Assembly: GCF_005503555.1 (NCBI RefSeq)
Contig: NZ_SCNG01000002.1
Coordinates: 62,001-126,000, forward strand
DNA length: 64,000 nt
Reading direction: 5' to 3'
DNA from: Rudaea sp. 3F27F6
GTDB lineage: Bacteria; Pseudomonadota; Gammaproteobacteria; Xanthomonadales; Rhodanobacteraceae
This document shows positions 1-64,000 of this stretch, piece by piece. Both the position numbers and the translations under genes were made by a program. Within the stretch, counting starts at the first letter, position 1; every line of letters starts with the position of its first letter. A model generated the notes under the pieces. The model did no database searches. It was not told the DNA's origin and saw only the letters and a list, made by a program, of their open reading frames with translations.

Positions 1-1
1 C

Positions 2-514
2 GCGGCGGTATCGATGAGCACCTCTCCGGCTTTCGTCGACGGCCTCAGCAACGATGAGCGGCAGACGGCCATGACCCTGTGGTCGATCGGAAACTCGCCG
101 TTGCAACTCGGCGACGATCTCACCCTGCTCGACAGCTTCGGTATCCGCCTGCTGACCAATGACGAAGTGATCGCGGTCGATCAGTCAGGACGCCCCGGCA
201 ATGTCGTCGTCGAAGGCAACACTCCGGTCTGGGCACAGAATCTGTGCGACGGATCGTACTACGTCGCCTTATTCAATCTGACCGACGCCAGCACGCAAGT
301 CAGCGTGAATTGGAGCAACCTCGGGTTCACGGGCCATGCTTCGGTGCGCGATCTCTGGGCGCGGCAGAATGTAAGCAATGCAGCGACGGGATATACGACA
401 ACCCTGAATGCTCACGCGTCGTCGCTCCTGCATGTGCGTCCGCAAAATCCTGCGCCGCCGTCCGACTGGATCAGTTGCGAGGCCGAGACCGGTTCGCCAT
501 TCAACTCGTGGTGA
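2..514 (+). CDS. GH27 alpha-galactosidase-like protein, C-terminal part (5' cut by window)
   Basis: About 170 residues are visible, and the frame is open through the left edge, so the catalytic barrel lies outside. The run MTLWSIGNSPLQLGDDL followed by LLTNDEVIAVDQ is typical of the end of the GH27 barrel, where family 27 enzymes lead into a C-terminal beta-sandwich; the next 80 residues fit that sandwich. After a proline-rich linker the protein starts what could be a carbohydrate-binding module (ISCEAETGSPF) but stops about 10 residues in. The enzyme would be expected to cleave terminal alpha-galactosides outside the cytoplasm; this is inferred from family and cannot be confirmed without the N-terminus. 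The abrupt end suggests loss of a C-terminal module. Confidence 0.7.
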   Translation, partial: AAVSMSTSPAFVDGLSNDERQTAMTLWSIGNSPLQLGDDLTLLDSFGIRLLTNDEVIAVDQSGRPGNVVVEGNTPVWAQNLCDGSYYVALFNLTDASTQVSVNWSNLGFTGHASVRDLWARQNVSNAATGYTTTLNAHASSLLHVRPQNPAPPSDWISCEAETGSPFNSW

Positions 515-723
515 CGGGCATCCATCGTCACCGGCGCGATCAGCGGTCCGGTGACGAATTCAAAATCATTTTCCAATTGCCATTTTTCTTCGCGTGTCGC
601 GAGCAATCGCAAGAAGTTTGAGTCGTACGCAAAAATTTTTTCCGGGGTGGGAAAAAAGGGGAGCAGAACGAGCGCAGGAATCAAACAACTGCGGCCATTG
701 CTATTTCCGAATGAGGACACTCT

Positions 724-3555
724 ATGAAACGCGACAAACTTGCCGTTGCCCTTGCGGCTGCCCTGCTCGCCTCGATGTCGAACATGGCATCTGCGCAAAC
801 TACCGATGCTTCGGCGACCAAGGCCGCGCAGACGCAGACCAATACGCCCGCGGAAAAGCAACAATTGCAGGCGATCACGGTGACGGGCTCCGCAGTTCCG
901 CGCACCGACCTGGAAACGCCCTCTCCGGTGACGGTGATTTCCGCGGCGGATATCCAGCGCAGCGGCTTCAGCACGGTGTCCGATCTCGTGCATTCGCTCT
1001 CGGCGGACAACAGCGGCTCGTTGCCCAACGCGTTTTCCGGCGCCCTTGCCGTGGGCGCTTCGGGCGTGGCGCTGCGCGGCCTGACAGTGGATTCCACCGT
1101 CGTCCTCGTCGACGGACTGCGCAACGCGATCTACGCCGCCGCGGATGACGGCGAGCGCTCGTTCGTCGATCTCAATACCTTGCCGCTCGTTGCGGTCGAC
1201 CATATCGAGGTGCTCAAGGACAGCGCCTCCTCGCTTTACGGTGCGGATGCCATCGGCGGCGTCATCAATATTGTGCTCAAGCGCGACTTCCAAGGGCTCG
1301 AGGTGACCGCCGACCTGGGCAACTCGCAGCGCGGCGGCGGCTTCGCCAAGAAGGCGACGCTGCTCGGCGGTATCGGCGATCTGCAGAAAGACGGCCACAA
1401 TTTCTATTTCGGCGTGCAGTACGAATCGGATACGCCGATCTGGGCGCGCGATCGTCCCTACCCATTCAACAGCAACGATCTTTCACCGATCGGCGGCACC
1501 AATCCCAACGTGCCCGGAAGCAATGTCGGCTCCGTATACGGTTCGGTGATGCCAGGAACGATCTTCGGCGGCAGCCTACTCAATGGCATACCCAATCCCG
1601 GCGCGCTGCTGCAGCCTCTGCGGCCGTGCGGCCCCGGTTCTACGACGGTGAGCAACGATCCGAACAATCCGGGCACCTATTGCTCGCAGAATATCGCCGG
1701 CCAGTATGGCCAGGATCAGCCTGCGTCCAAGCAACTCGGCCTCTACGGACGCGCCACCTTCCAGATCAACGACACCACGCGCGCCTATCTCTCTGCCAGC
1801 GTCTTTCAGTATCAATCTTGGGCCAACCAGGCCAGCCTGCCGCAGATTCAGACCGGAAACCCGATCAATACAGACTACATTGCGCTGCCTCCCCTGCTGG
1901 CCAACGGGCAGCTCAACCCGAACAACCCCTATGCCGCGCAGGGACAGTACGCGCTGATCAACTATGCCTTCCCGGTACCGCAGTTGCAGTACACCGACAA
2001 TCGCAATGCGCGCATCGTCGGCGATCTCAACGGCACCTTCGGCGACTGGAACTACGATCTCGCCGTCGTGCTCAACCACACCGATCTGACCACCGACGCG
2101 CAGGGTTATCTCAACTATCAGGCATTGATCGACGCGATCACCAACGGCACGTACAACTTCGTCAACCCGTCCGCCAACAATGCGGCGGTGATGCACGCGC
2201 TGTTCCCGGGCTACAGCACGCACGCCACTTCCGACCTCGACTCCATCGACTTCTCGGTCAACCGTTCGTTGTGGGAGCTGCCCGGCGGCACATCGACGCT
2301 GGCGTTGGGCACGCAGTTCCGCTACGAGGCGCAGGACTACCCCGAGATCAATCCCGGCAACGAATTTCTCAATCGCAACGTCGTGCAGGCGGCGGGGCAT
2401 CGCACGATCGCCGGCGCGTGGTTCGAGTTCGACGCACCGCTGCTGCCCTCGCTCGAAGCGAATCTCTCCGGCCGCTTCGATCACTATTCGGATTTCGGCA
2501 ATAACTTCTCGCCCAAGCTCGGCCTGAAATGGAAACCCACCGACGCCTTCGCTCTGCGCGGCACGTACTCGCGCGGCTTCCGCGCGCCGAGTTTCGCCGA
2601 GATGGGCAACGCCCTGTCGTATGGCAGCACGCCTTACCAGGCTCCGGATTGGTTTCTGGCCGCGCACAACAACGGCGACTACGTGCAGCGCACCAACGTG
2701 GGTGAACTTTCCGTCGGCAACTCCAGCATCAAGCCGGAAAAATCGACCAGCGCTACGTTCGGCACCGTGGTGCAGCCGGTCGAATGGCTCAACGCATCGG
2801 TGGACTACTACCAGATCAAGAAGACACAAAACATTTCCGACCCGGATTGGGGCGCGGCGCTCGCCAGCTATTTCGCCGGCCAGCCGTTGCCCAACGGCAT
2901 GACCATCATCCCCGCGAGCCCCGATCCGAATTATCCGAATGCGCTGCCGAAACCGCTGGAGATCATCGGCCCCTACATCAACGCCAACTGGATGAAGACC
3001 AAGGGTATCGACGTCGATCTGCAGACACACTTCGAGTTCGGCAACGACACGAAGTGGGAAAGCAAGCTCAGCGTCACCGACGTCTTCAGTTGGAAACAAT
3101 CCTACGGCGCGGGCCGCGTCTACCAGTTCGTCGGCCTGCAGGCGCCCTACGTCCTTTCCGCCGGGACGGGCACGCCGCGCTGGCGCGCCTCATGGTCGAA
3201 CACATTGATCCATGCCCCGTGGACAGCCACCGTGACGGCGCGCTATACCAGCGGCCTGACGATGGTCGCGCAAGACGTCGGCGTCTTCCCGGGCAGCGGC
3301 TCGTGTCTGTCGACCGATGCCGGTGGCAATCCGTTCCCGGCGAGTTGCTGGTCGCCGTCTTCGACTATGATCGATCTGACCGGCAGCTACCAGATCAACG
3401 ATCATCTGTCGGTCACGGCCTCAATCTTCAATTTGCTCAACCGCATGCCGCCGTTCGATCCCGCCAACTACGCCGGACTCAACTACAACCCTGGCTTCAA
3501 CCAGGAAGGCATTATCGGGCGCTACATCAACGTCGGGGTCAAATTCAAACTGTGA
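724..3555 (+). CDS. TonB-dependent outer membrane receptor
   Basis: A 943-residue receptor. Residues 1-25 form a signal peptide ending ASAQ. The plug domain spans about 51-187, beginning with a TonB-box-like ITVTGS and including the typical LYGADAIGGVINIVLKR stretch at 171-187. The rest is a beta-barrel ending GRYINVGVKFKL. The start is supported by GAGGACACTCT just before ATG. Its stop codon overlaps the GTG start of the next gene (GTGA), so receptor and S9 peptidase are translationally coupled. This pairing suggests uptake of a peptide or peptide-like ligand followed by periplasmic cleavage. There is no STN domain, so it is probably not a signalling receptor. The ligand cannot be read from the sequence. 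Confidence 0.93.
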   Translation: MKRDKLAVALAAALLASMSNMASAQTTDASATKAAQTQTNTPAEKQQLQAITVTGSAVPRTDLETPSPVTVISAADIQRSGFSTVSDLVHSLSADNSGSLPNAFSGALAVGASGVALRGLTVDSTVVLVDGLRNAIYAAADDGERSFVDLNTLPLVAVDHIEVLKDSASSLYGADAIGGVINIVLKRDFQGLEVTADLGNSQRGGGFAKKATLLGGIGDLQKDGHNFYFGVQYESDTPIWARDRPYPFNSNDLSPIGGTNPNVPGSNVGSVYGSVMPGTIFGGSLLNGIPNPGALLQPLRPCGPGSTTVSNDPNNPGTYCSQNIAGQYGQDQPASKQLGLYGRATFQINDTTRAYLSASVFQYQSWANQASLPQIQTGNPINTDYIALPPLLANGQLNPNNPYAAQGQYALINYAFPVPQLQYTDNRNARIVGDLNGTFGDWNYDLAVVLNHTDLTTDAQGYLNYQALIDAITNGTYNFVNPSANNAAVMHALFPGYSTHATSDLDSIDFSVNRSLWELPGGTSTLALGTQFRYEAQDYPEINPGNEFLNRNVVQAAGHRTIAGAWFEFDAPLLPSLEANLSGRFDHYSDFGNNFSPKLGLKWKPTDAFALRGTYSRGFRAPSFAEMGNALSYGSTPYQAPDWFLAAHNNGDYVQRTNVGELSVGNSSIKPEKSTSATFGTVVQPVEWLNASVDYYQIKKTQNISDPDWGAALASYFAGQPLPNGMTIIPASPDPNYPNALPKPLEIIGPYINANWMKTKGIDVDLQTHFEFGNDTKWESKLSVTDVFSWKQSYGAGRVYQFVGLQAPYVLSAGTGTPRWRASWSNTLIHAPWTATVTARYTSGLTMVAQDVGVFPGSGSCLSTDAGGNPFPASCWSPSSTMIDLTGSYQINDHLSVTASIFNLLNRMPPFDPANYAGLNYNPGFNQEGIIGRYINVGVKFKL

Positions 3556-5579
3556 TTCTGCCTCGCCCGGAGTGGTATGCCGCGCACAGGAAGCGACCGT
3601 TCCGCGTCGTCTTGATTCTGTGCGGTCTGTGCACGGGACTGTTCAGCGCCGGGACGGCCACGGCCGCTTCGTCGTTCCAGTTGAACGACTTGCGTCGGCT
3701 TGTCCATCCGAGCGACCCTGCGATTTCTCCCGACGGCAAGCAAGTCGCCGTCGTCGTCTCCACGACGGGCGACGGCGACGACGAGCCCTTGCAGGAGCTC
3801 GACCTCGTCGACGTCGCGACCGGCCACCGGCGGATGCTGGTCGCAGGACGCCGGCAGTTGTCGGCGCCGCACTGGTCCGCCGATGCAAGCCGACTCGCTT
3901 TCCTTGCCGAAGATGCGCAGACGAAACAGACTCAGGTGTTCATCGTTGCCGCGCGCGGCGGCGACGCGACCCGCCTCACTGCGGCCGCAATGGGAGTGGA
4001 TTCGTATCGTTTCAGTCCCGACGGCACGCGTATCGCCTACATCGCCGAAGACGATGCGCCGGATCTCGACGAGGAGAAAAAAAGCGGCGAACCCTTTCGC
4101 GTTGCCGACAACGACTATCTCGTACGCGTGCGCCGCACACCCTGGCATCTCTGGGTCTTGCCGAGCGCGGGCGGCCCGGCGAAGCGGCTGACACAGGGCG
4201 ACGATTTCAGCCTGTCCACCGATCATCAGGACAGCGCGCAGGACCCCGAGTGGACCCGCGACGGCAAACACATCGTCTTCACGCGCTTTCCGAATCCGTA
4301 TTGGGCGCAATCGGGCAAATCCACGATCGCGAGCGTCGATGTCGCCGACGGCAAACTCGACACGATCGTCGGCGACGAAGGCAGCAACGACCCGCACTAC
4401 TCATCGGTCGGGAATACGCTGGCATTTATGCGTCCGCGCAACGGCGACCTGGACAACGGCAACGCCGTATACACATCGACGATGGGAAAGGCGCACGACG
4501 TGACGCAGGCGCTCGCTCGGCACGTCGAAAATTTTGCCTGGCTTGCGCACGGCGAAGCGCTGCTCTTGGTCATTCCAGACGGCACGCAGCGATCGCTATG
4601 GCTGCAGCCTGCGTCGGGGGGCGCACGCAGACTCGATCTCGGCGAAATACAGGTTCATCCGCCGCTGACCCTGTCGAACAACGGGACGGTTGCCTTTATC
4701 GGCGACACGCCGACGCATCCCGGCGAGTTGTACGTGCTCGATACGCTCAAATCCAAGCCACGCAGACTGACCGATCTGAATGCCTTCGTCGATCAGATGG
4801 CGTTCGGGCGCAACCAAACAATCCAGTGGAAAAACGGTGGTTTCCACGAAGACGGCGTGCTCACCTTTCCGGCGAACTATGTCGCCGGCAAAAAATATCC
4901 GCTCGTGCTGAACCTGCATGGCGGCCCGGCCGACGCATCGACGCTCGCCTTTTCGCCGTTGCCGCAATTGCTCGCCGCGCGCGGATTCGTTGTGTTCGAG
5001 CCGAATTACCGAGGCAGCAACAATCTCGGCGACGCCTACCAGCACGCCATCGTGCGCGACACCGTTGCCGGTCCGGGCAGCGACATCCTGGCTGGACTCG
5101 AGGCAGTGAAAAAACTCGGCATCGTCGACGAATCGCGCATCGGCATCGGCGGCTGGTCCTACGGCGGCACGATGACGACGTGGCTGACCACACAATCGTC
5201 GATCTGGAAAGCCGCCGTCGCCGGCGCAGCGCTGAACGACTGGGTGATGGACTACACGATCAGTTACTACGGCCAGGGAGACACGCACTACTTCGGCGGC
5301 TCGCCGTGGACGCAGGGCGCGTACCACATCTGGCGCGACCAATCGCCGATCACTTATGTGCGCAACGTAAAAACCCCCACTCTCATTCTCGCCAATGTCG
5401 GAGACGCGGACGTGCCCATCGTCAACAGCTACGAGTGGCATCGCGCCTTGCGCGATAACGGTGTGCCGGTCGAGTTCCACGCTTATCCCGTCGACTCGCA
5501 TATGCCGCGCGGCGTCGCGCAGAACATGGATGTCTCGCGTCGATGGGTCGAATGGATGGTGCAACACCTGAATCCGTAG
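3552..5579 (+). CDS. Secreted S9-family (prolyl oligopeptidase-like) serine peptidase
   Basis: A 675-residue protein starting at a GTG that overlaps the receptor stop. Residues 1-38 form a signal peptide (hydrophobic run VVLILCGLCTGLF, then TATAA). Residues 40-420 look like the WD40-like beta-propeller of S9 enzymes, with repeats such as ISPDGKQVAV and FSPDGTRIAY. The alpha/beta hydrolase domain follows, with nucleophile Ser536 in GGWSYGG, probable Asp620 in GDADVP and His650 in DSHMP. S9 peptidases cleave short peptides after proline or at dipeptides. In some Alphaproteobacteria, S9 enzymes next to a TonB receptor are lasso-peptide isopeptidases (AtxE type). Linkage to a lasso-like gene pair 17 kb away makes that worth testing, but a general dipeptidyl peptidase is equally possible. 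Confidence 0.9.
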   Translation: MILPRPEWYAAHRKRPFRVVLILCGLCTGLFSAGTATAASSFQLNDLRRLVHPSDPAISPDGKQVAVVVSTTGDGDDEPLQELDLVDVATGHRRMLVAGRRQLSAPHWSADASRLAFLAEDAQTKQTQVFIVAARGGDATRLTAAAMGVDSYRFSPDGTRIAYIAEDDAPDLDEEKKSGEPFRVADNDYLVRVRRTPWHLWVLPSAGGPAKRLTQGDDFSLSTDHQDSAQDPEWTRDGKHIVFTRFPNPYWAQSGKSTIASVDVADGKLDTIVGDEGSNDPHYSSVGNTLAFMRPRNGDLDNGNAVYTSTMGKAHDVTQALARHVENFAWLAHGEALLLVIPDGTQRSLWLQPASGGARRLDLGEIQVHPPLTLSNNGTVAFIGDTPTHPGELYVLDTLKSKPRRLTDLNAFVDQMAFGRNQTIQWKNGGFHEDGVLTFPANYVAGKKYPLVLNLHGGPADASTLAFSPLPQLLAARGFVVFEPNYRGSNNLGDAYQHAIVRDTVAGPGSDILAGLEAVKKLGIVDESRIGIGGWSYGGTMTTWLTTQSSIWKAAVAGAALNDWVMDYTISYYGQGDTHYFGGSPWTQGAYHIWRDQSPITYVRNVKTPTLILANVGDADVPIVNSYEWHRALRDNGVPVEFHAYPVDSHMPRGVAQNMDVSRRWVEWMVQHLNP

Positions 5580-5853
5580 GACTGGGGTTCTTGGCCGCCA
5601 CTCGAAAAAACGCTCTGAAATCCTTGCGAGGCGCCCAGGCGCAATCGTCCGCCGACAGGCGAGGACGCTGACATTTGAGCAGGATGACCATACGCCGATC
5701 TTCGTCGGTGCGCTCGATGGCCTTCCATCCACTACGGCTGTCGATCGACTCGGGTTGCCGATACATTTTTCGCTTGAACCTTGCCGTTGCGGGAATGTTT
5801 CACTGTGCGCGGGGAAAGAACAGCCCACTTCATCAACGTCTTTCAGAGGCTCT
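5580..5853. other. Intergenic region, no supported gene
   Basis: Between the S9 peptidase and an NTF2-like remnant. Only short open frames without family features are present. I see no clear terminator hairpin or conserved promoter here. Confidence 0.5.
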
Positions 5854-6039
5854 ATGGATACCGACATTCGTGCCTTGCTCGCTCTCGCGCAAACCTATTT
5901 CGACGCGGCCCATGAAATGGACGCGGATAAATTCGCATCAGTCCGCTGCCTCGGCGCCTGTGCTCATCCGCGCGCCGCAGAGCGAGGAGGCAAGCTCGTG
6001 GCCACTTTATCGTCGCCGAAGCGAATGCTCGCGCCGTGA
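5854..6039 (+). pseudogene. Remnant of an NTF2-like (SnoaL-type) protein, N-terminus only
   Basis: The ATG at 5854 has AGAGG five bases upstream. The first 25 residues (ALLALAQTYFDAAHEMDA and a few more) read like the first helix of nuclear-transport-factor-2-family proteins of about 120-130 residues. After KFAS the frame turns into a basic, cysteine-containing tail with no NTF2 character and stops at 61 residues. Neither of the other two frames restores a recognisable continuation, so this is more likely a deletion or rearrangement than a single frameshift. It could instead be a short real peptide, but a gene fragment is the simpler reading. Confidence 0.4.
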
Positions 6040-6279
6040 AAGCACAGGATCGACGCGTGCAACCCACGAGTCGATCCCGAAACGGTTTGAGGGCGAGTCC
6101 ATGGCCTTCGTCCCTCGACACAACCAGTGCGCAGCTGTCGCTTGACTAGCATTTTGCTTGGAGTGCATTCTTCGCGCCGGATTATCGCCGCACCAAACCG
6201 ATGTCATCATCGTCGGTAAGGCTTGAACGGCCGGCTTGGCTTTTTCGAAGCTGAGCACTTTTGTGCATCAGGGGGCACA

Positions 6280-9200
6280 ATGAACGCAAAATGGTTGGGC
6301 TGGCTGCTATGCCTGGCTCCGGTATGCACTCACGCGCAATTTGCGCAGGACGTCGAGACCGTCATTCCGGTCGAGAGCTTCGACCGCGCGCCGGTCGATT
6401 CCGTGACTCATCGCACACTTAATGCGATGCCGGCTCGGAACATCCACGAGGCCGCAATGAGCGCGGCGCCTGTCGGTGCAGCGGCGCCGACCTGTCTGAC
6501 CGATACGACACAAGCGGACTTCCAGAACGGCACGGTCAGCAACACCGACATCAACGCGAGCCCGGGCGATGTCATACTCGTTGGCGGAGACCGCCTCGAC
6601 CAGCAGAACACGACGCTCGGCACGAGCGGCGTCGGCATTACGACGACGACTTGGGGCGGCCAAACTTTTACGCCGTCGCTGGGCGGCCTGCTGACCCGCG
6701 TCGACGTCAATCTGTTCTGCTCCGGCTGCACGGGGATCACGCCGAACCTGACCTTGAGCCTGCGTGCCACCGTGGGTGGCCTGCCGATCGGCTCCGATCT
6801 CGCCGGCACGACCCTGACCGGTTTCAGCAGCGGTTCGGCTGCTTTCTACACGGCGACGTTCAGTTCGCCGGCGATGCTCAGCGCCGGCACGCAGTACGCC
6901 ATCGTCATCCGGCCGAACATCAATCCGTCGCCCGGCACGTATGCGCTGACCCGCAGCGGTACGGCCACGGCCGGCTCCGACGTCTATAGCGGCGGCACGC
7001 GCGTCGCCGGTGCCACGTCGGGCACGGTCTGGTCGATCCCGCTGACCGGAGGCGTCAGCACCGACGCCGGTTTCAGGATCTACATCAACGACGGCTACGA
7101 CGCTTCGGGCACGTTCGACTCTTCGGTCAAAGACGCCAATCCCATAGCGAACGCGAACGTGACCTGGACGACGCTGTCGTGGGATGCCGCGACGCCGACC
7201 AATACCGCCGTGCGGTTCCAGGTCGCCGGCAGTGCTTCCCTGGCCGGACCGTTCAATTTCGTCGGCCCCGACAACACCTCCGCGACCTATTTCAACAACG
7301 GCGCCTCGCTGAGTCAGTTCAACGGTCTGCGTTACCTCAAATACCGTGCCGTCCTGTCGACCAGCAATCTCAACACCACTCCAGCACTGAACGACGCCAC
7401 CGTTTGCTATGCGAATCTCGGCCCGTCCGATCTCGCCGTCACCGTCACCGACGGCGTCACCACCGCGGTGCCCGGCGGATCGGTCACTTACATGATCACG
7501 GCGAGCAATGCCGGCCCGGCCGACGCGGACGGAGCCAACGTCAGCGACAATTTCCCGCCTTCCGCAACCTGCACCTGGACTTGCATCGGCGCGGGCGGCG
7601 GCACCTGCACCGCGAGCGGCAGCGGCATCATCAACGACACGGTCAACCTGCCCGCCGGCGGCAGCACGACATACACCGCAAGCTGCGCGATCTCGGCGTC
7701 GGCAAGCGGTTCGTTGGTCAATACGGCGAGCGTCACAACGCCGACGGGTATCACCGATCCGACGCCGGACAACAATTCGGCGACCGACGCCGACACGCTT
7801 ACGCCACAAGCTGATCTTGCGATCGCCAACACCGACGGCGTGACCACAGCGACGCCGGGCGGCAGCGTGACCTACACGATTACCGCGTCGAATGCTGGCC
7901 CGAGCAACGCACCCGGTACCATTATTGCCGACACCTTCCCTGCCGCACTGACCTGCACCTGGACCTGCGTAGGCGCAGGTGGTGGCACCTGCACGGCAAG
8001 CGGCAGCGGCAATATCAACGACACGATCAACCTGCCCGCGGGTGGCAGCACGACGTACACCGCGAGCTGCACGATCTCCGCAGCAGCAAGCGGTACGCTG
8101 AGCAACACCGCGACCGTGGCAGCACCGGCCGGTGTTACCGATCCGACGCCGGGCAACAACTCGGCGACCGACACCGATGCGCTCGCAGCGTCGGCCGACC
8201 TGGCGATCACCAACACCGACGGCGTAACCACGGCGACGCCGGGCGGCAGCGTCACTTACACGATTACCGCGTCGAACGCGGGACCGAGTAACGCGCCCGG
8301 TGCTGTTATTGCGGACACCTTCCCCGCCGCGCTGACCTGCACCTGGACTTGCGTAGGCGCTGGCGGCGGTACGTGTACGGCAAGCGGCAGCGGCAACATC
8401 AACGACACGATCAACCTGCCCGCGGGCGGTAGCACGACGTACACCGCAAGTTGCACGATCTCCGCAGCAGCAAGCGGTACGCTGAGCAACACCGCGACCG
8501 TCGCGGCGCCGGCAGGCGTCACCGATCCGACGCCGGGCAACAACTCGGCGACCGACACCGATGCGCTCGCTGCGTCGGCCGACCTGGCGATCACCAATAC
8601 CGACGGCGTGACCACGGCGACGCCGGGCGGCAGCGTCACTTACACGATTACCGCGTCGAACGCGGGACCGAGCAACGCGCCGGGCACCATCATTGCGGAC
8701 ACCTTCCCCGCCGCGCTGACCTGCACCTGGACTTGCGTAGGCGCAGGCGGAGGAACCTGCACGGCAAGCGGCAGCGGCAATATCAACAATACGATCAACC
8801 TGCCCGCGGGTGGCAGCACGACGTACACCGCGAGCTGCACGATCTCCGCGGCGGCAAGCGGTACGCTGAGCAACACGGCGACCGTCGCGGCGGCGGCCGG
8901 AGTCACCGATCCGACACCAGGCAACAATTCGGCAACCGATACCGATGCACTTGCTGGATCTGCTGACCTGTCGATCACCAATACCGACGGCGTGACCACG
9001 GCGACGCCGGGCGGCAGCGTGACCTATACGATTACCGCGTCGAACGCGGGGCCGAGCAACGCGCCCGGTGCCGTTATTGCGGACACCTTCCCTGCCGCGC
9101 TGACCTGCACCTGGACTTGCGTCGGCGCAGGCGGCGGCACCTGCACGGCAAGCGGCAGCGGCAATATCAACGATACGATCAACCTGCCCGCGGGTGGCAG

Positions 9201-10641
9201 CACGACGTACACCGCGAGCTGCACGATCTCGGCCGCAGCGAGCGGTACGCTGAGCAACACCGCAACCGTTGCCGCACCGGCGGGCGTCACCGACCCAACT
9301 CCGGGCAACAATTCGGCGACCGATACCGACACGCTCACGGCACGAGCCGATCTGACGATCACCAAGACGCATAGCGGAAACTTTGCGCAGGGACAGACCG
9401 GCGCAATCTATCTGCTTACGGCCAGCAATGTCGGTGGCTCGCCCACCAACGGCACGGTCACGGTGACGGATACGTTGCCCGCCGGATTGACCGCTACCGC
9501 GATCGGCGGCACGGGATGGAGTTGTAGCTTAGGAACATTGACCTGCACGCGCTCGGATGCGCTGGCTGCGGGCAGCAGCTATCCGGCCATCACGTTGACG
9601 GTGAACGTCGCCAACAACGCAGCGGCATCGGTGACCAACAACGCAGCGGTGTCCGGCGGCGGCGAAACCAATACAGGCAACGACAGCGCGAGCGACGTAA
9701 CGACGATCGCAGCGACGACTTATACGATCGGCGGCAATGTCAGCGGCGCAACGTCGGCCGCCGCACTCACCCTGAGCGACAGCACGCACGGCACGTCGCA
9801 GGCGCTGTCGTCGAGCGGCGCGTTCACGTTCCCGACGCCGCTGCCTATCGGCTCGAACTGGAACGTCGCGGTGACGACGCCGCCGTCGGGTCAGACCTGC
9901 GTCGTCGCCAACGGCAACGGCACCAATCTGTCGGCGAACGTGACCAACGTGCAGGTGACCTGTGCGAAAGTGATGGTGACGATTGCACCCGCGACCATCG
10001 CAGCCGCCACGTTCGGCCTGTCCTATAGCCAACAATTGAGCGCCAGCAGCAGCGACGGCGTGGACCATACCCCGTACACGTTTACGCTGACATCGGGCAG
10101 CCTGCCGACCGGCTTGACCCTGAGCACGAGCGGCCTCTTGGCGGGCACGCCGACGGCCGCCGGCAGCTTCGCGTTCACCGCGCAGGCGGCGGGATCCGGC
10201 GGCGCGTTCGGCACGCAGGCGTATACGCTTGTCGTGAACAAGAAGACGACGACGGTCACCCTCGCGGCCACACCGAATCCTGCGACGCCGGGTGTGCCGT
10301 TGAATCTCGTTGCCACAGTGGCCGGCGATCCTCCGACTGGCACAGTCAGCTTCAGCGACAACGGCACCGCATTGCCCTGCTCGCCTGTGACCTTGATCGT
10401 CGGCACGACGAGTTCGACAGCGAGCTGCACGGCGACCTTTACGACGCCCGGCACGCATTCGATCACGGCGAGCTACAGCGGCGATGCGGGGTTCGTCCAG
10501 GCGACCTCATCCGTTCTTGCCGTCGTGGTCAACCCGGTCGCTACACCGACCGTACCCGCTCCGACATTGGATCGCTGGGCAATACTGATGCTTTGCGCAC
10601 TGATCGGCATCGTCGTGTTCGACCGCTTCCGCAAGCTCTAA
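6280..10641 (+). CDS. Giant DUF11-repeat surface protein with IPTL-type C-terminal sorting tail
   Basis: A 1,453-residue exported protein. The start at 6280 is chosen for the GGGGG before ATG and a signal peptide at residues 1-19. Residues 40-380 form a unique region. Five consecutive DUF11 domains of exactly 128 residues cover 384-1023. A sixth, divergent DUF11 domain covers about 1024-1150, and two Ig-like modules cover about 1240-1420 (the first resembles He_PIG). The end, PAPTLDRWAILMLC followed by a hydrophobic segment and FDRFRKL, resembles IPTL-CTERM signals, which are recognised by the exosortase XrtH in other species; no exosortase gene lies in this window. The likely role is a surface adhesin or structural protein. 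Each repeat has conserved Cys pairs (CTWTC, GGTCTASGSG, TASC), which suggests disulfides inside each module. Confidence 0.88.
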   Translation: MNAKWLGWLLCLAPVCTHAQFAQDVETVIPVESFDRAPVDSVTHRTLNAMPARNIHEAAMSAAPVGAAAPTCLTDTTQADFQNGTVSNTDINASPGDVILVGGDRLDQQNTTLGTSGVGITTTTWGGQTFTPSLGGLLTRVDVNLFCSGCTGITPNLTLSLRATVGGLPIGSDLAGTTLTGFSSGSAAFYTATFSSPAMLSAGTQYAIVIRPNINPSPGTYALTRSGTATAGSDVYSGGTRVAGATSGTVWSIPLTGGVSTDAGFRIYINDGYDASGTFDSSVKDANPIANANVTWTTLSWDAATPTNTAVRFQVAGSASLAGPFNFVGPDNTSATYFNNGASLSQFNGLRYLKYRAVLSTSNLNTTPALNDATVCYANLGPSDLAVTVTDGVTTAVPGGSVTYMITASNAGPADADGANVSDNFPPSATCTWTCIGAGGGTCTASGSGIINDTVNLPAGGSTTYTASCAISASASGSLVNTASVTTPTGITDPTPDNNSATDADTLTPQADLAIANTDGVTTATPGGSVTYTITASNAGPSNAPGTIIADTFPAALTCTWTCVGAGGGTCTASGSGNINDTINLPAGGSTTYTASCTISAAASGTLSNTATVAAPAGVTDPTPGNNSATDTDALAASADLAITNTDGVTTATPGGSVTYTITASNAGPSNAPGAVIADTFPAALTCTWTCVGAGGGTCTASGSGNINDTINLPAGGSTTYTASCTISAAASGTLSNTATVAAPAGVTDPTPGNNSATDTDALAASADLAITNTDGVTTATPGGSVTYTITASNAGPSNAPGTIIADTFPAALTCTWTCVGAGGGTCTASGSGNINNTINLPAGGSTTYTASCTISAAASGTLSNTATVAAAAGVTDPTPGNNSATDTDALAGSADLSITNTDGVTTATPGGSVTYTITASNAGPSNAPGAVIADTFPAALTCTWTCVGAGGGTCTASGSGNINDTINLPAGGSTTYTASCTISAAASGTLSNTATVAAPAGVTDPTPGNNSATDTDTLTARADLTITKTHSGNFAQGQTGAIYLLTASNVGGSPTNGTVTVTDTLPAGLTATAIGGTGWSCSLGTLTCTRSDALAAGSSYPAITLTVNVANNAAASVTNNAAVSGGGETNTGNDSASDVTTIAATTYTIGGNVSGATSAAALTLSDSTHGTSQALSSSGAFTFPTPLPIGSNWNVAVTTPPSGQTCVVANGNGTNLSANVTNVQVTCAKVMVTIAPATIAAATFGLSYSQQLSASSSDGVDHTPYTFTLTSGSLPTGLTLSTSGLLAGTPTAAGSFAFTAQAAGSGGAFGTQAYTLVVNKKTTTVTLAATPNPATPGVPLNLVATVAGDPPTGTVSFSDNGTALPCSPVTLIVGTTSSTASCTATFTTPGTHSITASYSGDAGFVQATSSVLAVVVNPVATPTVPAPTLDRWAILMLCALIGIVVFDRFRKL
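7429..9348 (+). repeat. Five tandem 384-bp repeats inside the DUF11 gene
   Basis: The phrase encoding D-L-x-(I/V)-x-x-T-D-G-V-T-T begins at 7429, 7813, 8197, 8581 and 8965, and a divergent sixth unit begins at 9349. The period is 384 bp without indels. Units 2-5 are nearly identical in DNA as well as protein; unit 1 is more diverged. The pattern fits recent duplication or gene conversion. Confidence 0.95.
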
Positions 10642-10654
10642 ACAGGCCGCCCGG

Positions 10655-10676
10655 TCTGCCGCTTGCGAGCGGCAGA
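10655..10676 (+). terminator. Hairpin after the DUF11 gene
   Basis: The 9-bp stem TCTGCCGCT/AGCGGCAGA with loop TGCG begins 14 bases after the DUF11 stop codon. Only two T residues follow, so it is a weak intrinsic terminator at best. It may also serve the convergent hydrolase gene. Confidence 0.45.
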
Positions 10677-10836
10677 TTGGGGTGCGTCACAACTTCGGTA
10701 TTCACTCAAGAGCCGACGCGCTGCGTCGTCAAAGCTAAATCGATCGCGCCAGATAGCGACCTTGTCGACTTATGCAAATCGACGCGACTGGCGAAATCCC
10801 ACCGGGCTCTCCCAGCGCGCGCCTCAAGAGCAATTA

Positions 10837-12039
10837 CTACTTCTTGCATACCGCAACAGGATCTGCCCTGGCCGCGTCGGCTCCCCACAGACAGACGATG
10901 CGATCCAATGCCAGGCCGCTGCGCGAGTTGCTGAAGAACACGATGCCGTCGGCCGATGCAGGGCGCATCAGGAATTTGGCGCGGAAGCCGGCCTGGTTGC
11001 GTCCGTCATGGCCGACGGCGACGCTGCCGTCGGTGAGACGTTCGATGAAATGGCCGAGGCCGTAGATCATATCGCCCGATGCGCGCGGCGTGCTCAATTC
11101 CGCCGGCGCATACAGTTGCGCCAATTGCGTGCGATCCAAAGGGTGAGTGCCGGGAGTGCCTTGCATACCCGCGATCATCCAACGGGCGAAGTCGCGAACC
11201 GTCGTGGTCAGTGTAGAGGGTGCCTGCTCGACGTAGTAACGCATCGGCACCGGGTTACCGTCATTCCCGTGCCCCTCCGCTGCACCGGCAAGCACGGCCG
11301 GCGTCATCGCGACGCTGCTGTGCGTCATGCCCAACGGCTTGAACACCAAGTCCTGCGCAAGGTCCTGATATTTGCGCCTGGTCGTTCGCTCAATGGCCAA
11401 TTGCAAGAGCGTGTAGCCACCGCCCGAATACTGGAACTTGCTGCCGACTGGCGCGAACAACTCGACCGCGCCGCGCCCGTTGGTCTTTCCAGCCAGCGAT
11501 TGCTCCAGCGTGGGCAATTCCTTGAAATCGAGCCAACCCTCGTAACCGCCCAAAGTCGTACCGGCAGTATGCGAGAGCAGATGGCGGACGGTGATCTGAC
11601 GATAATCAAACTGATTCTGCGTCAGCGGCCACGGTGACAGCAGGTCGGCCACCGGTTGATCGAGGCGGACCCGCCCTTGCGCCGCGAGGCGCATCGTCAC
11701 CCAACTGGCGATGGGTTTGGACAGGGATGCCGCGACGAACACGGTATCGGGCGTCACCGGCACCTTGCCGGCGTGATCGGCGTAGCCAAACCCGCGTGCA
11801 TACACCAGCTTGCCGTCGACGATCAGCCCCACCGCGACGCCCTGAATCTTGGCTTCTTTCATGATCGCCGGAACTTCGCGTTCGATGACCTGCGCGAACC
11901 GCGGCGGTGCCTGCTCCGGCAAAGGCGACGAGGCTTGCGCGCCGGCGCAAAGCGCGGCCAGCAGAGGCAACGCCGCGAGTCGCTTATTCAGCCTTGAGCT
12001 GCCGGCATGCGTCGAGCGTCCATCGAATTCGTTGTGCAT
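10837..12039 (-). CDS. Exported serine hydrolase of the class C beta-lactamase/esterase family
   Basis: A 400-residue protein. The ATG at 12039 is preferred over an upstream TTG because AGGACACC precedes it. Residues 18-37 form a signal peptide (LAALPLLAALCAGAQA). Ser105-x-x-Lys108 (SLSK) is the nucleophile motif, Tyr204 in YSGGGY is the second motif and H-D-G in VGHDGRNQAG is the third. The usual YxN is here Tyr-Ser-Gly, a variation also found among esterase-like members, so beta-lactam hydrolysis should not be assumed. Family roles include ester, D-amino acid peptide or cell-wall peptide hydrolysis in the periplasm. It is convergent with the DUF11 gene and divergent from the ECF sigma gene. 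Confidence 0.85.
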   Translation of the reverse strand: MHNEFDGRSTHAGSSRLNKRLAALPLLAALCAGAQASSPLPEQAPPRFAQVIEREVPAIMKEAKIQGVAVGLIVDGKLVYARGFGYADHAGKVPVTPDTVFVAASLSKPIASWVTMRLAAQGRVRLDQPVADLLSPWPLTQNQFDYRQITVRHLLSHTAGTTLGGYEGWLDFKELPTLEQSLAGKTNGRGAVELFAPVGSKFQYSGGGYTLLQLAIERTTRRKYQDLAQDLVFKPLGMTHSSVAMTPAVLAGAAEGHGNDGNPVPMRYYVEQAPSTLTTTVRDFARWMIAGMQGTPGTHPLDRTQLAQLYAPAELSTPRASGDMIYGLGHFIERLTDGSVAVGHDGRNQAGFRAKFLMRPASADGIVFFSNSRSGLALDRIVCLWGADAARADPVAVCKK

Positions 12040-12268
12040 GGTGTCCTGTCTGGCCTGGTGGGTCTGCAATGCGGCGCAACGAATCGACGAAAGCGGCGCT
12101 TTCGTGGAAACGGTACGTGGGATGCAACGGGTCTTGCGTCCGATCCAAGACGCAGATGAGTGCGAATCGGCATGAGATACAACTCAGATGCACGTCCGCG
12201 ATATGCGGTTTAATCGGCGACAGCGTCGGCTTTTTGCGTGCGCAAAGTGACGACGCATATTCTTCGGG

Positions 12269-12883
12269 GTGAATGGCCGAGTTGCCGAAGCTTCGAGACG
12301 AGTCGGGCTTGGCCGAAGACGCCGGTTCAAGAATGTCCGGATTCCCGCCGTCGAACGTCTATTGAATCTGACGGCAATAGAGATCGAGAGCCAAGTGGGC
12401 GTGGCGAGCGGCCTGACGACGATTTTGGCCAAGGTGCGTGCGATTGTCTTGCGCAGCGGGGTGGCGCCGCAGGATGCAGACGATGTGCTGCAAGAGGCGT
12501 TCCTGCGCCTCGAATCCTATGCGCGCAAGCAGGAAGTGCGCTCGCAGGAGGCGTTCCTGGTCACGGCCGCAGTGAACTTGGGGCGCGATCGGGCCCGGCA
12601 TCGTGCGCACGCGGTCGGCGACGGCGACGAGTTCGACATTTCCGGCCTCGCCGACGCGGCGCCGTTGCCCGAAGAGCAACTGCATTCGCAGGAGCGCCTG
12701 CGCCGTTTCAAATCGGGAATGCGGCGGCTCGATCCGCAAACACAACGCTGCCTCATGGCCAAACGGCTCGAGGGCCTGACCGCCGCGCGCATCGCGGAGC
12801 GCGAGAACTTGAGCGTGGCCGCGGTGGAAAAGCGCATTGCGCGCGCGCTCCTCTTTCTCACCCAGTGGATGGGCGAATCATGA
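12269..12883 (+). CDS. ECF RNA polymerase sigma factor, FecI-like
   Basis: Sigma region 2 is seen in DADDVLQEAFLRL and region 4 in GLTAARIAERENLSVAAVEKRI, close to the FecI pattern in which sigma-4 ends AVEKRIARAL. The frame is 204 residues; the first 40 are basic and not conserved in the family. A GTG at 12395 or 12401 (shortly after GAGAG) is a plausible alternative start giving about 160 residues, the usual FecI length. The stop overlaps the FecR start (ATGA). With FecR and the STN-domain receptor downstream this forms a complete cell-surface signalling module, in which ligand on the receptor releases the sigma factor from FecR and the receptor operon is induced. Confidence 0.9.
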   Translation: MNGRVAEASRRVGLGRRRRFKNVRIPAVERLLNLTAIEIESQVGVASGLTTILAKVRAIVLRSGVAPQDADDVLQEAFLRLESYARKQEVRSQEAFLVTAAVNLGRDRARHRAHAVGDGDEFDISGLADAAPLPEEQLHSQERLRRFKSGMRRLDPQTQRCLMAKRLEGLTAARIAERENLSVAAVEKRIARALLFLTQWMGES

Positions 12884-13848
12884 AGTCCAGCACCTCCGAC
12901 GTCATCAACGAATTGACCCTGGCGGAAGCCTGCGCATGGCTCACCCGCTTGCAGGAACCCGACCGCCGCCGAACAACGGAGGCGGCGTTCAGAGCATGGC
13001 TTGCGGCAAGCCCAACGCATGCTCGTGCCTTCGCGCGCGCCAACGATATTTGGGAACTGATTCCGAGCGCAGCCGGCCCCGTGCATCGGACGGCTACCAC
13101 GCGCAGTGCGCGTGCACGCGGAGCACGGCACATTCGATGGCGCATCGCCGCGGTATGCGCCGTGCTCGTGTTTGCCACGATCGTCATCCTTCGCCTGCTT
13201 CCCGCAGATCGCATCTACGAGACGGCGGTCGGAGCACTGCAGACGGTCAAGCTCGACGACAGCACGCGCGTCACGCTCAACACCGGCACGCGGCTCAAGG
13301 TTGCCTACCGCACAAATGAGCGGCGCATCGTGCTGGAACACGGTGAAGCCTTGTTCGAGGTGGCAAAAAATCCGCAACGGCCTTTCATCGTGCAGACCGG
13401 CGACGAACAGATCGTTGCGCTCGGCACCACGTTCGATGTACGCCGCGATCCGCTGCATTTGGCGGTGACTCTGCTCGAAGGCAAGGTCGAGGTCAGTACG
13501 CAGAATGCGGCATCGAACTGGCCCGAGCGCAAAGCCACGCTTGCCCCCGGCGATCGGCTGACCCTGGCCGTCGATCGCGCGCCGACGCTCGACCGGCCGA
13601 AAGTCGACTACACCCTGGCCTGGCAGCGAGGCCAGGTCTATTTCGACGATTCGACCCTCGCTGATGCCGTGGCGGAACTGAATCGTTACGGCAGCACGCG
13701 AATCCGCTTCGCCGATTCGACGGTAGCCTCGCTGCGTATTTCCGGCGTGTTCTCGACTCGCGATCCCGCCCAGTTTGCTTTGGCCGTCGCCAGCCTGCAC
13801 GGCTTGCGCGTCGTGCACGAAGATTCTGCGCTCATGTTGACGCGATGA
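12880..13848 (+). CDS. FecR-family transmembrane anti-sigma regulator
   Basis: A 322-residue protein starting at the ATG that overlaps the sigma gene. Residues 8-55 form the cytoplasmic FecR N-terminal domain (TLAEACAWLTRLQEPDRRR, then FRAWLAASPTHARAFARAN). One transmembrane helix lies at about 87-108. The periplasmic FecR domain covers about 112-215, including VALGTTFDVR and LLEGKVEVS. A DUF4974-like C-terminal domain lies at 240-322 (FDDSTLADAVAELNRYG). It relays receptor occupancy to the sigma factor. Gene order sigma, FecR, receptor is canonical. Confidence 0.93.
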   Translation: MKSSTSDVINELTLAEACAWLTRLQEPDRRRTTEAAFRAWLAASPTHARAFARANDIWELIPSAAGPVHRTATTRSARARGARHIRWRIAAVCAVLVFATIVILRLLPADRIYETAVGALQTVKLDDSTRVTLNTGTRLKVAYRTNERRIVLEHGEALFEVAKNPQRPFIVQTGDEQIVALGTTFDVRRDPLHLAVTLLEGKVEVSTQNAASNWPERKATLAPGDRLTLAVDRAPTLDRPKVDYTLAWQRGQVYFDDSTLADAVAELNRYGSTRIRFADSTVASLRISGVFSTRDPAQFALAVASLHGLRVVHEDSALMLTR

Positions 13849-13998
13849 CCTGCGCTTTGGCCGATCGCCTGCACCTCTGCAACGCCGCGGCAGTGTTTCG
13901 TCCTCGATGACAAGTTGATGTCCGGATCGGCTTCGTCGGCCGTCTGGTAGACAGAGCATCGCTTTTGATGCGCCATCCGTTCGGGGGAAGACAACGGC

Positions 13999-16900
13999 AT
14001 GTGGACATCGAATGAGTACATCCGCGCCGGGGCCTGGCTGGTTGCTCTCATGGCTCCAGTCGCGGTGTATGCGCAAGTCACCTACCCGTTCGACCTGCCC
14101 GCACAAGCGCTGGCCGATTCGCTGCGCGAACTCGGCACGCAGGCACGGATCAACGTGGTGTTCGATCCCGCAGCGGTCAAGGATCGAAAGGCATACCCGC
14201 TCAGGGGCAGCTATACGACCAAGGAGGCATTGGCCAAGTTGCTCGAAGGTACCGGCTACGCAGGCGAATTCACCGATGCGACGACCGTCGTGATCAAGCC
14301 GCTGCCGCCGAAGCCGGTGTCGGGCAATCGCGGTAGGGAGGAAAAGCCCGTGGAACTGCCGGCGGCGCATTCCAATGCCCTCTCCCCTCAGCTCGATACG
14401 GTCACCGTGCTCGGCTCATTGATTCCGCGCGCGCAAATCGAAACCTCGAGCCCGCTGATCACGATCACCGCGGAGCAGATCAAGAACCGCGGCTTTTCGA
14501 GCGTGGCCGACGCGCTGCAAAACGCGACGGTGAATACCGGCCAAATCAACAACACCTCGATCAACACGAACGATCTTTGGGGCGTGAAGACGGTGAGCCT
14601 GTTCGGGCTCGATCCGAGCTTCACGAAGTTTTTGATCGACGGCCGTCCGCTGCCGTTTTATTCGCAGACCGCTCAGGTCGCCGTCAGCAGCACCGACGGG
14701 TTGTATACCAATCTGAGCACGATCCCGATCGATCTGGTCGATCGCATCGAAATCCTGCCCGGCGGACAGTCTGCGTTGTATGGCTCGGACGCGCTGGCCG
14801 GTGTCGTCAATATCGTGCTCAAGAAACACGTCGACTTCGGCACGCTCGATGCGCGCTTCGGCTGGTACCCGAGCGGCGGCGGCCGCGAACGCATGTTCAG
14901 CGCGGTCGACAATGTCCACGTCGGCAAGCTCGATCTGATGTTCGGCCTGCAGTACAGCAAGCAGGAGCCGATCTGGGAATTCCAGCGCCGGATCACCGCG
15001 CAGAACTACGCCGGCGGTATCCATCCACAACAGGCGACGAGTCTCGTCTATGTACAGGGCTTTTCGGGTACGGGTTATTTACCGCAGCCGGGAGGCTGCG
15101 ACAAATTGTCGGCTCTCTGGCGAGGCACCCTGCGCTACTACGAAAACGCTTACGGCAGCTATTGCGGTTCGGTAGCCGCGGAGGCGGACCGCTCATTGAT
15201 CAACAAGGACGAGGCCGCCAGCTTCAGCATGCATGGCACTTATGCGCTCAGCGACAACACGCAGCTCTATGCGGATGTGCTGGAGAGCTACGAAGTGCAA
15301 TCGCGGCAAACCAACGCCAGCAGCAATTGGATCATCGACGATCCGAACTTGAACGACGTTGTCACTATCTCACGCAGCTTCGCGCCCGAAGAGATATCCA
15401 GCAGTCTCGACGGTCTGCTGAGGCAGAAGAACTACGAGAACGTTTATACCGCAACCGTCGGCGGCAAGACCGCGTTCGGCTCCGGATGGACGCTCGACGT
15501 CGCGTTCACACGTGCGTACGAGCGCTCCGACGACCGCCAGAACGGGTTCTTTTCGGGCGATGGGCCCGGCTCATATACCAGTTGGGTCCTCGGTCCGCAG
15601 CTCGGCGTCGACGCCAATGGCTTTCCGATTTACTCGCCCAACTACAGTCTCCTGTTCCGGCCGCTCACGCCGACGCAGTTCGCCTTTTTCTCGCGCGCCG
15701 ATTCGATCGTGAGTACGGACCGCAACGATCAGCTGCGCGCGCAACTGACGCAGACGTCGCTGTTCACTCTGCCGGGCGGCGATGCGGGGCTGGCCGTCGT
15801 CGCCGAAGACGGATTCGAATCATGGAAATATCTTCCGGGCGAGTTGCTCTCGTCTTATCAGATCGGCGACTACGCCGCGATCCCGAGCGACGGCCGCCGC
15901 GACCGTTATGCGGCGGCGGCCGAATTGAATCTGCCGCTGCACAAAGTGCTCACCCTCGATCTCGCCGCGCGCTACGACAGCTACGACGCACAAGGCGCGC
16001 ACTTCAGCCATCCGACCTACAGCATCGGACTGGAGTTGCGCCCGATCGAGGGTTTGTTACTGCGCGGCAAATACAGCACCGCATTCAAGGCGCCGTCGCT
16101 GATCGACGAATTCGAAGGCACCAGCATCATGCAAAACTCGGTCTATGACTTGGTCAATTGCGCCAGGCTCGGCTTCAGCGGAGCCAACATCACCAATTGC
16201 CCTCCGCAATGGACGTTCACTCCGGTCACTTTGAAGCAGACCAGCAATCCGAATCTGCAGCCGTTGACTGCAAAGACCTGGTCATACGGCGCAGTGTGGT
16301 CGCCGATCACGCAGTTGACGCTGAGCGCGGATTTTCAGCACAGTTCGATTCGCAACGAAGTGTTTCTCGAAGGGACCGACTACCTCATACAGAACCAGTT
16401 GTACTGTCTCGAAGGCACGCTCGATCCGAAATCGCCGACATGCCAAGCCGCCAATGCGCAGATCATCCGCGCGCCGACGCCTCCGGGCTCGCCGCTGCTC
16501 GGTCAGATTCTCGAAGTGGACACGACCAAGATCAACCTCTCGCGCGAGATCAACAATGCACTCAATGCGAGCCTCAACTACAAGTTCGATCTCGGCCGCT
16601 ACGGCCGTCTGTCCTTGGATGCCGGGTACACGCGCGTGCTGACGCACCGTCAGCAGAGTCTTCCGGGCGATCCGTTGCTGAATCTGTTGAGAAATCCTCA
16701 GTACTCAGAGTTTCAGACCAAGGGCAACCTTGCGCTGACGTGGAGCCGCAACAGTTGGAGCGCAACGCTGTTCGGCACTTACTACGGGCCGACGCCGAAC
16801 TACATCGCCTACATCAACAACAGTTACAACGTGCCGCTGGCCGGCAAGGTTGCATCGTGGCGGATATTCAACGCAAGCATCAACTTCTCTCCGTTGCCTG

Positions 16901-17067
16901 CGTGGCAGTTGTCGCTGCGCGCCAACAATCTGATGAACTCGATGCCGCCGGTCGACGTCACCCAGCCGGGCACACATAGCCGCCCTTTCCTGCCGCAGAA
17001 CTACAACCCCTACGGCCGCCAACTGTTCGTGGAAGCGCGTTACCAGTTCGGCGGCACCAAGCCCTAG
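13999..17067 (+). CDS. TonB-dependent receptor with N-terminal STN signalling domain
   Basis: A 1,022-residue protein with GGGGGAAG upstream of its ATG. A signal peptide covers residues 1-27. The secretin/TonB short N-terminal domain covers about 30-100 (FDLPAQALADSLRELGTQA), which is the part that contacts FecR in the periplasm. A proline- and charge-rich linker leads to the plug (TVTVLGSLIPRAQIETSSP, then ALYGSDALAGVVNIVLKKH), then a large beta-barrel. Immediately upstream genes encode the cognate sigma and anti-sigma factors. FecA-type transducers induce their own operon on ligand binding. The ligand is unknown; neither siderophore nor heme genes are in the window, so peptide or glycan substrates remain open. 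Confidence 0.94.
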   Translation: MWTSNEYIRAGAWLVALMAPVAVYAQVTYPFDLPAQALADSLRELGTQARINVVFDPAAVKDRKAYPLRGSYTTKEALAKLLEGTGYAGEFTDATTVVIKPLPPKPVSGNRGREEKPVELPAAHSNALSPQLDTVTVLGSLIPRAQIETSSPLITITAEQIKNRGFSSVADALQNATVNTGQINNTSINTNDLWGVKTVSLFGLDPSFTKFLIDGRPLPFYSQTAQVAVSSTDGLYTNLSTIPIDLVDRIEILPGGQSALYGSDALAGVVNIVLKKHVDFGTLDARFGWYPSGGGRERMFSAVDNVHVGKLDLMFGLQYSKQEPIWEFQRRITAQNYAGGIHPQQATSLVYVQGFSGTGYLPQPGGCDKLSALWRGTLRYYENAYGSYCGSVAAEADRSLINKDEAASFSMHGTYALSDNTQLYADVLESYEVQSRQTNASSNWIIDDPNLNDVVTISRSFAPEEISSSLDGLLRQKNYENVYTATVGGKTAFGSGWTLDVAFTRAYERSDDRQNGFFSGDGPGSYTSWVLGPQLGVDANGFPIYSPNYSLLFRPLTPTQFAFFSRADSIVSTDRNDQLRAQLTQTSLFTLPGGDAGLAVVAEDGFESWKYLPGELLSSYQIGDYAAIPSDGRRDRYAAAAELNLPLHKVLTLDLAARYDSYDAQGAHFSHPTYSIGLELRPIEGLLLRGKYSTAFKAPSLIDEFEGTSIMQNSVYDLVNCARLGFSGANITNCPPQWTFTPVTLKQTSNPNLQPLTAKTWSYGAVWSPITQLTLSADFQHSSIRNEVFLEGTDYLIQNQLYCLEGTLDPKSPTCQAANAQIIRAPTPPGSPLLGQILEVDTTKINLSREINNALNASLNYKFDLGRYGRLSLDAGYTRVLTHRQQSLPGDPLLNLLRNPQYSEFQTKGNLALTWSRNSWSATLFGTYYGPTPNYIAYINNSYNVPLAGKVASWRIFNASINFSPLPAWQLSLRANNLMNSMPPVDVTQPGTHSRPFLPQNYNPYGRQLFVEARYQFGGTKP

Positions 17068-17091
17068 CTATCCAGCACGAGGACCTTCGCC

Positions 17092-18405
17092 GTGAACGTA
17101 TATTTCCCGAGCCCGAATTTTGCAACGCACGTCGTGCGCAGATCCGCGTCTCTCATCACCGCCGCGCTGATGTGTACAACCCCTCTTTCGGCACAAGCCG
17201 ATCCGGGCGGTAGCGATGCTCCGGCTGCGACTGCAAAGCATGCGGGACTCTACACGATTCACGGTGAAAACCTGCCGTTCAAAGAGGGCACTGCCGAGTT
17301 GCTCATCGTGTCGCCTACGGGGGATTTGAGTCGCAGAAACCTGTCGTCCGTCAAGGAACCGGTGAAGGACGGTGCCTTCACCCTTACCGGCACGATCGAC
17401 CAGCCGTTGTTTGCGAACATGGCGTTTGAATGGACGAACGAGAAAGGAGAACACCAGAGCACAGCTACAACCATGATCATCGAGCCGGCGACCTATCGGA
17501 CGGAATTTCACCCAGAGAATATTTTCACGGTGCGTGGTGGCGACTACAACGAAAAGCGTTTCGGTTACGCGCACAGCCCGGCCAATGTCGATATTTCCGT
17601 AAAGCTCGCCGAAGCCGAAAGGAAAAGTGCCATCGGTGTGGATCCCACCGACGAGGCGGCGGTAAAGAAAGCGCAAAAGCCGCTCGAAGCCTTGGAGCCG
17701 GAACGTGTGCGCAACGAGAATGCCATGATCGCCTACGAGCACGGCATCCTCACCGGCAACGCCGATCCGTTGTTGAAGCTGTTTACGCTGATGGGCACGA
17801 TCGACCCGCCCTATTATTCGAACAGTTCGGTCGCCAAACGGCGCATGGTCGACGATCTCGAAACGCAGCTCGGGCCGAATCCATTGATCGCGCGCGTGCG
17901 GGCGATGATGACGAGATCGCAGGCGAGAGTGAAAGCCGCCGGGCATTTCGAAGTCGGTTCGCTATACGAAAACATGACGCTGCGCGATGCAGACGGCAAG
18001 GAGCACACCTTGTCCGACGTGCTCGCAAGCAATCAGTTTGTGCTGCTCGACTTCTGGGCATCGGGATGCGGCGCATGCAGAGCCGAATTTCCGTTCCTGC
18101 GCAAGCTGTACAAGGATTTCCATCCGCACGGTTTCGAGATATATGCCGTCTCGGTCGACGAGGACGCGGCCGATTGGACCCAGGCACTCGCCCAGGACAA
18201 GAGCCACGGAGAGATTCCCTGGCTCAACCTGCTTTCGAAGAGCTTCGACTCGCCGGCGGCGAAAGCCTACGGATTGCGCGGCGTACCGGCGAACTTCCTG
18301 CTGTCCCGCGACGGCAAGATCGTCGGCAAGGATCTGCATGAATGGGATCTCGAACGCAAAGTGCGCACCGAGATCGAGAATGCGGAGCGCAGCCGCGGCG
18401 GCTGA
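17092..18405 (+). CDS. Exported TlpA-like thioredoxin with N-terminal DUF4369-like domain
   Basis: A 437-residue protein starting at GTG, 24 bases after the receptor stop, with GAGGA upstream. A signal peptide spans about 1-36. Residues 50-150 resemble the DUF4369 beta-domain often attached to TlpA-type thioredoxins; 160-285 are helical and charged. The thioredoxin domain occupies about 293-430, with active site WASGCGACR (Cys326 and Cys329) and the cis-Pro region GLRGVPANFLL. It would reduce disulfides in the periplasm. Close spacing to the STN receptor suggests the same operon, so it may act on the imported ligand or on receptor partners. DUF4369/TlpA proteins are more familiar in Bacteroidota, which hints at transfer. 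Confidence 0.88.
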   Translation: MNVYFPSPNFATHVVRRSASLITAALMCTTPLSAQADPGGSDAPAATAKHAGLYTIHGENLPFKEGTAELLIVSPTGDLSRRNLSSVKEPVKDGAFTLTGTIDQPLFANMAFEWTNEKGEHQSTATTMIIEPATYRTEFHPENIFTVRGGDYNEKRFGYAHSPANVDISVKLAEAERKSAIGVDPTDEAAVKKAQKPLEALEPERVRNENAMIAYEHGILTGNADPLLKLFTLMGTIDPPYYSNSSVAKRRMVDDLETQLGPNPLIARVRAMMTRSQARVKAAGHFEVGSLYENMTLRDADGKEHTLSDVLASNQFVLLDFWASGCGACRAEFPFLRKLYKDFHPHGFEIYAVSVDEDAADWTQALAQDKSHGEIPWLNLLSKSFDSPAAKAYGLRGVPANFLLSRDGKIVGKDLHEWDLERKVRTEIENAERSRGG

Positions 18406-18541
18406 GCCACACACCTGCGCCCCGTGCACTTCCCCGACCGTACTTCGCCAGGCAGCGTGATCGGCGCATTCGATCTTCTGAGCTGCGGCATTTTGCTTCG
18501 GCCACTGTGCGAGCGCGGCCAACAGAAATCCAAAGTGACTT

Positions 18542-18997
18542 ATGTATACATATCTCGTTTTCTTCATGGTGATGATCGAGGCTTTGTCCATGGCCTCGCA
18601 AACCCAAGACGCGGCCGACTTACTGCCGATCGACGAGGCATTTAGATTCAGCGCCGATGCCGGCGCACCCGGCGCAGTCAGGCTGCATTGGACGATCGCG
18701 CCGGACTACTATCTCTACCGCGGTCAGATGAAATTCAAAAGCGGCGAAGGTCTGACCTTAGGCGAAGCGAAGATGCCCGACGGAAAGAAATACCACGACG
18801 AGTATCTCGGCAATGTGGAGATATACCACGGTGACCTCGATGCGACGGTGCCCTATACGCTCGCACCGGGCGCACAACGAATTCGGCTATCCGTCCGCTA
18901 TCAAGGTTGCCACGAGACCCATCCGAAGATCTGTTACCCGCCGCATACAGAGGAACTCAATCTCGCGTTACCGGACCAGAACGATCGAATAAAGTGA
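18542..18997 (+). CDS. Stand-alone DsbD N-terminal domain-like periplasmic protein
   Basis: A 151-residue protein with a hydrophobic N-terminus (YLVFFMVMIEALSMAS). Residues 27-145 match the immunoglobulin-like N-terminal domain of DsbD: LPIDEAFRFSADA, then WTIAPDYYLYRGQMKF, and the active-site loop YQGC(x7)CYPP with Cys123 and Cys131. In DsbD this domain takes electrons from the membrane domain and hands them to periplasmic partners. Here the transmembrane and C-terminal domains are absent, and the cysteines are separated by seven residues rather than the five of E. coli DsbD. It follows the TlpA-like thioredoxin by 136 bases, so the two may be redox partners. Confidence 0.8.
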   Translation: MYTYLVFFMVMIEALSMASQTQDAADLLPIDEAFRFSADAGAPGAVRLHWTIAPDYYLYRGQMKFKSGEGLTLGEAKMPDGKKYHDEYLGNVEIYHGDLDATVPYTLAPGAQRIRLSVRYQGCHETHPKICYPPHTEELNLALPDQNDRIK

Positions 18998-19015
18998 AAT
19001 TCAATATTCGTAGAA

Positions 19016-22000
19016 TTACTGGCAGGCGGCGACGCTTACGCTGCCGTTTGCGAACGTCACGCATTGACCGTTCGAGAGTTTGAGCACGCCGTTGGCATAG
19101 CTCACGCCGGTGGTGCCTTCGGCAAAGACCGTAATGCTCTCCATCCCCTGCACGCCGGCCGGAAAGGCCTGCGTCATCAGCGTACCGATGCGGTTGCCGC
19201 CGGCATCGGCATCGGAGCCGAATCCGATCGCGGCGTTGGTAAACGCAGTCACGTCGGTGGTGCCGATCTTGTAGTGGCCGGTACTGAGCGTCTGCACTGC
19301 CTCTGCCGAGCCGAGATGCCAGTTCGCCACCAGGGTGTCGTCCGCATGGCGACGCCGATGCAGGTCGCGCACCACCAGTACGCCGGGACGCAGGTGCACG
19401 GCCTCGCGGATCAAATAGTCCAACGGCATGTCGGGACTCATCAGGTTCTCGTCATAGCGGCCCTTGGGATACGACGACTCGAAGCGCATGCCGACCGCCG
19501 ACCACGTGCCCGCGTCCTGATTGAACAACACCTGCGCGTTGCGGCTGACACCGCTGCCGGCGCCGTTGACGAGGTAAGTCGAATAATCCTTGGTTTGGCC
19601 CAGACCGATGAAGCGATCGCCGCGGTAGGCGGCGGAACACAGGATGCACGTCGAAGCGTGGAACAACTGCACGTCGCCGTTGGAATAGCCGTAGTGGTCG
19701 CCTTGATAGCTGATCACTTCGGCGGTGGCTTGGTAGCCGGAGGTGTCGGTCAGCGAAGACTTCGAGAACCAGCGGCCCGTCCCGGGATTGAGATAGGACA
19801 GCGGCATCGACGAGACGTCCACCGTCTGCGCAAGATTGCCGAACACGATCTCGTAGAACGTACTCGGACGGTCAAGGGGCACATGGATGTCGCTTGCGGC
19901 AGCGGCCATCATCGTCGAGTAGAGCCGCGCCGCCAAAGCGTTGTCGGATGTGGTCGAACTCAGCACGGCCAGCAGCCACGGCCGCGTCAGATGCGCGTAG
20001 TCGCCGGAATAGTCGCCGAACGACACGGTCATCAAATAATCCGGTGAGACCTGGTAGGTGTAGCTGCGCGCGAGTTTGTCGACGAAATCGAAATCCGCGC
20101 TCCAGTCCTCGCCGACATCCTTGAGGGTCTGGTTGACCAAAGAGAATTCCAGCATGGTGTACGGCCCGTAGTTCCAGCCCTCGGCGTAATCGCCGCCGCA
20201 GCCGCGCTGGTTCAGCACGGGCACTTCGTCGGTCAGCTTGGCGCGCAGCAGCGCAAGCAGACGGTCGGCGTCGCTGTTGTCGCCCGCGGTCGCCACCGAC
20301 GCGAGCGCGATGCCCTGCAGATAACCGGCATAGTAGTTCTCGACCGGCTGCGTCGCAGCGTAGCCCGGCGTGGTCCGGTACCAGTCCACCCATTCGGTCG
20401 CGATGCGCACCAGCAGCGCGCGGTCGGTCGGTGAGAATTGGTCGTACATCCAGTCGTAGGCCAGCATCATGTCGCGCAGATCGAAGCGGATGTCGTAGCC
20501 GCTGTCGCGGCCGAAGTCGCGCGTGCCCGATGCGTAATCGTTGGCCATGCGCAGGGTCAACGTCTTGGCGGCGCCGGCGCATTTCGTCGCCGTCGCGGCG
20601 TCCGTGCTTTTCTTGAGCTGATAGCACAGCGCCAACGCGGGAATGTAGCCGTCCGGGTCATAGACCTGATTTGCGAACGCGGTGCTGGTCGGATCGGGAT
20701 TGGTATTGAGCGCGTCGAGAAAATAACCCACGCCGGTGGTGTTACTCCAAAAGCGCTGCGCGGTGAGGTCGCTTGCCGGTTTGGCGGCAATCTGCGCAAG
20801 GCGCGCCGGCGTCAGATAGATGCGCGGATGCCCCAATGCACCGATCTGCACCGCAGTGCGCGCTGCCGGCGGCGCGAACACAGTCAGGTTCGGGATCACC
20901 GCACTCGTGACGCTGTTGTGGCTGCCGTCGAAGGCTTTCACCTCCAACGTACCGGCGCCGGCAGGCACCGCAGCGAGCGAGAACAGCGGCTTGAAGAAAC
21001 CGACCATCGAGCCCCACGCATGCGCTTCCTCGGCGACCTCCTTGCCTTGCGGATCGATCACCGGCAGTGGCGTGCCGTTCCAGGTCGCCTCGAGCTCGCG
21101 GATATTCGACGTCGTCGGAATGGCGATGGCCGGATTGACGAAGCCGGTCAATTTGGAACACTGCGCATTCGGTGTGGAAACGTGGAAGGCCGGCGTGAGA
21201 TTCGGTTCGGCCGGCTCCTGCGCATCGGCGATCAGCGGCAGCGGCGCGGTGCTGCCGGAGTCCGTCAGCACGGCCGTGTAGCCGGCGGAAGGCGGCGGCC
21301 CCGAACCGTCGCAGGACTGCGAAGTCGGCGGACTCGGCGTGACCACATTCGGACAATCGAACGTCATCGTGCAGGTACGCGTCTGGTTGCCGCTGGCCGA
21401 ACAAGCCGACCAGTCGCTGCAGGACCAAGTGTCCTGAGTACAGACCGGCGGCGGCACGTCGACGACGGTCAGCACGGCCGATACGTCATCGACGGCGTAA
21501 ACCACGGGGCCCGGGCCGTCCAGCGTTATGCGGATGTCGACGTTGGCGAGTGTGCGTGTCGCATCCAGATCGAGCGACGCCGTCAGCGTTCCAGTCTGGC
21601 CCGCGGTCTTGCTCGCTCCGACGCAGTTCTGCACGATGTCGCCGCTGTCGGTGTAGTAGGCAGCGGCGCAGAACTGCAGGGTGGAATTTGATTGCGTCGT
21701 GTCGCCGCGTAACTTGCCACTGACGTTCAATTGCGAGGCATGCGCGTTCGCCGTGCCGTCCGTCGCCAGCGTCCAGAAAACATTATTGCCCCATCCATTG
21801 ATTGCCACACGCAGGCTGGCGCTGCCGTCGATCGGATTGACGGTGGACCGCGTGACGGAATCCGTCGATTCCTGCGCAGCGAAGCCGGCGACGCCGTTCT
21901 CGAAACCCGGATCGCTTATGAGATTTCCGGTCACGCTGTCATTCGGGAAAATGATGTGTCTGGCTATTGCTGCCGAAGAGAAAGCCGGCGCGAAAAAAAC

Positions 22001-22042
22001 AGGCGCGATAAGCACGAACGCAGGCAGATAGCGACGTTTCAT
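19016..22042 (-). CDS. Large secreted heparinase/alginate-lyase-like protein with thrombospondin-type module
   Basis: A 1,008-residue protein; the ATG at 22042 starts a clear signal peptide (MKRRYLPAFVLIAPVFFAPA), and longer readings upstream add nothing conserved. Residues 40-195 form a beta-sandwich like a carbohydrate-binding module (DPGFENGVAGF). Residues 201-244 are a Cys-rich thrombospondin type 1-like repeat (TWSCSDWSACSASGNQTRTC). From about 410 (HPRIYLTPARLAQIA) there is a long helical region with DLRDMMLAYDWMYDQF and ENYYAGYLQGIALAS, followed after about 700 by beta-rich sequence. This is the toroid-plus-sandwich plan of heparinase II/III and related polysaccharide lyases. I cannot name catalytic residues or substrate. 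It is divergent from the small peptide gene. Confidence 0.72.
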   Translation of the reverse strand: MKRRYLPAFVLIAPVFFAPAFSSAAIARHIIFPNDSVTGNLISDPGFENGVAGFAAQESTDSVTRSTVNPIDGSASLRVAINGWGNNVFWTLATDGTANAHASQLNVSGKLRGDTTQSNSTLQFCAAAYYTDSGDIVQNCVGASKTAGQTGTLTASLDLDATRTLANVDIRITLDGPGPVVYAVDDVSAVLTVVDVPPPVCTQDTWSCSDWSACSASGNQTRTCTMTFDCPNVVTPSPPTSQSCDGSGPPPSAGYTAVLTDSGSTAPLPLIADAQEPAEPNLTPAFHVSTPNAQCSKLTGFVNPAIAIPTTSNIRELEATWNGTPLPVIDPQGKEVAEEAHAWGSMVGFFKPLFSLAAVPAGAGTLEVKAFDGSHNSVTSAVIPNLTVFAPPAARTAVQIGALGHPRIYLTPARLAQIAAKPASDLTAQRFWSNTTGVGYFLDALNTNPDPTSTAFANQVYDPDGYIPALALCYQLKKSTDAATATKCAGAAKTLTLRMANDYASGTRDFGRDSGYDIRFDLRDMMLAYDWMYDQFSPTDRALLVRIATEWVDWYRTTPGYAATQPVENYYAGYLQGIALASVATAGDNSDADRLLALLRAKLTDEVPVLNQRGCGGDYAEGWNYGPYTMLEFSLVNQTLKDVGEDWSADFDFVDKLARSYTYQVSPDYLMTVSFGDYSGDYAHLTRPWLLAVLSSTTSDNALAARLYSTMMAAAASDIHVPLDRPSTFYEIVFGNLAQTVDVSSMPLSYLNPGTGRWFSKSSLTDTSGYQATAEVISYQGDHYGYSNGDVQLFHASTCILCSAAYRGDRFIGLGQTKDYSTYLVNGAGSGVSRNAQVLFNQDAGTWSAVGMRFESSYPKGRYDENLMSPDMPLDYLIREAVHLRPGVLVVRDLHRRRHADDTLVANWHLGSAEAVQTLSTGHYKIGTTDVTAFTNAAIGFGSDADAGGNRIGTLMTQAFPAGVQGMESITVFAEGTTGVSYANGVLKLSNGQCVTFANGSVSVAACQ
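21311..21442 (-). other. Thrombospondin type 1-like module coding segment
   Basis: It encodes residues 201-244 of the lyase-like protein. Six cysteines, two tryptophans in WSCSDWSAC and the NQTRTC pattern match the W-x-x-W and C-x-x-T/R-x-C layout of TSP1 repeats. It is flanked by proline-rich linkers (VVDVPPPVC and SGPPPSAG), as expected for an independent extracellular module. Confidence 0.65.
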
Positions 22043-22183
22043 AATGTGGATTCCATGCCGGATGACGTATCGAGAAAAATCCTCACGGGAGGATTCTGAG
22101 CAAAGCACTGCCCCATAGAATAGGCTGATCCGACAATCAAAGTTTGACGACTGGATCACAGCGGTTATGTCAATCGCGCCGCT

Positions 22184-22189
22184 TATAAT
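22184..22189 (+). promoter_or_regulatory. Possible -10 box in the lyase/peptide divergent region
   Basis: A perfect TATAAT occurs 115 bases before the peptide start, but no good -35 hexamer lies 16-18 bases upstream. An alternative pair, TTGCTC at 22228 and TATGTT at 22252 with 18-bp spacing, is closer to the gene. Either could drive the peptide; neither is certain. Confidence 0.3.
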
Positions 22190-22303
22190 CGAGACAGAAA
22201 CCTCTCGACTGCTTGACTGGAATTGTATTGCTCCGACTTTTACACCTGTGCTATGTTCAAAAAGCCGCCATGTGGCGACGAATTGATTCGTTGGAGATAA
22301 ATC

Positions 22304-22468
22304 ATGAAGCAATCCGAGTTTAAGCAGGACAGTGCATTCAATGTAACGAATCCGTTTGCAATTCAAATCGACGGTCCGCTGTCCAGCGGCACGCCGGCGG
22401 AAATCCTCGAAATGAAGCCCATTCCGCTCGAAGGCGATTCACGCGGTTATCGCACCTCGGAGGGCTGA
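22304..22468 (+). CDS. 54-residue RiPP precursor candidate (lasso-like A peptide)
   Basis: A small gene with a near-ideal ribosome site, GGAG seven bases before ATG. No signal peptide or cysteine is present, so it is neither a simple secreted peptide nor a lanthipeptide. It lies 165 bases before an asparagine-synthetase-like enzyme, with a terminator hairpin between them, the arrangement of A and C genes in proteobacterial lasso-peptide clusters. Reading residues 1-28 as leader, the core would start at Gly29 (GTPAEILE), placing Glu36 at ring position 8, suitable for a Gly1-Glu8 macrolactam; capistruin's core also begins Gly-Thr-Pro. The tail would be 18 residues rich in Pro, Arg and Gly. Against this, position -2 is Ser27 rather than the usual Thr and no B protein gene is present. 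Confidence 0.6.
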   Translation: MKQSEFKQDSAFNVTNPFAIQIDGPLSSGTPAEILEMKPIPLEGDSRGYRTSEG

Positions 22469-22530
22469 CGAATCACGCTTCGTGGATGAAGGATCATCGC
22501 CCTTCCCCATCAGCCGGTTCGAATAAAAAG

Positions 22531-22561
22531 ATGCCGCCTCGAGCAAAGAGGCGGCATTTTT
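22531..22561 (+). terminator. Strong intrinsic terminator between peptide and enzyme genes
   Basis: A perfect 10-bp stem ATGCCGCCTC/GAGGCGGCAT closes a 7-base loop and runs directly into TTTTT. It lies 62 bases after the peptide stop and about 70 before the enzyme start. Such hairpins between precursor and cyclase genes allow much higher precursor than enzyme expression by partial read-through. Confidence 0.88.
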
Positions 22562-22633
22562 GTTACGCGTCGCAGCGGCTCGCAGCGGAGCGCCATGTGA
22601 ATTTCCGATCGGCTCCGCACAGCTGCGCCCGGC

Positions 22634-24211
22634 ATGCTCAAAGCTGACCTTGCATTCTCCGACCTTGCCGCTGCGCCGCAGTGGCAGAACGATGTCCTGA
22701 CGCTCGGCGAAAGCCGCATCGCGCCTTTTTTTCACGCGGCGCTCGAAGCACTGCTCGTCGGCGGCGACGGACAATGGTTCGTCATCGTTCGCGAACGCAT
22801 GGCTGACTCCGACCGGCGCTCGGCCGGCAGAATCTCGAACGTCATCTGCGCAGACGCGGAACACTACCATCGTCTATATCGAGAGTGTCTGTTGTGGCCG
22901 CTGGACTACGTGATGATCGAAGTCGCGCCCGCGGGCGGCCGCATTCGCGTGCGCTGCGGCGTATTCGGCACGGCGCCGGTGTACTGCCAAGCCGACAGTG
23001 ACCGACTGACGATCAGTTGGGATTTCGCCGATTTCCTTTCTCGATCGCTGACCGTAGATGCGGAAACGGCCAGCCACTACCTTGCGCTCAATGCCTGCTA
23101 TTCGGCGCGGCAAATCTGCAGCGGCATCGTGCTGCTGACGGAACGCTCGTCGTTCTATGTGACGCGCGAAAAAGCGCACTACCAATACCCTGACGCAGCC
23201 AAGACGCCCGAGCCGCTCGATCGGCAGAATGATGACGATCTGCAGTCTTTCGGCGAACTGCTGCGGCACTCGGTGTCGATGCGTGCCGTCACGCCCGCGC
23301 AGGTTGCACTCGAACTGAGCGGCGGCATGGATTCGGCTTCCGTCGCTTGCGCTTTGCGTGCCGCGCATGGGCCGGTCGCCAGCCGGGGCATTCTGATGAA
23401 CGGTACGTTCCGCGAAGCGCAGATCGAGCGCCGGCAGCGAATCGTGCAGAGACTCGGCTTGCGTGACGAGTCCATAGAAATGGACGAGTTCCTGCCGAGT
23501 CTCGATCTGCAGCCGAGCGAAAACAAGAAATCGTATCCACGCTGGGAGTTCTATCTCGAGGCGTTTGAAAATCTCTGGGATTCGGCGCGCGCTCAGGGAT
23601 GCGACCTGCTTTTCACCGGCCTGGGCGGCGACGAGCTGTTTCCAAAATTTCGCAACGAAGTGCATGCGGACGGCCGCGGCGAAAACCGAATGATTACCGA
23701 GGCCAGGCGCCGCGCCGAGTTGTTGCTCACGCCGCGTGCGCGCAACGCGGCTCGCTCGCTGCGCGCCTTCGACGCGCCGGCGAGTCCGGTGCCGGTCTCC
23801 GCCCTGCTCGCTCACGCCTGTCAAACGCCGTACCTGCTCGGCCGCGGCTTCTGGCCGGTCAATCCGTTGAGCGATCCGAGTCTGGCTGCGTTTTGTCATC
23901 GTCTGGCGCCGCAAAACCGGCACGGCCGAGCGCTGATGCGGGAATACCTGCAAACGCATTTGGGCGAGGAAGTTTTTCCGCACGGTTATCTCAAGGAAAC
24001 ATTCGCCCGCGTTCTGCCGAAGCTGATCGTGCAGCAGGCGCAAACGATTGCCGCACAATTGCGCCACTGTGCACTGGCCGACCTCGGCCTCGTCGACCAG
24101 AGGGCGGCGCTCGCCTTGCTCAACGAGGCCGCCACCACGCAGGCGGAGGGCCTGACCGCGCCGCTCGCCAATTTCCTCTGGCTGGAACGATTCGCTAGAC
24201 AGATCGCCTGA
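22634..24211 (+). CDS. Asparagine-synthetase-like ATP-dependent ligase (lasso cyclase-type C protein candidate)
   Basis: A 525-residue enzyme. The PP-loop ATP-pyrophosphatase motif is Ser229-GGMDS at 229-234, and a second conserved loop GLGGDE sits at 329-334, both diagnostic of the AsnB synthetase fold. Residues 1-190 correspond to the N-terminal domain, but there is no catalytic Cys at position 2 (it begins Met-Leu-Lys), so it cannot use glutamine like AsnB. Loss of that Cys is shared with lasso cyclases and beta-lactam synthetases, which adenylate a carboxylate and let an amine attack it. Its length is close to that of lasso C proteins. The 22634 ATG is the first canonical start after an in-frame stop at 22598. 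With the adjacent peptide gene, intramolecular amide formation on that peptide is the best inference. Confidence 0.85.
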   Translation: MLKADLAFSDLAAAPQWQNDVLTLGESRIAPFFHAALEALLVGGDGQWFVIVRERMADSDRRSAGRISNVICADAEHYHRLYRECLLWPLDYVMIEVAPAGGRIRVRCGVFGTAPVYCQADSDRLTISWDFADFLSRSLTVDAETASHYLALNACYSARQICSGIVLLTERSSFYVTREKAHYQYPDAAKTPEPLDRQNDDDLQSFGELLRHSVSMRAVTPAQVALELSGGMDSASVACALRAAHGPVASRGILMNGTFREAQIERRQRIVQRLGLRDESIEMDEFLPSLDLQPSENKKSYPRWEFYLEAFENLWDSARAQGCDLLFTGLGGDELFPKFRNEVHADGRGENRMITEARRRAELLLTPRARNAARSLRAFDAPASPVPVSALLAHACQTPYLLGRGFWPVNPLSDPSLAAFCHRLAPQNRHGRALMREYLQTHLGEEVFPHGYLKETFARVLPKLIVQQAQTIAAQLRHCALADLGLVDQRAALALLNEAATTQAEGLTAPLANFLWLERFARQIA

Positions 24212-24247
24212 TCGCTTCCACGTGCGAACCGAACCCTGCGTGGTTCG

Positions 24248-25099
24248 TCATGCCATGGGGAAGTCGGTTCCTTCGCTGACGTCGCGCCACGCTTCAAAAT
24301 TCATACGCAGCGCATCGAGACGTTTGAGCGCGACATCGAGTGCCGACTTGCCAAGCAACAGGCGCAACGGGGGACTATCCGACTCCAGCGCGGCGATCAC
24401 CGCCGCGGCCCCCTTGGCCGGATCGCCCGGTTGATTGCCGGACACCGCTTTCGTCATCTCGCGACGCTTGCCGGCCGTCGCCGCGTAATCGTCGATCACC
24501 GTATCGGAGGCAATCATCGAGCGCCCGGCCCACTCGGTGCGAAAAGCGCCCGGCTCGACGATCATGACGCCGATGCCGAGCGGTCCAACCTCGTGCGAAA
24601 GCGATTCGGACAGCGCTTCGACGGCGAATTTCGTCGCGTGGTAATAACCGGTTGCGGCAAACGCGACCAGACCGCCGAGTGAAGAAAAGTTCACGATATG
24701 ACCGCTGCGGCGCGCGCGCATTCCGGGCAGCACGGCCCGCGTGACCGCGAGCAAGCCAAAGACATTGGTTTCGAATTGCGCGCGAATGGCGTGTTCTTCG
24801 CCTTCCTCGATCGCGGCGAGATAGCCATAGCCCGCTGCATTCACCAACACGTCGATGCGACCGAACTTTGCCTCGGCCGCTTCGACCGCCGCGACGATCG
24901 ATACCGGCTCAGTGACATCGAGGCGGACGGTCATGGCCGTATCGGGATATTGGCTCGCCAGGCCTGCCAACGCACTCGGCTCGCGTGCGGCCAATACGAC
25001 GCGCCAGCCGCGCGTCAGTGCCAGTCTGGCAATCTCGCGGCCCAAGCCGGAAGAACTGCCGGTTACGAACCATACTGCGTCTTCAGGAAAAGCTTTCAT
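24248..25099 (-). CDS. Short-chain dehydrogenase/reductase
   Basis: A 283-residue classical SDR. The ATG at 25099 has GAGGG upstream. The cofactor motif TGSSSGLG lies at 13-20, NAAG near 88, the catalytic Ser is in IVNFSSLGG, and Y-x-x-x-K in YYHATKFA. Residues after TGSSSGLG suggest NADP or NAD binding at the Rossmann fold; substrate is unknown. It is divergent from an AraC regulator 150 bases away, a common arrangement in which the regulator controls the SDR gene in response to an aldehyde or ketone. Confidence 0.9.
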   Translation of the reverse strand: MKAFPEDAVWFVTGSSSGLGREIARLALTRGWRVVLAAREPSALAGLASQYPDTAMTVRLDVTEPVSIVAAVEAAEAKFGRIDVLVNAAGYGYLAAIEEGEEHAIRAQFETNVFGLLAVTRAVLPGMRARRSGHIVNFSSLGGLVAFAATGYYHATKFAVEALSESLSHEVGPLGIGVMIVEPGAFRTEWAGRSMIASDTVIDDYAATAGKRREMTKAVSGNQPGDPAKGAAAVIAALESDSPPLRLLLGKSALDVALKRLDALRMNFEAWRDVSEGTDFPMA

Positions 25100-25249
25100 C
25101 GTTGCGCCCTCTCTTGGTACAAAATGTCCATGCCATGATGGCGCGCCGACGACTTGGGCGTTAGCCGATAAAGGCCAATGTCTTGCACGATCCTGCCAGG
25201 CGCTTTTCATCAGCGCCGCTTGCAAACTAACTTCGATCTCCGCTCTCGC

Positions 25250-26152
25250 ATGTCTGCAAACCCGCTATCGGCGCTTCATCGACTTGTACTGCGGCATTGC
25301 CAACAGCCGCGTCAGGCGACCTCGTTGCCCAACGTCACGCTTTTCAACTGCCCGCGTCCGACCAAGCCGGTGCGCAGCATGTACGACCCGCGTATTTGCG
25401 TCGTGCTGCAAGGCCGCAAGCGCGTGATGATCGGACGATCGGTCTACGACGCAGGGCCGTCGCAGTGCCTGATCGCCACGGCCGATCTTCCGGTGACGGC
25501 TTACGTCACCGCGGCACGCCCCGAGAAGCCGCATCTTGCGCTGACATTGACGCTCGACCGCCTTTGCGTCGCCGAAGTCTGGTCGACGATGCCGAAAAGA
25601 GAGATATCAAAAGGCGACGCGTCCGGGCTTGCCACGGGTCCATTGACGCAGGAACTGATCGACCCGATGACCCGATTGCTGAGCATTCTCGATCGGCCGG
25701 AGGACGCCGCCGTGCTTGCGCCGATGATCGAGCGTGAGATTGTCTACCGCCTCTTGCAAGGCGCGTTCGGTCCGATTGTGTCCCGTCTGGTCAACGATCC
25801 GAACCTGATGCAGGTCAGCCGCGCAACGCGTTGGCTGCGCGACAACTACCACAAGCCGTTTCGTGTGGACGACCTCGCGTCCTTCGTCGGCATGAGCGCG
25901 ACCTCGCTGCATCGTCATTTCAAGGCGATCACGGCGATGACGCCGCTTGAATACCGGCGCGAAATCCGATTGGAAGAAGCCCGGCGGCGTATCCTCTCCG
26001 GCGTTGCGCGCGTAAGTGAAATCGGGATCGACGTCGGCTACGACAGCGCATCGCAGTTCAGCCGCGAATACCGCAGGAACTTCGGTCGGTCTCCGAGTCA
26101 GGAGGCCGAGCTTTCGCGCTCGAACAAAGCACTCGAACCGCGCGAGCTTTAA
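25250..26152 (+). CDS. AraC-family regulator with AraC_N domain
   Basis: About 300 residues from the ATG at 25250; earlier start codons in the frame add non-conserved sequence. The N-terminal AraC_N cupin-like domain spans about 20-170 (MYDPRICVVLQGRKRVMIG). Two C-terminal helix-turn-helix units lie at about 205-290 (VDDLASFVGMSATSLHRHFK and VSEIGIDVGYDSASQFSREY). AraC_N regulators usually sit beside an SDR or aldo-keto reductase they control; here the SDR is divergent. Confidence 0.9.
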   Translation: MSANPLSALHRLVLRHCQQPRQATSLPNVTLFNCPRPTKPVRSMYDPRICVVLQGRKRVMIGRSVYDAGPSQCLIATADLPVTAYVTAARPEKPHLALTLTLDRLCVAEVWSTMPKREISKGDASGLATGPLTQELIDPMTRLLSILDRPEDAAVLAPMIEREIVYRLLQGAFGPIVSRLVNDPNLMQVSRATRWLRDNYHKPFRVDDLASFVGMSATSLHRHFKAITAMTPLEYRREIRLEEARRRILSGVARVSEIGIDVGYDSASQFSREYRRNFGRSPSQEAELSRSNKALEPREL

Positions 26153-26273
26153 CCATCTCGGGCCGGGAGTGCGTGCGATCTGCGCTATACCCAAGAAGCG
26201 GGAGCGACGCTCCGACGCGCACTATGCGCTCACTAAACATCTTGATCGCAGCACCGTCCATCCAGGACAGCGA

Positions 26274-27140
26274 TCAGGTTTGCGGAATGTCGTGCTTCGG
26301 CGACGCGCCGAATTTGCGCGCGTAGTCACGGCTGAACTGCGCCGCGCTCTCGTAGCCGACTTCGAATGCGGCCGCGGAAACCGGCAGCGTGCCGGCACGC
26401 AACAGGCGGCGGGCCTCCAGGAGTTGCAGCCCCTTGCGATACTGAAGCGGCGACGACGCGGTGATCGCCTTGAAATGCTTGTGAAACGAGGACGCACTCA
26501 TGCCGACGCTGCGCGCGAGCCCGGGAATCTCGACGGGCGATCGAAAGTCGCGCCGCAGTTGCGCAATCGCGCGCGCGACGGCACTGGCATGGCTGTCGCG
26601 ACGGATCAGGTCGCGCAGCATGCCGCCGAACGGTGCGGTCGCGAGCCGATAATGAATTTCGCGCGAGACCAGCGGCGCGAGCACCGCGGCATCCGTCTGC
26701 CTGCCCGCGAGTGCAAGATAGCGATGAAACGCATCGACGAGTTCGGCATCGCAGCGATGCACCGCGAGTGAGCGAGCCGGTGCAGCCGGAAGCGGCGCTT
26801 CGGCCAACGCATCATAGAGTTCGCGCAGCGTGTCCAGCTCGACATCGAAGATCAGCGCCGTGTACGGGGTCTTGGTGACACGCGCGATCACCGGAAGATC
26901 GTGACTGACGAGCAGACACTCGCCCACGTGCATCGGATACGAATCGGTGCCGAGCACGGTTTCTTTTCGCCCCTGGAGGATCAGGATAACGACAGGATCG
27001 TAGATCGCAGCTTCAAACGAAGTCGGCCGATGGTGACGGAGAATGCCGAGATTGTTCAGAGGGCGCAGATATTGGCTCGCATGGCCATTCGGGCTCGGGA
27101 GCCGGCGCGTGGCAAGTTCGGCGAGATCGGCAAGATTCAT
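26274..27140 (-). CDS. AraC-family regulator with AraC_N domain
   Basis: 288 residues. AraC_N spans about 30-175 (IYDPVVILILQGRKETVLG), and the DNA-binding domain about 190-280 (ARSVGMSASSFHKHFKAI and AAFEVGYESAAQFSRDYA). It is a paralogue of the regulator ending at 26152: the same domain order with similar HFKAIT and YESAAQFSR motifs, facing it tail to tail. It is divergent from the glutathione transferase gene, which is its likely target. Confidence 0.9.
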   Translation of the reverse strand: MNLADLAELATRRLPSPNGHASQYLRPLNNLGILRHHRPTSFEAAIYDPVVILILQGRKETVLGTDSYPMHVGECLLVSHDLPVIARVTKTPYTALIFDVELDTLRELYDALAEAPLPAAPARSLAVHRCDAELVDAFHRYLALAGRQTDAAVLAPLVSREIHYRLATAPFGGMLRDLIRRDSHASAVARAIAQLRRDFRSPVEIPGLARSVGMSASSFHKHFKAITASSPLQYRKGLQLLEARRLLRAGTLPVSAAAFEVGYESAAQFSRDYARKFGASPKHDIPQT

Positions 27141-27274
27141 GCGGCGAGTCTAGCAGCGCTTTCGTATGTTTCTGTCCACACTGAGAGGATCGGGCAAGAA
27201 GTAAAGAAGTACCGGCAAGCATTCCGAAAGACTGGGCCGTACATTGAGCGCACCGTCAACGATCCATTGCGCTC

Positions 27275-27937
27275 ATGACCAACTATCCACTGACTGTTCA
27301 TCATCTCGGCCGCTCCCAATCGGAACGCATTGTCTGGCTTTGCGAAGAGCTCGGACTCGAATACGAGTTGAAGCGATACGAGCGCCGCCAAGACAACCGC
27401 ATGGCACCGCCGGAATATCAGGCACTGCATCCGCTCGGCACCGCGCCGGTCATCACCGACGGCGCGCTCGTGCTCGGCGAATCCGCGGCGATCGTCGAGT
27501 ATCTGATCGCCACCCATGGCAACGGACGGCTTGCCGTAAGCAAAGATCTGCCCGGATTCGCCGACTATCTCTACTGGTTTCACTTCGCCAACGGAACCTT
27601 GCAGCCGCTCGTGCTGCAGACGTGGCTGCTGCAGCGTGCCGATCCGTCCGAACACAATGCCGCGCTGCACAGAATGCAGGCGCGGTTCCATCGGGTATTC
27701 GCGACGATCGAGCAGCGTCTGGGCGACGCACCTTATCTCGCCGGCGAGGAGCTGACCGCGGCGGACATTATGACGGTGTTCTCGCTGACAACGATGCGCG
27801 AGTTCAATCCATACGATCTCTCGCCGTGGCCGAACATCCTCGCCTATCTTCAGCGAATCGGCGCACGCCCCGCCTATCAGCGCGCGATGCGCAAGGCAGA
27901 ACCGGAGGGGACGCCGCTGCTCGGCGCCACGCCATAG
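27275..27937 (+). CDS. Glutathione S-transferase
   Basis: 220 residues. The N-terminal thioredoxin-fold domain covers 1-85 with LGRSQSERIVWLCEELGLEYEL and the glutathione-binding loop GTAPVITDGALVLGESAAI. The C-terminal helical domain follows from about 95, with the conserved GEELTAADIMT. It would conjugate glutathione to electrophiles or reduce peroxides in the cytoplasm. It starts 134 bases from a divergent AraC regulator. Confidence 0.92.
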   Translation: MTNYPLTVHHLGRSQSERIVWLCEELGLEYELKRYERRQDNRMAPPEYQALHPLGTAPVITDGALVLGESAAIVEYLIATHGNGRLAVSKDLPGFADYLYWFHFANGTLQPLVLQTWLLQRADPSEHNAALHRMQARFHRVFATIEQRLGDAPYLAGEELTAADIMTVFSLTTMREFNPYDLSPWPNILAYLQRIGARPAYQRAMRKAEPEGTPLLGATP

Positions 27938-28021
27938 CAAACATCGAAAATGCCGCGACAGTTTCTGCGCCGCAGATTCGGCGAGACCATCGCCGAATCG
28001 CTTATACGGATCGAACCGGTA

Positions 28022-29173
28022 TCAAGCGACCTGCCGTAGAGCGCGCATCTGCTCCGATTCGCGCCGGTCGGTCAATTGCGGTGGACCCGATGCTCCCTCG
28101 TTTGCATGACGCCTTTGCCAGAACGGCCGATCCGACCAGCGCCGTTCACGGCCGTAGTATTGCGCAAGCGTCTCTCGATAGCCGGTAAACTCGTCGGCGA
28201 TGAAATCGCGGTAACGTGTGCGGCCGCGCTCGTCGCCGCGCAGCAGCGAATCGGCCACGGCGTAAGAGGCGAACACGCCGGAGCGCAATGCTTTGGCGAT
28301 GCCTTGCGAGGACAAGGGATCGAACGCCGATGCGGCATCGCCCACCGCAAGCATGGGCAACGCCGCCGGCACGGAACGGTGCAACGACGCAGCCGGATAA
28401 AGCTGCGGAGCCTCCAGCGGCGTCAGCCCGGCCGCAAGCGCGCGCATGCACCGGGTCGCATCGAGACGTTGCAGCCAGCCGTCGAGACCGGCCAGACCCT
28501 GCTCGCGCACGATATCGCTGTCGCTCATGCAGGCGAGTACGCGCGTGCGGTCCGCCAACGCGGTCGCATACCACCACCCGTCCGCGCACGGCTCGACCGT
28601 CAGGTCGATCGGCTCGGCTTGCGGAGCAAAGCGTACGACGCTCGCGATCAATCGATCATCGCGGCGCGTGACGATGCCGAGCTGACGGCACAGGCTCGCA
28701 TTGCGGCCGGTCGCATCGACGAGGAAACGCGCCGTATGGCAGCCGCCGTCGCGGAAGCGAACCGCCCAGCCTTCGTCGAGCCGCGTCACCGACGCCACGT
28801 GATCGCGCCGCCAGTCGACGCCGCGCTCACGTGCAGTCTGCGCGAGCAGCGCATCGAAGCGTTCGCGATCGAGACGCCACCCGCACTGATGTACACCGTA
28901 GAGGAATTCGTTCGCGATCGGGTGTTCGCTGCCCCATGCCGATTCGGTGCGATACGCACGCACGTGACCGTCGCCGACGAAGCGTTCGCGAATACCGAGG
29001 TGATCGAGAAATACGCCGGCCTGCGGCGGCAAGGTCTCGCCGAGATTGCGCGGACTCCGCGTGCCGGGATCGGCGACGCAGACGCGCAGCGCCGGCGCAT
29101 AGTTGCGCAGCGAGATGGCTGCGGCGCAGCCGCCCGGACCGCCGCCGGCGATCAGAACGTCGAAGTCGGCCAA
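28022..29173 (-). CDS. LodB-like FAD-dependent maturation flavoprotein (tryptophan hydroxylase type)
   Basis: A 383-residue flavoprotein with the FAD dinucleotide motif GGGPGG at 10-15, a central VDATGR and a GD motif in LAVGDAASAFDPLSSQG. The start is a TTG four bases after the stop of the preceding gene, so translation is probably coupled. Two genes upstream is a LodA-like oxidase. In the known LodA/LodB and GoxA/GoxB pairs, the B flavoprotein hydroxylates a tryptophan of the oxidase to begin cysteine tryptophylquinone formation. Position in the operon is the main reason for choosing that role over halogenase or geranylgeranyl-reductase-like relatives. Confidence 0.82.
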   Translation of the reverse strand: MADFDVLIAGGGPGGCAAAISLRNYAPALRVCVADPGTRSPRNLGETLPPQAGVFLDHLGIRERFVGDGHVRAYRTESAWGSEHPIANEFLYGVHQCGWRLDRERFDALLAQTARERGVDWRRDHVASVTRLDEGWAVRFRDGGCHTARFLVDATGRNASLCRQLGIVTRRDDRLIASVVRFAPQAEPIDLTVEPCADGWWYATALADRTRVLACMSDSDIVREQGLAGLDGWLQRLDATRCMRALAAGLTPLEAPQLYPAASLHRSVPAALPMLAVGDAASAFDPLSSQGIAKALRSGVFASYAVADSLLRGDERGRTRYRDFIADEFTGYRETLAQYYGRERRWSDRPFWQRRHANEGASGPPQLTDRRESEQMRALRQVA

Positions 29174-29177
29174 TTGC

Positions 29178-29600
29178 TCAGTCGCTTCTGACCGCGTAGA
29201 ACGAGGCCACCACGCCGGCCGGCGCGACCGTGCCCGGCTCGCCGCCGGAGTGCGGGATGGTGCGAATCACCGAGCCGACAAGGGCGGCACGCTGATCGAC
29301 GCCGTTGGGCCAGTGCGGCACGAGGTAGCACTCGTAGTCGTAGATCCACTTCTCGCCGCCGACGACGCCGACGCCCTGAAAGCGCGCGCGCCCCGGCGTG
29401 CCGTATTGGCGCGAACCCTTGAGCGTGAGCTGCCAGGTCGAGCCGTCGCCGATCGTGCCTTTCAATATCTCGCTCGGCGCCTCCTCGATGACGATCGTAC
29501 CGAGACCGAATTCGAGTTTGTCGAAATCGATTTTGCCGTCGGGATCGTTCAACAGGCTGCGATAAGTCCAACTGCCGACGAAGGGATTGCTGCTGCTCAT
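29178..29600 (-). CDS. Small unknown protein between LodA-like and LodB-like genes
   Basis: 140 residues from an ATG with GGAG six bases upstream. There is no signal peptide, transmembrane segment or cysteine-rich motif apart from a single Cys in YECYLVPHW. Alternating hydrophobic segments (WTYRSLL, GTIVIEEAP, STWQLTLKG, ARFQGVGVV, KWIYDYECYLV, ASFYAVRS) suggest a small beta-barrel or lipocalin-like fold. I do not recognise the family. Its place between oxidase and maturase, with a four-base gap to the latter, suggests a role in maturation, folding or substrate handling of the oxidase. Confidence 0.75.
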   Translation of the reverse strand: MSSSNPFVGSWTYRSLLNDPDGKIDFDKLEFGLGTIVIEEAPSEILKGTIGDGSTWQLTLKGSRQYGTPGRARFQGVGVVGGEKWIYDYECYLVPHWPNGVDQRAALVGSVIRTIPHSGGEPGTVAPAGVVASFYAVRSD

Positions 29601-29656
29601 ATGCGCTCCAATGAAGTTCCAAGGATGATCGGAAGAAGAGCTTCCTTCGAGTGAAC

Positions 29657-31912
29657 TCAGTTGCGTTCGGCCGCGACGAATTTCGGCGAGGCGAGATCGG
29701 AAGAAGCCTGGCGGCGCTGCTCGGGCGTCAACGCAGGATTCGGCACGACGAACGGCAACTTCGACCACTCGCTGACCATCTTCAGGTCGCCCGCGTTGGT
29801 CTGCGGCACACCGCGGCTCCAGTCCAGTTGCGAGAGATTGCCGCCGCCGATGTTTTCCCAGACTTGCAGCGGGCGGTGCGCGGGCCACCACAGCGTTTCC
29901 CAGACCTTGCGGCTCGCCGCGAGACGCGTGTCGCCGACGCTCTCCGGATAGAGGTTGTTCCAGTCGGCGTAGGTGATGTCGATGTTTTGCGTCGAGCATT
30001 CGTTGAAATCGGCCTGCCACGGCAGCGCCATCGACTTGGTCAGATCGCCCGGCTGCAGGCCCGTGTCGAAATCGTTGTTCTGGCTCAGCGGGTTGTCCAT
30101 CGAATAGGTGAAATCGGCAATGTCGTTGCCGGTCGAAACCTGGTTCGCCTGCGCCGCGGTCTGGAAGAAATCCGAAAGCGTGCGGTCGGCCTTGACCCGG
30201 TAAGGTTCCCAATAGATCGACGGATTGCGCAGCAGCCAGCCGATCTCGCCGCCGGGACAGAACGCGCCGCCGAGCACGTTGCTGAGCACGTCGCGATCGA
30301 GTTCGCGTCCGCTGCGCGGCGGCGGAATCGTCGCGTAAGGCAGGAACGGCGAATAACCGGGCGGCAGCCAGCCCATCGCCTTGTCGTCAATGAAGCGGCC
30401 GTCCGCCCATTGCTTGAGGATGAACAGCTGATAGTCGGTCAGGCGCAGGAATTTCGACGGTGCCGAGTTCGTCAGCGGATTGTCGCCGCACAACAAGGGC
30501 ATCAACGGCAGGTTGTGCACGCGGCTGCTGATGCGGTCGACGACTTTGAACTCGTTTTCTTCGCCGGGCAGGCGCAGCAGATCGAACAGGAAGGTGCGCA
30601 TCGCGCGATAGTCGTCGCGGATCCAGCGGCCTTGCGCGTCGGGGCCGTCACTGCGGCGAGCGGTTTCGAACGCCGCTTCGCCCTGATTCGCATTGGCGCG
30701 CAACAGCATCTGCGGGCGCGCCGCGTCGCGTTCTTCCTGCGAGGCGAAGTACTGCGGCGCGACGCAGAGTTTGTAAGGATCGAAGGTACCGCGGTTCTGC
30801 TGGTCGTGCGGAAAGTTCGACTGCCCGAGCGCGTCGGTGAGCCAGCGGAATTCGTCCGGCCGATAGAGGATCGGCCAGATGTCGCGGAAGAACCAGGGCC
30901 GATAAGCCTTGTTCCAGGTCAGCCGCGACGCTTTCCAGTGCGCGAGCTGTCCGGCGTTGTGCGCGTCGATGCACTGCGGATCGTCGAACGTGCCGAGCGC
31001 GCCGTAAAGTTCGGTATCGGCCGCGAACTGGCGCAATGCCAGATCGTGCATCACATCGTCGGCGGTGACCATGTCGAGAATTTCGGGCACGAAGCGCGGA
31101 TAGCCGGCGACGACCCAGGCCGGGTATTCGACGTCGACATAGCGCAGCTTCTGCACTTCCTCGGAGAACATGACCAGGCGCGCCGTCACCGGACCGTCCG
31201 CGGTGTCGTCGAACCAGCCGTCGTTGTTCGCGTAGTCGGCGATCTGCGGGCCGGCCGGGTTGCGCGTGTCGCTGCCGGAACGGCCGTGTCCGCCGAGGAC
31301 GATCAGCCGCCCGCTGTTGTCGGTCATCATCTCGCCGAGCGTGTCGATCGAGAACGGTTGCAGATTCTGCGGCGGGAACGTGGTCGCATAGGCGCCTTCG
31401 CCGCTGCGGTCGAAGCGCGCGCGGCGCTTGTCGGTCGCGTTGACGATGCGCGGACCCGGGTCGATGATCAGCTGCGTGCGGGCATCGCCTTCGATCTTCG
31501 CATTGCGCCGCGGCGCGTCCGGCGGATAGCCGTGTTCGCCCTCGGTCGCGTTGAAGCGGAACCAGCAGGCCTTCTTGTTGGCGAGCCAGACGCGCCAGCG
31601 GATGTCGACCAGAGTGCCGGTATTCCCGCCGCCTTCGATGCGATCGCCGAGCTTGAGCGGGCGCCCCTGTGGACTCTGCTCGTCGTAGACGTAAATCTGG
31701 AAGCGCGCCGCCTGGCGCTTCACGCGTCCTTCCGCATCTTTGTAGTGCGCGACGTAACGCGGCGTCACGCCGTCGGCGCCGTAGACCGGGTTGCCGAGCG
31801 AATCGCATTCCTGCGGCCGGCCTGCCGGCGTTTCCGGCGCCAGATAGAAATCGTTCTCGCTGTTGCCCAGCCGCGCAATGCCGACGCCGGGATGAATCTT
31901 GTAGCTTGGCAC
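29657..31912 (-). CDS. LodA-like cysteine tryptophylquinone amine/amino-acid oxidase
   Basis: A 751-residue protein starting at GTG with GGGAG about nine bases upstream, 17 bases after the tyrosinase stop. The opening KIHPGVGIARLGNS is the family signature of LodA-type proteins (lysine epsilon-oxidase LodA, glycine oxidase GoxA). Further family-like stretches are VLGGHGRSG, LTDYQLFILKQWADGRF, GGAFCPGGEIGW and LPWQADFNECS. Known members oxidise a primary amine with O2, releasing H2O2, and need a LodB partner, which is present. Which Cys/Trp pair makes the quinone cannot be fixed by eye; Cys in PLLCGDN, Cys in WQADFNEC and nearby Trp residues are candidates. No signal peptide is visible, as in LodA, which is nevertheless found outside cells. 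Substrate unknown. Confidence 0.88.
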   Translation of the reverse strand: MPSYKIHPGVGIARLGNSENDFYLAPETPAGRPQECDSLGNPVYGADGVTPRYVAHYKDAEGRVKRQAARFQIYVYDEQSPQGRPLKLGDRIEGGGNTGTLVDIRWRVWLANKKACWFRFNATEGEHGYPPDAPRRNAKIEGDARTQLIIDPGPRIVNATDKRRARFDRSGEGAYATTFPPQNLQPFSIDTLGEMMTDNSGRLIVLGGHGRSGSDTRNPAGPQIADYANNDGWFDDTADGPVTARLVMFSEEVQKLRYVDVEYPAWVVAGYPRFVPEILDMVTADDVMHDLALRQFAADTELYGALGTFDDPQCIDAHNAGQLAHWKASRLTWNKAYRPWFFRDIWPILYRPDEFRWLTDALGQSNFPHDQQNRGTFDPYKLCVAPQYFASQEERDAARPQMLLRANANQGEAAFETARRSDGPDAQGRWIRDDYRAMRTFLFDLLRLPGEENEFKVVDRISSRVHNLPLMPLLCGDNPLTNSAPSKFLRLTDYQLFILKQWADGRFIDDKAMGWLPPGYSPFLPYATIPPPRSGRELDRDVLSNVLGGAFCPGGEIGWLLRNPSIYWEPYRVKADRTLSDFFQTAAQANQVSTGNDIADFTYSMDNPLSQNNDFDTGLQPGDLTKSMALPWQADFNECSTQNIDITYADWNNLYPESVGDTRLAASRKVWETLWWPAHRPLQVWENIGGGNLSQLDWSRGVPQTNAGDLKMVSEWSKLPFVVPNPALTPEQRRQASSDLASPKFVAAERN

Positions 31913-31929
31913 GGTCGATACTCCCTGGG

Positions 31930-34071
31930 TCAGTCGAGGAAGTTGAGCGAGACGCCTTCCATGCGCAGCAGGTCGGTCTCCTCGCGATAGTCGACGCCGA
32001 TCACGAGCAAGGTGATCTGCAGCGAATCCGATTTCTTCAGCAGCTCGCGCGCGCAGGCGCTGACGTCGATGCGGTGGTTGCGTGGTGTGTTGTGGTTACG
32101 CGGACGCACGTCGAAATCGCGCGCGCGCGACGGCGGCAGATCGCAATGCCCCGGGCCGCCGTAACAGGCGCCGTGGCCGAATACGGCGAGGTAGCCGGCA
32201 TAGTGCGGGTTGTCGTGAATCGGCGTCGACGCATCGGCGCCGGGCTGATTGAGGAACACGCGAATGAAGCAGGAACGCGCCAGTTGCGGAACCCAGTGCA
32301 GGCGCAGCTCGGCCTTGGTGAACGCCTTGACGCCTGCGTTGACCGTGATTGGCTTGGAAATGAAGCGGCCGACCGGCGTTTCCATGCCGACCGGAATAAA
32401 GAACGAACTGCGCACGTACTCGTAGCCGAAGCGTTCGGCGTTGAGCGTGTCGCGGATCGTGTAGCTCCACGGCGACAGCACCGAATCGAGATCGGCCGGT
32501 TCGTTGTTCGGATTGCGCTTCTGCCACTCCCACCAGAGGCGATCGACGTTGACGTGGATCGGCCAGAACACCGGGTCGTACGACGCGGTGAGGTTGCTGA
32601 ACATGTCGCCGAACGCCGGCTGCAAGTACATGTCTTCGCGCGTGTGGAACGCACGGCCCGAGGCGCGCACCATCGCGTTGCGGCGCTCGCCGAGTTCGCC
32701 CGCGTCGCCCGCGGCCGCCGTCGCGGTCAACGCCGACATGCCGCAGGCGTAGGCGCTCTTGCCCTGGTCCGGGTTCATGCCGCCGGTCCAGATATGCATC
32801 GTGTTGTGCGGGTTCTGATCGAGAAAGCCGAATGCCGCGTTGTACGCATTGCCGCCGCCGAAATCACGGAAGTTGTTGAGGCCGGTGATCTGGGCCATGT
32901 CGTTCGGCGACGGATAGTGATAATGGATGACTTGATTGATGGTGCCGCTCTGCCCTGCCGAATTCTGATACTCGGCCGGATAGCGCAGCGGATACCAGAG
33001 TGCATTCGAGTCGACCAGGGCGTCGATCATGCAGCGCCGATTGCGATCGGCCGGCGCCGGCGTGACGTCGGTGAAGCCGATCGTGTTGATCACGTAGCAG
33101 AAAAAATCGTGCTGCGAGGTGAACCGCTTGTGTTCCTTCGCCAGATCGAGGAATGCTTTGCCTTGTTTGCTCTGCTTGCCCAGGCCGAGCTGATCGATCA
33201 GCTTTTCCGCGGCCGGCAAGGTCAGATAGGCTTTGAACGACGCCGGAATCACGCAGCCGTCCTGCGGCGTGCCGTTGTGCCAGTACTGCGACATGGTCCA
33301 GTCCCAGTACGGCAGCGCCAGATCGGGAAAGAAGTCCTGCAGGTTCTGCTCGAACTCGTAAAGATAAGCGCGATGCCAAGGCAGGAAGCGCTCCCAGCCG
33401 TGCTGGCAGTGATTCTGATGGATCAGCGCCTGATTGTTGTAGCTGCGGCGGTCCTCGGGGAATTTGTCCAACGCGTAGATCGCACGGAACGCAGAGCGGT
33501 ACTGATCGACTTCGGTATCGCTCATGCAATCCAGATTCGGGCGCTGGCGCAGTTCACCCTGCCGGTAGCCCTTGCGCCGCCCCACTCCGGAGATCGCTTC
33601 GAACTCGGCGATCTCGCGCGCGAACACGTGCTGAATGATCGCGGGGTCGCCGTCGGGCGCGAGTTCGACCGTGTTGATGCGATCGTCTTCCGGACAACCG
33701 TCGTCGATCCACGCGGCAATGAACTGGATGTCTTCCTGCGCGACCGGCTTGCCGTTCCACGGCAGGCGCGGAAAGCGCGTGCCGTCGAACGGCGCCTCGG
33801 CGCGCAGGCCGCGGATCAATCCCGAGGCGTCGCTGCGGCACCAGGGTTTCGCCTCGGACGCACAGCACGAAGGCGGCGCGACGTCCGCGATCAGGCGAAC
33901 GCCGAACAGCTTGAACGTCAGCAAGTCGGCATACGGCAGGTCCCAAAATGCGACTTGCCCATTGCCGTAGTCGGCCTGCGCACCGGCCGCTGCGGCGGCA
34001 AGAATGCCCTTGACCTGCGCGTAGCGCGTTGCCGCTGCCTTGGATTTCGGTGAGGCCGTGGTGGCTGCCAT
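31930..34071 (-). CDS. Tyrosinase-family type 3 copper oxidase with extra N-terminal domain
   Basis: 713 residues from the ATG at 34071, with AAGGG seven bases upstream. Residues 1-180 are an added domain containing Cys clusters (SCC, PWC, DGC) and FDGTRFPRLPWNGKPV, without a heme motif. The tyrosinase core follows. Copper A ligands are His218 or His221, then His224 and His233 (in HGWERFLPWHR). Copper B ligands are His422, His426 (PHNTMHIW) and His506 (FWPIHVNVDRLWWEW). Residues from about 545 to 713 resemble the C-terminal beta-sandwich that shields the active site of plant-type polyphenol oxidases. It would hydroxylate or oxidise phenols to o-quinones. It lies between a c-heme gene and the LodA-like gene, and all read in one direction with short gaps. 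Confidence 0.9.
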   Translation of the reverse strand: MAATTASPKSKAAATRYAQVKGILAAAAAGAQADYGNGQVAFWDLPYADLLTFKLFGVRLIADVAPPSCCASEAKPWCRSDASGLIRGLRAEAPFDGTRFPRLPWNGKPVAQEDIQFIAAWIDDGCPEDDRINTVELAPDGDPAIIQHVFAREIAEFEAISGVGRRKGYRQGELRQRPNLDCMSDTEVDQYRSAFRAIYALDKFPEDRRSYNNQALIHQNHCQHGWERFLPWHRAYLYEFEQNLQDFFPDLALPYWDWTMSQYWHNGTPQDGCVIPASFKAYLTLPAAEKLIDQLGLGKQSKQGKAFLDLAKEHKRFTSQHDFFCYVINTIGFTDVTPAPADRNRRCMIDALVDSNALWYPLRYPAEYQNSAGQSGTINQVIHYHYPSPNDMAQITGLNNFRDFGGGNAYNAAFGFLDQNPHNTMHIWTGGMNPDQGKSAYACGMSALTATAAAGDAGELGERRNAMVRASGRAFHTREDMYLQPAFGDMFSNLTASYDPVFWPIHVNVDRLWWEWQKRNPNNEPADLDSVLSPWSYTIRDTLNAERFGYEYVRSSFFIPVGMETPVGRFISKPITVNAGVKAFTKAELRLHWVPQLARSCFIRVFLNQPGADASTPIHDNPHYAGYLAVFGHGACYGGPGHCDLPPSRARDFDVRPRNHNTPRNHRIDVSACARELLKKSDSLQITLLVIGVDYREETDLLRMEGVSLNFLD

Positions 34072-34161
34072 AGAGTGACCCTTCGCGCTGGCGCATCGCC
34101 GCGTTGAACCGGAGAACACGTTCGCGGCGCATCGGCGTGCGCCGCGAACGCGGAGTGCCTG

Positions 34162-35817
34162 CTATTTCGGCGTCTTCGCCAACTGCGCCTTCTGTGCGAA
34201 CAGCCAGGAGAAATCGGCGCGCAACTGGCCGCTGGTCGTCGTCGGCGTGATGTAGAGGCCGGCGGACGAATGGCAGCCCATGCAGCTTTCGCTCGCGAAC
34301 ACAGAGGTCGTGTCGGCCGGCATCTTCGTTGCCTTCTGATTCGCGGTCAGCCAATGCGCGGCGGGACAGTTCTGCGTTTCTTCCTGGTTGCAGGCCGCCT
34401 GCACGCCGACCTGGAAGTAGGTCTCCATCGTGATGTTGGTCAGGAACACCGGCGTCGGATTGCCGCCGGGCTTGTTCTCGATCGCGCCGGGCAGGCCCGT
34501 TGCCGGATTGGTCGGCGCCACCGACGGTTCGGTCGGCCACTGCGAATCGATCAGTTGGTAGTAGCGCAGCGCGGTGCCGGCCTTGTTGAGCGCGACTTGG
34601 GCCTGATCGTTGAGCGCAACCTTATCGGCCGGAATCGGAATCGCGCGCGACACCTGGGTCGGCGGCGAAGTCGCCCAGCTTCCATCGGCGTTCTGCGCCG
34701 GCGGCTGGTTCGGCACGCAGATCGGGCAGTTCGGATCGAAGAACGACGGCTTGAGCGCGGGGTGAGCGACGTTGTTCACCGATATGTTGTCGACTTGTTC
34801 GAACGTCGACCAGATCCATTGCGGCGAGCTTTCCGATTTGTGGCCGATGTGCATGCCGACGAGGCCGACCTGTACCGGGCACTGGCCGTTGGCCGGCTTC
34901 GAGCCGTCGGGGCATTGGCCGTTGGTCGTCGGCACGATCGCGTCCGTCCACAGATAGCGCGCCTTGTCGTCGGTCTTGGCGAGAATGCGCCAGGCGAGCT
35001 TCAACTCCCAGGAGCCGCTGCCGTCCTTGACGTCGACGCCGCGCGGCAGGTCGGCCGATTTGTCCGGGCTGCCGCCGGTGAACGCGATCTGGCCGTTGAT
35101 GTTGTAGAGCTTGTTGTTGCAGATGTAGCCGACTTCGTTCGGGTCCATCTGGATTTCATAGAACACGAAGTTGCCGTTCTGGTCGATCAGCGGCGCGGTG
35201 AACGCCTGCGTGATCTCGCTCAGGTCCTGCGCATGCCTGCGCTTGGCGTCGGCTTTGGTCAGCGGGCTGCGGTCGCCGACGGCGGAGATGTTGCCGAGCA
35301 GGCGGACGCGGCGTTTGTCGAAATCCTTCGGCAGCGCGAACGGCTTGAGATCGCGCGCCGCCGGCAGATTCACGTCGCGGGTCAGGGAATACGCCTGCAC
35401 ACCATTGTTTTTCTTGTAGCACGCGACGGGTTCACCGCCGTCTTCGCGGAAGATGTTCGTGCTCTCGTACCACGTGGTCCATTTCGGCGCACCGAAGCTC
35501 GTGTCGTTGATCGAAGGCGCGAACTCGCCCTTGTTGTTGGTCGGCCAATTCAAGGCAAGGAATGCCTGCCACGACCACAGATCGAACGCGCGCTGCACGT
35601 CGGCGAACTTCTTCTCGGCTTCGAGCTTCTTCTTCAGCGCCACATCGACGTCGCCCGGCAATTGGGTCGACAGCGCCGGATTGAAATTCGGGAAGTCGGC
35701 GAGGTATTGCGGGGCCGATGCGGACGGCGCGGCCGACAGCGTCTGCGGGCTCGTCGTGAGCAAGGTCAGGGCGCAGGCGGCAGCCAATCGTGCGGAAAGC
35801 CATAGCTTGTTGGTCAT
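34162..35817 (-). CDS. Exported protein with one C-terminal c-type heme motif
   Basis: 551 residues from the ATG at 35817. The signal peptide LAAACALTLLTTSPQTLSAA lies at about 10-29. The bulk is an unrecognised domain with family-like features such as FDLWSWQAFLALNWP and WKLAW-type aromatic patches (in SGSWELKLAWRILAK). A single CxxCH (CMGCH, 512-516) sits 40 residues from the end, flanked by ESCMGCHSSA. Such a heme would be attached in the periplasm by the Ccm system. As first gene of the tyrosinase/LodA operon, it could pass electrons from, or to, the oxidases, but no partner is evident from sequence. Proteins of this architecture are usually annotated as hypothetical or cytochrome c family. 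Confidence 0.75.
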   Translation of the reverse strand: MTNKLWLSARLAAACALTLLTTSPQTLSAAPSASAPQYLADFPNFNPALSTQLPGDVDVALKKKLEAEKKFADVQRAFDLWSWQAFLALNWPTNNKGEFAPSINDTSFGAPKWTTWYESTNIFREDGGEPVACYKKNNGVQAYSLTRDVNLPAARDLKPFALPKDFDKRRVRLLGNISAVGDRSPLTKADAKRRHAQDLSEITQAFTAPLIDQNGNFVFYEIQMDPNEVGYICNNKLYNINGQIAFTGGSPDKSADLPRGVDVKDGSGSWELKLAWRILAKTDDKARYLWTDAIVPTTNGQCPDGSKPANGQCPVQVGLVGMHIGHKSESSPQWIWSTFEQVDNISVNNVAHPALKPSFFDPNCPICVPNQPPAQNADGSWATSPPTQVSRAIPIPADKVALNDQAQVALNKAGTALRYYQLIDSQWPTEPSVAPTNPATGLPGAIENKPGGNPTPVFLTNITMETYFQVGVQAACNQEETQNCPAAHWLTANQKATKMPADTTSVFASESCMGCHSSAGLYITPTTTSGQLRADFSWLFAQKAQLAKTPK

Positions 35818-36074
35818 GGATAGTCCTTGAAGAGCGGATGCGGGAAGAAGCCGAAACGACAACTGCAGGAACCACTTTCAATCAACGCTGAAAAAAGCAA
35901 GGAACACCGCGGACGACACTGTTGCAGAACGGATGTGCGACCAGGCTGTGCCGGTACCGACGCGCGCTGCGCTGCCATTCGATATCGATGGCGGAAATCC
36001 GATGCGCATGTGGCGACCGGCAAGAGACGCCCGCGAGCAACCGCTCCGCAGCCGGAAACTCAGAATGTCCTTGA

Positions 36075-36311
36075 GCATTGATGACGAATTTCTTTTAGAA
36101 GAAAAAAGAGCAAGACAGCCCCCTCGGGCTGAGCAGCCCGATAAATTTTTCTTAAAAAAGCCCCCTTACTTCCGAGGCGGAAAAAAACATCTCCGTCCCC
36201 GGCAACACTGTATTTCGTAACGGCAGGCGCTTTCGGATCAAGCAAAATCCTGCGGCGTGAATTTAAATCAAATGCCGTTCACGATCTGCGAATCTCATCA
36301 ATCTTATTCTT
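36075..36311 (-). promoter_or_regulatory. Shared upstream element, copy A (oxidase operon)
   Basis: This stretch aligns with 46928-47160 over about 230 bp in the same orientation relative to an oxidase operon. The core at 36121-36169 has three blocks identical in both copies on the plus strand: CCCTCGGGCTG, AGCCCGATAAATTTTTC and AAAAGCCCCCTTAC. On the coding strand TCGGGCT/AGCCCGA forms a 7-bp stem with loop GCTC; copy B keeps the stem but has a different loop. A second conserved patch around 36263 (TAAATCAAA) is shared too. The core lies about 300-350 bases before the c-heme gene start, so it could be a distal operator or part of a long leader RNA. Confidence 0.7.
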
Positions 36312-36447
36312 GCGAAAAACGTGAGCTAAAACCTGTTTCATACGGCGCAAAAAAATGGTGGTGACAGAAAAATATTATCTGCCCGCCACAAAAATGTAAT
36401 GGAAAAACTTCCCGACCGATCCGCGTCGCCAGGCAGCGAATGAAACG

Positions 36448-36463
36448 AGGCGCTTCAACGCCT
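36448..36463 (-). terminator. Weak terminator after the flavin hydroxylase
   Basis: On the minus strand AGGCG/CGCCT (5 bp) closes a six-base loop, followed by CGTTTCATT. It lies about 15 bases after the hydroxylase stop. The stem is short and the T-tract interrupted, so function is uncertain. Confidence 0.35.
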
Positions 36464-36478
36464 GCAGGGAAAACCCGA

Positions 36479-37981
36479 TCAGATCAATTGCCGCAGATAA
36501 GCCGCGATCGGAGAAATATCCGCGACCTCGGTGGCAAGACCGATGTAGCCGTCGGGGCGGATCACGAAAAGCGTGTCGCGCGTTACGCCATAAGCACGCG
36601 CGGCATGGCCGCCACTGTCTTGTGTCCGGCCGTCGGCGATCGATACGACCTGGACACGTCCGTGGAACTCCCGCTCGATGTCGTCGAGCAAGCCGGCCCA
36701 CGACGTGCCGAAGGCCAGCAGTGTCATGTGCGTGCCACGAAAGCGATCAAACAGGCGGTGCTCGCCTCGGTCGTCGCGAAGCGCCGGCGCATCGGGCGCG
36801 CGATCGCCGGCCTGCGGCCCATGAACGTCGGTGCGGTACTCGCGCGTAAGTCGGCCATGCCGATAGTTGATCCCCAACTGCAGCGTCTGTTCATCGCGAG
36901 GCTGGTCCGCGCGCTGCGTTGCGAGTATGGAGAAATGCAGCTTGGTCGATAAGCCGAGCACCCAGCGCGCCACCGGCATGCGTTCGTCTTCATAGGTATC
37001 GAGCAAGGTGTCGTCGATTCCTCCGACGACCGCAGCCAGCTTCCAACCGAGATTGTAGGCATCCTGGATGCCCGTATTCATGCCTTGTGCGCCCGCGGGC
37101 GAATGCACGTGGGCCGCATCTCCGGCGAGGAATATCCTGCCGACGCGGTAGCGATCGACCATGCGCATATTGGCGCGCCAGCGTGACATCCAGGTCGGCT
37201 CGTCCAGGTGAATATCGCTACGGCCGCTCCGTTCTTCGACGATACGCTGAAAGAGCGCCAGTGAAGGCTCCTCGCTCAAGGCCGGATCGACCGACGCCTG
37301 GAACTGGAACTGGTCGGTCGCCGGCAGCGGCGCGAGGGCGAGAAAACCTTTATCAGTACGCCAGATGTGCCAGTGCTCGCGATCCAGACCGCTGACGCGG
37401 ACATCGCCGACGAGCATCTGGTGCTGATCGAGCGTTTCTCCGTCGAACGAAACGCCGGCGAGCTTGCGCACCGTGCTGCGACCGCCGTCGCAGCCTGCCA
37501 GCCAGGCCGCGCGCGCCGTCTCCTTCCGGCCGTCGGCATGTTCCAGCACAACGGACACACCGTCTCCGTCGTTCGACAACTCGCGCAGCGATACGGCATA
37601 TTCGACGCGACCGCCCAATTCACCCAGCTTCTGCCGCAGAAGATCTTCCACCCGCCATTGCGGGATGATGAGCGAAGAGGCATAGGGCACGTCCGGTCTT
37701 GGCTCACGGCCTTCATGCACGTCGACATCGCGATATCCGTCTGCCGCGTAGATGCGCATGGGCATATGGAAACGTCCACCCGCCACGGCTTGCGATGCGA
37801 TGCCAAGGTCATCGAAAACTTCGAGGCTGCGCGGTTGAAGTCCCTTTCCGCGCGAGCCGTTGAACGGTGCGGGTGCGCCGTCGATCAGGCGAAACGGAAC
37901 CTGCCGGCGAGCCAGCTCGCACGCGAGAGTGAGGCCGGTGGGACCGGCGCCGGCAATCAGGACGGAAGTATCGACAGGCAC
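36479..37981 (-). CDS. FAD-dependent aromatic hydroxylase-type monooxygenase
   Basis: 500 residues from a GTG at 37981, preceded by GGAGAG; an upstream reading adds only basic sequence. Class A flavin monooxygenase motifs are in order: AGAGPTGL near the N-terminus, the DG motif GCDGGRSTVRK near 155-165 and the GD motif GRIFLAGDAAHVHSP near 270. A thioredoxin-like C-terminal domain (about 390-500) ends with FVIRPDGYIGLA, as in PheA/TfdB and antibiotic-tailoring hydroxylases. It would use NAD(P)H and O2 to hydroxylate an aromatic ring. Its neighbours are phenol- and amine-oxidising enzymes, which suggests shared aromatic substrates, but it has its own upstream region. Confidence 0.88.
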   Translation of the reverse strand: MPVDTSVLIAGAGPTGLTLACELARRQVPFRLIDGAPAPFNGSRGKGLQPRSLEVFDDLGIASQAVAGGRFHMPMRIYAADGYRDVDVHEGREPRPDVPYASSLIIPQWRVEDLLRQKLGELGGRVEYAVSLRELSNDGDGVSVVLEHADGRKETARAAWLAGCDGGRSTVRKLAGVSFDGETLDQHQMLVGDVRVSGLDREHWHIWRTDKGFLALAPLPATDQFQFQASVDPALSEEPSLALFQRIVEERSGRSDIHLDEPTWMSRWRANMRMVDRYRVGRIFLAGDAAHVHSPAGAQGMNTGIQDAYNLGWKLAAVVGGIDDTLLDTYEDERMPVARWVLGLSTKLHFSILATQRADQPRDEQTLQLGINYRHGRLTREYRTDVHGPQAGDRAPDAPALRDDRGEHRLFDRFRGTHMTLLAFGTSWAGLLDDIEREFHGRVQVVSIADGRTQDSGGHAARAYGVTRDTLFVIRPDGYIGLATEVADISPIAAYLRQLI

Positions 37982-38154
37982 AGTCTGACTCTCTCCAAAT
38001 TCAATCGTTATTACGGATGACTTGAGCAAGGCTCGCGCAGGATAAGCGCGAGCTTGGCAACGCAACTGAGGTGACCGGATGCGCTTCTATGCTGCGCATC
38101 CGGATTCCACCATTATCGTCGGTAAATTCGCCGGGGAATCACCGATCGATCCGT

Positions 38155-40128
38155 TCAGTGCTGCAAGGCTCCGACATCGATTGCGCCATCGGCCGACGTA
38201 CGCGGCGATCCCGCGTAGTCCAGCAGACCTTGCGCGGCCACGCCTTTATTGACGCCGTAGGCGACTGCCTGCGAATTGGGCGAAATTCTAAAGGGGTATG
38301 GCGCTGCATTGACGAAAAGCGGATCGGCCATCAGCCCGCGAACCGCGGCCTTGCTTCCCTGCTGAAAGCTGTCCAAGGTGAGGTAGGTCGTGCCTTTCCA
38401 CACCCACGTCGCTGCCGAATCGCCGCCGGTGGTGAAGTAGATATTGTTCTCGAACATTGCGGGTATCCAGGCATTGGCGGCATAGCTGCTCAAGAACAAT
38501 CCCTGGTCGTTCGCATAGAAGATATTGTTCGCGACCCAGTTGTCGCTGCTGTTGTACTGGATCTGGAATTCACCCGAGCCCGACGTCGACGTGTCGTTGT
38601 TTACGAAGGTGTTGTTGATCACCGAGCAATACTCCGTGCCCCCTGCCGCCGCCTTGTAGCCACCTATCGACAATCCGGTGACGACGCTGTCCTGGATAAT
38701 ATTGTTGCGCACGGCGATATAGCTCGAAAGTTTGTTTCCATGCTCGCTCGCCAGCTCGATGCCGAGATCCGCGGCGCGGATGCTGTTGCGATCGATGGTG
38801 ATGTGGGTTCCGCCATCGACATAGATGCCGCCGGCCGCGGGCGTGTTGTCGTAAGCCGGGTTTTGCACCGAGGTGATGTTGTAAATATCGTTTTCGGCGA
38901 TCCAGCCGTTTCGCGCTTGATCGTTGACCGGCGCGGTCTTCTCGAGTCCGATGGCATCGATGCCGATGTTGTTGTTGTCGTGAATGGTATTGCGCGTGAC
39001 CTGCCAGCTCGTCACGTTGCCGTTGACCGACAGCGACTCGCTGTAACCTAATATCAGGTCATGCAGCTTGTTGCCGTCGATGATCAGGTCGCTGATGGGG
39101 GTGCGCCCTGTTCCATAGACCGCGAGGCCGAATGCGTTGCCGGCCGAGGTATCCAGCGTCGTCCTGATGCCGTGAATCTCGTTGTCGCGGATCTCGATGT
39201 GATTGCCCGAACCTTCGACATAGATACCGGCCGGCACGCGATCGGCCGAGTCGGACTCGAACTCTTTCAATTCCAGGCCCTTGATGCGCACGTAGCTCAC
39301 GTCTCTCAAGGTGATGAGGCCCTGGTTCCCGGACGATCCCGTCAGTCCGGTGCCGTCGAGCGTGGCCTTCTGACCGGCGATCGATGTGACGGTGATAAAG
39401 CCGGCCGAAGCCGATCCAGACCGGGTCACGGTCACGAGTTCGTTGTACGTGCCGCCTGCGAGCTGGATCGTAGCGCCGGCAGGAACCGTATCGACGGCAT
39501 GTTGGATCGTCCTCCAGGGCGCCTCGGCACGGCCTGTCGAGTTGTCGTCGCCGTTCGGCGCCACGTAGTACACATTTCCACTTTCGGCAGGAGCGGCCAC
39601 CGACGCCAACGTCGTGCCCGAGGACAGCGGGTCTTCTTTCGACACCGCGACGATCGAAGCCTTTACGCTGCCCGGCTCGCCGGCTGGCGCCTGGTAATTC
39701 CCCGCTTCATCGATGGTGCCGATGCTCGGCGCGCCACCGGGCACGCCGTTCACCATCCAGGTCACCTCGCGCGTCGCCCCGCCGACAACGTCGGCGAAAA
39801 ACTTTTGCCGGCCGTTGGCCGGAAGCGAGGGGTTCTTCGGCGAGACGGTCACACTCACCTTGCCCAGCGAAGAGGTCGAGGTCAACGGGAACGCATAAGC
39901 GAAATTGGACGCATCGGCCGAAGATGCGGGCCTTGTCGTATCCGACACGGGAGCAGCGTATACGGCGAAACTGGCACCGGCACCGATACATGCGAATACC
40001 GTCGTTGCGGCAACCGATTTTCCGGTACCGCGCAACGCTCTCGCGACGGCGCCGGTTACACCAAGAGCATGGCGCGCAGCCGAGCCGCGAATGCCGGACG
40101 ATCCAATATCCCGAAAATATAGATTCAT
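38155..40128 (-). CDS. Secreted right-handed beta-helix (DUF1565/pectate-lyase-like) protein
   Basis: 657 residues from the ATG at 40128, preceded by AAGGAAGAG. The N-terminus has a long basic leader with a hydrophobic segment at about 40-60 (TTVFACIGAGASFAVYAA). An Ig-like region covers about 85-160 (VTVSPKNPSLPANGRQKFFADV and NYQAP). Then YYVAPNGDDNSTGRAEAPWRTIQHAVD opens a DUF1565-type domain, followed by many parallel beta-helix coils rich in N-x-I/V repeats (IEIRDNEIHGI, WIAENDIYNI, IAVRNNIIQDS). Such proteins bind or cleave acidic polysaccharides outside the cell. No catalytic triad could be assigned by eye. It ends near the hydroxylase start and shares its strand. Confidence 0.82.
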   Translation of the reverse strand: MNLYFRDIGSSGIRGSAARHALGVTGAVARALRGTGKSVAATTVFACIGAGASFAVYAAPVSDTTRPASSADASNFAYAFPLTSTSSLGKVSVTVSPKNPSLPANGRQKFFADVVGGATREVTWMVNGVPGGAPSIGTIDEAGNYQAPAGEPGSVKASIVAVSKEDPLSSGTTLASVAAPAESGNVYYVAPNGDDNSTGRAEAPWRTIQHAVDTVPAGATIQLAGGTYNELVTVTRSGSASAGFITVTSIAGQKATLDGTGLTGSSGNQGLITLRDVSYVRIKGLELKEFESDSADRVPAGIYVEGSGNHIEIRDNEIHGIRTTLDTSAGNAFGLAVYGTGRTPISDLIIDGNKLHDLILGYSESLSVNGNVTSWQVTRNTIHDNNNIGIDAIGLEKTAPVNDQARNGWIAENDIYNITSVQNPAYDNTPAAGGIYVDGGTHITIDRNSIRAADLGIELASEHGNKLSSYIAVRNNIIQDSVVTGLSIGGYKAAAGGTEYCSVINNTFVNNDTSTSGSGEFQIQYNSSDNWVANNIFYANDQGLFLSSYAANAWIPAMFENNIYFTTGGDSAATWVWKGTTYLTLDSFQQGSKAAVRGLMADPLFVNAAPYPFRISPNSQAVAYGVNKGVAAQGLLDYAGSPRTSADGAIDVGALQH

Positions 40129-40362
40129 AACTCTTCCTTCACACATTTAGGTTCGGACGATCAACCCTGCACGTAGGCGCAGCCCGTGCCGTGGATTGCC
40201 GCGGCGAATGTACTAAGCGAAGGCTTACTTGAAGCTTATGCGCACCCTATCGGAGCGGCGTTCAATGGCGAGCGCGCGGACATGCAACGCTTATTCTTAT
40301 CGAGCGACCAGTCAGACACGCCGGCATTGGCGGCGCGCGACGGATACCGCTGCGTCGATGCC

Positions 40363-41769
40363 TCAGGGATGCGGCAAGCGCATGGTGAAGCGCAGCACTT
40401 GTTCCGCATCGAGTAGCGCTTCAAGCTCGACGTTCATCGCATCGGCATAGCTCCGCGCGAGAGCGAGACCGAGCCCCGCATGATCGCGTGCGGTGCGCGC
40501 GCTGTCCTTGCGCCAGAACGGCTCGAACATCTGCACGACATCTTCGGCGCCAAGTTCCGGCGCGGAATTTTCGATCGTGATCGTCGTCACCCGCGCGTCC
40601 TCGCGCGAAGCGGCGCGCACTTCGCTGCCGGGCGGTGCGTAAGCGGCGGCGTTATCGACGAGGTTCTTGAGCAGCCCGCGCAGCAGGAGTGGCGGCGCAT
40701 AGCACGTCGCATCGACGTCGTATACAAAACGCAGATTGCGCTGCGGATAACGTGCGCTGGCCGCGGCCCACAATTCATCGAACAGCGAAGCAAGCTCGAT
40801 CCATTGCGGCAGTTCGCGGCCGCTTTCACCGCGCGACAACGCGAACAAGGCGCGCAATGTATCGCCCAGGCGCAGGGCGACTTCGCGCGTGACCTCGGCG
40901 GCGTGTTGCAATCGAGGCAGGTCGTCCGGGCGCAGCAGCGCCACGTCGTTGACCGTGCGCATTTCCGCAAGCGGTGTGTTGAGCTCGTGCGCCGCGTCGG
41001 CGAGGAAACGGCGCTCGCGGGCCAAGGCCATCTGGATACGCCCGACCTGGCGGTTCAAGGCGCCGGCGACGAGGCCCACTTCGGTCGGTCCTGAGGTGTC
41101 GAACTCGCGCGTGCGCTGTTCGATCGGGCTCACTTCGAGATCCGCAGTCAGCCGCGACAGCGGCGCAACGCCGCGGCGCGCCGCCCAGTACGCAACCAGG
41201 CCGGCGAGCAAGGTGAACGCGAGGCCGACCGTCACAAACAATGTCGCCAGATGTTGTAGCGCCGTATCGAGAGGCGCGGCGTCACGCCCGGCAATCACCA
41301 CGACTTCGACGTCTTTGAATCCCGCCGGCGTGGGCGTGTTTTCGTCCCAGCCCCACTGGGCATCCATGCGCTGGCCGGCGAGACGGAACCGGCGCCCGTC
41401 GGCAAGCGTGTGGTCGAGCAAGACCGGCCGGCCGCGCGGATGCGCGAATGACGGACGCCAGTCGCTGCCTTCGAGCAGCGGCGACACTTCGATCGTGTCG
41501 TTCGCCTCGCGGTTCAGCACGATGAAGAGCTTGTCGCCGTGCATACCGAAGTCGGTGAGCACGTCGGTATTCCAGTAGACGCCGATCTTGCCGTCGAGCG
41601 AGACATTGGTGACGTTCGCAATGCTGCGCAGGTCCTCGCGCACTTCGTCATCGAAGTGGGCGAGAAACATCGCGCGCAGAATCAGATACAGCACGACAAG
41701 CCCGAGTGCCGCGCACAAGCCGACGCCGAGCGCCACGTCGCGCGTGACCTTGGCGCGAAGCGTCGTCAT
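40363..41769 (-). CDS. Membrane sensor histidine kinase (OmpR-partner type)
   Basis: 468 residues; its ATG overlaps the response-regulator stop (ATGA), so the pair is co-translated. Transmembrane helices lie at about 12-35 and 175-200, enclosing a periplasmic sensor of about 140 residues. A HAMP-like region leads to the phospho-acceptor His in FLADAAHELNTPLAEMR. The ATP-binding domain shows the N box LVDNAAAYAPPG and the G box GLGLALARSYA. The sensor has no known ligand motif. Placed between the two oxidase groups, it is a candidate regulator of them, perhaps sensing copper, quinone or aromatic compounds; this is inference from position only. Confidence 0.9.
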   Translation of the reverse strand: MTTLRAKVTRDVALGVGLCAALGLVVLYLILRAMFLAHFDDEVREDLRSIANVTNVSLDGKIGVYWNTDVLTDFGMHGDKLFIVLNREANDTIEVSPLLEGSDWRPSFAHPRGRPVLLDHTLADGRRFRLAGQRMDAQWGWDENTPTPAGFKDVEVVVIAGRDAAPLDTALQHLATLFVTVGLAFTLLAGLVAYWAARRGVAPLSRLTADLEVSPIEQRTREFDTSGPTEVGLVAGALNRQVGRIQMALARERRFLADAAHELNTPLAEMRTVNDVALLRPDDLPRLQHAAEVTREVALRLGDTLRALFALSRGESGRELPQWIELASLFDELWAAASARYPQRNLRFVYDVDATCYAPPLLLRGLLKNLVDNAAAYAPPGSEVRAASREDARVTTITIENSAPELGAEDVVQMFEPFWRKDSARTARDHAGLGLALARSYADAMNVELEALLDAEQVLRFTMRLPHP

Positions 41770-42437
41770 TCCGCGCGCAGCATGTAGCCGAGACCGCGAC
41801 GCGTAAGAATCAGAGACTGCTCTCCGCGCCGGTCGATCGCTTTGCGCAACAACGAAACCGCGGCTTCGACCGCGTTGCTCGATAGCTCCGCGCCGTCGTC
41901 GTACAGATGCTCTTCGATATCGCGCGGACTGACTACTTCTCCACGGCGCCGCGCGAGATACTCGAGCAAAGCGTATTCGCGCGGCCGCAGCGCAATGTCG
42001 ACGCCGTCGCGCCGGACCTGCTTGGTCGAGGTGTCGATACTGAGGCTGCCGACGGCGATCGTGCTGGCCGGTTGGGCATAGCGCCGGCGCACGAGCGCGC
42101 GTACGCGTGCAAGCAACTCGTCGAAGTCGAACGGTTTGACCAGGTAGTCGTCGGCGCCGAGATCCAATGCGGTGATGCGGTCCATCATCGCGCCGAGCGC
42201 AGTCAGCACGAGGATCGTCGCAGGCCGCCCGCGCGCCCGCACCTCGCGGATCAAGTCGAAGCCATGCCGCTTCGGCAGCAGCGCGTCGACGATCAAAAGA
42301 TCGTAGTCGACTTCGCTGGCCGCCCACAGTCCTTCTTCACCGTCGGCTGCGGCGTCGACCGCGTAGCCGGCATCGCGCAAACCGAGCACGAGGTTTTCAC
42401 GCAGGATCAGGGAGTCTTCAACGACGAGCAGGCGCAA
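41766..42437 (-). CDS. OmpR/PhoB-family response regulator
   Basis: 223 residues, starting at TTG. The receiver domain has the acidic pair Glu7-Asp8, phospho-acceptor Asp in LLIVDALLPKRHG (near 51), Thr in VLTALG and Lys in LVKPFD. The winged-helix DNA-binding domain follows (LRPREYALLEYLARRRGEVV, then SNAVEAAVSLLRKAI and RGLGYML). It is phosphorylated by the kinase encoded by the overlapping gene. Targets could include the conserved upstream elements at 36.1 and 47.0 kb, since the pair lies between them, but no tandem direct repeat typical of an OmpR-type site was confirmed there. Confidence 0.92.
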   Translation of the reverse strand: MRLLVVEDSLILRENLVLGLRDAGYAVDAAADGEEGLWAASEVDYDLLIVDALLPKRHGFDLIREVRARGRPATILVLTALGAMMDRITALDLGADDYLVKPFDFDELLARVRALVRRRYAQPASTIAVGSLSIDTSTKQVRRDGVDIALRPREYALLEYLARRRGEVVSPRDIEEHLYDDGAELSSNAVEAAVSLLRKAIDRRGEQSLILTRRGLGYMLRAE

Positions 42438-42785
42438 AGGGAATCAGCGAAGTAAAAACGAGACGGCAGTCTACCGCATCTGTTTTGTGCTCTTTGAATC
42501 GATCGAAAACGGCAGTTCCAGGCCATTGCTGCGAGCTTGAGCCCGGAGCCGGGCCTGCCGACGAAACCACTCTTCGTCACTTCGCTCAGGCAGACGGCTT
42601 TGGTGCGCCCTGGCGGCGCCCAATCTTTATCACGTCCGCCTCAAGCCAGGGCGAAGCGAAGTCGATCGAAAATCCGACTCCGCTTCATGCCCGACTGCTC
42701 GCGACATTAACTGGCGAAACATCTCTACCTAGAACAGCAGCCGCTGTGGACTGCGCGCACTCTGACCGAGATCAGCCTGCCCGCC
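42438..42785. other. Intergenic region, nothing recognised
   Basis: About 350 bases between the response regulator start and the amine oxidase stop. I see no conserved open frame. Local inverted GC-rich patches such as GCCCGGAGCCGGGC near 42540 could be a terminator or a small repeat, without a T-tract. Confidence 0.5.
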
Positions 42786-44501
42786 TTATCCCGCTCCCGT
42801 CACCGCCGCCGAATCCGGCGCCGTCGTCGGTTCCGCCGCCGGCGCGGCGAGCTTGCCGCGACCGGTGATCAGGCCGACCACGTGATAGGCAGAGAGCACC
42901 GCGCCCTCCATCCAGCCCGGAAGATAGGACACTTGATCGCCGCTGACGACGAAACGCCGATCCGCGCGCAACAGACGCTTGTACGCAGCGATATGCTGCG
43001 GGTCGTCGCGTTTCCACTCGGCCCAGCCGCCGCCGATGTACGGCACGCTTTGCCAGGCGATCGACAGGCCGGTCGCGGCGGGCACGAAGCTGCGGAATTC
43101 CGCATGCAGTCGTTCGCCGCCCTGCAGACCCACTTCCAATCGGCGGTCCAGCGGCAGTTTGCCGAAGTCGGTCGCAACGGGTTTGCCGGGCGCGTCGTAG
43201 TTGTATGCGCCGGTCAGGACCGCCGGCCCTTTGGCGAAGTAGTCCGCCGAGGGATACCACATCTGCGTGATCGGGTGATCGATCCAGCTGATGCCGCCGA
43301 AAATCTGCGGGCCGTTGCTGCCGTCAGCATTCTTCAACACTTCCCAAAAGCGCGAACTGGCCTGCCAGCCGATTTTGCAGGTCGGCGCGAATTCGACGGC
43401 GCCCACGGCCTTGAGGAAGTCCGCCTCGAACGTTTCCTTCGCCAGCACTTTGCTGAGGTGCGGCAACGGGATTGTGCTGACGCAGTAGTCGCCCTTGATG
43501 CTGCTGCCGTCGGCGAAGCCGACCGTGATGCCGTCGTTGCCATTGGTGATGCGCACGGCAGGTATGCCGCGGCGGATATTCGGCTCACCGACCTCACGCA
43601 CGAGCGCATCGACGATGCGGCGCATGCCGCCGACCGGATGGAACAGCGTAGCCTGCCAGAGATAGTCCTCCGGCTGGTAGAAGCGGTGTTTCCAGAATTC
43701 CGAATTCAACAATGCGTCGAGTTTCAACGGCGGCGGTTGCACACCCGGATCGACCACGCCGGGATCGCGGATGTAGCCGCTGCGCGTCGAGCCGTTGTAC
43801 TTGTAGGGCGGATTGGAATTCGCGCTGATGTCGCCGAAGGTGCTGAGCAGGCTCAGCAGCTTCTCGCGGTCTGCGGGAGAAAGCCGATCGTCGAGGCACT
43901 TGGTATTGACTGCCTTCGCGAGCAGCTCGGCGATATAGCCGCGCGTGTCGTTGGCGACGCGGCGATTGGCGACCGCCTGCTTTTCGAACGCGGCGTCGGT
44001 CTGAAAACGGTTTGCACGCGTCTCCATGACGTAAGGCTCCAGCGCGACGCCAAGTTGCTGGCACAGTTCCAGAAGCGCGACGTGGTGATACGGTATGCGG
44101 CCGCAGCCCGCTTCGAAGTATTGCTTGTCGGGATCGCCCGTGAACTTGCACGCCTGCGCAGGCAGACCTTCCTGATAGATGACGTTGCGCCGTTCCCTGG
44201 GGTTGGTATTGACGGTGAAGTTGCGCCCGCCATAGCGGTCCAGCGCCTCGAATACCGCAACGGCGTAACCCAGTTGTTTCAGGCGCCATGCCGCGGTCAG
44301 TCCGGCGATGCCGGCGCCGAGCACGATCACGCGCTTGCCCTGACCCGGATTGCCGCTCAGGTCCGGCGGCCCCGCGTAGGCCTCGGGCACGGTCAACAGT
44401 CCCATGGCGACCATGGTTTCGTAGACGGCCGCCGCGCCGCCGGCGATGCCGACCATTTCGAGAAATTTGCGCCGCGTGGTGGGGATAGGTTCGTCGCTCA
44501 T
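42786..44501 (-). CDS. Tat-exported flavin amine oxidase / L-amino acid oxidase-like
   Basis: 571 residues with GAGGAGC upstream of the ATG. Residues 8-43 are a twin-arginine signal (TRRKFLEMVG, then a hydrophobic stretch to PEAYA). The FAD-binding motif VIVLGAGIAGLTAAWRLKQLG lies at 58-78, in part GxGxxG at 62-67; then AVFEALDRYGGRN. The C-terminal family motif is seen in VVSGDQVSYLPGWMEGAVLSAY. Enzymes of this class oxidise amines or L-amino acids to imines with H2O2 release. Export by Tat implies cofactor loading in the cytoplasm. It follows the multicopper oxidase gene by 187 bases on the same strand and is likely in its transcription unit. Confidence 0.88.
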   Translation of the reverse strand: MSDEPIPTTRRKFLEMVGIAGGAAAVYETMVAMGLLTVPEAYAGPPDLSGNPGQGKRVIVLGAGIAGLTAAWRLKQLGYAVAVFEALDRYGGRNFTVNTNPRERRNVIYQEGLPAQACKFTGDPDKQYFEAGCGRIPYHHVALLELCQQLGVALEPYVMETRANRFQTDAAFEKQAVANRRVANDTRGYIAELLAKAVNTKCLDDRLSPADREKLLSLLSTFGDISANSNPPYKYNGSTRSGYIRDPGVVDPGVQPPPLKLDALLNSEFWKHRFYQPEDYLWQATLFHPVGGMRRIVDALVREVGEPNIRRGIPAVRITNGNDGITVGFADGSSIKGDYCVSTIPLPHLSKVLAKETFEADFLKAVGAVEFAPTCKIGWQASSRFWEVLKNADGSNGPQIFGGISWIDHPITQMWYPSADYFAKGPAVLTGAYNYDAPGKPVATDFGKLPLDRRLEVGLQGGERLHAEFRSFVPAATGLSIAWQSVPYIGGGWAEWKRDDPQHIAAYKRLLRADRRFVVSGDQVSYLPGWMEGAVLSAYHVVGLITGRGKLAAPAAEPTTAPDSAAVTGAG

Positions 44502-44688
44502 ACGTAGCTCCTCGATTGCGGATATCTCGGAAATCCTGGGAATGGCGATGCAATGCCGTACGCCAATGCGAACATCAAAACAGCGAGACGACGGGTCTAC
44601 GCCGGCGCGGGCCGGGAGGATCGCGGACAGCGTGTTTACGCCGCCATTCCCGCGATGCTCCCGCTAACGTCCTCGCGCGACGCCGCGC

Positions 44689-46716
44689 TCAGTGATGGCC
44701 TGTGCTCACGCCGCCGGCGCCGTCCGGCAGGCGGATGCTGACGTTCTGCATCATGCCCTGATCCTCGTGATCGAGGATGTGGCAATGCAGGACGAAGTCG
44801 CCGATGTAGCGTTCGTAGCGCGTGCGTATGTAGACGCGATAAACGCCCTTCGGAGGGGTGGTACCCGGGAGCGGGCCCTTCGCCCAGAGCGTGTCCTTCC
44901 ATACGCCTTTCAAGCCCGCATACTGCGGGTCCACTCCTTTTCCGTCGGGATTGTCGACCGCATCGGGCAGACTGACGTCCTTTCCGTTCGGGTCGATGAT
45001 CTTTTCGATCTGGAACGGATTGACGTGGATATGGAACGGATGCCCGGCGCGGTGCGACTCCAGTTGCCACGTCTGCGCATCGCCGAGCTTGAGCACGCGG
45101 TCGATGCGCTTCGGATCGTACGGTTCGAGATCGCTCTGGTCCGTGCCGATTTCGAACGTCGTCTTCGGCTTGCTCGTATCGATGTAGAACACGAGGTGTT
45201 GCATGTTGCCCTTCACTTCGTCGTCGGTGATGTCGGGATGCGGCACGAATTTGCTCAGGCTCAGCTTGTTGCGCAGATCGGCGACGATCTGCGACTGCAC
45301 CGAAGCCGGCATGTTCGCCTGCGCGGACTTGACCAGCGTATCGACGATGAAGCGCTCGATGTCGGGCACCTTGTCGCCCGGCGCCACGTCGACGAAGCCG
45401 ATGACCTGGCGTCCCGTCGCGGCCTGCGTCACGCTGCCGGACGCCGGCGCGGAAGCGTTGACCACGCAGTAGCGTCCCGGCTCCGGAAACGCGACGAGCA
45501 GGTCATCGCGGTAGGCCGGTTGCAGCGTGGTCAGATTGCGCTTCTGCGCGTGCTTCATCGTCAACCCGTCGGAAGCGACGACGAATTGCGGCACGACGGG
45601 ACCCGAGCACACCTGGTCGGCGAACTTTTGCTGATCTTCCGGCTTGACCTTGAGTTGGGCGAGCGACTTCAGATTGCCGCTCATGCGGCGCAGTTGGAAC
45701 GAGATCGTGTCGCGCACGCCGGCATGGATCAGGCGCCAGCGCTCGAGCGTGCCGCTACGCGCCGTGAACGTCGGCAGCACCACGCCATTGATGCTGGTGT
45801 AGTGGCCGGAGTCGCTCCAGGATGTCGAACTGAGCTGATCGTAGGATTCGATCACGCCGGTTTCGCCCGGATTGCAGGTCCAGTCGATCTTGCCGTCCTT
45901 GTATTTGAGTTTGCCGTCGGCGCCGACGCAGGCGTACTGAATCTGCTGCATGACCAGGATGCGCTCGGCGAACGGATCGCCGGACGGCGTGCGCAGCAAG
46001 GTGTCGAGGTCGCCCTGGTGGCCGACGTCCGGTTTGCGATCGCCGCGCACGATCAGCGCGCCGCCCATGCCGCTCGACACTTGCAGCGCCGTCGAACCGT
46101 GGCGGTGGGTGTGATACCAGAACGTGCCCGAAGGATGATCCGCGGGGATGTTGTATTCGTACTGGAAGCTCACGCCGGGATTGATCGACAGCAGCACGTT
46201 GTCGCTGTTGCCGGTCGGCGACACCCACAGGCCGTGCGAATGCAGGTTGGTGCCGTTGAAGCAATGCGGCGTGTTCACCGGCAGGTGGCCGTTGGTGCAA
46301 TCGGGGTCGGCGGGCAGCTTGTTGTGCAGCGAGATGCGCACCGTTTCGCCCGGCGTGACCTCGATCGTCGGCGCGACGAACGGCGCGTTCGGATCGACGC
46401 CGCGGCCGGTATAACTACGCAGGTGCACCTTGTCCCACAGCCCCGAGGCGGGATTGAAAAGTTTGTTGTCGGTGTAGGCGATGTCGAGGTCGAGCGCCAC
46501 CTCGCGCGGCGCTTCGCCGCGCGGCAATGCGGTCGCCGCGAGGCGAAGATCCGAGCGCAGCAGCACGGGCGGATTGTGCAGCTCACGCGCGTCGGACGCA
46601 TCGGGTGCGTCGGCGGCCATGGCCGTAGACAGCGCGAAACCGACGGAGCAAGCCACGATGCAGCGTTTGATCGCCGACAGCAGGATCGGCCGCGGTCGCG
46701 AAATCGTCATAGTCAT
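44689..46716 (-). CDS. Exported multicopper oxidase (laccase-like)
   Basis: 675 residues; the ATG at 46716 is chosen because AGGGGG lies seven bases upstream and a signal peptide follows (CIVACSVGFALSTAMAADA). All four copper motifs are present in order: HSHGLW near residue 160, WYHTHRHG near 200, HPFHIHVNPFQ near 560 and HCHILDHEDQGMM near 645. The last provides the type 1 Cys, His and axial Met, so the enzyme should be active. It oxidises phenols or metals outside the cytoplasm, reducing O2 to water. Insertions between the domains make it longer than CueO/CotA (about 510-530). Its upstream region is homologous to that of the tyrosinase/LodA operon. Confidence 0.92.
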   Translation of the reverse strand: MTMTISRPRPILLSAIKRCIVACSVGFALSTAMAADAPDASDARELHNPPVLLRSDLRLAATALPRGEAPREVALDLDIAYTDNKLFNPASGLWDKVHLRSYTGRGVDPNAPFVAPTIEVTPGETVRISLHNKLPADPDCTNGHLPVNTPHCFNGTNLHSHGLWVSPTGNSDNVLLSINPGVSFQYEYNIPADHPSGTFWYHTHRHGSTALQVSSGMGGALIVRGDRKPDVGHQGDLDTLLRTPSGDPFAERILVMQQIQYACVGADGKLKYKDGKIDWTCNPGETGVIESYDQLSSTSWSDSGHYTSINGVVLPTFTARSGTLERWRLIHAGVRDTISFQLRRMSGNLKSLAQLKVKPEDQQKFADQVCSGPVVPQFVVASDGLTMKHAQKRNLTTLQPAYRDDLLVAFPEPGRYCVVNASAPASGSVTQAATGRQVIGFVDVAPGDKVPDIERFIVDTLVKSAQANMPASVQSQIVADLRNKLSLSKFVPHPDITDDEVKGNMQHLVFYIDTSKPKTTFEIGTDQSDLEPYDPKRIDRVLKLGDAQTWQLESHRAGHPFHIHVNPFQIEKIIDPNGKDVSLPDAVDNPDGKGVDPQYAGLKGVWKDTLWAKGPLPGTTPPKGVYRVYIRTRYERYIGDFVLHCHILDHEDQGMMQNVSIRLPDGAGGVSTGHH

Positions 46717-47433
46717 TGCAATTCCCCCTGAAATGTCTGAATGGACGAATGTGTAAATGCTTGGAAGCTGTGTTGCGATCGGCTTGCACAGAGATGCGGA
46801 ATAACCCTCCACGCGCCCGTCCGGCACCGGCGCGCAATCGGTAAACAAATGCGCATCCGCAAGGCTTGAGCAAAATCGGTTCGCCCTGCCCTGCGCATAC
46901 AGTTTGGGTAGCGAGGAATCGCGGAAAGCCATGTCGAATTCCTTTCAGCGAAAAACGGAGCGACAGAGGCCCTCGGGCTGCGAATAGCCCGATAAATTTT
47001 TCCCGAAAAGCCCCCTTACAACCGATGCGAAAGAAAAATCATTCGCTCTCGGCAATGCCGCACATCAGTTACCGCGGATGCTTCGTTTCCAGCACAGCTA
47101 TGCGCGGCAAATCTAAATCAAACGTAGCCGGTAATCTGAGATATTCATCGCGCTTACTTTATTAAAAATGTAAATTCGGCGCGTTTTATCCAATCCGGCT
47201 GCGCAACGACGAAGCATCTTTTTCCGCCGTGGAAGCATTATTGAAAAGATAAAATATCTCGGTGCAATTCCACGCCGGCAGGCGATGCGGCAAGGTTGAG
47301 CGACGGGGACTTGGAGCCGCCAGATTGGATGCGGCGCTTCGGCGGCGCTGGATGGCGATCGAAATTCATCGGAGCTGCCGCACGCCGATCTCGCTTGCGC
47401 ATCATGCATCGATCTGGCGAGAGAACTTCCGGA
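46717..47433. other. 717-bp upstream region of the multicopper oxidase gene
   Basis: No supported gene. The reading that extends the oxidase frame to 46932 is unlikely to be translated, as the signal peptide begins at 46716. The zone holds copy B of the shared element (46928-47160). From 47161 to 47433 I see AT-rich stretches and a patch at 47258-47345 that faintly resembles the start of an FMN riboswitch (see rejected items), but nothing I can support. Confidence 0.55.
46928..47160 (-). promoter_or_regulatory. Shared upstream element, copy B (multicopper oxidase)
   Basis: Homologous to 36075-36311, same orientation relative to the downstream oxidase. The core is 46970-47019. On the coding strand the TCGGGCT/AGCCCGA 7-bp stem has the six-base loop ATTCGC instead of GCTC, so the arms are conserved but not the loop. 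Between the stem and AAAAGCCCCC one base is missing relative to copy A, which argues against a coding role. The core begins about 255 bases before the oxidase ATG. Blocks near 46934 (GTCGAATTCCTTT versus GACGAATTTCTTT in copy A) and near 47113 (TAAATCAAA) are also shared. Confidence 0.7.
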
Positions 47434-48180
47434 TCAAAGTTCCAGTTGATCGAGAAGATCCTTGAAAAGATTTTTCCGCGGCATCGTTTCCAACGGAATA
47501 TCCGCGTCCTCGAACCACGATTTCTCCGCTTCCGGGTGCGGGCCGCTCAAGACCACAATGCCCTTGCCGAAGGAATAGCGCGCAGCAGCCAGATCTCCGT
47601 TTTCGTAGATGGCAATCGCGCGGAAGCGTTTATCGAGCGGTTGCGGCTGCAAGTAGGGACCATCCTGGTAAAAGACCTTGTCTTTCTTGTCTGCCCAGCG
47701 AACGGAAATGGCTGCATCCTCGATCGTCTTGATCGGAAATCCCGGGCGCCCGACTTCGGAGTCGAGCTCCTGGGCGACAAGGCCGATTCCGGATGCGTCG
47801 GCGAGATAGGCTCCCATGCACAAACCGACATAGCGGCCGCCGCGCTCGACAAAACGTCGGATGGCGTCTACTCGGTTATCGCCCAGGCTGTCCAGCGCTC
47901 CCTGGATGTCTTGACCACCGCCCGGCTGCACGTAGATGTCGTAGCGAGCCAGACTCGCATTCGAAACATCCACGGGTTCGTCCGGACCGACAAAGTCGAC
48001 CTGATAGCGCCTGCCTGAATTTTCGACAGCGCGTTTTGCGGCCTCCGGACAGGTTTCGCACGCAGCAGGCCCACGATACACAGCGACGCGAGTCGGTTTG
48101 TCCGGCATATCGGCAATCGCTGCTGCAGGCATTGTTGTCGACAACATCAAGACCATCAGCAGCGTGCTGAGAAGATTCAT
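47434..48180 (-). CDS. Exported BPL_N-domain protein (class I amidotransferase-like fold)
   Basis: 248 residues from the ATG at 48180, with GGGAG five bases upstream. A signal peptide occupies 1-24 (LLSTLLMVLMLSTTMPAAA). The rest matches the N-terminal domain of biotin-protein-ligase-like proteins: VAVYRGPAACETCPEA, YDIYVQPGGGQDIQ, then the nucleophile-elbow-like GGRYVGLCMGAYLA with Cys, and IVVLSGPHPEAEKSW. This fold is related to glutamine amidotransferases, but there is no biotin ligase domain. The function of secreted members is unknown. It lies tail-first toward the multicopper oxidase upstream region and has its own ribosome site. Confidence 0.8.
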   Translation of the reverse strand: MNLLSTLLMVLMLSTTMPAAAIADMPDKPTRVAVYRGPAACETCPEAAKRAVENSGRRYQVDFVGPDEPVDVSNASLARYDIYVQPGGGQDIQGALDSLGDNRVDAIRRFVERGGRYVGLCMGAYLADASGIGLVAQELDSEVGRPGFPIKTIEDAAISVRWADKKDKVFYQDGPYLQPQPLDKRFRAIAIYENGDLAAARYSFGKGIVVLSGPHPEAEKSWFEDADIPLETMPRKNLFKDLLDQLEL

Positions 48181-48441
48181 TTCGACTCCCGAAAATAACG
48201 ATTGCATGCCAGCAAGGCGCATTAGACCTCGCCAACGACCGGCTTGGATGAATTGGTCCGGAACAAACATTATTGGAATGGCAAGGGCAAGATATTCGAA
48301 CTGCCGCCTCGTGCCTGGGCCACTTGCCAAGCCCGGCAAGCGGCCATGTCTTTCGGAAGTTCGTTGTGCTCGAATCGCATTCACCGCGAAGGCGAGCAGC
48401 CTCGGTGCACTGCTCGCCCGATCCACATCACCGCGCTGCGC

Positions 48442-48897
48442 TCACTTCACTTTGCTGCCCAGGCTGCGCACCACCACCCATTTTCCGGCGCGCTTTTCGG
48501 CAAGGTCCATCCAGACGAACTGGCCGCTCGCCTCTTTGCCGTTGCGGCTCCTCTTTTCGGTAACGCTGCCTTGGATCGTCGCGACATTGCCGAATACCTG
48601 CACGTTCATAGAGTTGATCTCGAACGCCTCGAGCTTGTCGTTGCCGGACTTGAAATTGCTGAGCACGCTCTCCTTGGTGACCAGCTTGCCGGACGATCCG
48701 ACGGAAACCCAATCGTCCGCAAAGATCTGATTGAGCTTGTCGATATCGGCTGCCACCATGGCATCTCCCAGATCTTGTGCTTGTTGCTTCAGCGCAGCGA
48801 CCGCGGCCGCGTCTTCGGCAGGTGTGATTGGTGGATTGGCGAGTGCCGGTCCAACGCATGCACATGCAAATAGAATCGATGCGACCAGTGTTTTCAT
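48442..48897 (-). CDS. Exported NTF2-like protein (DUF4440 type)
   Basis: 151 residues with a signal peptide 1-20 (LVASILFACACVGPALA). The remainder is one NTF2/SnoaL fold: a helical start (AALKQQAQDLGDAMVAADIDKLNQIFADDW), then beta strands VQVFGNVATIQGSVTEK and GQFVWMDLAEKRAGKWVVVRS. Members bind small ligands or act as isomerases; this one has no obvious catalytic pair. It is divergent from a LytS-type kinase gene with 240 bases between, which contain nothing else recognisable. Confidence 0.85.
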   Translation of the reverse strand: MKTLVASILFACACVGPALANPPITPAEDAAAVAALKQQAQDLGDAMVAADIDKLNQIFADDWVSVGSSGKLVTKESVLSNFKSGNDKLEAFEINSMNVQVFGNVATIQGSVTEKRSRNGKEASGQFVWMDLAEKRAGKWVVVRSLGSKVK

Positions 48898-49136
48898 TGC
48901 TGTATCTCCGGTAGGTTGGATGGGATAAGAATTGAACGATTGAGAGAACGTTCCTTTGCCCGGCTCTGGGTTTGTCCGCTGCGAAGCCCGGTCTTGCTCT
49001 GCACGCTTCCACTCGGGAAGTGTCGGAATTCAGTATAGGTACGGCATTCCGGCGCACCCAAACCGCTTACTGCAGCCCGGCAGCTACTCGTTGCATCCGT
49101 GATCCTGCGACGGTTCGTTGGCATAGACTGGCGGGC

Positions 49137-50234
49137 ATGATCGAAACCCACACCGGCATGCGTCCCACTCGTTGGCGCTGGATCGCGGCGATCTGGCTCG
49201 CGGGCGGATTGTTCGACGCAAGCCAGACCGTGCTGGTGATGCACGCGGAAGGCCGCCACCATCCTTGGCCGCCGCTCTTCGCCACCGAGCTGGTGTCCTG
49301 GCTGCCGTGGGCGCTCGCCACTTCGTTCATTGTCGATCTGGCGCGGCGCTATCCGCTCAATCGCGCCGTGAACCTGCGCGGCGCTGCCGTGCATCTGGCG
49401 GTCTTCATCTGCCTCAGCGTGATTACCGAGCTATGGTCCGCGTCGCTCCAGGTGCTCTTCAATCCGTGGGGCAATCGGCAGTGGCCGACGTTCGTAAACT
49501 CGTTCAGTACGACACTGATCTTCCAAGCGCTCACGTTTCTTATCGCCTACATGCTGATATTGACGGCCACTTATCTGGTCGATGCACGCGAGCGCATCGC
49601 GCGTCAGGCATCCGAAACGGCGCAACTCAACGAAGAACTCTCCAAGGCGCAGCTTGCTGCGCTGCGCAGCCAGATCGAACCGCACTTCCTCTACAACACG
49701 CTCAATTCCATCGCGGGCCTGGTACGCGATCAGCGCAGCGATCAAGCGGTCAGCATGATCGTCGGACTCAGCGAGTTTCTCCGCCGCGCCTCGGAGGATT
49801 CGAGCCGAGCGTTAGTGACTCTGGCTGAGGAAGTTGAATATCTGCAGCGCTATCTCGACATCCAGACAGTCCGCTTCGAAGAACGCCTTCAGATCAGCGT
49901 CGATATCCCGGCGGAGCTGTTGCAGGCGCGGGTGCCGAATCTGCTGTTGCAGCCGCTCGTGGAAAACGCGATCAAGCACGGCATTGCCAAACGTCTTGCC
50001 GGAGGAAACGTGCGCGTTGCCGGCATGCGCCGTGACGACAAACTTTTCCTCAGCGTCTACAACGACGCGCCGACGTCAGCTGCCGACTCGCCGGCAACGC
50101 ACACCGGCATCGGCCTCGACAATCTGCGCACGCGATTGCAAATCCTCTACGGCGGCGAGTCCGGCCTGCAACTCAGGCGTGTCGAGACCGGCGGTGTGGA
50201 GGTTGTCGTCACCCTGCCCTTTATGGAGGCGTGA
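49137..50234 (+). CDS. LytS/YehU-type sensor histidine kinase
   Basis: 365 residues from the ATG at 49137; an upstream open stretch in frame is not conserved. Four transmembrane helices lie within about 12-150. The His-kinase domain starts with AQLAALRSQIEPHFLYNTLNSIAGL, where the phospho-acceptor is the His of EPHFLYN, followed by the ATP-binding N box LLQPLVENAIKHGI and G box GIGLDNLRTRL. It is directly followed by a LytTR response regulator with no gap. Such pairs often control alginate, bacteriocin or cell-envelope genes. Confidence 0.92.
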   Translation: MIETHTGMRPTRWRWIAAIWLAGGLFDASQTVLVMHAEGRHHPWPPLFATELVSWLPWALATSFIVDLARRYPLNRAVNLRGAAVHLAVFICLSVITELWSASLQVLFNPWGNRQWPTFVNSFSTTLIFQALTFLIAYMLILTATYLVDARERIARQASETAQLNEELSKAQLAALRSQIEPHFLYNTLNSIAGLVRDQRSDQAVSMIVGLSEFLRRASEDSSRALVTLAEEVEYLQRYLDIQTVRFEERLQISVDIPAELLQARVPNLLLQPLVENAIKHGIAKRLAGGNVRVAGMRRDDKLFLSVYNDAPTSAADSPATHTGIGLDNLRTRLQILYGGESGLQLRRVETGGVEVVVTLPFMEA

Positions 50235-50978
50235 ATGACGTCTCCCGACCTGCCCGCTTCGCCGATACGCGCGCTGATCGTCGATGACGAATCCTTGGCG
50301 CGGCGCAACCTCAGCGTGCTTCTGCGCCGGGACCCCGATATCGGCGCCATCGTCGAATGCGCGTCGGGCCTGGAGGCGATCGAGGCCATGCAGAAATCGA
50401 ACTACGACCTGATGTTTCTCGACGTGCAGATGCCCGAATGCGGCGGCTTCGACGTACTGGAGCTGCTCGGCGCCGATCTGCCGCCGGCGATCGTCTTCGT
50501 TACCGCCTATGAAGAATATGCGCTCCGTGCTTTTGAAGCCGGAGCGCTCGACTATCTACTGAAACCGTTCGACGACGCGCGTTTCAGCCGCGCCTTGAAT
50601 CGCGCCAAAGACAAGATTGCGCATTACTCGCCGCCGCAGTCGCACCAGGCGAAACGGCTCGTGGTGAAAAGCCGCGGACAGGTGCTGTTTCTCGATGTGG
50701 CGGACATCGACTGGGTCGAGGCGGCCGGCTACTACGCCTGCCTGCATGTCGGCACTGACACCCACATCCTGCGGCGGACGCTGTCGGATCTCGAGCGCGA
50801 CCTCGGCGATGAAAAATTCGCGCGCATCCATCGATCGATCATCGTCAACCTCGGCAGAGTCCGCGGGCTTGAGCTGCAAGACAGTGGAGACTACGAAGTC
50901 GTCTTGAACTCGCAGGATCGATTGCGCCTGAGCAGGCGCTTCCGCAAGAGATTCGAGGAGCGTCTAAGTGCCCGCTGA
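50235..50978 (+). CDS. LytTR-family response regulator
   Basis: 247 residues, starting on the base after the kinase stop codon. The receiver domain spans 10-130 with DDE near 17-19, phospho-acceptor Asp in LMFLDVQMPECGG, and Lys in LLKPFDD. A LytTR DNA-binding domain covers about 140-245 (LVVKSRGQVLFLDVADIDWVEAAGYYACLHV, in parts; ARIHRSIIVNLGRV). It acts with the adjoining kinase. No LytTR site pair was searched for exhaustively. Confidence 0.93.
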   Translation: MTSPDLPASPIRALIVDDESLARRNLSVLLRRDPDIGAIVECASGLEAIEAMQKSNYDLMFLDVQMPECGGFDVLELLGADLPPAIVFVTAYEEYALRAFEAGALDYLLKPFDDARFSRALNRAKDKIAHYSPPQSHQAKRLVVKSRGQVLFLDVADIDWVEAAGYYACLHVGTDTHILRRTLSDLERDLGDEKFARIHRSIIVNLGRVRGLELQDSGDYEVVLNSQDRLRLSRRFRKRFEERLSAR

Positions 50979-51137
50979 GCGCGCGGCGCGACGACTGCGG
51001 CTTATTGCCGGCGCATAAATTGCCCTGTACACGTGCAGTTCGATCGATGTGTCGAATCCGCGAAGCGGAAGATCACACTCGGGCGATGGTGAGCATTCGC
51101 CGTCCATGCTGCGAACACAGCGAAATGCGGTCGGGAG

Positions 51138-52187
51138 CTAGACGATTTGCAGCGCTCCGGATTCGGGCAGGCGCGTGACCAAGTCCGCACCGGCCAGCCT
51201 GGATGGCGTGTAGGCGCCGCCCGCAGGCCGGTTTTTCATCAGATGCTCTATCACTGCGAGCGAGCCGGTGACGGTCAGGCTGTAGCCGTTGGCGGTGCGA
51301 ATGCGAGCGACCTTCTTCTCGCCGCGCGCATTGCTTGCCTCACCCCAGACGAAGGTGGGCATGCGCGCACGCTTCTCCTCGCTGGGGCCTTTGACTGTTC
51401 TGGCAATACGCGCTTTGATCAGCTTCTGCACCAGCGAAAGCCGTAAAAACGGCCGCAGCCAATTGGCACGCCTGGCGTTGGCGATCATCGCCGGAGATCC
51501 GGGGATGTATACCTCGATGTTCGCAATGCCGGTGCTGTAGTAGGCGGTCGACACATCGCCCCACGGAATCGTCATCGCGTCCTTCTCGCCATCGCCGAAG
51601 TCGATGCGACGCACCTTGAACGCGAGCGGCACGCTGACGATCTTGCCGTCGCGGCGCACCTTGCCACCCTGGGCCAGACCTTCGACCGAGGTTTTCGCAG
51701 TTCCGGGCGACATTCCCGAGCGCGAATCGAATCCCAAGGCCAGATGCGTCGCATCCGGCAGCGCGGCTTTCAGCGCCGCGGCGACACAGTCAGTCGGGAT
51801 GACATCGAAGCCGACGCCGGGACAGAGGACGACGTCGGCGGCACGCGCACGTTCGTTCAACGACTGCACCAACTCGAACACCGCGATCTCGCCGGTGATG
51901 TCGAGATAGTGCACGCGAGCCTGCAGGCATGCCTGCATCATCGGCTCGGCCGTCGCCGAAAACGGACCTGCACAGTTCAATATGACGGACTGGCCTTCGA
52001 TCTGCCGGGACGCCTCAACGGCATCGTCGAGACCGAAGCCGCGAGCTTCGAGGCCGAGTTCGCGCGCCAGCAATTCAATCTTTTCCCGGCTGCGACCGGC
52101 CAGTACGGGTTTGAGTCCGCGCCGCGCAGCCTCACGCGCAATGAGTTCGCCGGTGTAACCGTTGGCGCCGTAGATCATCCATTTCAT
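51138..52187 (-). CDS. Saccharopine dehydrogenase-like / trans-acting enoyl reductase family protein
   Basis: 349 residues. A Rossmann nucleotide-binding start MIYGANGYTGELIAREAARRG (GxxGxxG variant at 8-14) is followed by VLAGRSREKIELLARELG and LNCAGPFSATAEPMMQACLQ, which is the family plan. It lacks the membrane segment and length of true saccharopine dehydrogenases, and is nearer the trans-acting enoyl reductases of lipid biosynthesis. It probably reduces a double bond or carbonyl with NAD(P)H; the substrate is unknown. No operon partner is evident. Confidence 0.82.
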   Translation of the reverse strand: MKWMIYGANGYTGELIAREAARRGLKPVLAGRSREKIELLARELGLEARGFGLDDAVEASRQIEGQSVILNCAGPFSATAEPMMQACLQARVHYLDITGEIAVFELVQSLNERARAADVVLCPGVGFDVIPTDCVAAALKAALPDATHLALGFDSRSGMSPGTAKTSVEGLAQGGKVRRDGKIVSVPLAFKVRRIDFGDGEKDAMTIPWGDVSTAYYSTGIANIEVYIPGSPAMIANARRANWLRPFLRLSLVQKLIKARIARTVKGPSEEKRARMPTFVWGEASNARGEKKVARIRTANGYSLTVTGSLAVIEHLMKNRPAGGAYTPSRLAGADLVTRLPESGALQIV

Positions 52188-52333
52188 CGTGGAGGACTCG
52201 CGTTATTCGGTTGACCTCAGCGCGGACTGTTCTCGCGCAGATCGCAAATTTCTTCCAGCTCGAATCTATCTCGTTCGACGGCGCCGGCAGGACCGCCACG
52301 CGGCCCAATCCGCAGCCGCGAGCTCCGATTCCG

Positions 52334-52807
52334 CTAAGCCGCGCGTTTCTTCTTCGCCTGCGCGTCTTGCGCCGATTTGACAGCGGCCAAACGCTCGTGG
52401 GCTTCGCGCTTGCCGACACCGCGCAACGCAATGATTCCCGCCAGTTGCTCCTTGCGCGGCGTCGCCTTCTTGGTTTCCCAGTTGTAAACGGATTGCTCGC
52501 TGACGCCGAGCAACAGCGCCAGTTGCGGCGCGGACAAACCGAGCCGCGAGCGCAACGAGCGCAATCCCTTCGCCACGAAGCGAACCGGGCGATCGGGCAA
52601 CTCCGTGGATTTGCCCTTGGCCGAGAGGTCCGCCCGTTTTTCGAACGAGGCGGACTTCTTCTGCAACGCTGCCACCTGACGTTTCAGCGCAGCAATGTCG
52701 CGACGGTACGCAGCCGACGCTCTTTGTATGGCCGCGATGGCCTTGCGAATTTCACGTCTGCTGAGCCGCGAAATTTCGTCTTTCAGCAGTGAGCCGATAT
52801 TGGCCAT
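52334..52807 (-). CDS. Coiled-coil XRE-type HTH DNA-binding protein
   Basis: 157 residues. The N-terminal half (about 9-60) is a charged coiled coil (IRKAIAAIQRASAAYRRDI, then LKRQVAALQKK). The C-terminal half holds an XRE-like helix-turn-helix (RSRLGLSAPQLALLLGVSEQ and VYNWETKKATPRKEQLAGII). The tail is K/A-rich (AKKKRAA). It ends a pair with the HU-like gene 20 bases upstream on the same strand, suggesting one transcript for two chromosome-associated proteins. Confidence 0.82.
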   Translation of the reverse strand: MANIGSLLKDEISRLSRREIRKAIAAIQRASAAYRRDIAALKRQVAALQKKSASFEKRADLSAKGKSTELPDRPVRFVAKGLRSLRSRLGLSAPQLALLLGVSEQSVYNWETKKATPRKEQLAGIIALRGVGKREAHERLAAVKSAQDAQAKKKRAA

Positions 52808-52827
52808 CGTCAGTCTTCAGTCCTAAA

Positions 52828-53205
52828 TTAAGCGGCAGCGTCTTTGAGCTTCTTCAACGGACGCACTTTGACCTTGACCGAAGCCGGCTTCGCCGCGAAC
52901 CATTGTTCCTGCTTGGTGAACGGGTTGATGCCCTTGCGCTTGGGCTTGGCCGGAATCGTGGCCACCGTGACTTTGAACAGGCCCGGCAGAGTAAACGTGC
53001 GTGCGCCGTTCTTGTTGACCGAGCCGACCACGGCGCCTTCCAGGGCGGCCAGCACAGCGCGAACGTCCTTCGCTACGACGTCGGACGCGCCGGTGATGTA
53101 TTCGACCAGGCCGGACTTGTTGAGGGCTTGCTTGATCGGCTTGTTTGCGGCCGGCTTCGAGGCAGACTTCGGTGCAGCTTTCTTAGCAGCTTTTTTGGCA
53201 GCCAT
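52828..53205 (-). CDS. HU/IHF-family DNA-binding protein with Lys/Ala-rich N-terminal tail
   Basis: 125 residues. Residues 1-22 are a basic tail (AAKKAAKKAAPKSASKPAANK) like a histone-type extension. Residues 24-118 match HU: INPFTKQEQWFAAKP replaces the usual G-x-NPxT DNA-intercalating arm and FTLPGLFKVTV the beta core. It would bend and compact DNA. Unlike standard HU of about 90 residues it has both the tail and an extended arm. The 363 bases upstream (53206-53568) contain no supported gene. Confidence 0.9.
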   Translation of the reverse strand: MAAKKAAKKAAPKSASKPAANKPIKQALNKSGLVEYITGASDVVAKDVRAVLAALEGAVVGSVNKNGARTFTLPGLFKVTVATIPAKPKRKGINPFTKQEQWFAAKPASVKVKVRPLKKLKDAAA

Positions 53206-53568
53206 GGTTTTTCCTATAGCAGTGTTGGTAAAGGTGATCGACGCGTTTCAGTGCGACAGACTGATGGTATACCGCGCCAAATGCAAGTCCGGGCGGCATA
53301 AAACGGTACGATAAAGTCATGCTACGTTGCAAAGCCGGCGCTCCGAACAGGCCCGAAAGCGCCAGCCATTGTGCGTCCCCGGCCGTTATAAATTCCCCCA
53401 ATCGCCAAGGTCAGGGTCGGTTTCCGTTCTTTCTCGTTCCACATGTATGCATGCACTAGCGCCTCGTCCGCCCGAGCTATCGAAACGTTCTAAACACGTG
53501 CCCGGAACTTCCTCAAGCACGCGAGCGGACTTGTGTTCGCCGTCGGCAAAACTCTTATCTTCGTCTGC
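53206..53568. other. Divergent intergenic region between HU-like and FAD oxidoreductase genes
   Basis: Nothing coding was supported. It must contain both promoters; I could not pick a convincing -35/-10 pair on either strand. Confidence 0.5.
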
Positions 53569-54831
53569 ATGACCGCTTCCTCGAATCCAACTCTTCACAA
53601 GTCCTTCCACGATGCGATCGTCCTCGGGGCCGGCGCGGCCGGCATGTTCTGCGCAGCGAAAATCGCGCAGAGCGGCAAGCGCGTCGCCGTGCTCGATCAT
53701 GCCGCAACGCTGGGCGAGAAGATCCGCATCTCGGGCGGCGGCCGCTGCAATTTCACCAATCGCGATGCGAAGCCGGAAAACTTCATTTCGGAAAATCCGG
53801 GCTACTGCCGCTCCGCCCTCGCCCGCTACACGCCGCAGGACTTCATCAAGCAGATCGAAAGCCACGGCATCGGCTGGCACGAGAAGCACAAGGGGCAGTT
53901 GTTCTGCGACAGCTCCGCCCAGCAAATCGTGCGCATGCTGCATAGCGAATGCGCGGCCGGCGGCGTGGAGATTCTCAATCCAGTCAAGCTCAATCATCTG
54001 CGGCGCAGCGACTTCGGCAAGGCACGCTACGCCCTGGATACCAGCTACGGCCCCTTGCACTGTACGGATCTCGTCGTTGCCACGGGCGGCCTGTCGATCC
54101 CGAAAATCGGTGCAAGCGATCTCGGCTATCGCATCGCCAAGCAATTCGATATCCCGATCGTAGCGACGCGCCCAGCCCTGGTGCCGCTGACTTTCGAGCC
54201 GGAAGTTTGGGCGCCCTTTGCCAAATTGGCCGGCGTGGCGCTGCAGGTCGTCGTGCGTCTGCCGCGCAGCGAGGGCGGCAAAAGCAAGACGCCGGAGTTC
54301 ACCGAAGACTTGCTGTTCACCCATCGCGGCCTGTCAGGTCCGGGCATTCTGCAAATATCGAGCTACTGGCAGCCCGGACAAACGATCGCCATCGATCTTG
54401 CCCATGCCGGACCGTTGGACACCGCGCTGATCGAACGCAAAACCCAGGACAAACGCGCCTTGCACAACGTGCTTGCGGACTATCTGCCGCAGCGCCTGGC
54501 CGATCATTTCGGCGCGCAAGTCGATGGTTTGCACGCAGGCAAGAAACTGCCCGACCTGCCGGATCACGTCTTGCGCAAGCTCGGCCAAAGCCTCAACGAC
54601 TGGCGCATCGCGCCGAACGGCAGCGAAGGCTATCGCAAGGCGGAAGTAACGCGCGGCGGCGTCGATACGCGCGCCCTCTCATCGAAAACGATGGAGGCCA
54701 CCGCGGTTGCCGGCTTGTATTTTATCGGCGAGGTGGTCGACGTCACCGGATGGCTCGGCGGCTACAACTTCCAGTGGGCCTGGGCGAGCGCGGCTGCGGC
54801 GGCACAGGCGATCGGCGAGAGCGGCGGTTAA
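53569..54831 (+). CDS. HI0933/YhiN-family flavoprotein
   Basis: 420 residues from the ATG at 53569. FAD-binding AIVLGAGAAGMFCAAKIAQSG is followed by the family-diagnostic GEKIRISGGGRCNFTN. Other family motifs are VVATGGLSIPKIGASDLGYRIA, PALVPLTF, FTHRGLSGPGILQISSYW, and the closing GLYFIGEVVDVTGWLGGYN with FQWAWASA. These are the known landmarks of the YhiN/BaiN group of NAD(P)/FAD oxidoreductases, for which some gut members reduce bile-acid double bonds. The physiological substrate is unknown. It converges with the following FAD protein gene. Confidence 0.92.
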   Translation: MTASSNPTLHKSFHDAIVLGAGAAGMFCAAKIAQSGKRVAVLDHAATLGEKIRISGGGRCNFTNRDAKPENFISENPGYCRSALARYTPQDFIKQIESHGIGWHEKHKGQLFCDSSAQQIVRMLHSECAAGGVEILNPVKLNHLRRSDFGKARYALDTSYGPLHCTDLVVATGGLSIPKIGASDLGYRIAKQFDIPIVATRPALVPLTFEPEVWAPFAKLAGVALQVVVRLPRSEGGKSKTPEFTEDLLFTHRGLSGPGILQISSYWQPGQTIAIDLAHAGPLDTALIERKTQDKRALHNVLADYLPQRLADHFGAQVDGLHAGKKLPDLPDHVLRKLGQSLNDWRIAPNGSEGYRKAEVTRGGVDTRALSSKTMEATAVAGLYFIGEVVDVTGWLGGYNFQWAWASAAAAAQAIGESGG

Positions 54832-54952
54832 ATCCGCCGCGAAATCCGCAGCAAGTCGGATACCGTTTGACTGCGCCCCTATCGCCGCGACGGCGGTTTT
54901 CCACAGCCGAAGGGCCGGTCAAGCGACGATCACTTTTTTCGTGCAGTCGGCA

Positions 54953-56626
54953 TCAGACTGATTTCGCACCTGCACGGGCGTGACCGGCGCTGATGCTCAG
55001 TGCCACCGCCTCGGCCACGCGAATGCCGTCGACGCCCGCCGACAATATGCCGCCGGCATAACCGGCGCCCTCGCCGGCCGGATACAGCCCGCAGGTATTG
55101 AGGCTTTGCAGGCTCTCGTCGCGCTTGATGCGGATCGGCGACGAGGTGCGCGTTTCCACGCCGGTCAGTACCGCGTCGTGCCGATCGAAACCGCGCAGTT
55201 GCCTCGCGAACGCCGGCAGCGCCTCGCGTATCGCCGTAACGGCATAGTCTGGCAAGGCGCTGTCGAGGTTGCCCAGGCTCACGCCCGGCTGGAACGAGGG
55301 CTGCACGTCGCCCAGCTCGCTGGAGGCGCGGCCGGCGATGAAGTCGCCGACCAACTGCGCGGGCGCGTTGTAGTTCTGGCCGCCCAAAGTGTAGGCGTGG
55401 CTTTCCAACGCACGCTGCAGCGCGATCCCGGCGAGCGGGCTGCCGCTGGCGTCGAACGCGGCGAAATCCGCGGGCTCGATGCCGACAACGATCGCCGCAT
55501 TGGCATTGCGTTCGTTGCGCGAGTATTGGCTCATGCCGTTGGTGACCACCCGTCCCGGCTCCGAGGTGGCCGCGACGACAGTGCCGCCGGGGCACATGCA
55601 GAAACTGTAGACCGAGCGGCCGCGGCCGGCATGATTGCCCGCGCAGTGGTGCACCAGCCGGTAGTCGGCGGCACCGAGGATCGGATGGCCGGCCTGCGCG
55701 CCGAAGCGGGCCTGATCGATCAGCGATTGCGGATGCTCGACGCGAAACCCGATCGAGAACGGTTTCGCTTCGACGAACACGCCGCGCCGATGCAGCATCT
55801 CGAACGTGTCGCGCGCGCTGTGGCCGAGTGCGAGCACGACGTGGTCGGCGCGGATCTCGCTGCCGTCGGCGAGGGTCACGCCGCGCACTTGGCGCTTGCC
55901 GTCGGCAGCGGCCTCGACATGGATATCGTCGACGCGCTGGCCGAAGCGGATTTCGCCGCCGAGCGCCTCGATCTCCTTGCGCATGTTCTCGATCATGCTG
56001 ACCAGGCGGAACGTGCCGATATGCGGCTTGGCGACGTACAGAATTTCCTCGGGCGCACCGGCCTTGGCGAACTCGGACAGCACCTTGCGCCCGTGATGCT
56101 GCGGATCGCGAATCTGGCTGTACAACTTGCCGTCCGAGAACGTGCCGGCGCCGCCTTCGCCGAACTGCACGTTGGACTCCGGGTGCAGATTGCGCTTGCG
56201 CCAGAGATCCCAGGTGTCGCGCGTGCGTTCGCGCACCGCTTTGCCGCGTTCGAGCACGATCGGCCGGAATCCCATCTGCGCGAGCACCAGGGCGGCGAAC
56301 AATCCGCACGGGCCGAAGCCGATCACGAGCGGCCGCAGCGGCAGGGCTGCCGGCGCCTGGGTGACCATGCGATAACGCGTATCGGGCGCCACACCGACGT
56401 GCGCATCGTCTTTGCAGCGCGCAAGCACCGCGGCCTCGTCGCGCAGGCTCACGTCGAGCGCATAGATAAGCAGGATCGCGCCGCGTTTGCGCGCGTCATA
56501 GCTGCGCTTGGCGATCTGCAGCGACAGCAGTTCCGCGTCGGCGATCGCCAGTTTGCCCAGCACGGCCTCGCGCAGCGCCGGCTCGGCATGGTCCAGCGGC
56601 AGTTTGATATCGGTCAATCGCAGCAT
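54953..56626 (-). CDS. FAD-dependent dehydrogenase of the COG2509 type
   Basis: 557 residues from the ATG at 56626, with AAAGGA upstream. An N-terminal domain of about 95 residues (DIKLPLDHAEPALREAVLGKL) precedes the FAD motif PLVIGFGPCGLFAALVLAQMG. Further family features are NVQFGEGGAGTFSDGKLYSQI, a central SFCMCPGGTVVAATSE and a closing GLYPAGEGAGYAGGILSAGVDG. These match a broad group of uncharacterised FAD dehydrogenases found in most bacteria. It is probably cytosolic, and its function is unknown. It is unrelated in sequence to the neighbouring YhiN-type protein beyond the Rossmann fold. Confidence 0.88.
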   Translation of the reverse strand: MLRLTDIKLPLDHAEPALREAVLGKLAIADAELLSLQIAKRSYDARKRGAILLIYALDVSLRDEAAVLARCKDDAHVGVAPDTRYRMVTQAPAALPLRPLVIGFGPCGLFAALVLAQMGFRPIVLERGKAVRERTRDTWDLWRKRNLHPESNVQFGEGGAGTFSDGKLYSQIRDPQHHGRKVLSEFAKAGAPEEILYVAKPHIGTFRLVSMIENMRKEIEALGGEIRFGQRVDDIHVEAAADGKRQVRGVTLADGSEIRADHVVLALGHSARDTFEMLHRRGVFVEAKPFSIGFRVEHPQSLIDQARFGAQAGHPILGAADYRLVHHCAGNHAGRGRSVYSFCMCPGGTVVAATSEPGRVVTNGMSQYSRNERNANAAIVVGIEPADFAAFDASGSPLAGIALQRALESHAYTLGGQNYNAPAQLVGDFIAGRASSELGDVQPSFQPGVSLGNLDSALPDYAVTAIREALPAFARQLRGFDRHDAVLTGVETRTSSPIRIKRDESLQSLNTCGLYPAGEGAGYAGGILSAGVDGIRVAEAVALSISAGHARAGAKSV

Positions 56627-56851
56627 CGGTCCGCATCCTTTGCGCCACACCGTCGCCGGTGCGGCAGGGCTCGAGTTAGGAGCCAGAGCTGAGAATTATC
56701 GCGGATTTGCGCGGCTCTGCGGATGCCGGCAGCGGAAATTGCCGTTCTCGCGGCCCGCTCAAAATCAGCAGACGGTGCTGCGCCCGAATCGGCGCGGCAC
56801 GCAGACTTTCGTCGGAAGACAACCCGTGCGGAACAACGACCGCTGCGACAG

Positions 56852-57748
56852 TTATGGCCGCGAAACGCGGCCCGCGCCGCGCGCCGTCGCTTTGCGCGTT
56901 CCTGCTTCGGCGTATTGCGCAGGCGCATAACCGGTCAGCCGTTTGAAGTCGTTGGTGAAATGCGCCTGATCGAAGTAACCGAGTTCCTGTGCGAGATCGC
57001 TCAGCGCCGCCCCGCGCGCATCGGCCAGACGTTCGAGTGCTTCGTACGTGCGATAGCGCTTGATCACCCAACGCGGGCTCGCGCCGACATAGCCGAAGAA
57101 CAGACGCTGCAAAGCGCGTTCCGTCGTGTGCAGGCGCCGCGCCAGATCGCCCACGCGAGCCAACGCCGGATCACGCACGATTTCAGCCACAGCATGCCGC
57201 GCCTGCTCCACCTTGAAGTCATGAGCCGGAATTTTATCGCGCAGAAACGCCGTGGCCGCCTCGACCATGGCGCGATCGCCGCGCGCTCCGAGCACCGCTG
57301 CTTCGGCCTGCGAAGCACCGGCGAAAACATCGATGGCGGGGATGGACGTATCGGCCAGCAAGCCGACAGGCTGTCCGAAGAATGGAAAAAACGCGCCCGG
57401 ATGGAATTTCGCCCCGAGAATGCAGCAGGAGCCGCGCAGTTCGCGAACGAAGCGCGCCTGCTGCACGCCGTAGATGCGCGAGCGTCCCGGCGCGAACACC
57501 AAATGCACGGCGGGGTGCGGCAGCACTTCGCGGATTTGCGGCACGGCGTCCGCGAAACTCCAGCGTTCGATCCAGAAATGCTCGATCCACGGCGCAAGGT
57601 CTTGGGGCGGCACATGACGCACGTGCTCGTACAGGCCCGGGGGCGGCGAATGGCGCAGCACGCCGCAACCCTGGCCGATCGCGTCGAGCGCGTTAGCCGT
57701 GCTTGCGCTCGGCTTAGGGTCTGCGTGCTGTCGGCTTTTTCCAATCAT
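56852..57748 (-). CDS. AraC-family regulator with DUF6597-like sensor domain
   Basis: 298 residues. An N-terminal domain (about 45-165, HVPPQDLAPWIEHFWIERW, GAKFHPGAFFPFFGQPV) is followed by AraC helix-turn-helix units (VGDLARRLHTTERALQRLFFGYVGASPRWV and LAQELGYFDQAHFTNDFK, in parts). It is divergent from a small exported NTF2-like gene 65 bases away, the likely target. Confidence 0.88.
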   Translation of the reverse strand: MIGKSRQHADPKPSASTANALDAIGQGCGVLRHSPPPGLYEHVRHVPPQDLAPWIEHFWIERWSFADAVPQIREVLPHPAVHLVFAPGRSRIYGVQQARFVRELRGSCCILGAKFHPGAFFPFFGQPVGLLADTSIPAIDVFAGASQAEAAVLGARGDRAMVEAATAFLRDKIPAHDFKVEQARHAVAEIVRDPALARVGDLARRLHTTERALQRLFFGYVGASPRWVIKRYRTYEALERLADARGAALSDLAQELGYFDQAHFTNDFKRLTGYAPAQYAEAGTRKATARGAGRVSRP

Positions 57749-57813
57749 GGCGAAAATCCCGGTGCGATGATCCTACTGCCCATCTTCTACGCAAACCGAG
57801 GCTCAGAACGCAA

Positions 57814-58251
57814 ATGAAAACAGACAAAACCCTCGCATTGGCCTGCTTGCTCTATCTGGTCGGAAGCGCCGCTTCGCCTGCCAGAGCCGTGGACCACGGC
57901 GCGCTGGATACCGTGCAGCAGAAATTCGCCGCCTTCAATCGGCACGATGCCGAGGCCATCGAGCATCTTTACGCCGGCAATGCCGTGCTGCATTCGCCCG
58001 ACTATCCCGACCTGAGCGGCAACCGGCCGATCGCCGACACGTATCGCAAACTGTTTGCCGCGATCCCCGATGCGCAGGACCGCCTCACCTCGGTGGAGCG
58101 CGCGGGAAATCATGTGTATGCCCAATTTATTCTGGCCGGCCATCTCGGCGGCGCGCAGGACAAGCCGATCTCGGTCCGGCTGATATCCGTCTACACGGTC
58201 GATAAGGATCGCATTGTTGAAGACGACACCTACTACGACCGCAAAATATAG
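57814..58251 (+). CDS. Exported SnoaL/NTF2-like protein
   Basis: 145 residues with a signal peptide 1-25 (LALACLLYLVGSAASPARA). The remaining domain shows the SnoaL pattern (VQQKFAAFNRHDAEAIEHLYAGNAVLHSPDYPD, in part; RLISVYTVDKDRIVEDDTYYD). SnoaL-type folds are cyclases or isomerases; no catalytic Asp/His was assigned here. It is divergent from the AraC gene ending at 57748, and convergent with the next AraC gene. Confidence 0.85.
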   Translation: MKTDKTLALACLLYLVGSAASPARAVDHGALDTVQQKFAAFNRHDAEAIEHLYAGNAVLHSPDYPDLSGNRPIADTYRKLFAAIPDAQDRLTSVERAGNHVYAQFILAGHLGGAQDKPISVRLISVYTVDKDRIVEDDTYYDRKI

Positions 58252-58412
58252 TGCGCACAGAGCAGAACGTCTCCGCCGACGCGCGCATATTCGCGACCGA
58301 GACTCCCGACTCCGAGAAATAGTAGGCGGCGAGATTCGATCGCCTAAGCACCGGCTGACGATCGTCTACAGCAGGCCGGTCAAAACCGGCAAACGAAATT
58401 CCGCAGGCCCGT

Positions 58413-59366
58413 TCAGCCTTGCACGCGCTCCGGCGTGCCGGCGCTGAAACGCCGCGACCGCGCATCGCGCGGCGAAACACCGAAATGCCGCTTGAATGCC
58501 GTGGCGAAGTTCGCCGAGTGCTCGTAGCCAACGAGGAAAGAAACGTCGGTGACCGAGTAATCGGGGCTCGACAGCAGTTCCTTGGCCCGATTCAAGCGCA
58601 CGGTGCGGATATAGTCGTGGACGGTCGTGCCGTAGTGTTTCTTGAACAGCTTCGACAGCTTTGATTCGTTGGTGCCGACGTCGTGCGCGAGAACCGGTAC
58701 GGTCAGCGGCTTGCTGTACTCGACATGGATTCTTTCGCGCACGGATTCGATCTGCATCAGCGCACGCTTGGTGATCGTCGCCGAACCCCGATCGTCGTGA
58801 CGCTCAGTCTGGATCTGCGCAAACAGATCGCAAAGCAGCTCGACGATCTTGGCTTCGAAGTACGCCTTGCGCAGCGAGGCCGGATGCGACGAATTCAGCA
58901 GCGCGCGCACCGCCGCAATCATCGACAATGTCATCGGCAGCGAGGCACAGTAAAAATCCATCTTGCCGGTCGACAGGTACTGATAGATTTCGCGCGGCAG
59001 ATCGTGGGAAATGCCGTCGAGCCGGTCGGCGAGAAACGAGGCGTCGCAGCCCAGGGTGATCGCCGAGGTCGTGCCGGATCGGGCGCGGTAGGTCTTCTCG
59101 ACCGTACTGCCGTCGAGAACGATCGCCGCGTCGAACGGCACCAGTTCGAGCTGCCGCGTTCCGCCAAAAGTATACGAAGCGTAGCCGGCGAGGCGGAACT
59201 GAAGTTTCAGGCAATCGCGGCCGAGCAATTCGCCGGAGAAGTCGCGCCTCAGATCAAAGCATTCCGAATGGGCAAACACGCCCGGCGAGGGCCTGACCAC
59301 GATGGCCGATCCCGAGCCAAGCTCGCTCGGAACTTGAAGCTGCTCTGCCGCCAGCATCCCGTTCAT
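58413..59366 (-). CDS. AraC-family regulator
   Basis: 317 residues from the ATG at 59366. The N-terminal ligand domain is divergent (FRLAGYASYTFGGTRQLELVPF). The C-terminal domain is a clear AraC pair (LAHDVGTNESKLSKLFKKHYG and VTDVSFLVGYEHSANFATAFKRHFG). Immediately upstream, on the same strand, is the carboxylesterase group, so it may be its local regulator. Confidence 0.9.
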   Translation of the reverse strand: MNGMLAAEQLQVPSELGSGSAIVVRPSPGVFAHSECFDLRRDFSGELLGRDCLKLQFRLAGYASYTFGGTRQLELVPFDAAIVLDGSTVEKTYRARSGTTSAITLGCDASFLADRLDGISHDLPREIYQYLSTGKMDFYCASLPMTLSMIAAVRALLNSSHPASLRKAYFEAKIVELLCDLFAQIQTERHDDRGSATITKRALMQIESVRERIHVEYSKPLTVPVLAHDVGTNESKLSKLFKKHYGTTVHDYIRTVRLNRAKELLSSPDYSVTDVSFLVGYEHSANFATAFKRHFGVSPRDARSRRFSAGTPERVQG

Positions 59367-59506
59367 AAATGATTTTTCTCGCAGGATTCGCCTGCCTCCC
59401 AAACCCATCATTTACGCTATCCATCGAGGTGTCAACTTCAACTCCGCGCGGCGACGTTCAAGCGGCGGCGCGCGGGACGGCGGTGTCTGCTTATAAATCC
59501 CTGGCC

Positions 59507-61153
59507 TTACTGCATGCGGATAGCGGCCTGCGTCTGCGACACATCGAAATGCAAAACGCCGAGCGATGCGGGGTAGCTCTGCCACGTCGCACCGAGCGCA
59601 GGATCGTTCGGATCGTCCGTGCGGATGAAGGCCGCCACGCCGGCCATCATCGCTGCCGACAGCGCTTCGCGGCCGCCGCGATTGGCCGCGCCGAAACAGG
59701 CCGAAAACAGATTGCGGCCGAAATTGCCGAAGAGGAAAGGCAGATCCATCGCGTGGCGCGCACCATACACGTCGTTCCACGGCGCGCGCTGCGCGGCCCA
59801 GTCGAAGCTGTAGACGTAGACTCTCGGCTGCTTCGCTGCCAGCGCGCCGAGCGTGCCTTGCACCAGGGTCTTGCCTGCCGTGGTCAGCAAACCAGCGTAA
59901 ACGTTGTAAAGCGCAGGGCCGAGCCAGGGTTGATAGATCGGCTGCACGATGTCGGCCAGGCTCAAGGTCGAAGGCGCGTCGGGATCGAAGTCGAACATCA
60001 GGCGAAAGCGATCGGCGTCGCTGATCTTGTAGGCGTCGGTGCTGACCATGCCCTTGCCCTCCTCCTGCGTCGTGCCGACGATCAACGGCACGTTGCGGAA
60101 GTTGCCGGCAGCGATCGCCGCAAACGGATACGCGGGCACCACTTGGCCGTCGCTGAATACCGTCGGCGGCGATGTGCCCGCGATCGTACCGGCGCGGAGC
60201 AGATCGGCAGCGGATTTTGAGTACAGATACTGCTTGATCCAGGCCGCGTTCTTGCCGGCCAGATAGAACTGCGCGGCAAGCGTGTTGGCTGCCGTACCGT
60301 CCTGCACGAGCAAGCGCTGCAGCAAGCCTTGCGTGTACTGCTGGCCGTTTGCCGGCGTGTTGGTGCTCACGTAGCCGCTCATCGCAATGCCGCGCTGGAA
60401 CAGGCCGACGGTCAAAGGCGAAACGATCAGGCTGAACATGTCGATCGCGCCGGCCGACTGCCCGATCAGGGTGACATTGCCCGCGTCGCCGCCGAACGCT
60501 GCGACGTTGTCGTGGACGAATTGCAGCGCGCGGATCAGATCGAGCGTGCCGTAGTTGCCCGAGTCGTCAAGTGCATCGCCGCTGGCCAGCGCCGCATGCG
60601 TCAGCCAGCCGAACACGTCGAGGCGATAGTTCGCCGTGACCACTACGGCATTGGCGCCGAGTGCGAGGGCGGCGCCGTCGTACATCGGATCGTTAGAGTA
60701 GCCGACCAGGTTGCTGCCGCCGTGGATAAAGACGATGACCGGCAGATTCTGCACGGCGCTGGCGGGACGCCAGATATTCAGAGTAAGGCAATCCTCGCTA
60801 CCGATCGGCGCACCGAACGTGTCGGCATTGGCCCTGCCCCAAGGCTGGCCCGGCGACGGCGGACCGTAAATGCTCGACATCTGACTGCATGGATTGCCGG
60901 GCATCTGCGTCGCCAGCGTGGCCGGCCACGCATCGGGTTCGGCCGGCGCCTTCCAGCGGCGCGCTCCGACCGGCGGCTTGGCATAAGGAATCCCGAGCCA
61001 TGCGTAGGTCGTTTGACCGGCGCCGAGAGTTCCTTCGATCGCACCGTACTGGGTCGTGCGGATCAACGGCGACGACTGGGCAAACCCTTCGGAACCGCAC
61101 AGGATCGATGCCGCGGCAACGGCGGCCAGAACGAAATTCTGCAGCGTACGCAT
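59507..61153 (-). CDS. Secreted type B carboxylesterase
   Basis: 548 residues from the ATG at 61153, preceded by GGGGGATATGGCTT; a competing ATG in another frame is not used. A signal peptide spans 1-25 (FVLAAVAAASILCGSEGFA). The alpha/beta hydrolase shows IVFIHGGSNLVG (oxyanion hole), the nucleophile Ser in GQSAGAI, an acidic residue in GTTQEEGKG and the His in ARHAMDLPFLFG. It hydrolyses esters outside the cytoplasm. It lies after the GMC oxidoreductase on the same strand with a 130-base gap and is probably in the same transcript. Confidence 0.92.
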   Translation of the reverse strand: MRTLQNFVLAAVAAASILCGSEGFAQSSPLIRTTQYGAIEGTLGAGQTTYAWLGIPYAKPPVGARRWKAPAEPDAWPATLATQMPGNPCSQMSSIYGPPSPGQPWGRANADTFGAPIGSEDCLTLNIWRPASAVQNLPVIVFIHGGSNLVGYSNDPMYDGAALALGANAVVVTANYRLDVFGWLTHAALASGDALDDSGNYGTLDLIRALQFVHDNVAAFGGDAGNVTLIGQSAGAIDMFSLIVSPLTVGLFQRGIAMSGYVSTNTPANGQQYTQGLLQRLLVQDGTAANTLAAQFYLAGKNAAWIKQYLYSKSAADLLRAGTIAGTSPPTVFSDGQVVPAYPFAAIAAGNFRNVPLIVGTTQEEGKGMVSTDAYKISDADRFRLMFDFDPDAPSTLSLADIVQPIYQPWLGPALYNVYAGLLTTAGKTLVQGTLGALAAKQPRVYVYSFDWAAQRAPWNDVYGARHAMDLPFLFGNFGRNLFSACFGAANRGGREALSAAMMAGVAAFIRTDDPNDPALGATWQSYPASLGVLHFDVSQTQAAIRMQ

Positions 61154-61283
61154 AAGCCATATCCCCCGGTTATATACCGTTCCGGAGTTCATCACGGCGT
61201 TCGGCGAGCGTCTTCTTCGCGTTCGAGTTTTTTCTTTGCAATCCGATGACAGCGCGGCGACGAGCGCCGCGCTTCGACACCGA

Positions 61284-62888
61284 TCAGCCGGCCGCGGCGA
61301 GAATCAAATCCGCGGCCTTCTCGGCGACCATGATCGTCGGCGCGTTGGTGTTGCCGGAAGGAATGCTCGGCATGATCGACGCATCGACGACGCGTAGACT
61401 TTCCACTCCATGCACCCTGAGTTGCGCATCGACGACTGCCAGCGCATCGGCGCCCATGCGGCAGGTTCCGACCGGGTGATAGATCGGGCCCGCGGTGCGG
61501 CGCACGAAATCGTCCCAGCCGGTGCGATCGGCTGCTTCGGGAACCGCGGCGCAAAGACCGCGATAGTCGCCGGAGAATGCCGCGGACTGCAGAATGCGCA
61601 CCGCGGTTCGGCAGCCATCGGCCAAGCGCGTCACGTCGTCGGGATGCTCAAGCAAGCGCGACAGAATCAGCGGCGGCGCGGCAGGATCGAGCGAACTCAG
61701 CTCGACCCGGCTGCGGCTCAGCGGACGCGACAGATTCACCGCAAGCGACACCGCCGAACGTTTGCTCAAGCTCGGCGCACCGTCGACAAAGGTATAGCCG
61801 AGCGGAATAAAGTGCAGTTGTATATCGGGCGGTGCGTCGTCGCCGCGCGTGTTGAAAAATGCGACCGCGTGCGACGTCGGCGAACTCAACGGACCTTTGC
61901 CGCGCAGCAGCCAGTCGAGGCCGTGCAATACCGCCCACCACGGCTTTGCCGCGTCGTTGTACGTGCGCTGCGATACATAGCACGAGACGAAAACGCCCGG
62001 ATGCTCCTGCAGATTGGCGCCGACGCCCGGCAGCGCATGCCGCAGCGGCACGCCGTGGCGGCGCAGTTGCGCTTCATCGCCGATGCCCGAGCGCAGCAGG
62101 ATCAGCGGCGAGGCTAGCGCGCCCGCGCAGAGCAGAACTTCGCGGCGCGCCGAATAGGTCCGGCTTGCGCCCTCGTGAACCACCTGCACGCCCGTTGCGC
62201 GATCGCCGTCGAACACGATCTTGTCGACATGCGCCGCCGTCGCGACTGTGAGGTTGGCGCGCGATCGCGCCGAATGCAGATAGGCGCGCGCCGTGCTGTG
62301 GCGCGAACCGTTCTTGACCGTTCCCTGATTCGGCCCGACGCCGGCCTGGCGCTCGCCGTTGACGTCGGCGTTGAACGGAATGCCGACTTCCTGCCCGGCG
62401 GCGATGAAATTTTTCACCAGAAGATGCGGCGAAGGAACGTCCTGCACAGCCAGCAAGCCTTGCGCACCGTGATAGGCATTCTCGCCGCGGCTATTGTTTT
62501 CGGCGCGGCGAAAATACGGCAGCACGTCGGCATAGCTCCAGCCCGTATTGCCGAGCGCCGCCCAATGGTCGTAGTCCTCGCGCTGGCCGCGAATGTAGAT
62601 CATGCCGTTGATCGAACTGCTGCCGCCGAGCACCTTGCCGCGCGGCCACGGATGCGTGCGATTGTTCAAGGTCGGATCGGGCTGCGACCAATAACACCAG
62701 TCGTAGCGCGGATTGCCGAACGTCGCCGCCTGCCCGGCCGGCACGCGGAACAGCGGCGAGCGGTCGGCCGGCCCCGCTTCGAGCAGCAAGACGCTGTGGC
62801 GTCCATTTGCCGACAAACGATTCGCCAGCACACAACCGGCGGTGCCGCCGCCGACAATGATGTAGTCCCAACTCGCGTCGTCACTCAT
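61284..62888 (-). CDS. GMC-family FAD alcohol dehydrogenase/oxidase
   Basis: 534 residues; the ATG at 62888 overlaps the end of the transporter gene by 8 bases. FAD-binding [18 protein letters not shown] lies near 10, and the GMC signatures are [20 protein letters not shown] near 83-102 and [15 protein letters not shown] near 250. The catalytic His pair is in HPVGTCRMG and NTNAPTIM. Such enzymes oxidise primary alcohols or sugars, passing electrons to O2 or a carrier. No signal peptide is visible. It is coupled to the MFS symporter upstream, so its substrate is probably what that transporter imports. Confidence 0.92.
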
Positions 62889-64000
62889 TGGCGGCAGAAA
62901 AAACAGGTCCGCTGCCGGCTTCGGCATTCTGCGTTGTTGCCACCTTTTCATCCGGAGTTCTTCGCCGGCTTCGATCCTGCAATCGGCGCTGCAAAAGTGC
63001 GCTCTCGCGGCGGCCCAGAGGGAAATTCCACAGCAGGGCTATCGCCGGCAAGCACATCAGCGCGGGCAGAAATAGACCGACCATATGCAAGGTGCGGATA
63101 TCGTCCGGGCCATGCTGCGCATTCGGCTGATAACCGAGCCAGCCGAGCAGAGGCAGGCCGATGCCGACGCCGATCGCGATGCCCATCTTCGCGACGAAAT
63201 TGAGCACCGCCATGTATTGGCCCGCGCGGCTTTCGCCGGTGCGCAGCATGTCGAGATCTACCGTATCGGCGACGATCGCCGATGGCAGCAACAAGCTCGC
63301 GGCCACCGCCGGCCCGAGCACGACGAAAGGCAGCACGCCCTGCCAGAGCACGCCCGGCTGCACGAAAGCCATACCGAGCAGCGCGAGCGACGTGCCGCCG
63401 ATGCCGAGACACAAGGCGCGATGCTTGCCGATGCGCGCGACCGCCATCATCAACAGCGGCACGCAAACGATGCCGGACAGATACTGGGTCACGACGAGAA
63501 GCAGAAAGCTGCCCGGCAAGTTCATGCCCACATCGATCAGGAAGACCACGCAGGCGTTGTAGATGCTGGTCGCGACGCCGCCGATCAGATAGGCCGCCAT
63601 CAAACGCAGGAACGGTTTGTTCGCCGCGACGGCGCGCAACGCGGCAAAGAACGACGTGTGCGTCTGCTCGATGCGGTTCTCGCCGACGCTTGCCGCAGCG
63701 AACAACACCGTCGTCGGCAACAGCACCAAGGCTGCGACGAGGACGACGGCGAGAATATTGTGAATCGAGCGCGCGCTTTCAGGCAGCACCAGCAACGGCA
63801 GCAGAACCGCGAGCACGATGCCGACCATGCCGGCGGCTTCGCGAAAACTCGTGATGCGGTTGCGGCCGAGATAGTTGTCCGACAGCTCCGCGCCCCAGGA
63901 CAGATACGGAATCTGCAGCATCGTCCACGCGCAGTAAAACACGAACACGCAGATCCACAGATGCGCGTAACCAGCGCCCGCGGGCGGATCGAGCAGGAAC
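62881..64000 (-). CDS. MFS_2/GPH-family glycoside symporter, C-terminal part (5' cut by window)
   Basis: At least 370 residues; the frame is open through the right edge ([17 protein letters not shown] precedes the first visible start codon). Several transmembrane helices are seen, with the family motif [19 protein letters not shown] and REAAG, the loop landmark of glycoside-pentoside-hexuronide:cation symporters. The C-terminus is charged ([15 protein letters not shown]). The expected substrate is a sugar or sugar derivative, in agreement with the coupled GMC oxidoreductase. The N-terminal helices and the start are not in view. Confidence 0.9.

Follow-up and report, generated by a model that had tools for sequence, protein, structure and literature searches.

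The described systems closest to the locus studied here are lodA operons with a gene for 138–142 amino acids between lodA and lodB, as set out in the available text of PMC4417212. According to the same text, operons with small genes of this size also carry tyrosinase and multicopper oxidase genes, and no member of the small-protein group has been characterised (PMC4417212). The available part of PMC8523701 describes joint regulation of laccase, tyrosinase and LodA by PpoS/PpoR in Marinomonas mediterranea, and the available part of PMC2855505 also names PpoS as a regulator in this species.

The locus analysed here lies in a 64,000-nucleotide stretch of DNA from Rudaea sp. 3F27F6 (the window) and resembles the ‘group ID’ lodA operons (for example, that of Bradyrhizobium japonicum USDA6), for which the accessible text of PMC4417212 gives LodA-like, small protein, LodB-like, tyrosinase and multicopper oxidase genes. 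Its small gene encodes 140 amino acids and the gene order is tyrosinase, lodA-like, small, lodB-like; the likeness to group ID is drawn by gene content. Unlike in the group ID operons, the multicopper oxidase gene is not part of the same operon, but belongs to a second block, which has a copy of an upstream element to itself; the passages on group ID operons available from PMC4417212 mention no such element. As in M. mediterranea, tyrosinase, multicopper oxidase and LodA-type oxidase are encoded in different transcription units (PMC8523701 and PMC2855505, in the parts available). PpoS/PpoR is described there as a BarA/UvrY-type system, whereas the two-component system encoded here is CopR/CopS-like, and joint control is reported for M. 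mediterranea, whereas here we infer it from the shared upstream region only.

Two related non-coding stretches, of ~265 bp (copy A) and ~270 bp (copy B), lie ahead of the two oxidase operons. The DNA directly upstream of the two transcription units is homologous, with similarity limited to this upstream DNA, and on sequence grounds the element is probably a duplicated cis-regulatory (promoter/operator) region that would keep the two halves of the oxidase set co-expressed. Duplicated or transferred bacterial promoter regions, including those of horizontal regulatory transfer, are a known concept. The present case is like them in that a non-coding control region would have been copied ahead of non-homologous genes, and unlike them in that both copies lie within one cluster of one genome and the function is a predicted one.

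Genes of the two oxidase blocks

Judging from spacing and strand, blocks A and B are likely operons (Table 1). The first gene of operon A encodes a protein with a c-haem motif that matched no Pfam or NCBIfam family, and the genes of the two operons are not homologous (different Pfam families; z = 1.2 for the gene starts in the segment test described below). The multicopper oxidase gene is in a separate block, ~8.9 kb upstream of operon A’s first gene. Genome-wide, there is one tyrosinase-domain match and one LodA_N match, both in block A, and there are five Cu-oxidase_2 genes; because the genome holds two copies of the element, only the Cu-oxidase_2 gene of operon B can have it. As a separate observation, the multicopper oxidase frame stays open for a further 72 codons ahead of the likely start (46717–46932, minus strand), and an ATG at 46932 in this frame directly follows a purine-rich AAAGGA, located where copy B ends.

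Table 1 Features of the two oxidase blocks and their upstream element (window coordinates).
Feature	Position	Strand	Basis
Copy A, shared upstream element	36080..36345	-	Alignment and segment tests
Copy B, shared upstream element	46930..47200	-	Alignment and segment tests
Block 1, copy A, TTTGATTTAAATT	36260..36272	-	
Block 1, copy B, TTTGATTTAGATT	47110..47122	-	
Block 2, copy A, GTAAGGGGGC	36160..36169	-	
Block 2, copy B, GTAAGGGGGC	47010..47019	-	
Block 3, copy A, GAAAAATTTATCGGGC	36136..36151	-	
Block 3, copy B, GAAAAATTTATCGGGC	46987..47002	-	
Hairpin, copy A, TCGGGCT-GCTC-AGCCCGA	36124..36141	-	
Hairpin, copy B, TCGGGCT-ATTCGC-AGCCCGA	46973..46992	-	
Possible AT-rich outer stem, copy A	36092..36160 (arms 36092-36106, 36146-36160)	-	Not in best single-sequence fold
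Possible AT-rich outer stem, copy B	46942..47010 (arms 46942-46955, 46997-47010)	-	In best single-sequence fold
Possible upstream hairpin, copy A	36172..36202	-	Predicted folds
Possible upstream hairpin, copy B	47022..47052	-	Predicted folds
Operon A first gene, CxxCH haem-c motif (CMGCH) protein	34162..35817	-	Motif read from sequence
Tyrosinase-domain protein	31930..34119	-	PF00264
LodA-like protein	29657..31912	-	PF17990 and PF18417; NF038172 below cut-off
140-aa small protein, between lodA-like and lodB-like genes	29178..29600	-	
LodB-like flavoprotein	28022..29173	-	NF038171 below cut-off
Operon B first gene, multicopper oxidase	44689..46716	-	PF07731 and PF07732
Flavin-containing amine oxidase	42786..44501	-	PF01593
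CopR/CusR-like OmpR-type response regulator, candidate common regulator	41766..42437	-	TIGR01387 below cut-off
CopS/CusS-like histidine kinase (start approximate)	40363..41715	-	TIGR01386 below cut-off

An element shared by the two upstream regions

The Smith–Waterman score between the copy A and copy B regions was 608, compared with a mean of 309 (s.d. 25, maximum 406) over 500 shuffles and with at most 361 for other pieces of the window; in a whole-genome blastn search, the pair scored E = 7e-13. In segment tests (local scores, 300 shuffles per segment), z was 14.6 for the core (36080–36212 and 46930–47062), 5.0 for the 5′ part of the element (36213–36345 and 47063–47200), 0.1 beyond the upstream end and 0.0 for the stretch from the core to the start codons. 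The score and the core z value bear out the similarity of ~230 bp upstream of both oxidase operons that an earlier note on this DNA had described. The region reaches somewhat farther at its far end than that note had given; the approximate limits in Table 1 are set where the segment z values fall to ~0. The 3′ edge of the similarity is sharp: the core ends 262 bp (A) and 213 bp (B) ahead of the start codons, and conservation stops there.

The copies are 10.6 kb apart and have the same orientation relative to their operons. Both are intergenic, bounded on one side by a minus-strand gene that ends at 36479 (A) or 47434 (B) and on the other by the gene that opens the following block. Their GC content is 45–48%, compared with 62% for the window; low GC is common for promoter regions. 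In one global alignment they are identical in 183 of 250 columns (73%). A separate gapped-identity comparison (shuffled identity ~0.71) is uninformative because gaps cost nothing, for which reason local alignment scores were used instead. When all frame pairs were compared, stops and frame-breaking indels were found in the element, in agreement with the earlier exclusion of a coding function.

The longest runs identical between the copies are GAAAAATTTATCGGGC (16), GTAAGGGGGC (10) and TTTGATTTA (9), and the three core blocks described in the earlier note are real. The spacing from block 1 to block 2 is exactly 100 bp in A and in B (starts at 36260/36160 and 47110/47010). In simulations at the observed overall identity (183/250), however, an identical run of at least 17 columns arose in 5475 of 20000 cases. 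Such runs being common, the identical blocks alone are no sign of extra constraint, and as sequences they are by themselves compatible with uniform divergence.

Search for promoter and regulator sites

No sigma-70-like promoter was found in either upstream region, and a scan with consensus strings found no regulator box (CopR/CusR-like, ECF, sigma-54, GacA or FNR) in either intergenic region. When other upstream regions of the cluster were set against the two copies, z exceeded 2 in 2 of 32 comparisons, among them one with the response regulator’s own upstream region (z = 2.16), which is not convincing. A LytS/LytR-like sensor and response regulator pair (48972–50975, plus strand; the regulator BtsR-like, NF008677 below cut-off) adjoins block B and is a possible alternative regulator.

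Copies in the own genome and in other genomes

Both blastn and a covariance model built on the 130-column core found two copies only in the 5.7-Mb genome (third matches at E = 0.61 and E = 1.83, respectively). With both of them ahead of oxidase operons, the element is not a scattered dispersed repeat, the outcome that the earlier note had named as fatal to its proposal. Copy A had no match among plasmids, and the core pattern had none among viral contigs.

A DNA search recovered the element in 1 of 60 genomes, its own. With the model, 398 genomes from the order yielded matches at E ≤ 0.1 in 6 (the own genome and five at E 0.031–0.092) and 233 from the family in 7 (the own genome and six, best E = 7e-5), and 369 from the class yielded matches at E ≤ 0.01 in 2 (the own genome and one at E = 0.0017); these samples overlap, and these many-genome searches had stricter filters, with which weak matches are lost. 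The match in G426 (E = 7e-5) and one of two in G415 each consist of a GC-rich hairpin whose loop is rich in T and lack the remainder of the core. Those in G790 (E = 0.0017), G312, G396, G311 and G055 align with the upstream-hairpin portion but lack most of the core; all of these matches were rejected. Further weak matches, in G227, G291, G430, G471 and the second in G415, had E values of 0.046–0.094. A pattern scan of an 84,980-species collection, with gaps limited to 6–12, a range that includes the gap of copy B (12) and excludes that of copy A (13), returned nothing. An exact AAAAATTTATCGGGC in one locus (L007), with no further similarity apparent, was attributed to chance. Two genomes from a single genus of the family (L097, 1500–1550, and L099) share a recurrent hairpin, GC-rich and with a loop rich in T, CCTTCCTGCGGAAGGGGG...CCCCCTTCCG, which the model matches weakly.

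No copy was found by the model over 54 orthologue loci (one match, E = 6.4) or, at E ≤ 1, over 25 further loci, which include 2 flanks and 4 other multicopper oxidase loci of the own genome; 15 loci with partial c-haem protein matches (L012–L026) were covered by a motif scan, and some loci (for example, L046, L052, L082 and L083) have little upstream DNA. In Dyella silvatica, a candidate with short collinear blocks by eye, ~650 bp upstream of the c-haem gene (L044, 4300–4355), was rejected on its tile ranks, which under three scoring schemes were 501, 517 and 270 of 7608 tiles against copy B and 3290, 2376 and 1072 of 7608 against copy A. Comparing the same two upstream regions within relatives gave z = 2.5 (G030) and 0.8 (G339). 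Conservation in relatives, on which the earlier note had staked its proposal, thus did not emerge: no credible copy was found, and the element is known only from this genome among those searched, a weak test, with no other genome found in which both blocks are arranged as here.

Orthologues and gene neighbourhoods

Counting the own genome, the c-haem protein has matches in 16 of the 398 genomes from the order, and in two besides the own they span almost the full length; it also matches at 40 loci in named genomes, the closest in Tahibacter soli (72%) and D. silvatica (71%). Its relatives occur in Proteobacteria, Bacteroidota, Acidobacteria and cyanobacteria. The multicopper oxidase has matches in 11 of 233 family genomes (own included) and in 7 of 11 named genomes, two of them partial only. 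The 140-amino-acid protein has a relative (39%) in a genome of the same genus (G013), where its gene directly follows a multicopper oxidase gene; in two Caulobacter genomes, the relative (41%) comes after a multicopper oxidase followed by a tyrosinase-like stretch. The T. soli relative (59%) is encoded ~2 kb away from a multicopper oxidase and on the opposite strand. In Methylocapsa (64%) and in two genomes of Saprospiraceae (51% and 49%), the gene separates lodA from lodB.

In the stretches examined, the other genes of the set are missing around the c-haem gene of G339, G030, Dyella and two Caulobacter genomes, and the multicopper oxidase occurs without the LodA set in five family genomes (L089–L093); finding either gene alone in relatives counts against a fixed gene set. 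No response regulator, kinase or amine oxidase of this kind was found next to the multicopper oxidase in the L089–L093 and G013 stretches, and a weak regulator/kinase pair lies near in one Caulobacter stretch only (L119).

Discussion

We favour a duplicated control region because only two copies were found in the genome, both intergenic and each preceding the gene that opens an oxidase block. The low GC content counts towards a promoter region, and the end of the similarity before leaders and genes, together with the exact spacing of blocks 1 and 2, likewise speaks for a copied control region. A functional link between the blocks is suggested by the lodA operons with a 138–142-amino-acid gene, which carry both tyrosinase and multicopper oxidase genes (PMC4417212, available text), and by the relatives of the 140-amino-acid protein, which lie beside or near multicopper oxidases or beside lodA; the PpoS/PpoR co-regulation in M. 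mediterranea (PMC8523701, available part) also counts for this reading. Against it stand the lack of an identified promoter or regulator site, the missing element in relatives with orthologous first genes, and the compatibility of the identical blocks with uniform divergence. That the regulator, kinase and amine oxidase are mostly not beside the multicopper oxidase elsewhere counts against the two-component system as the candidate regulator.

The hairpin is real as sequence, with identical arms (TCGGGCT/AGCCCGA) and a loop that changes from GCTC (A) to ATTCGC (B), exactly as reported before. The earlier interpretation of kept arms and a changed loop as conserved DNA or RNA structure is unsupported, however, as the unchanged arms carry no covariation. 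Transcription from upstream of block 2 could instead yield a structured 5′ leader RNA, in which the upstream hairpin and an outer stem around the TCGGGCT/AGCCCGA hairpin would be read by a ligand, protein or small RNA and would control both operons after initiation; we think this unlikely. The RNAalifold consensus fold comprises 31 pairs, of which 3 differ between A and B in both partners and 2 in one partner, and was matched or beaten by 4 of 300 column shuffles but by 72 of 300 alignments in which the substitutions (copy B’s substituted letters only) were randomised; the changed pairs, which lie outside the hairpin arms, do not exceed what randomised substitutions give. The opposite strand behaved alike (1/300 column shuffles and 78/300 randomised alignments as low). 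The 133-nt core of copy A folds better than 199 of 200 shuffles, but that of copy B is ordinary (better than 180 of 200 only, with 20 as good), and the best single-sequence folds of the two differ outside the hairpin. The distance of the core from the start codons, with nothing conserved between, is mildly against a translational leader, and neither copy has a conserved gene-strand terminator after the core. In line with the remark that no named element of this kind was known, no Rfam family scored at gathering level in the window; with the limit relaxed to E = 10 there were three matches only (E 0.99–6.7), far below gathering scores. With two sequences to compare, we regard a structured leader RNA as possible but improbable. 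A broader proposal, an undescribed structured regulatory element (leader RNA or palindromic DNA site array) whose two copies would couple the split LodA/tyrosinase/multicopper oxidase halves and would have been copied as a unit at the split, seems to us equally doubtful.

Less probable still is that the element is a passive segmental copy or the relic of a small mobile repeat, drifted and functionless, that came to lie ahead of both operons by chance. Identical runs no longer than expected at 73% identity, the sharp 3′ edge and the failure to find the element in the relatives searched would all fit such an origin, but there are only two copies, both ahead of functionally linked operons and in the same orientation. 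Moreover, there are no terminal inverted repeats or target-site duplications (end scores were not above shuffles), and the plasmid and viral searches gave no copies. Mere chance similarity of two AT-rich intergenic regions is refuted by the alignment score, core z value and blastn E value given above, and we regard it as hardly conceivable.

If the element is indeed a duplicated control region, it would hold a promoter and the site of a common regulator, and the two halves of one LodA-type oxidase set would be transcribed together through it. It would have been copied in this lineage when the oxidase set became divided between two transcription units. The CopR/CusR-like two-component system encoded between the blocks may be the nearest candidate for the regulator, as a guess. 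A copied upstream control region is of a known kind, and a limited literature search found no description of such an element; both the present element and its association with a split LodA system seem to be new. The locus would offer a testable case of one bacterial gene set in two transcription units with the same control region, and may provide a handle on the joint regulation of LodA-type quinoprotein oxidases, tyrosinases and laccase-like enzymes outside Marinomonas.
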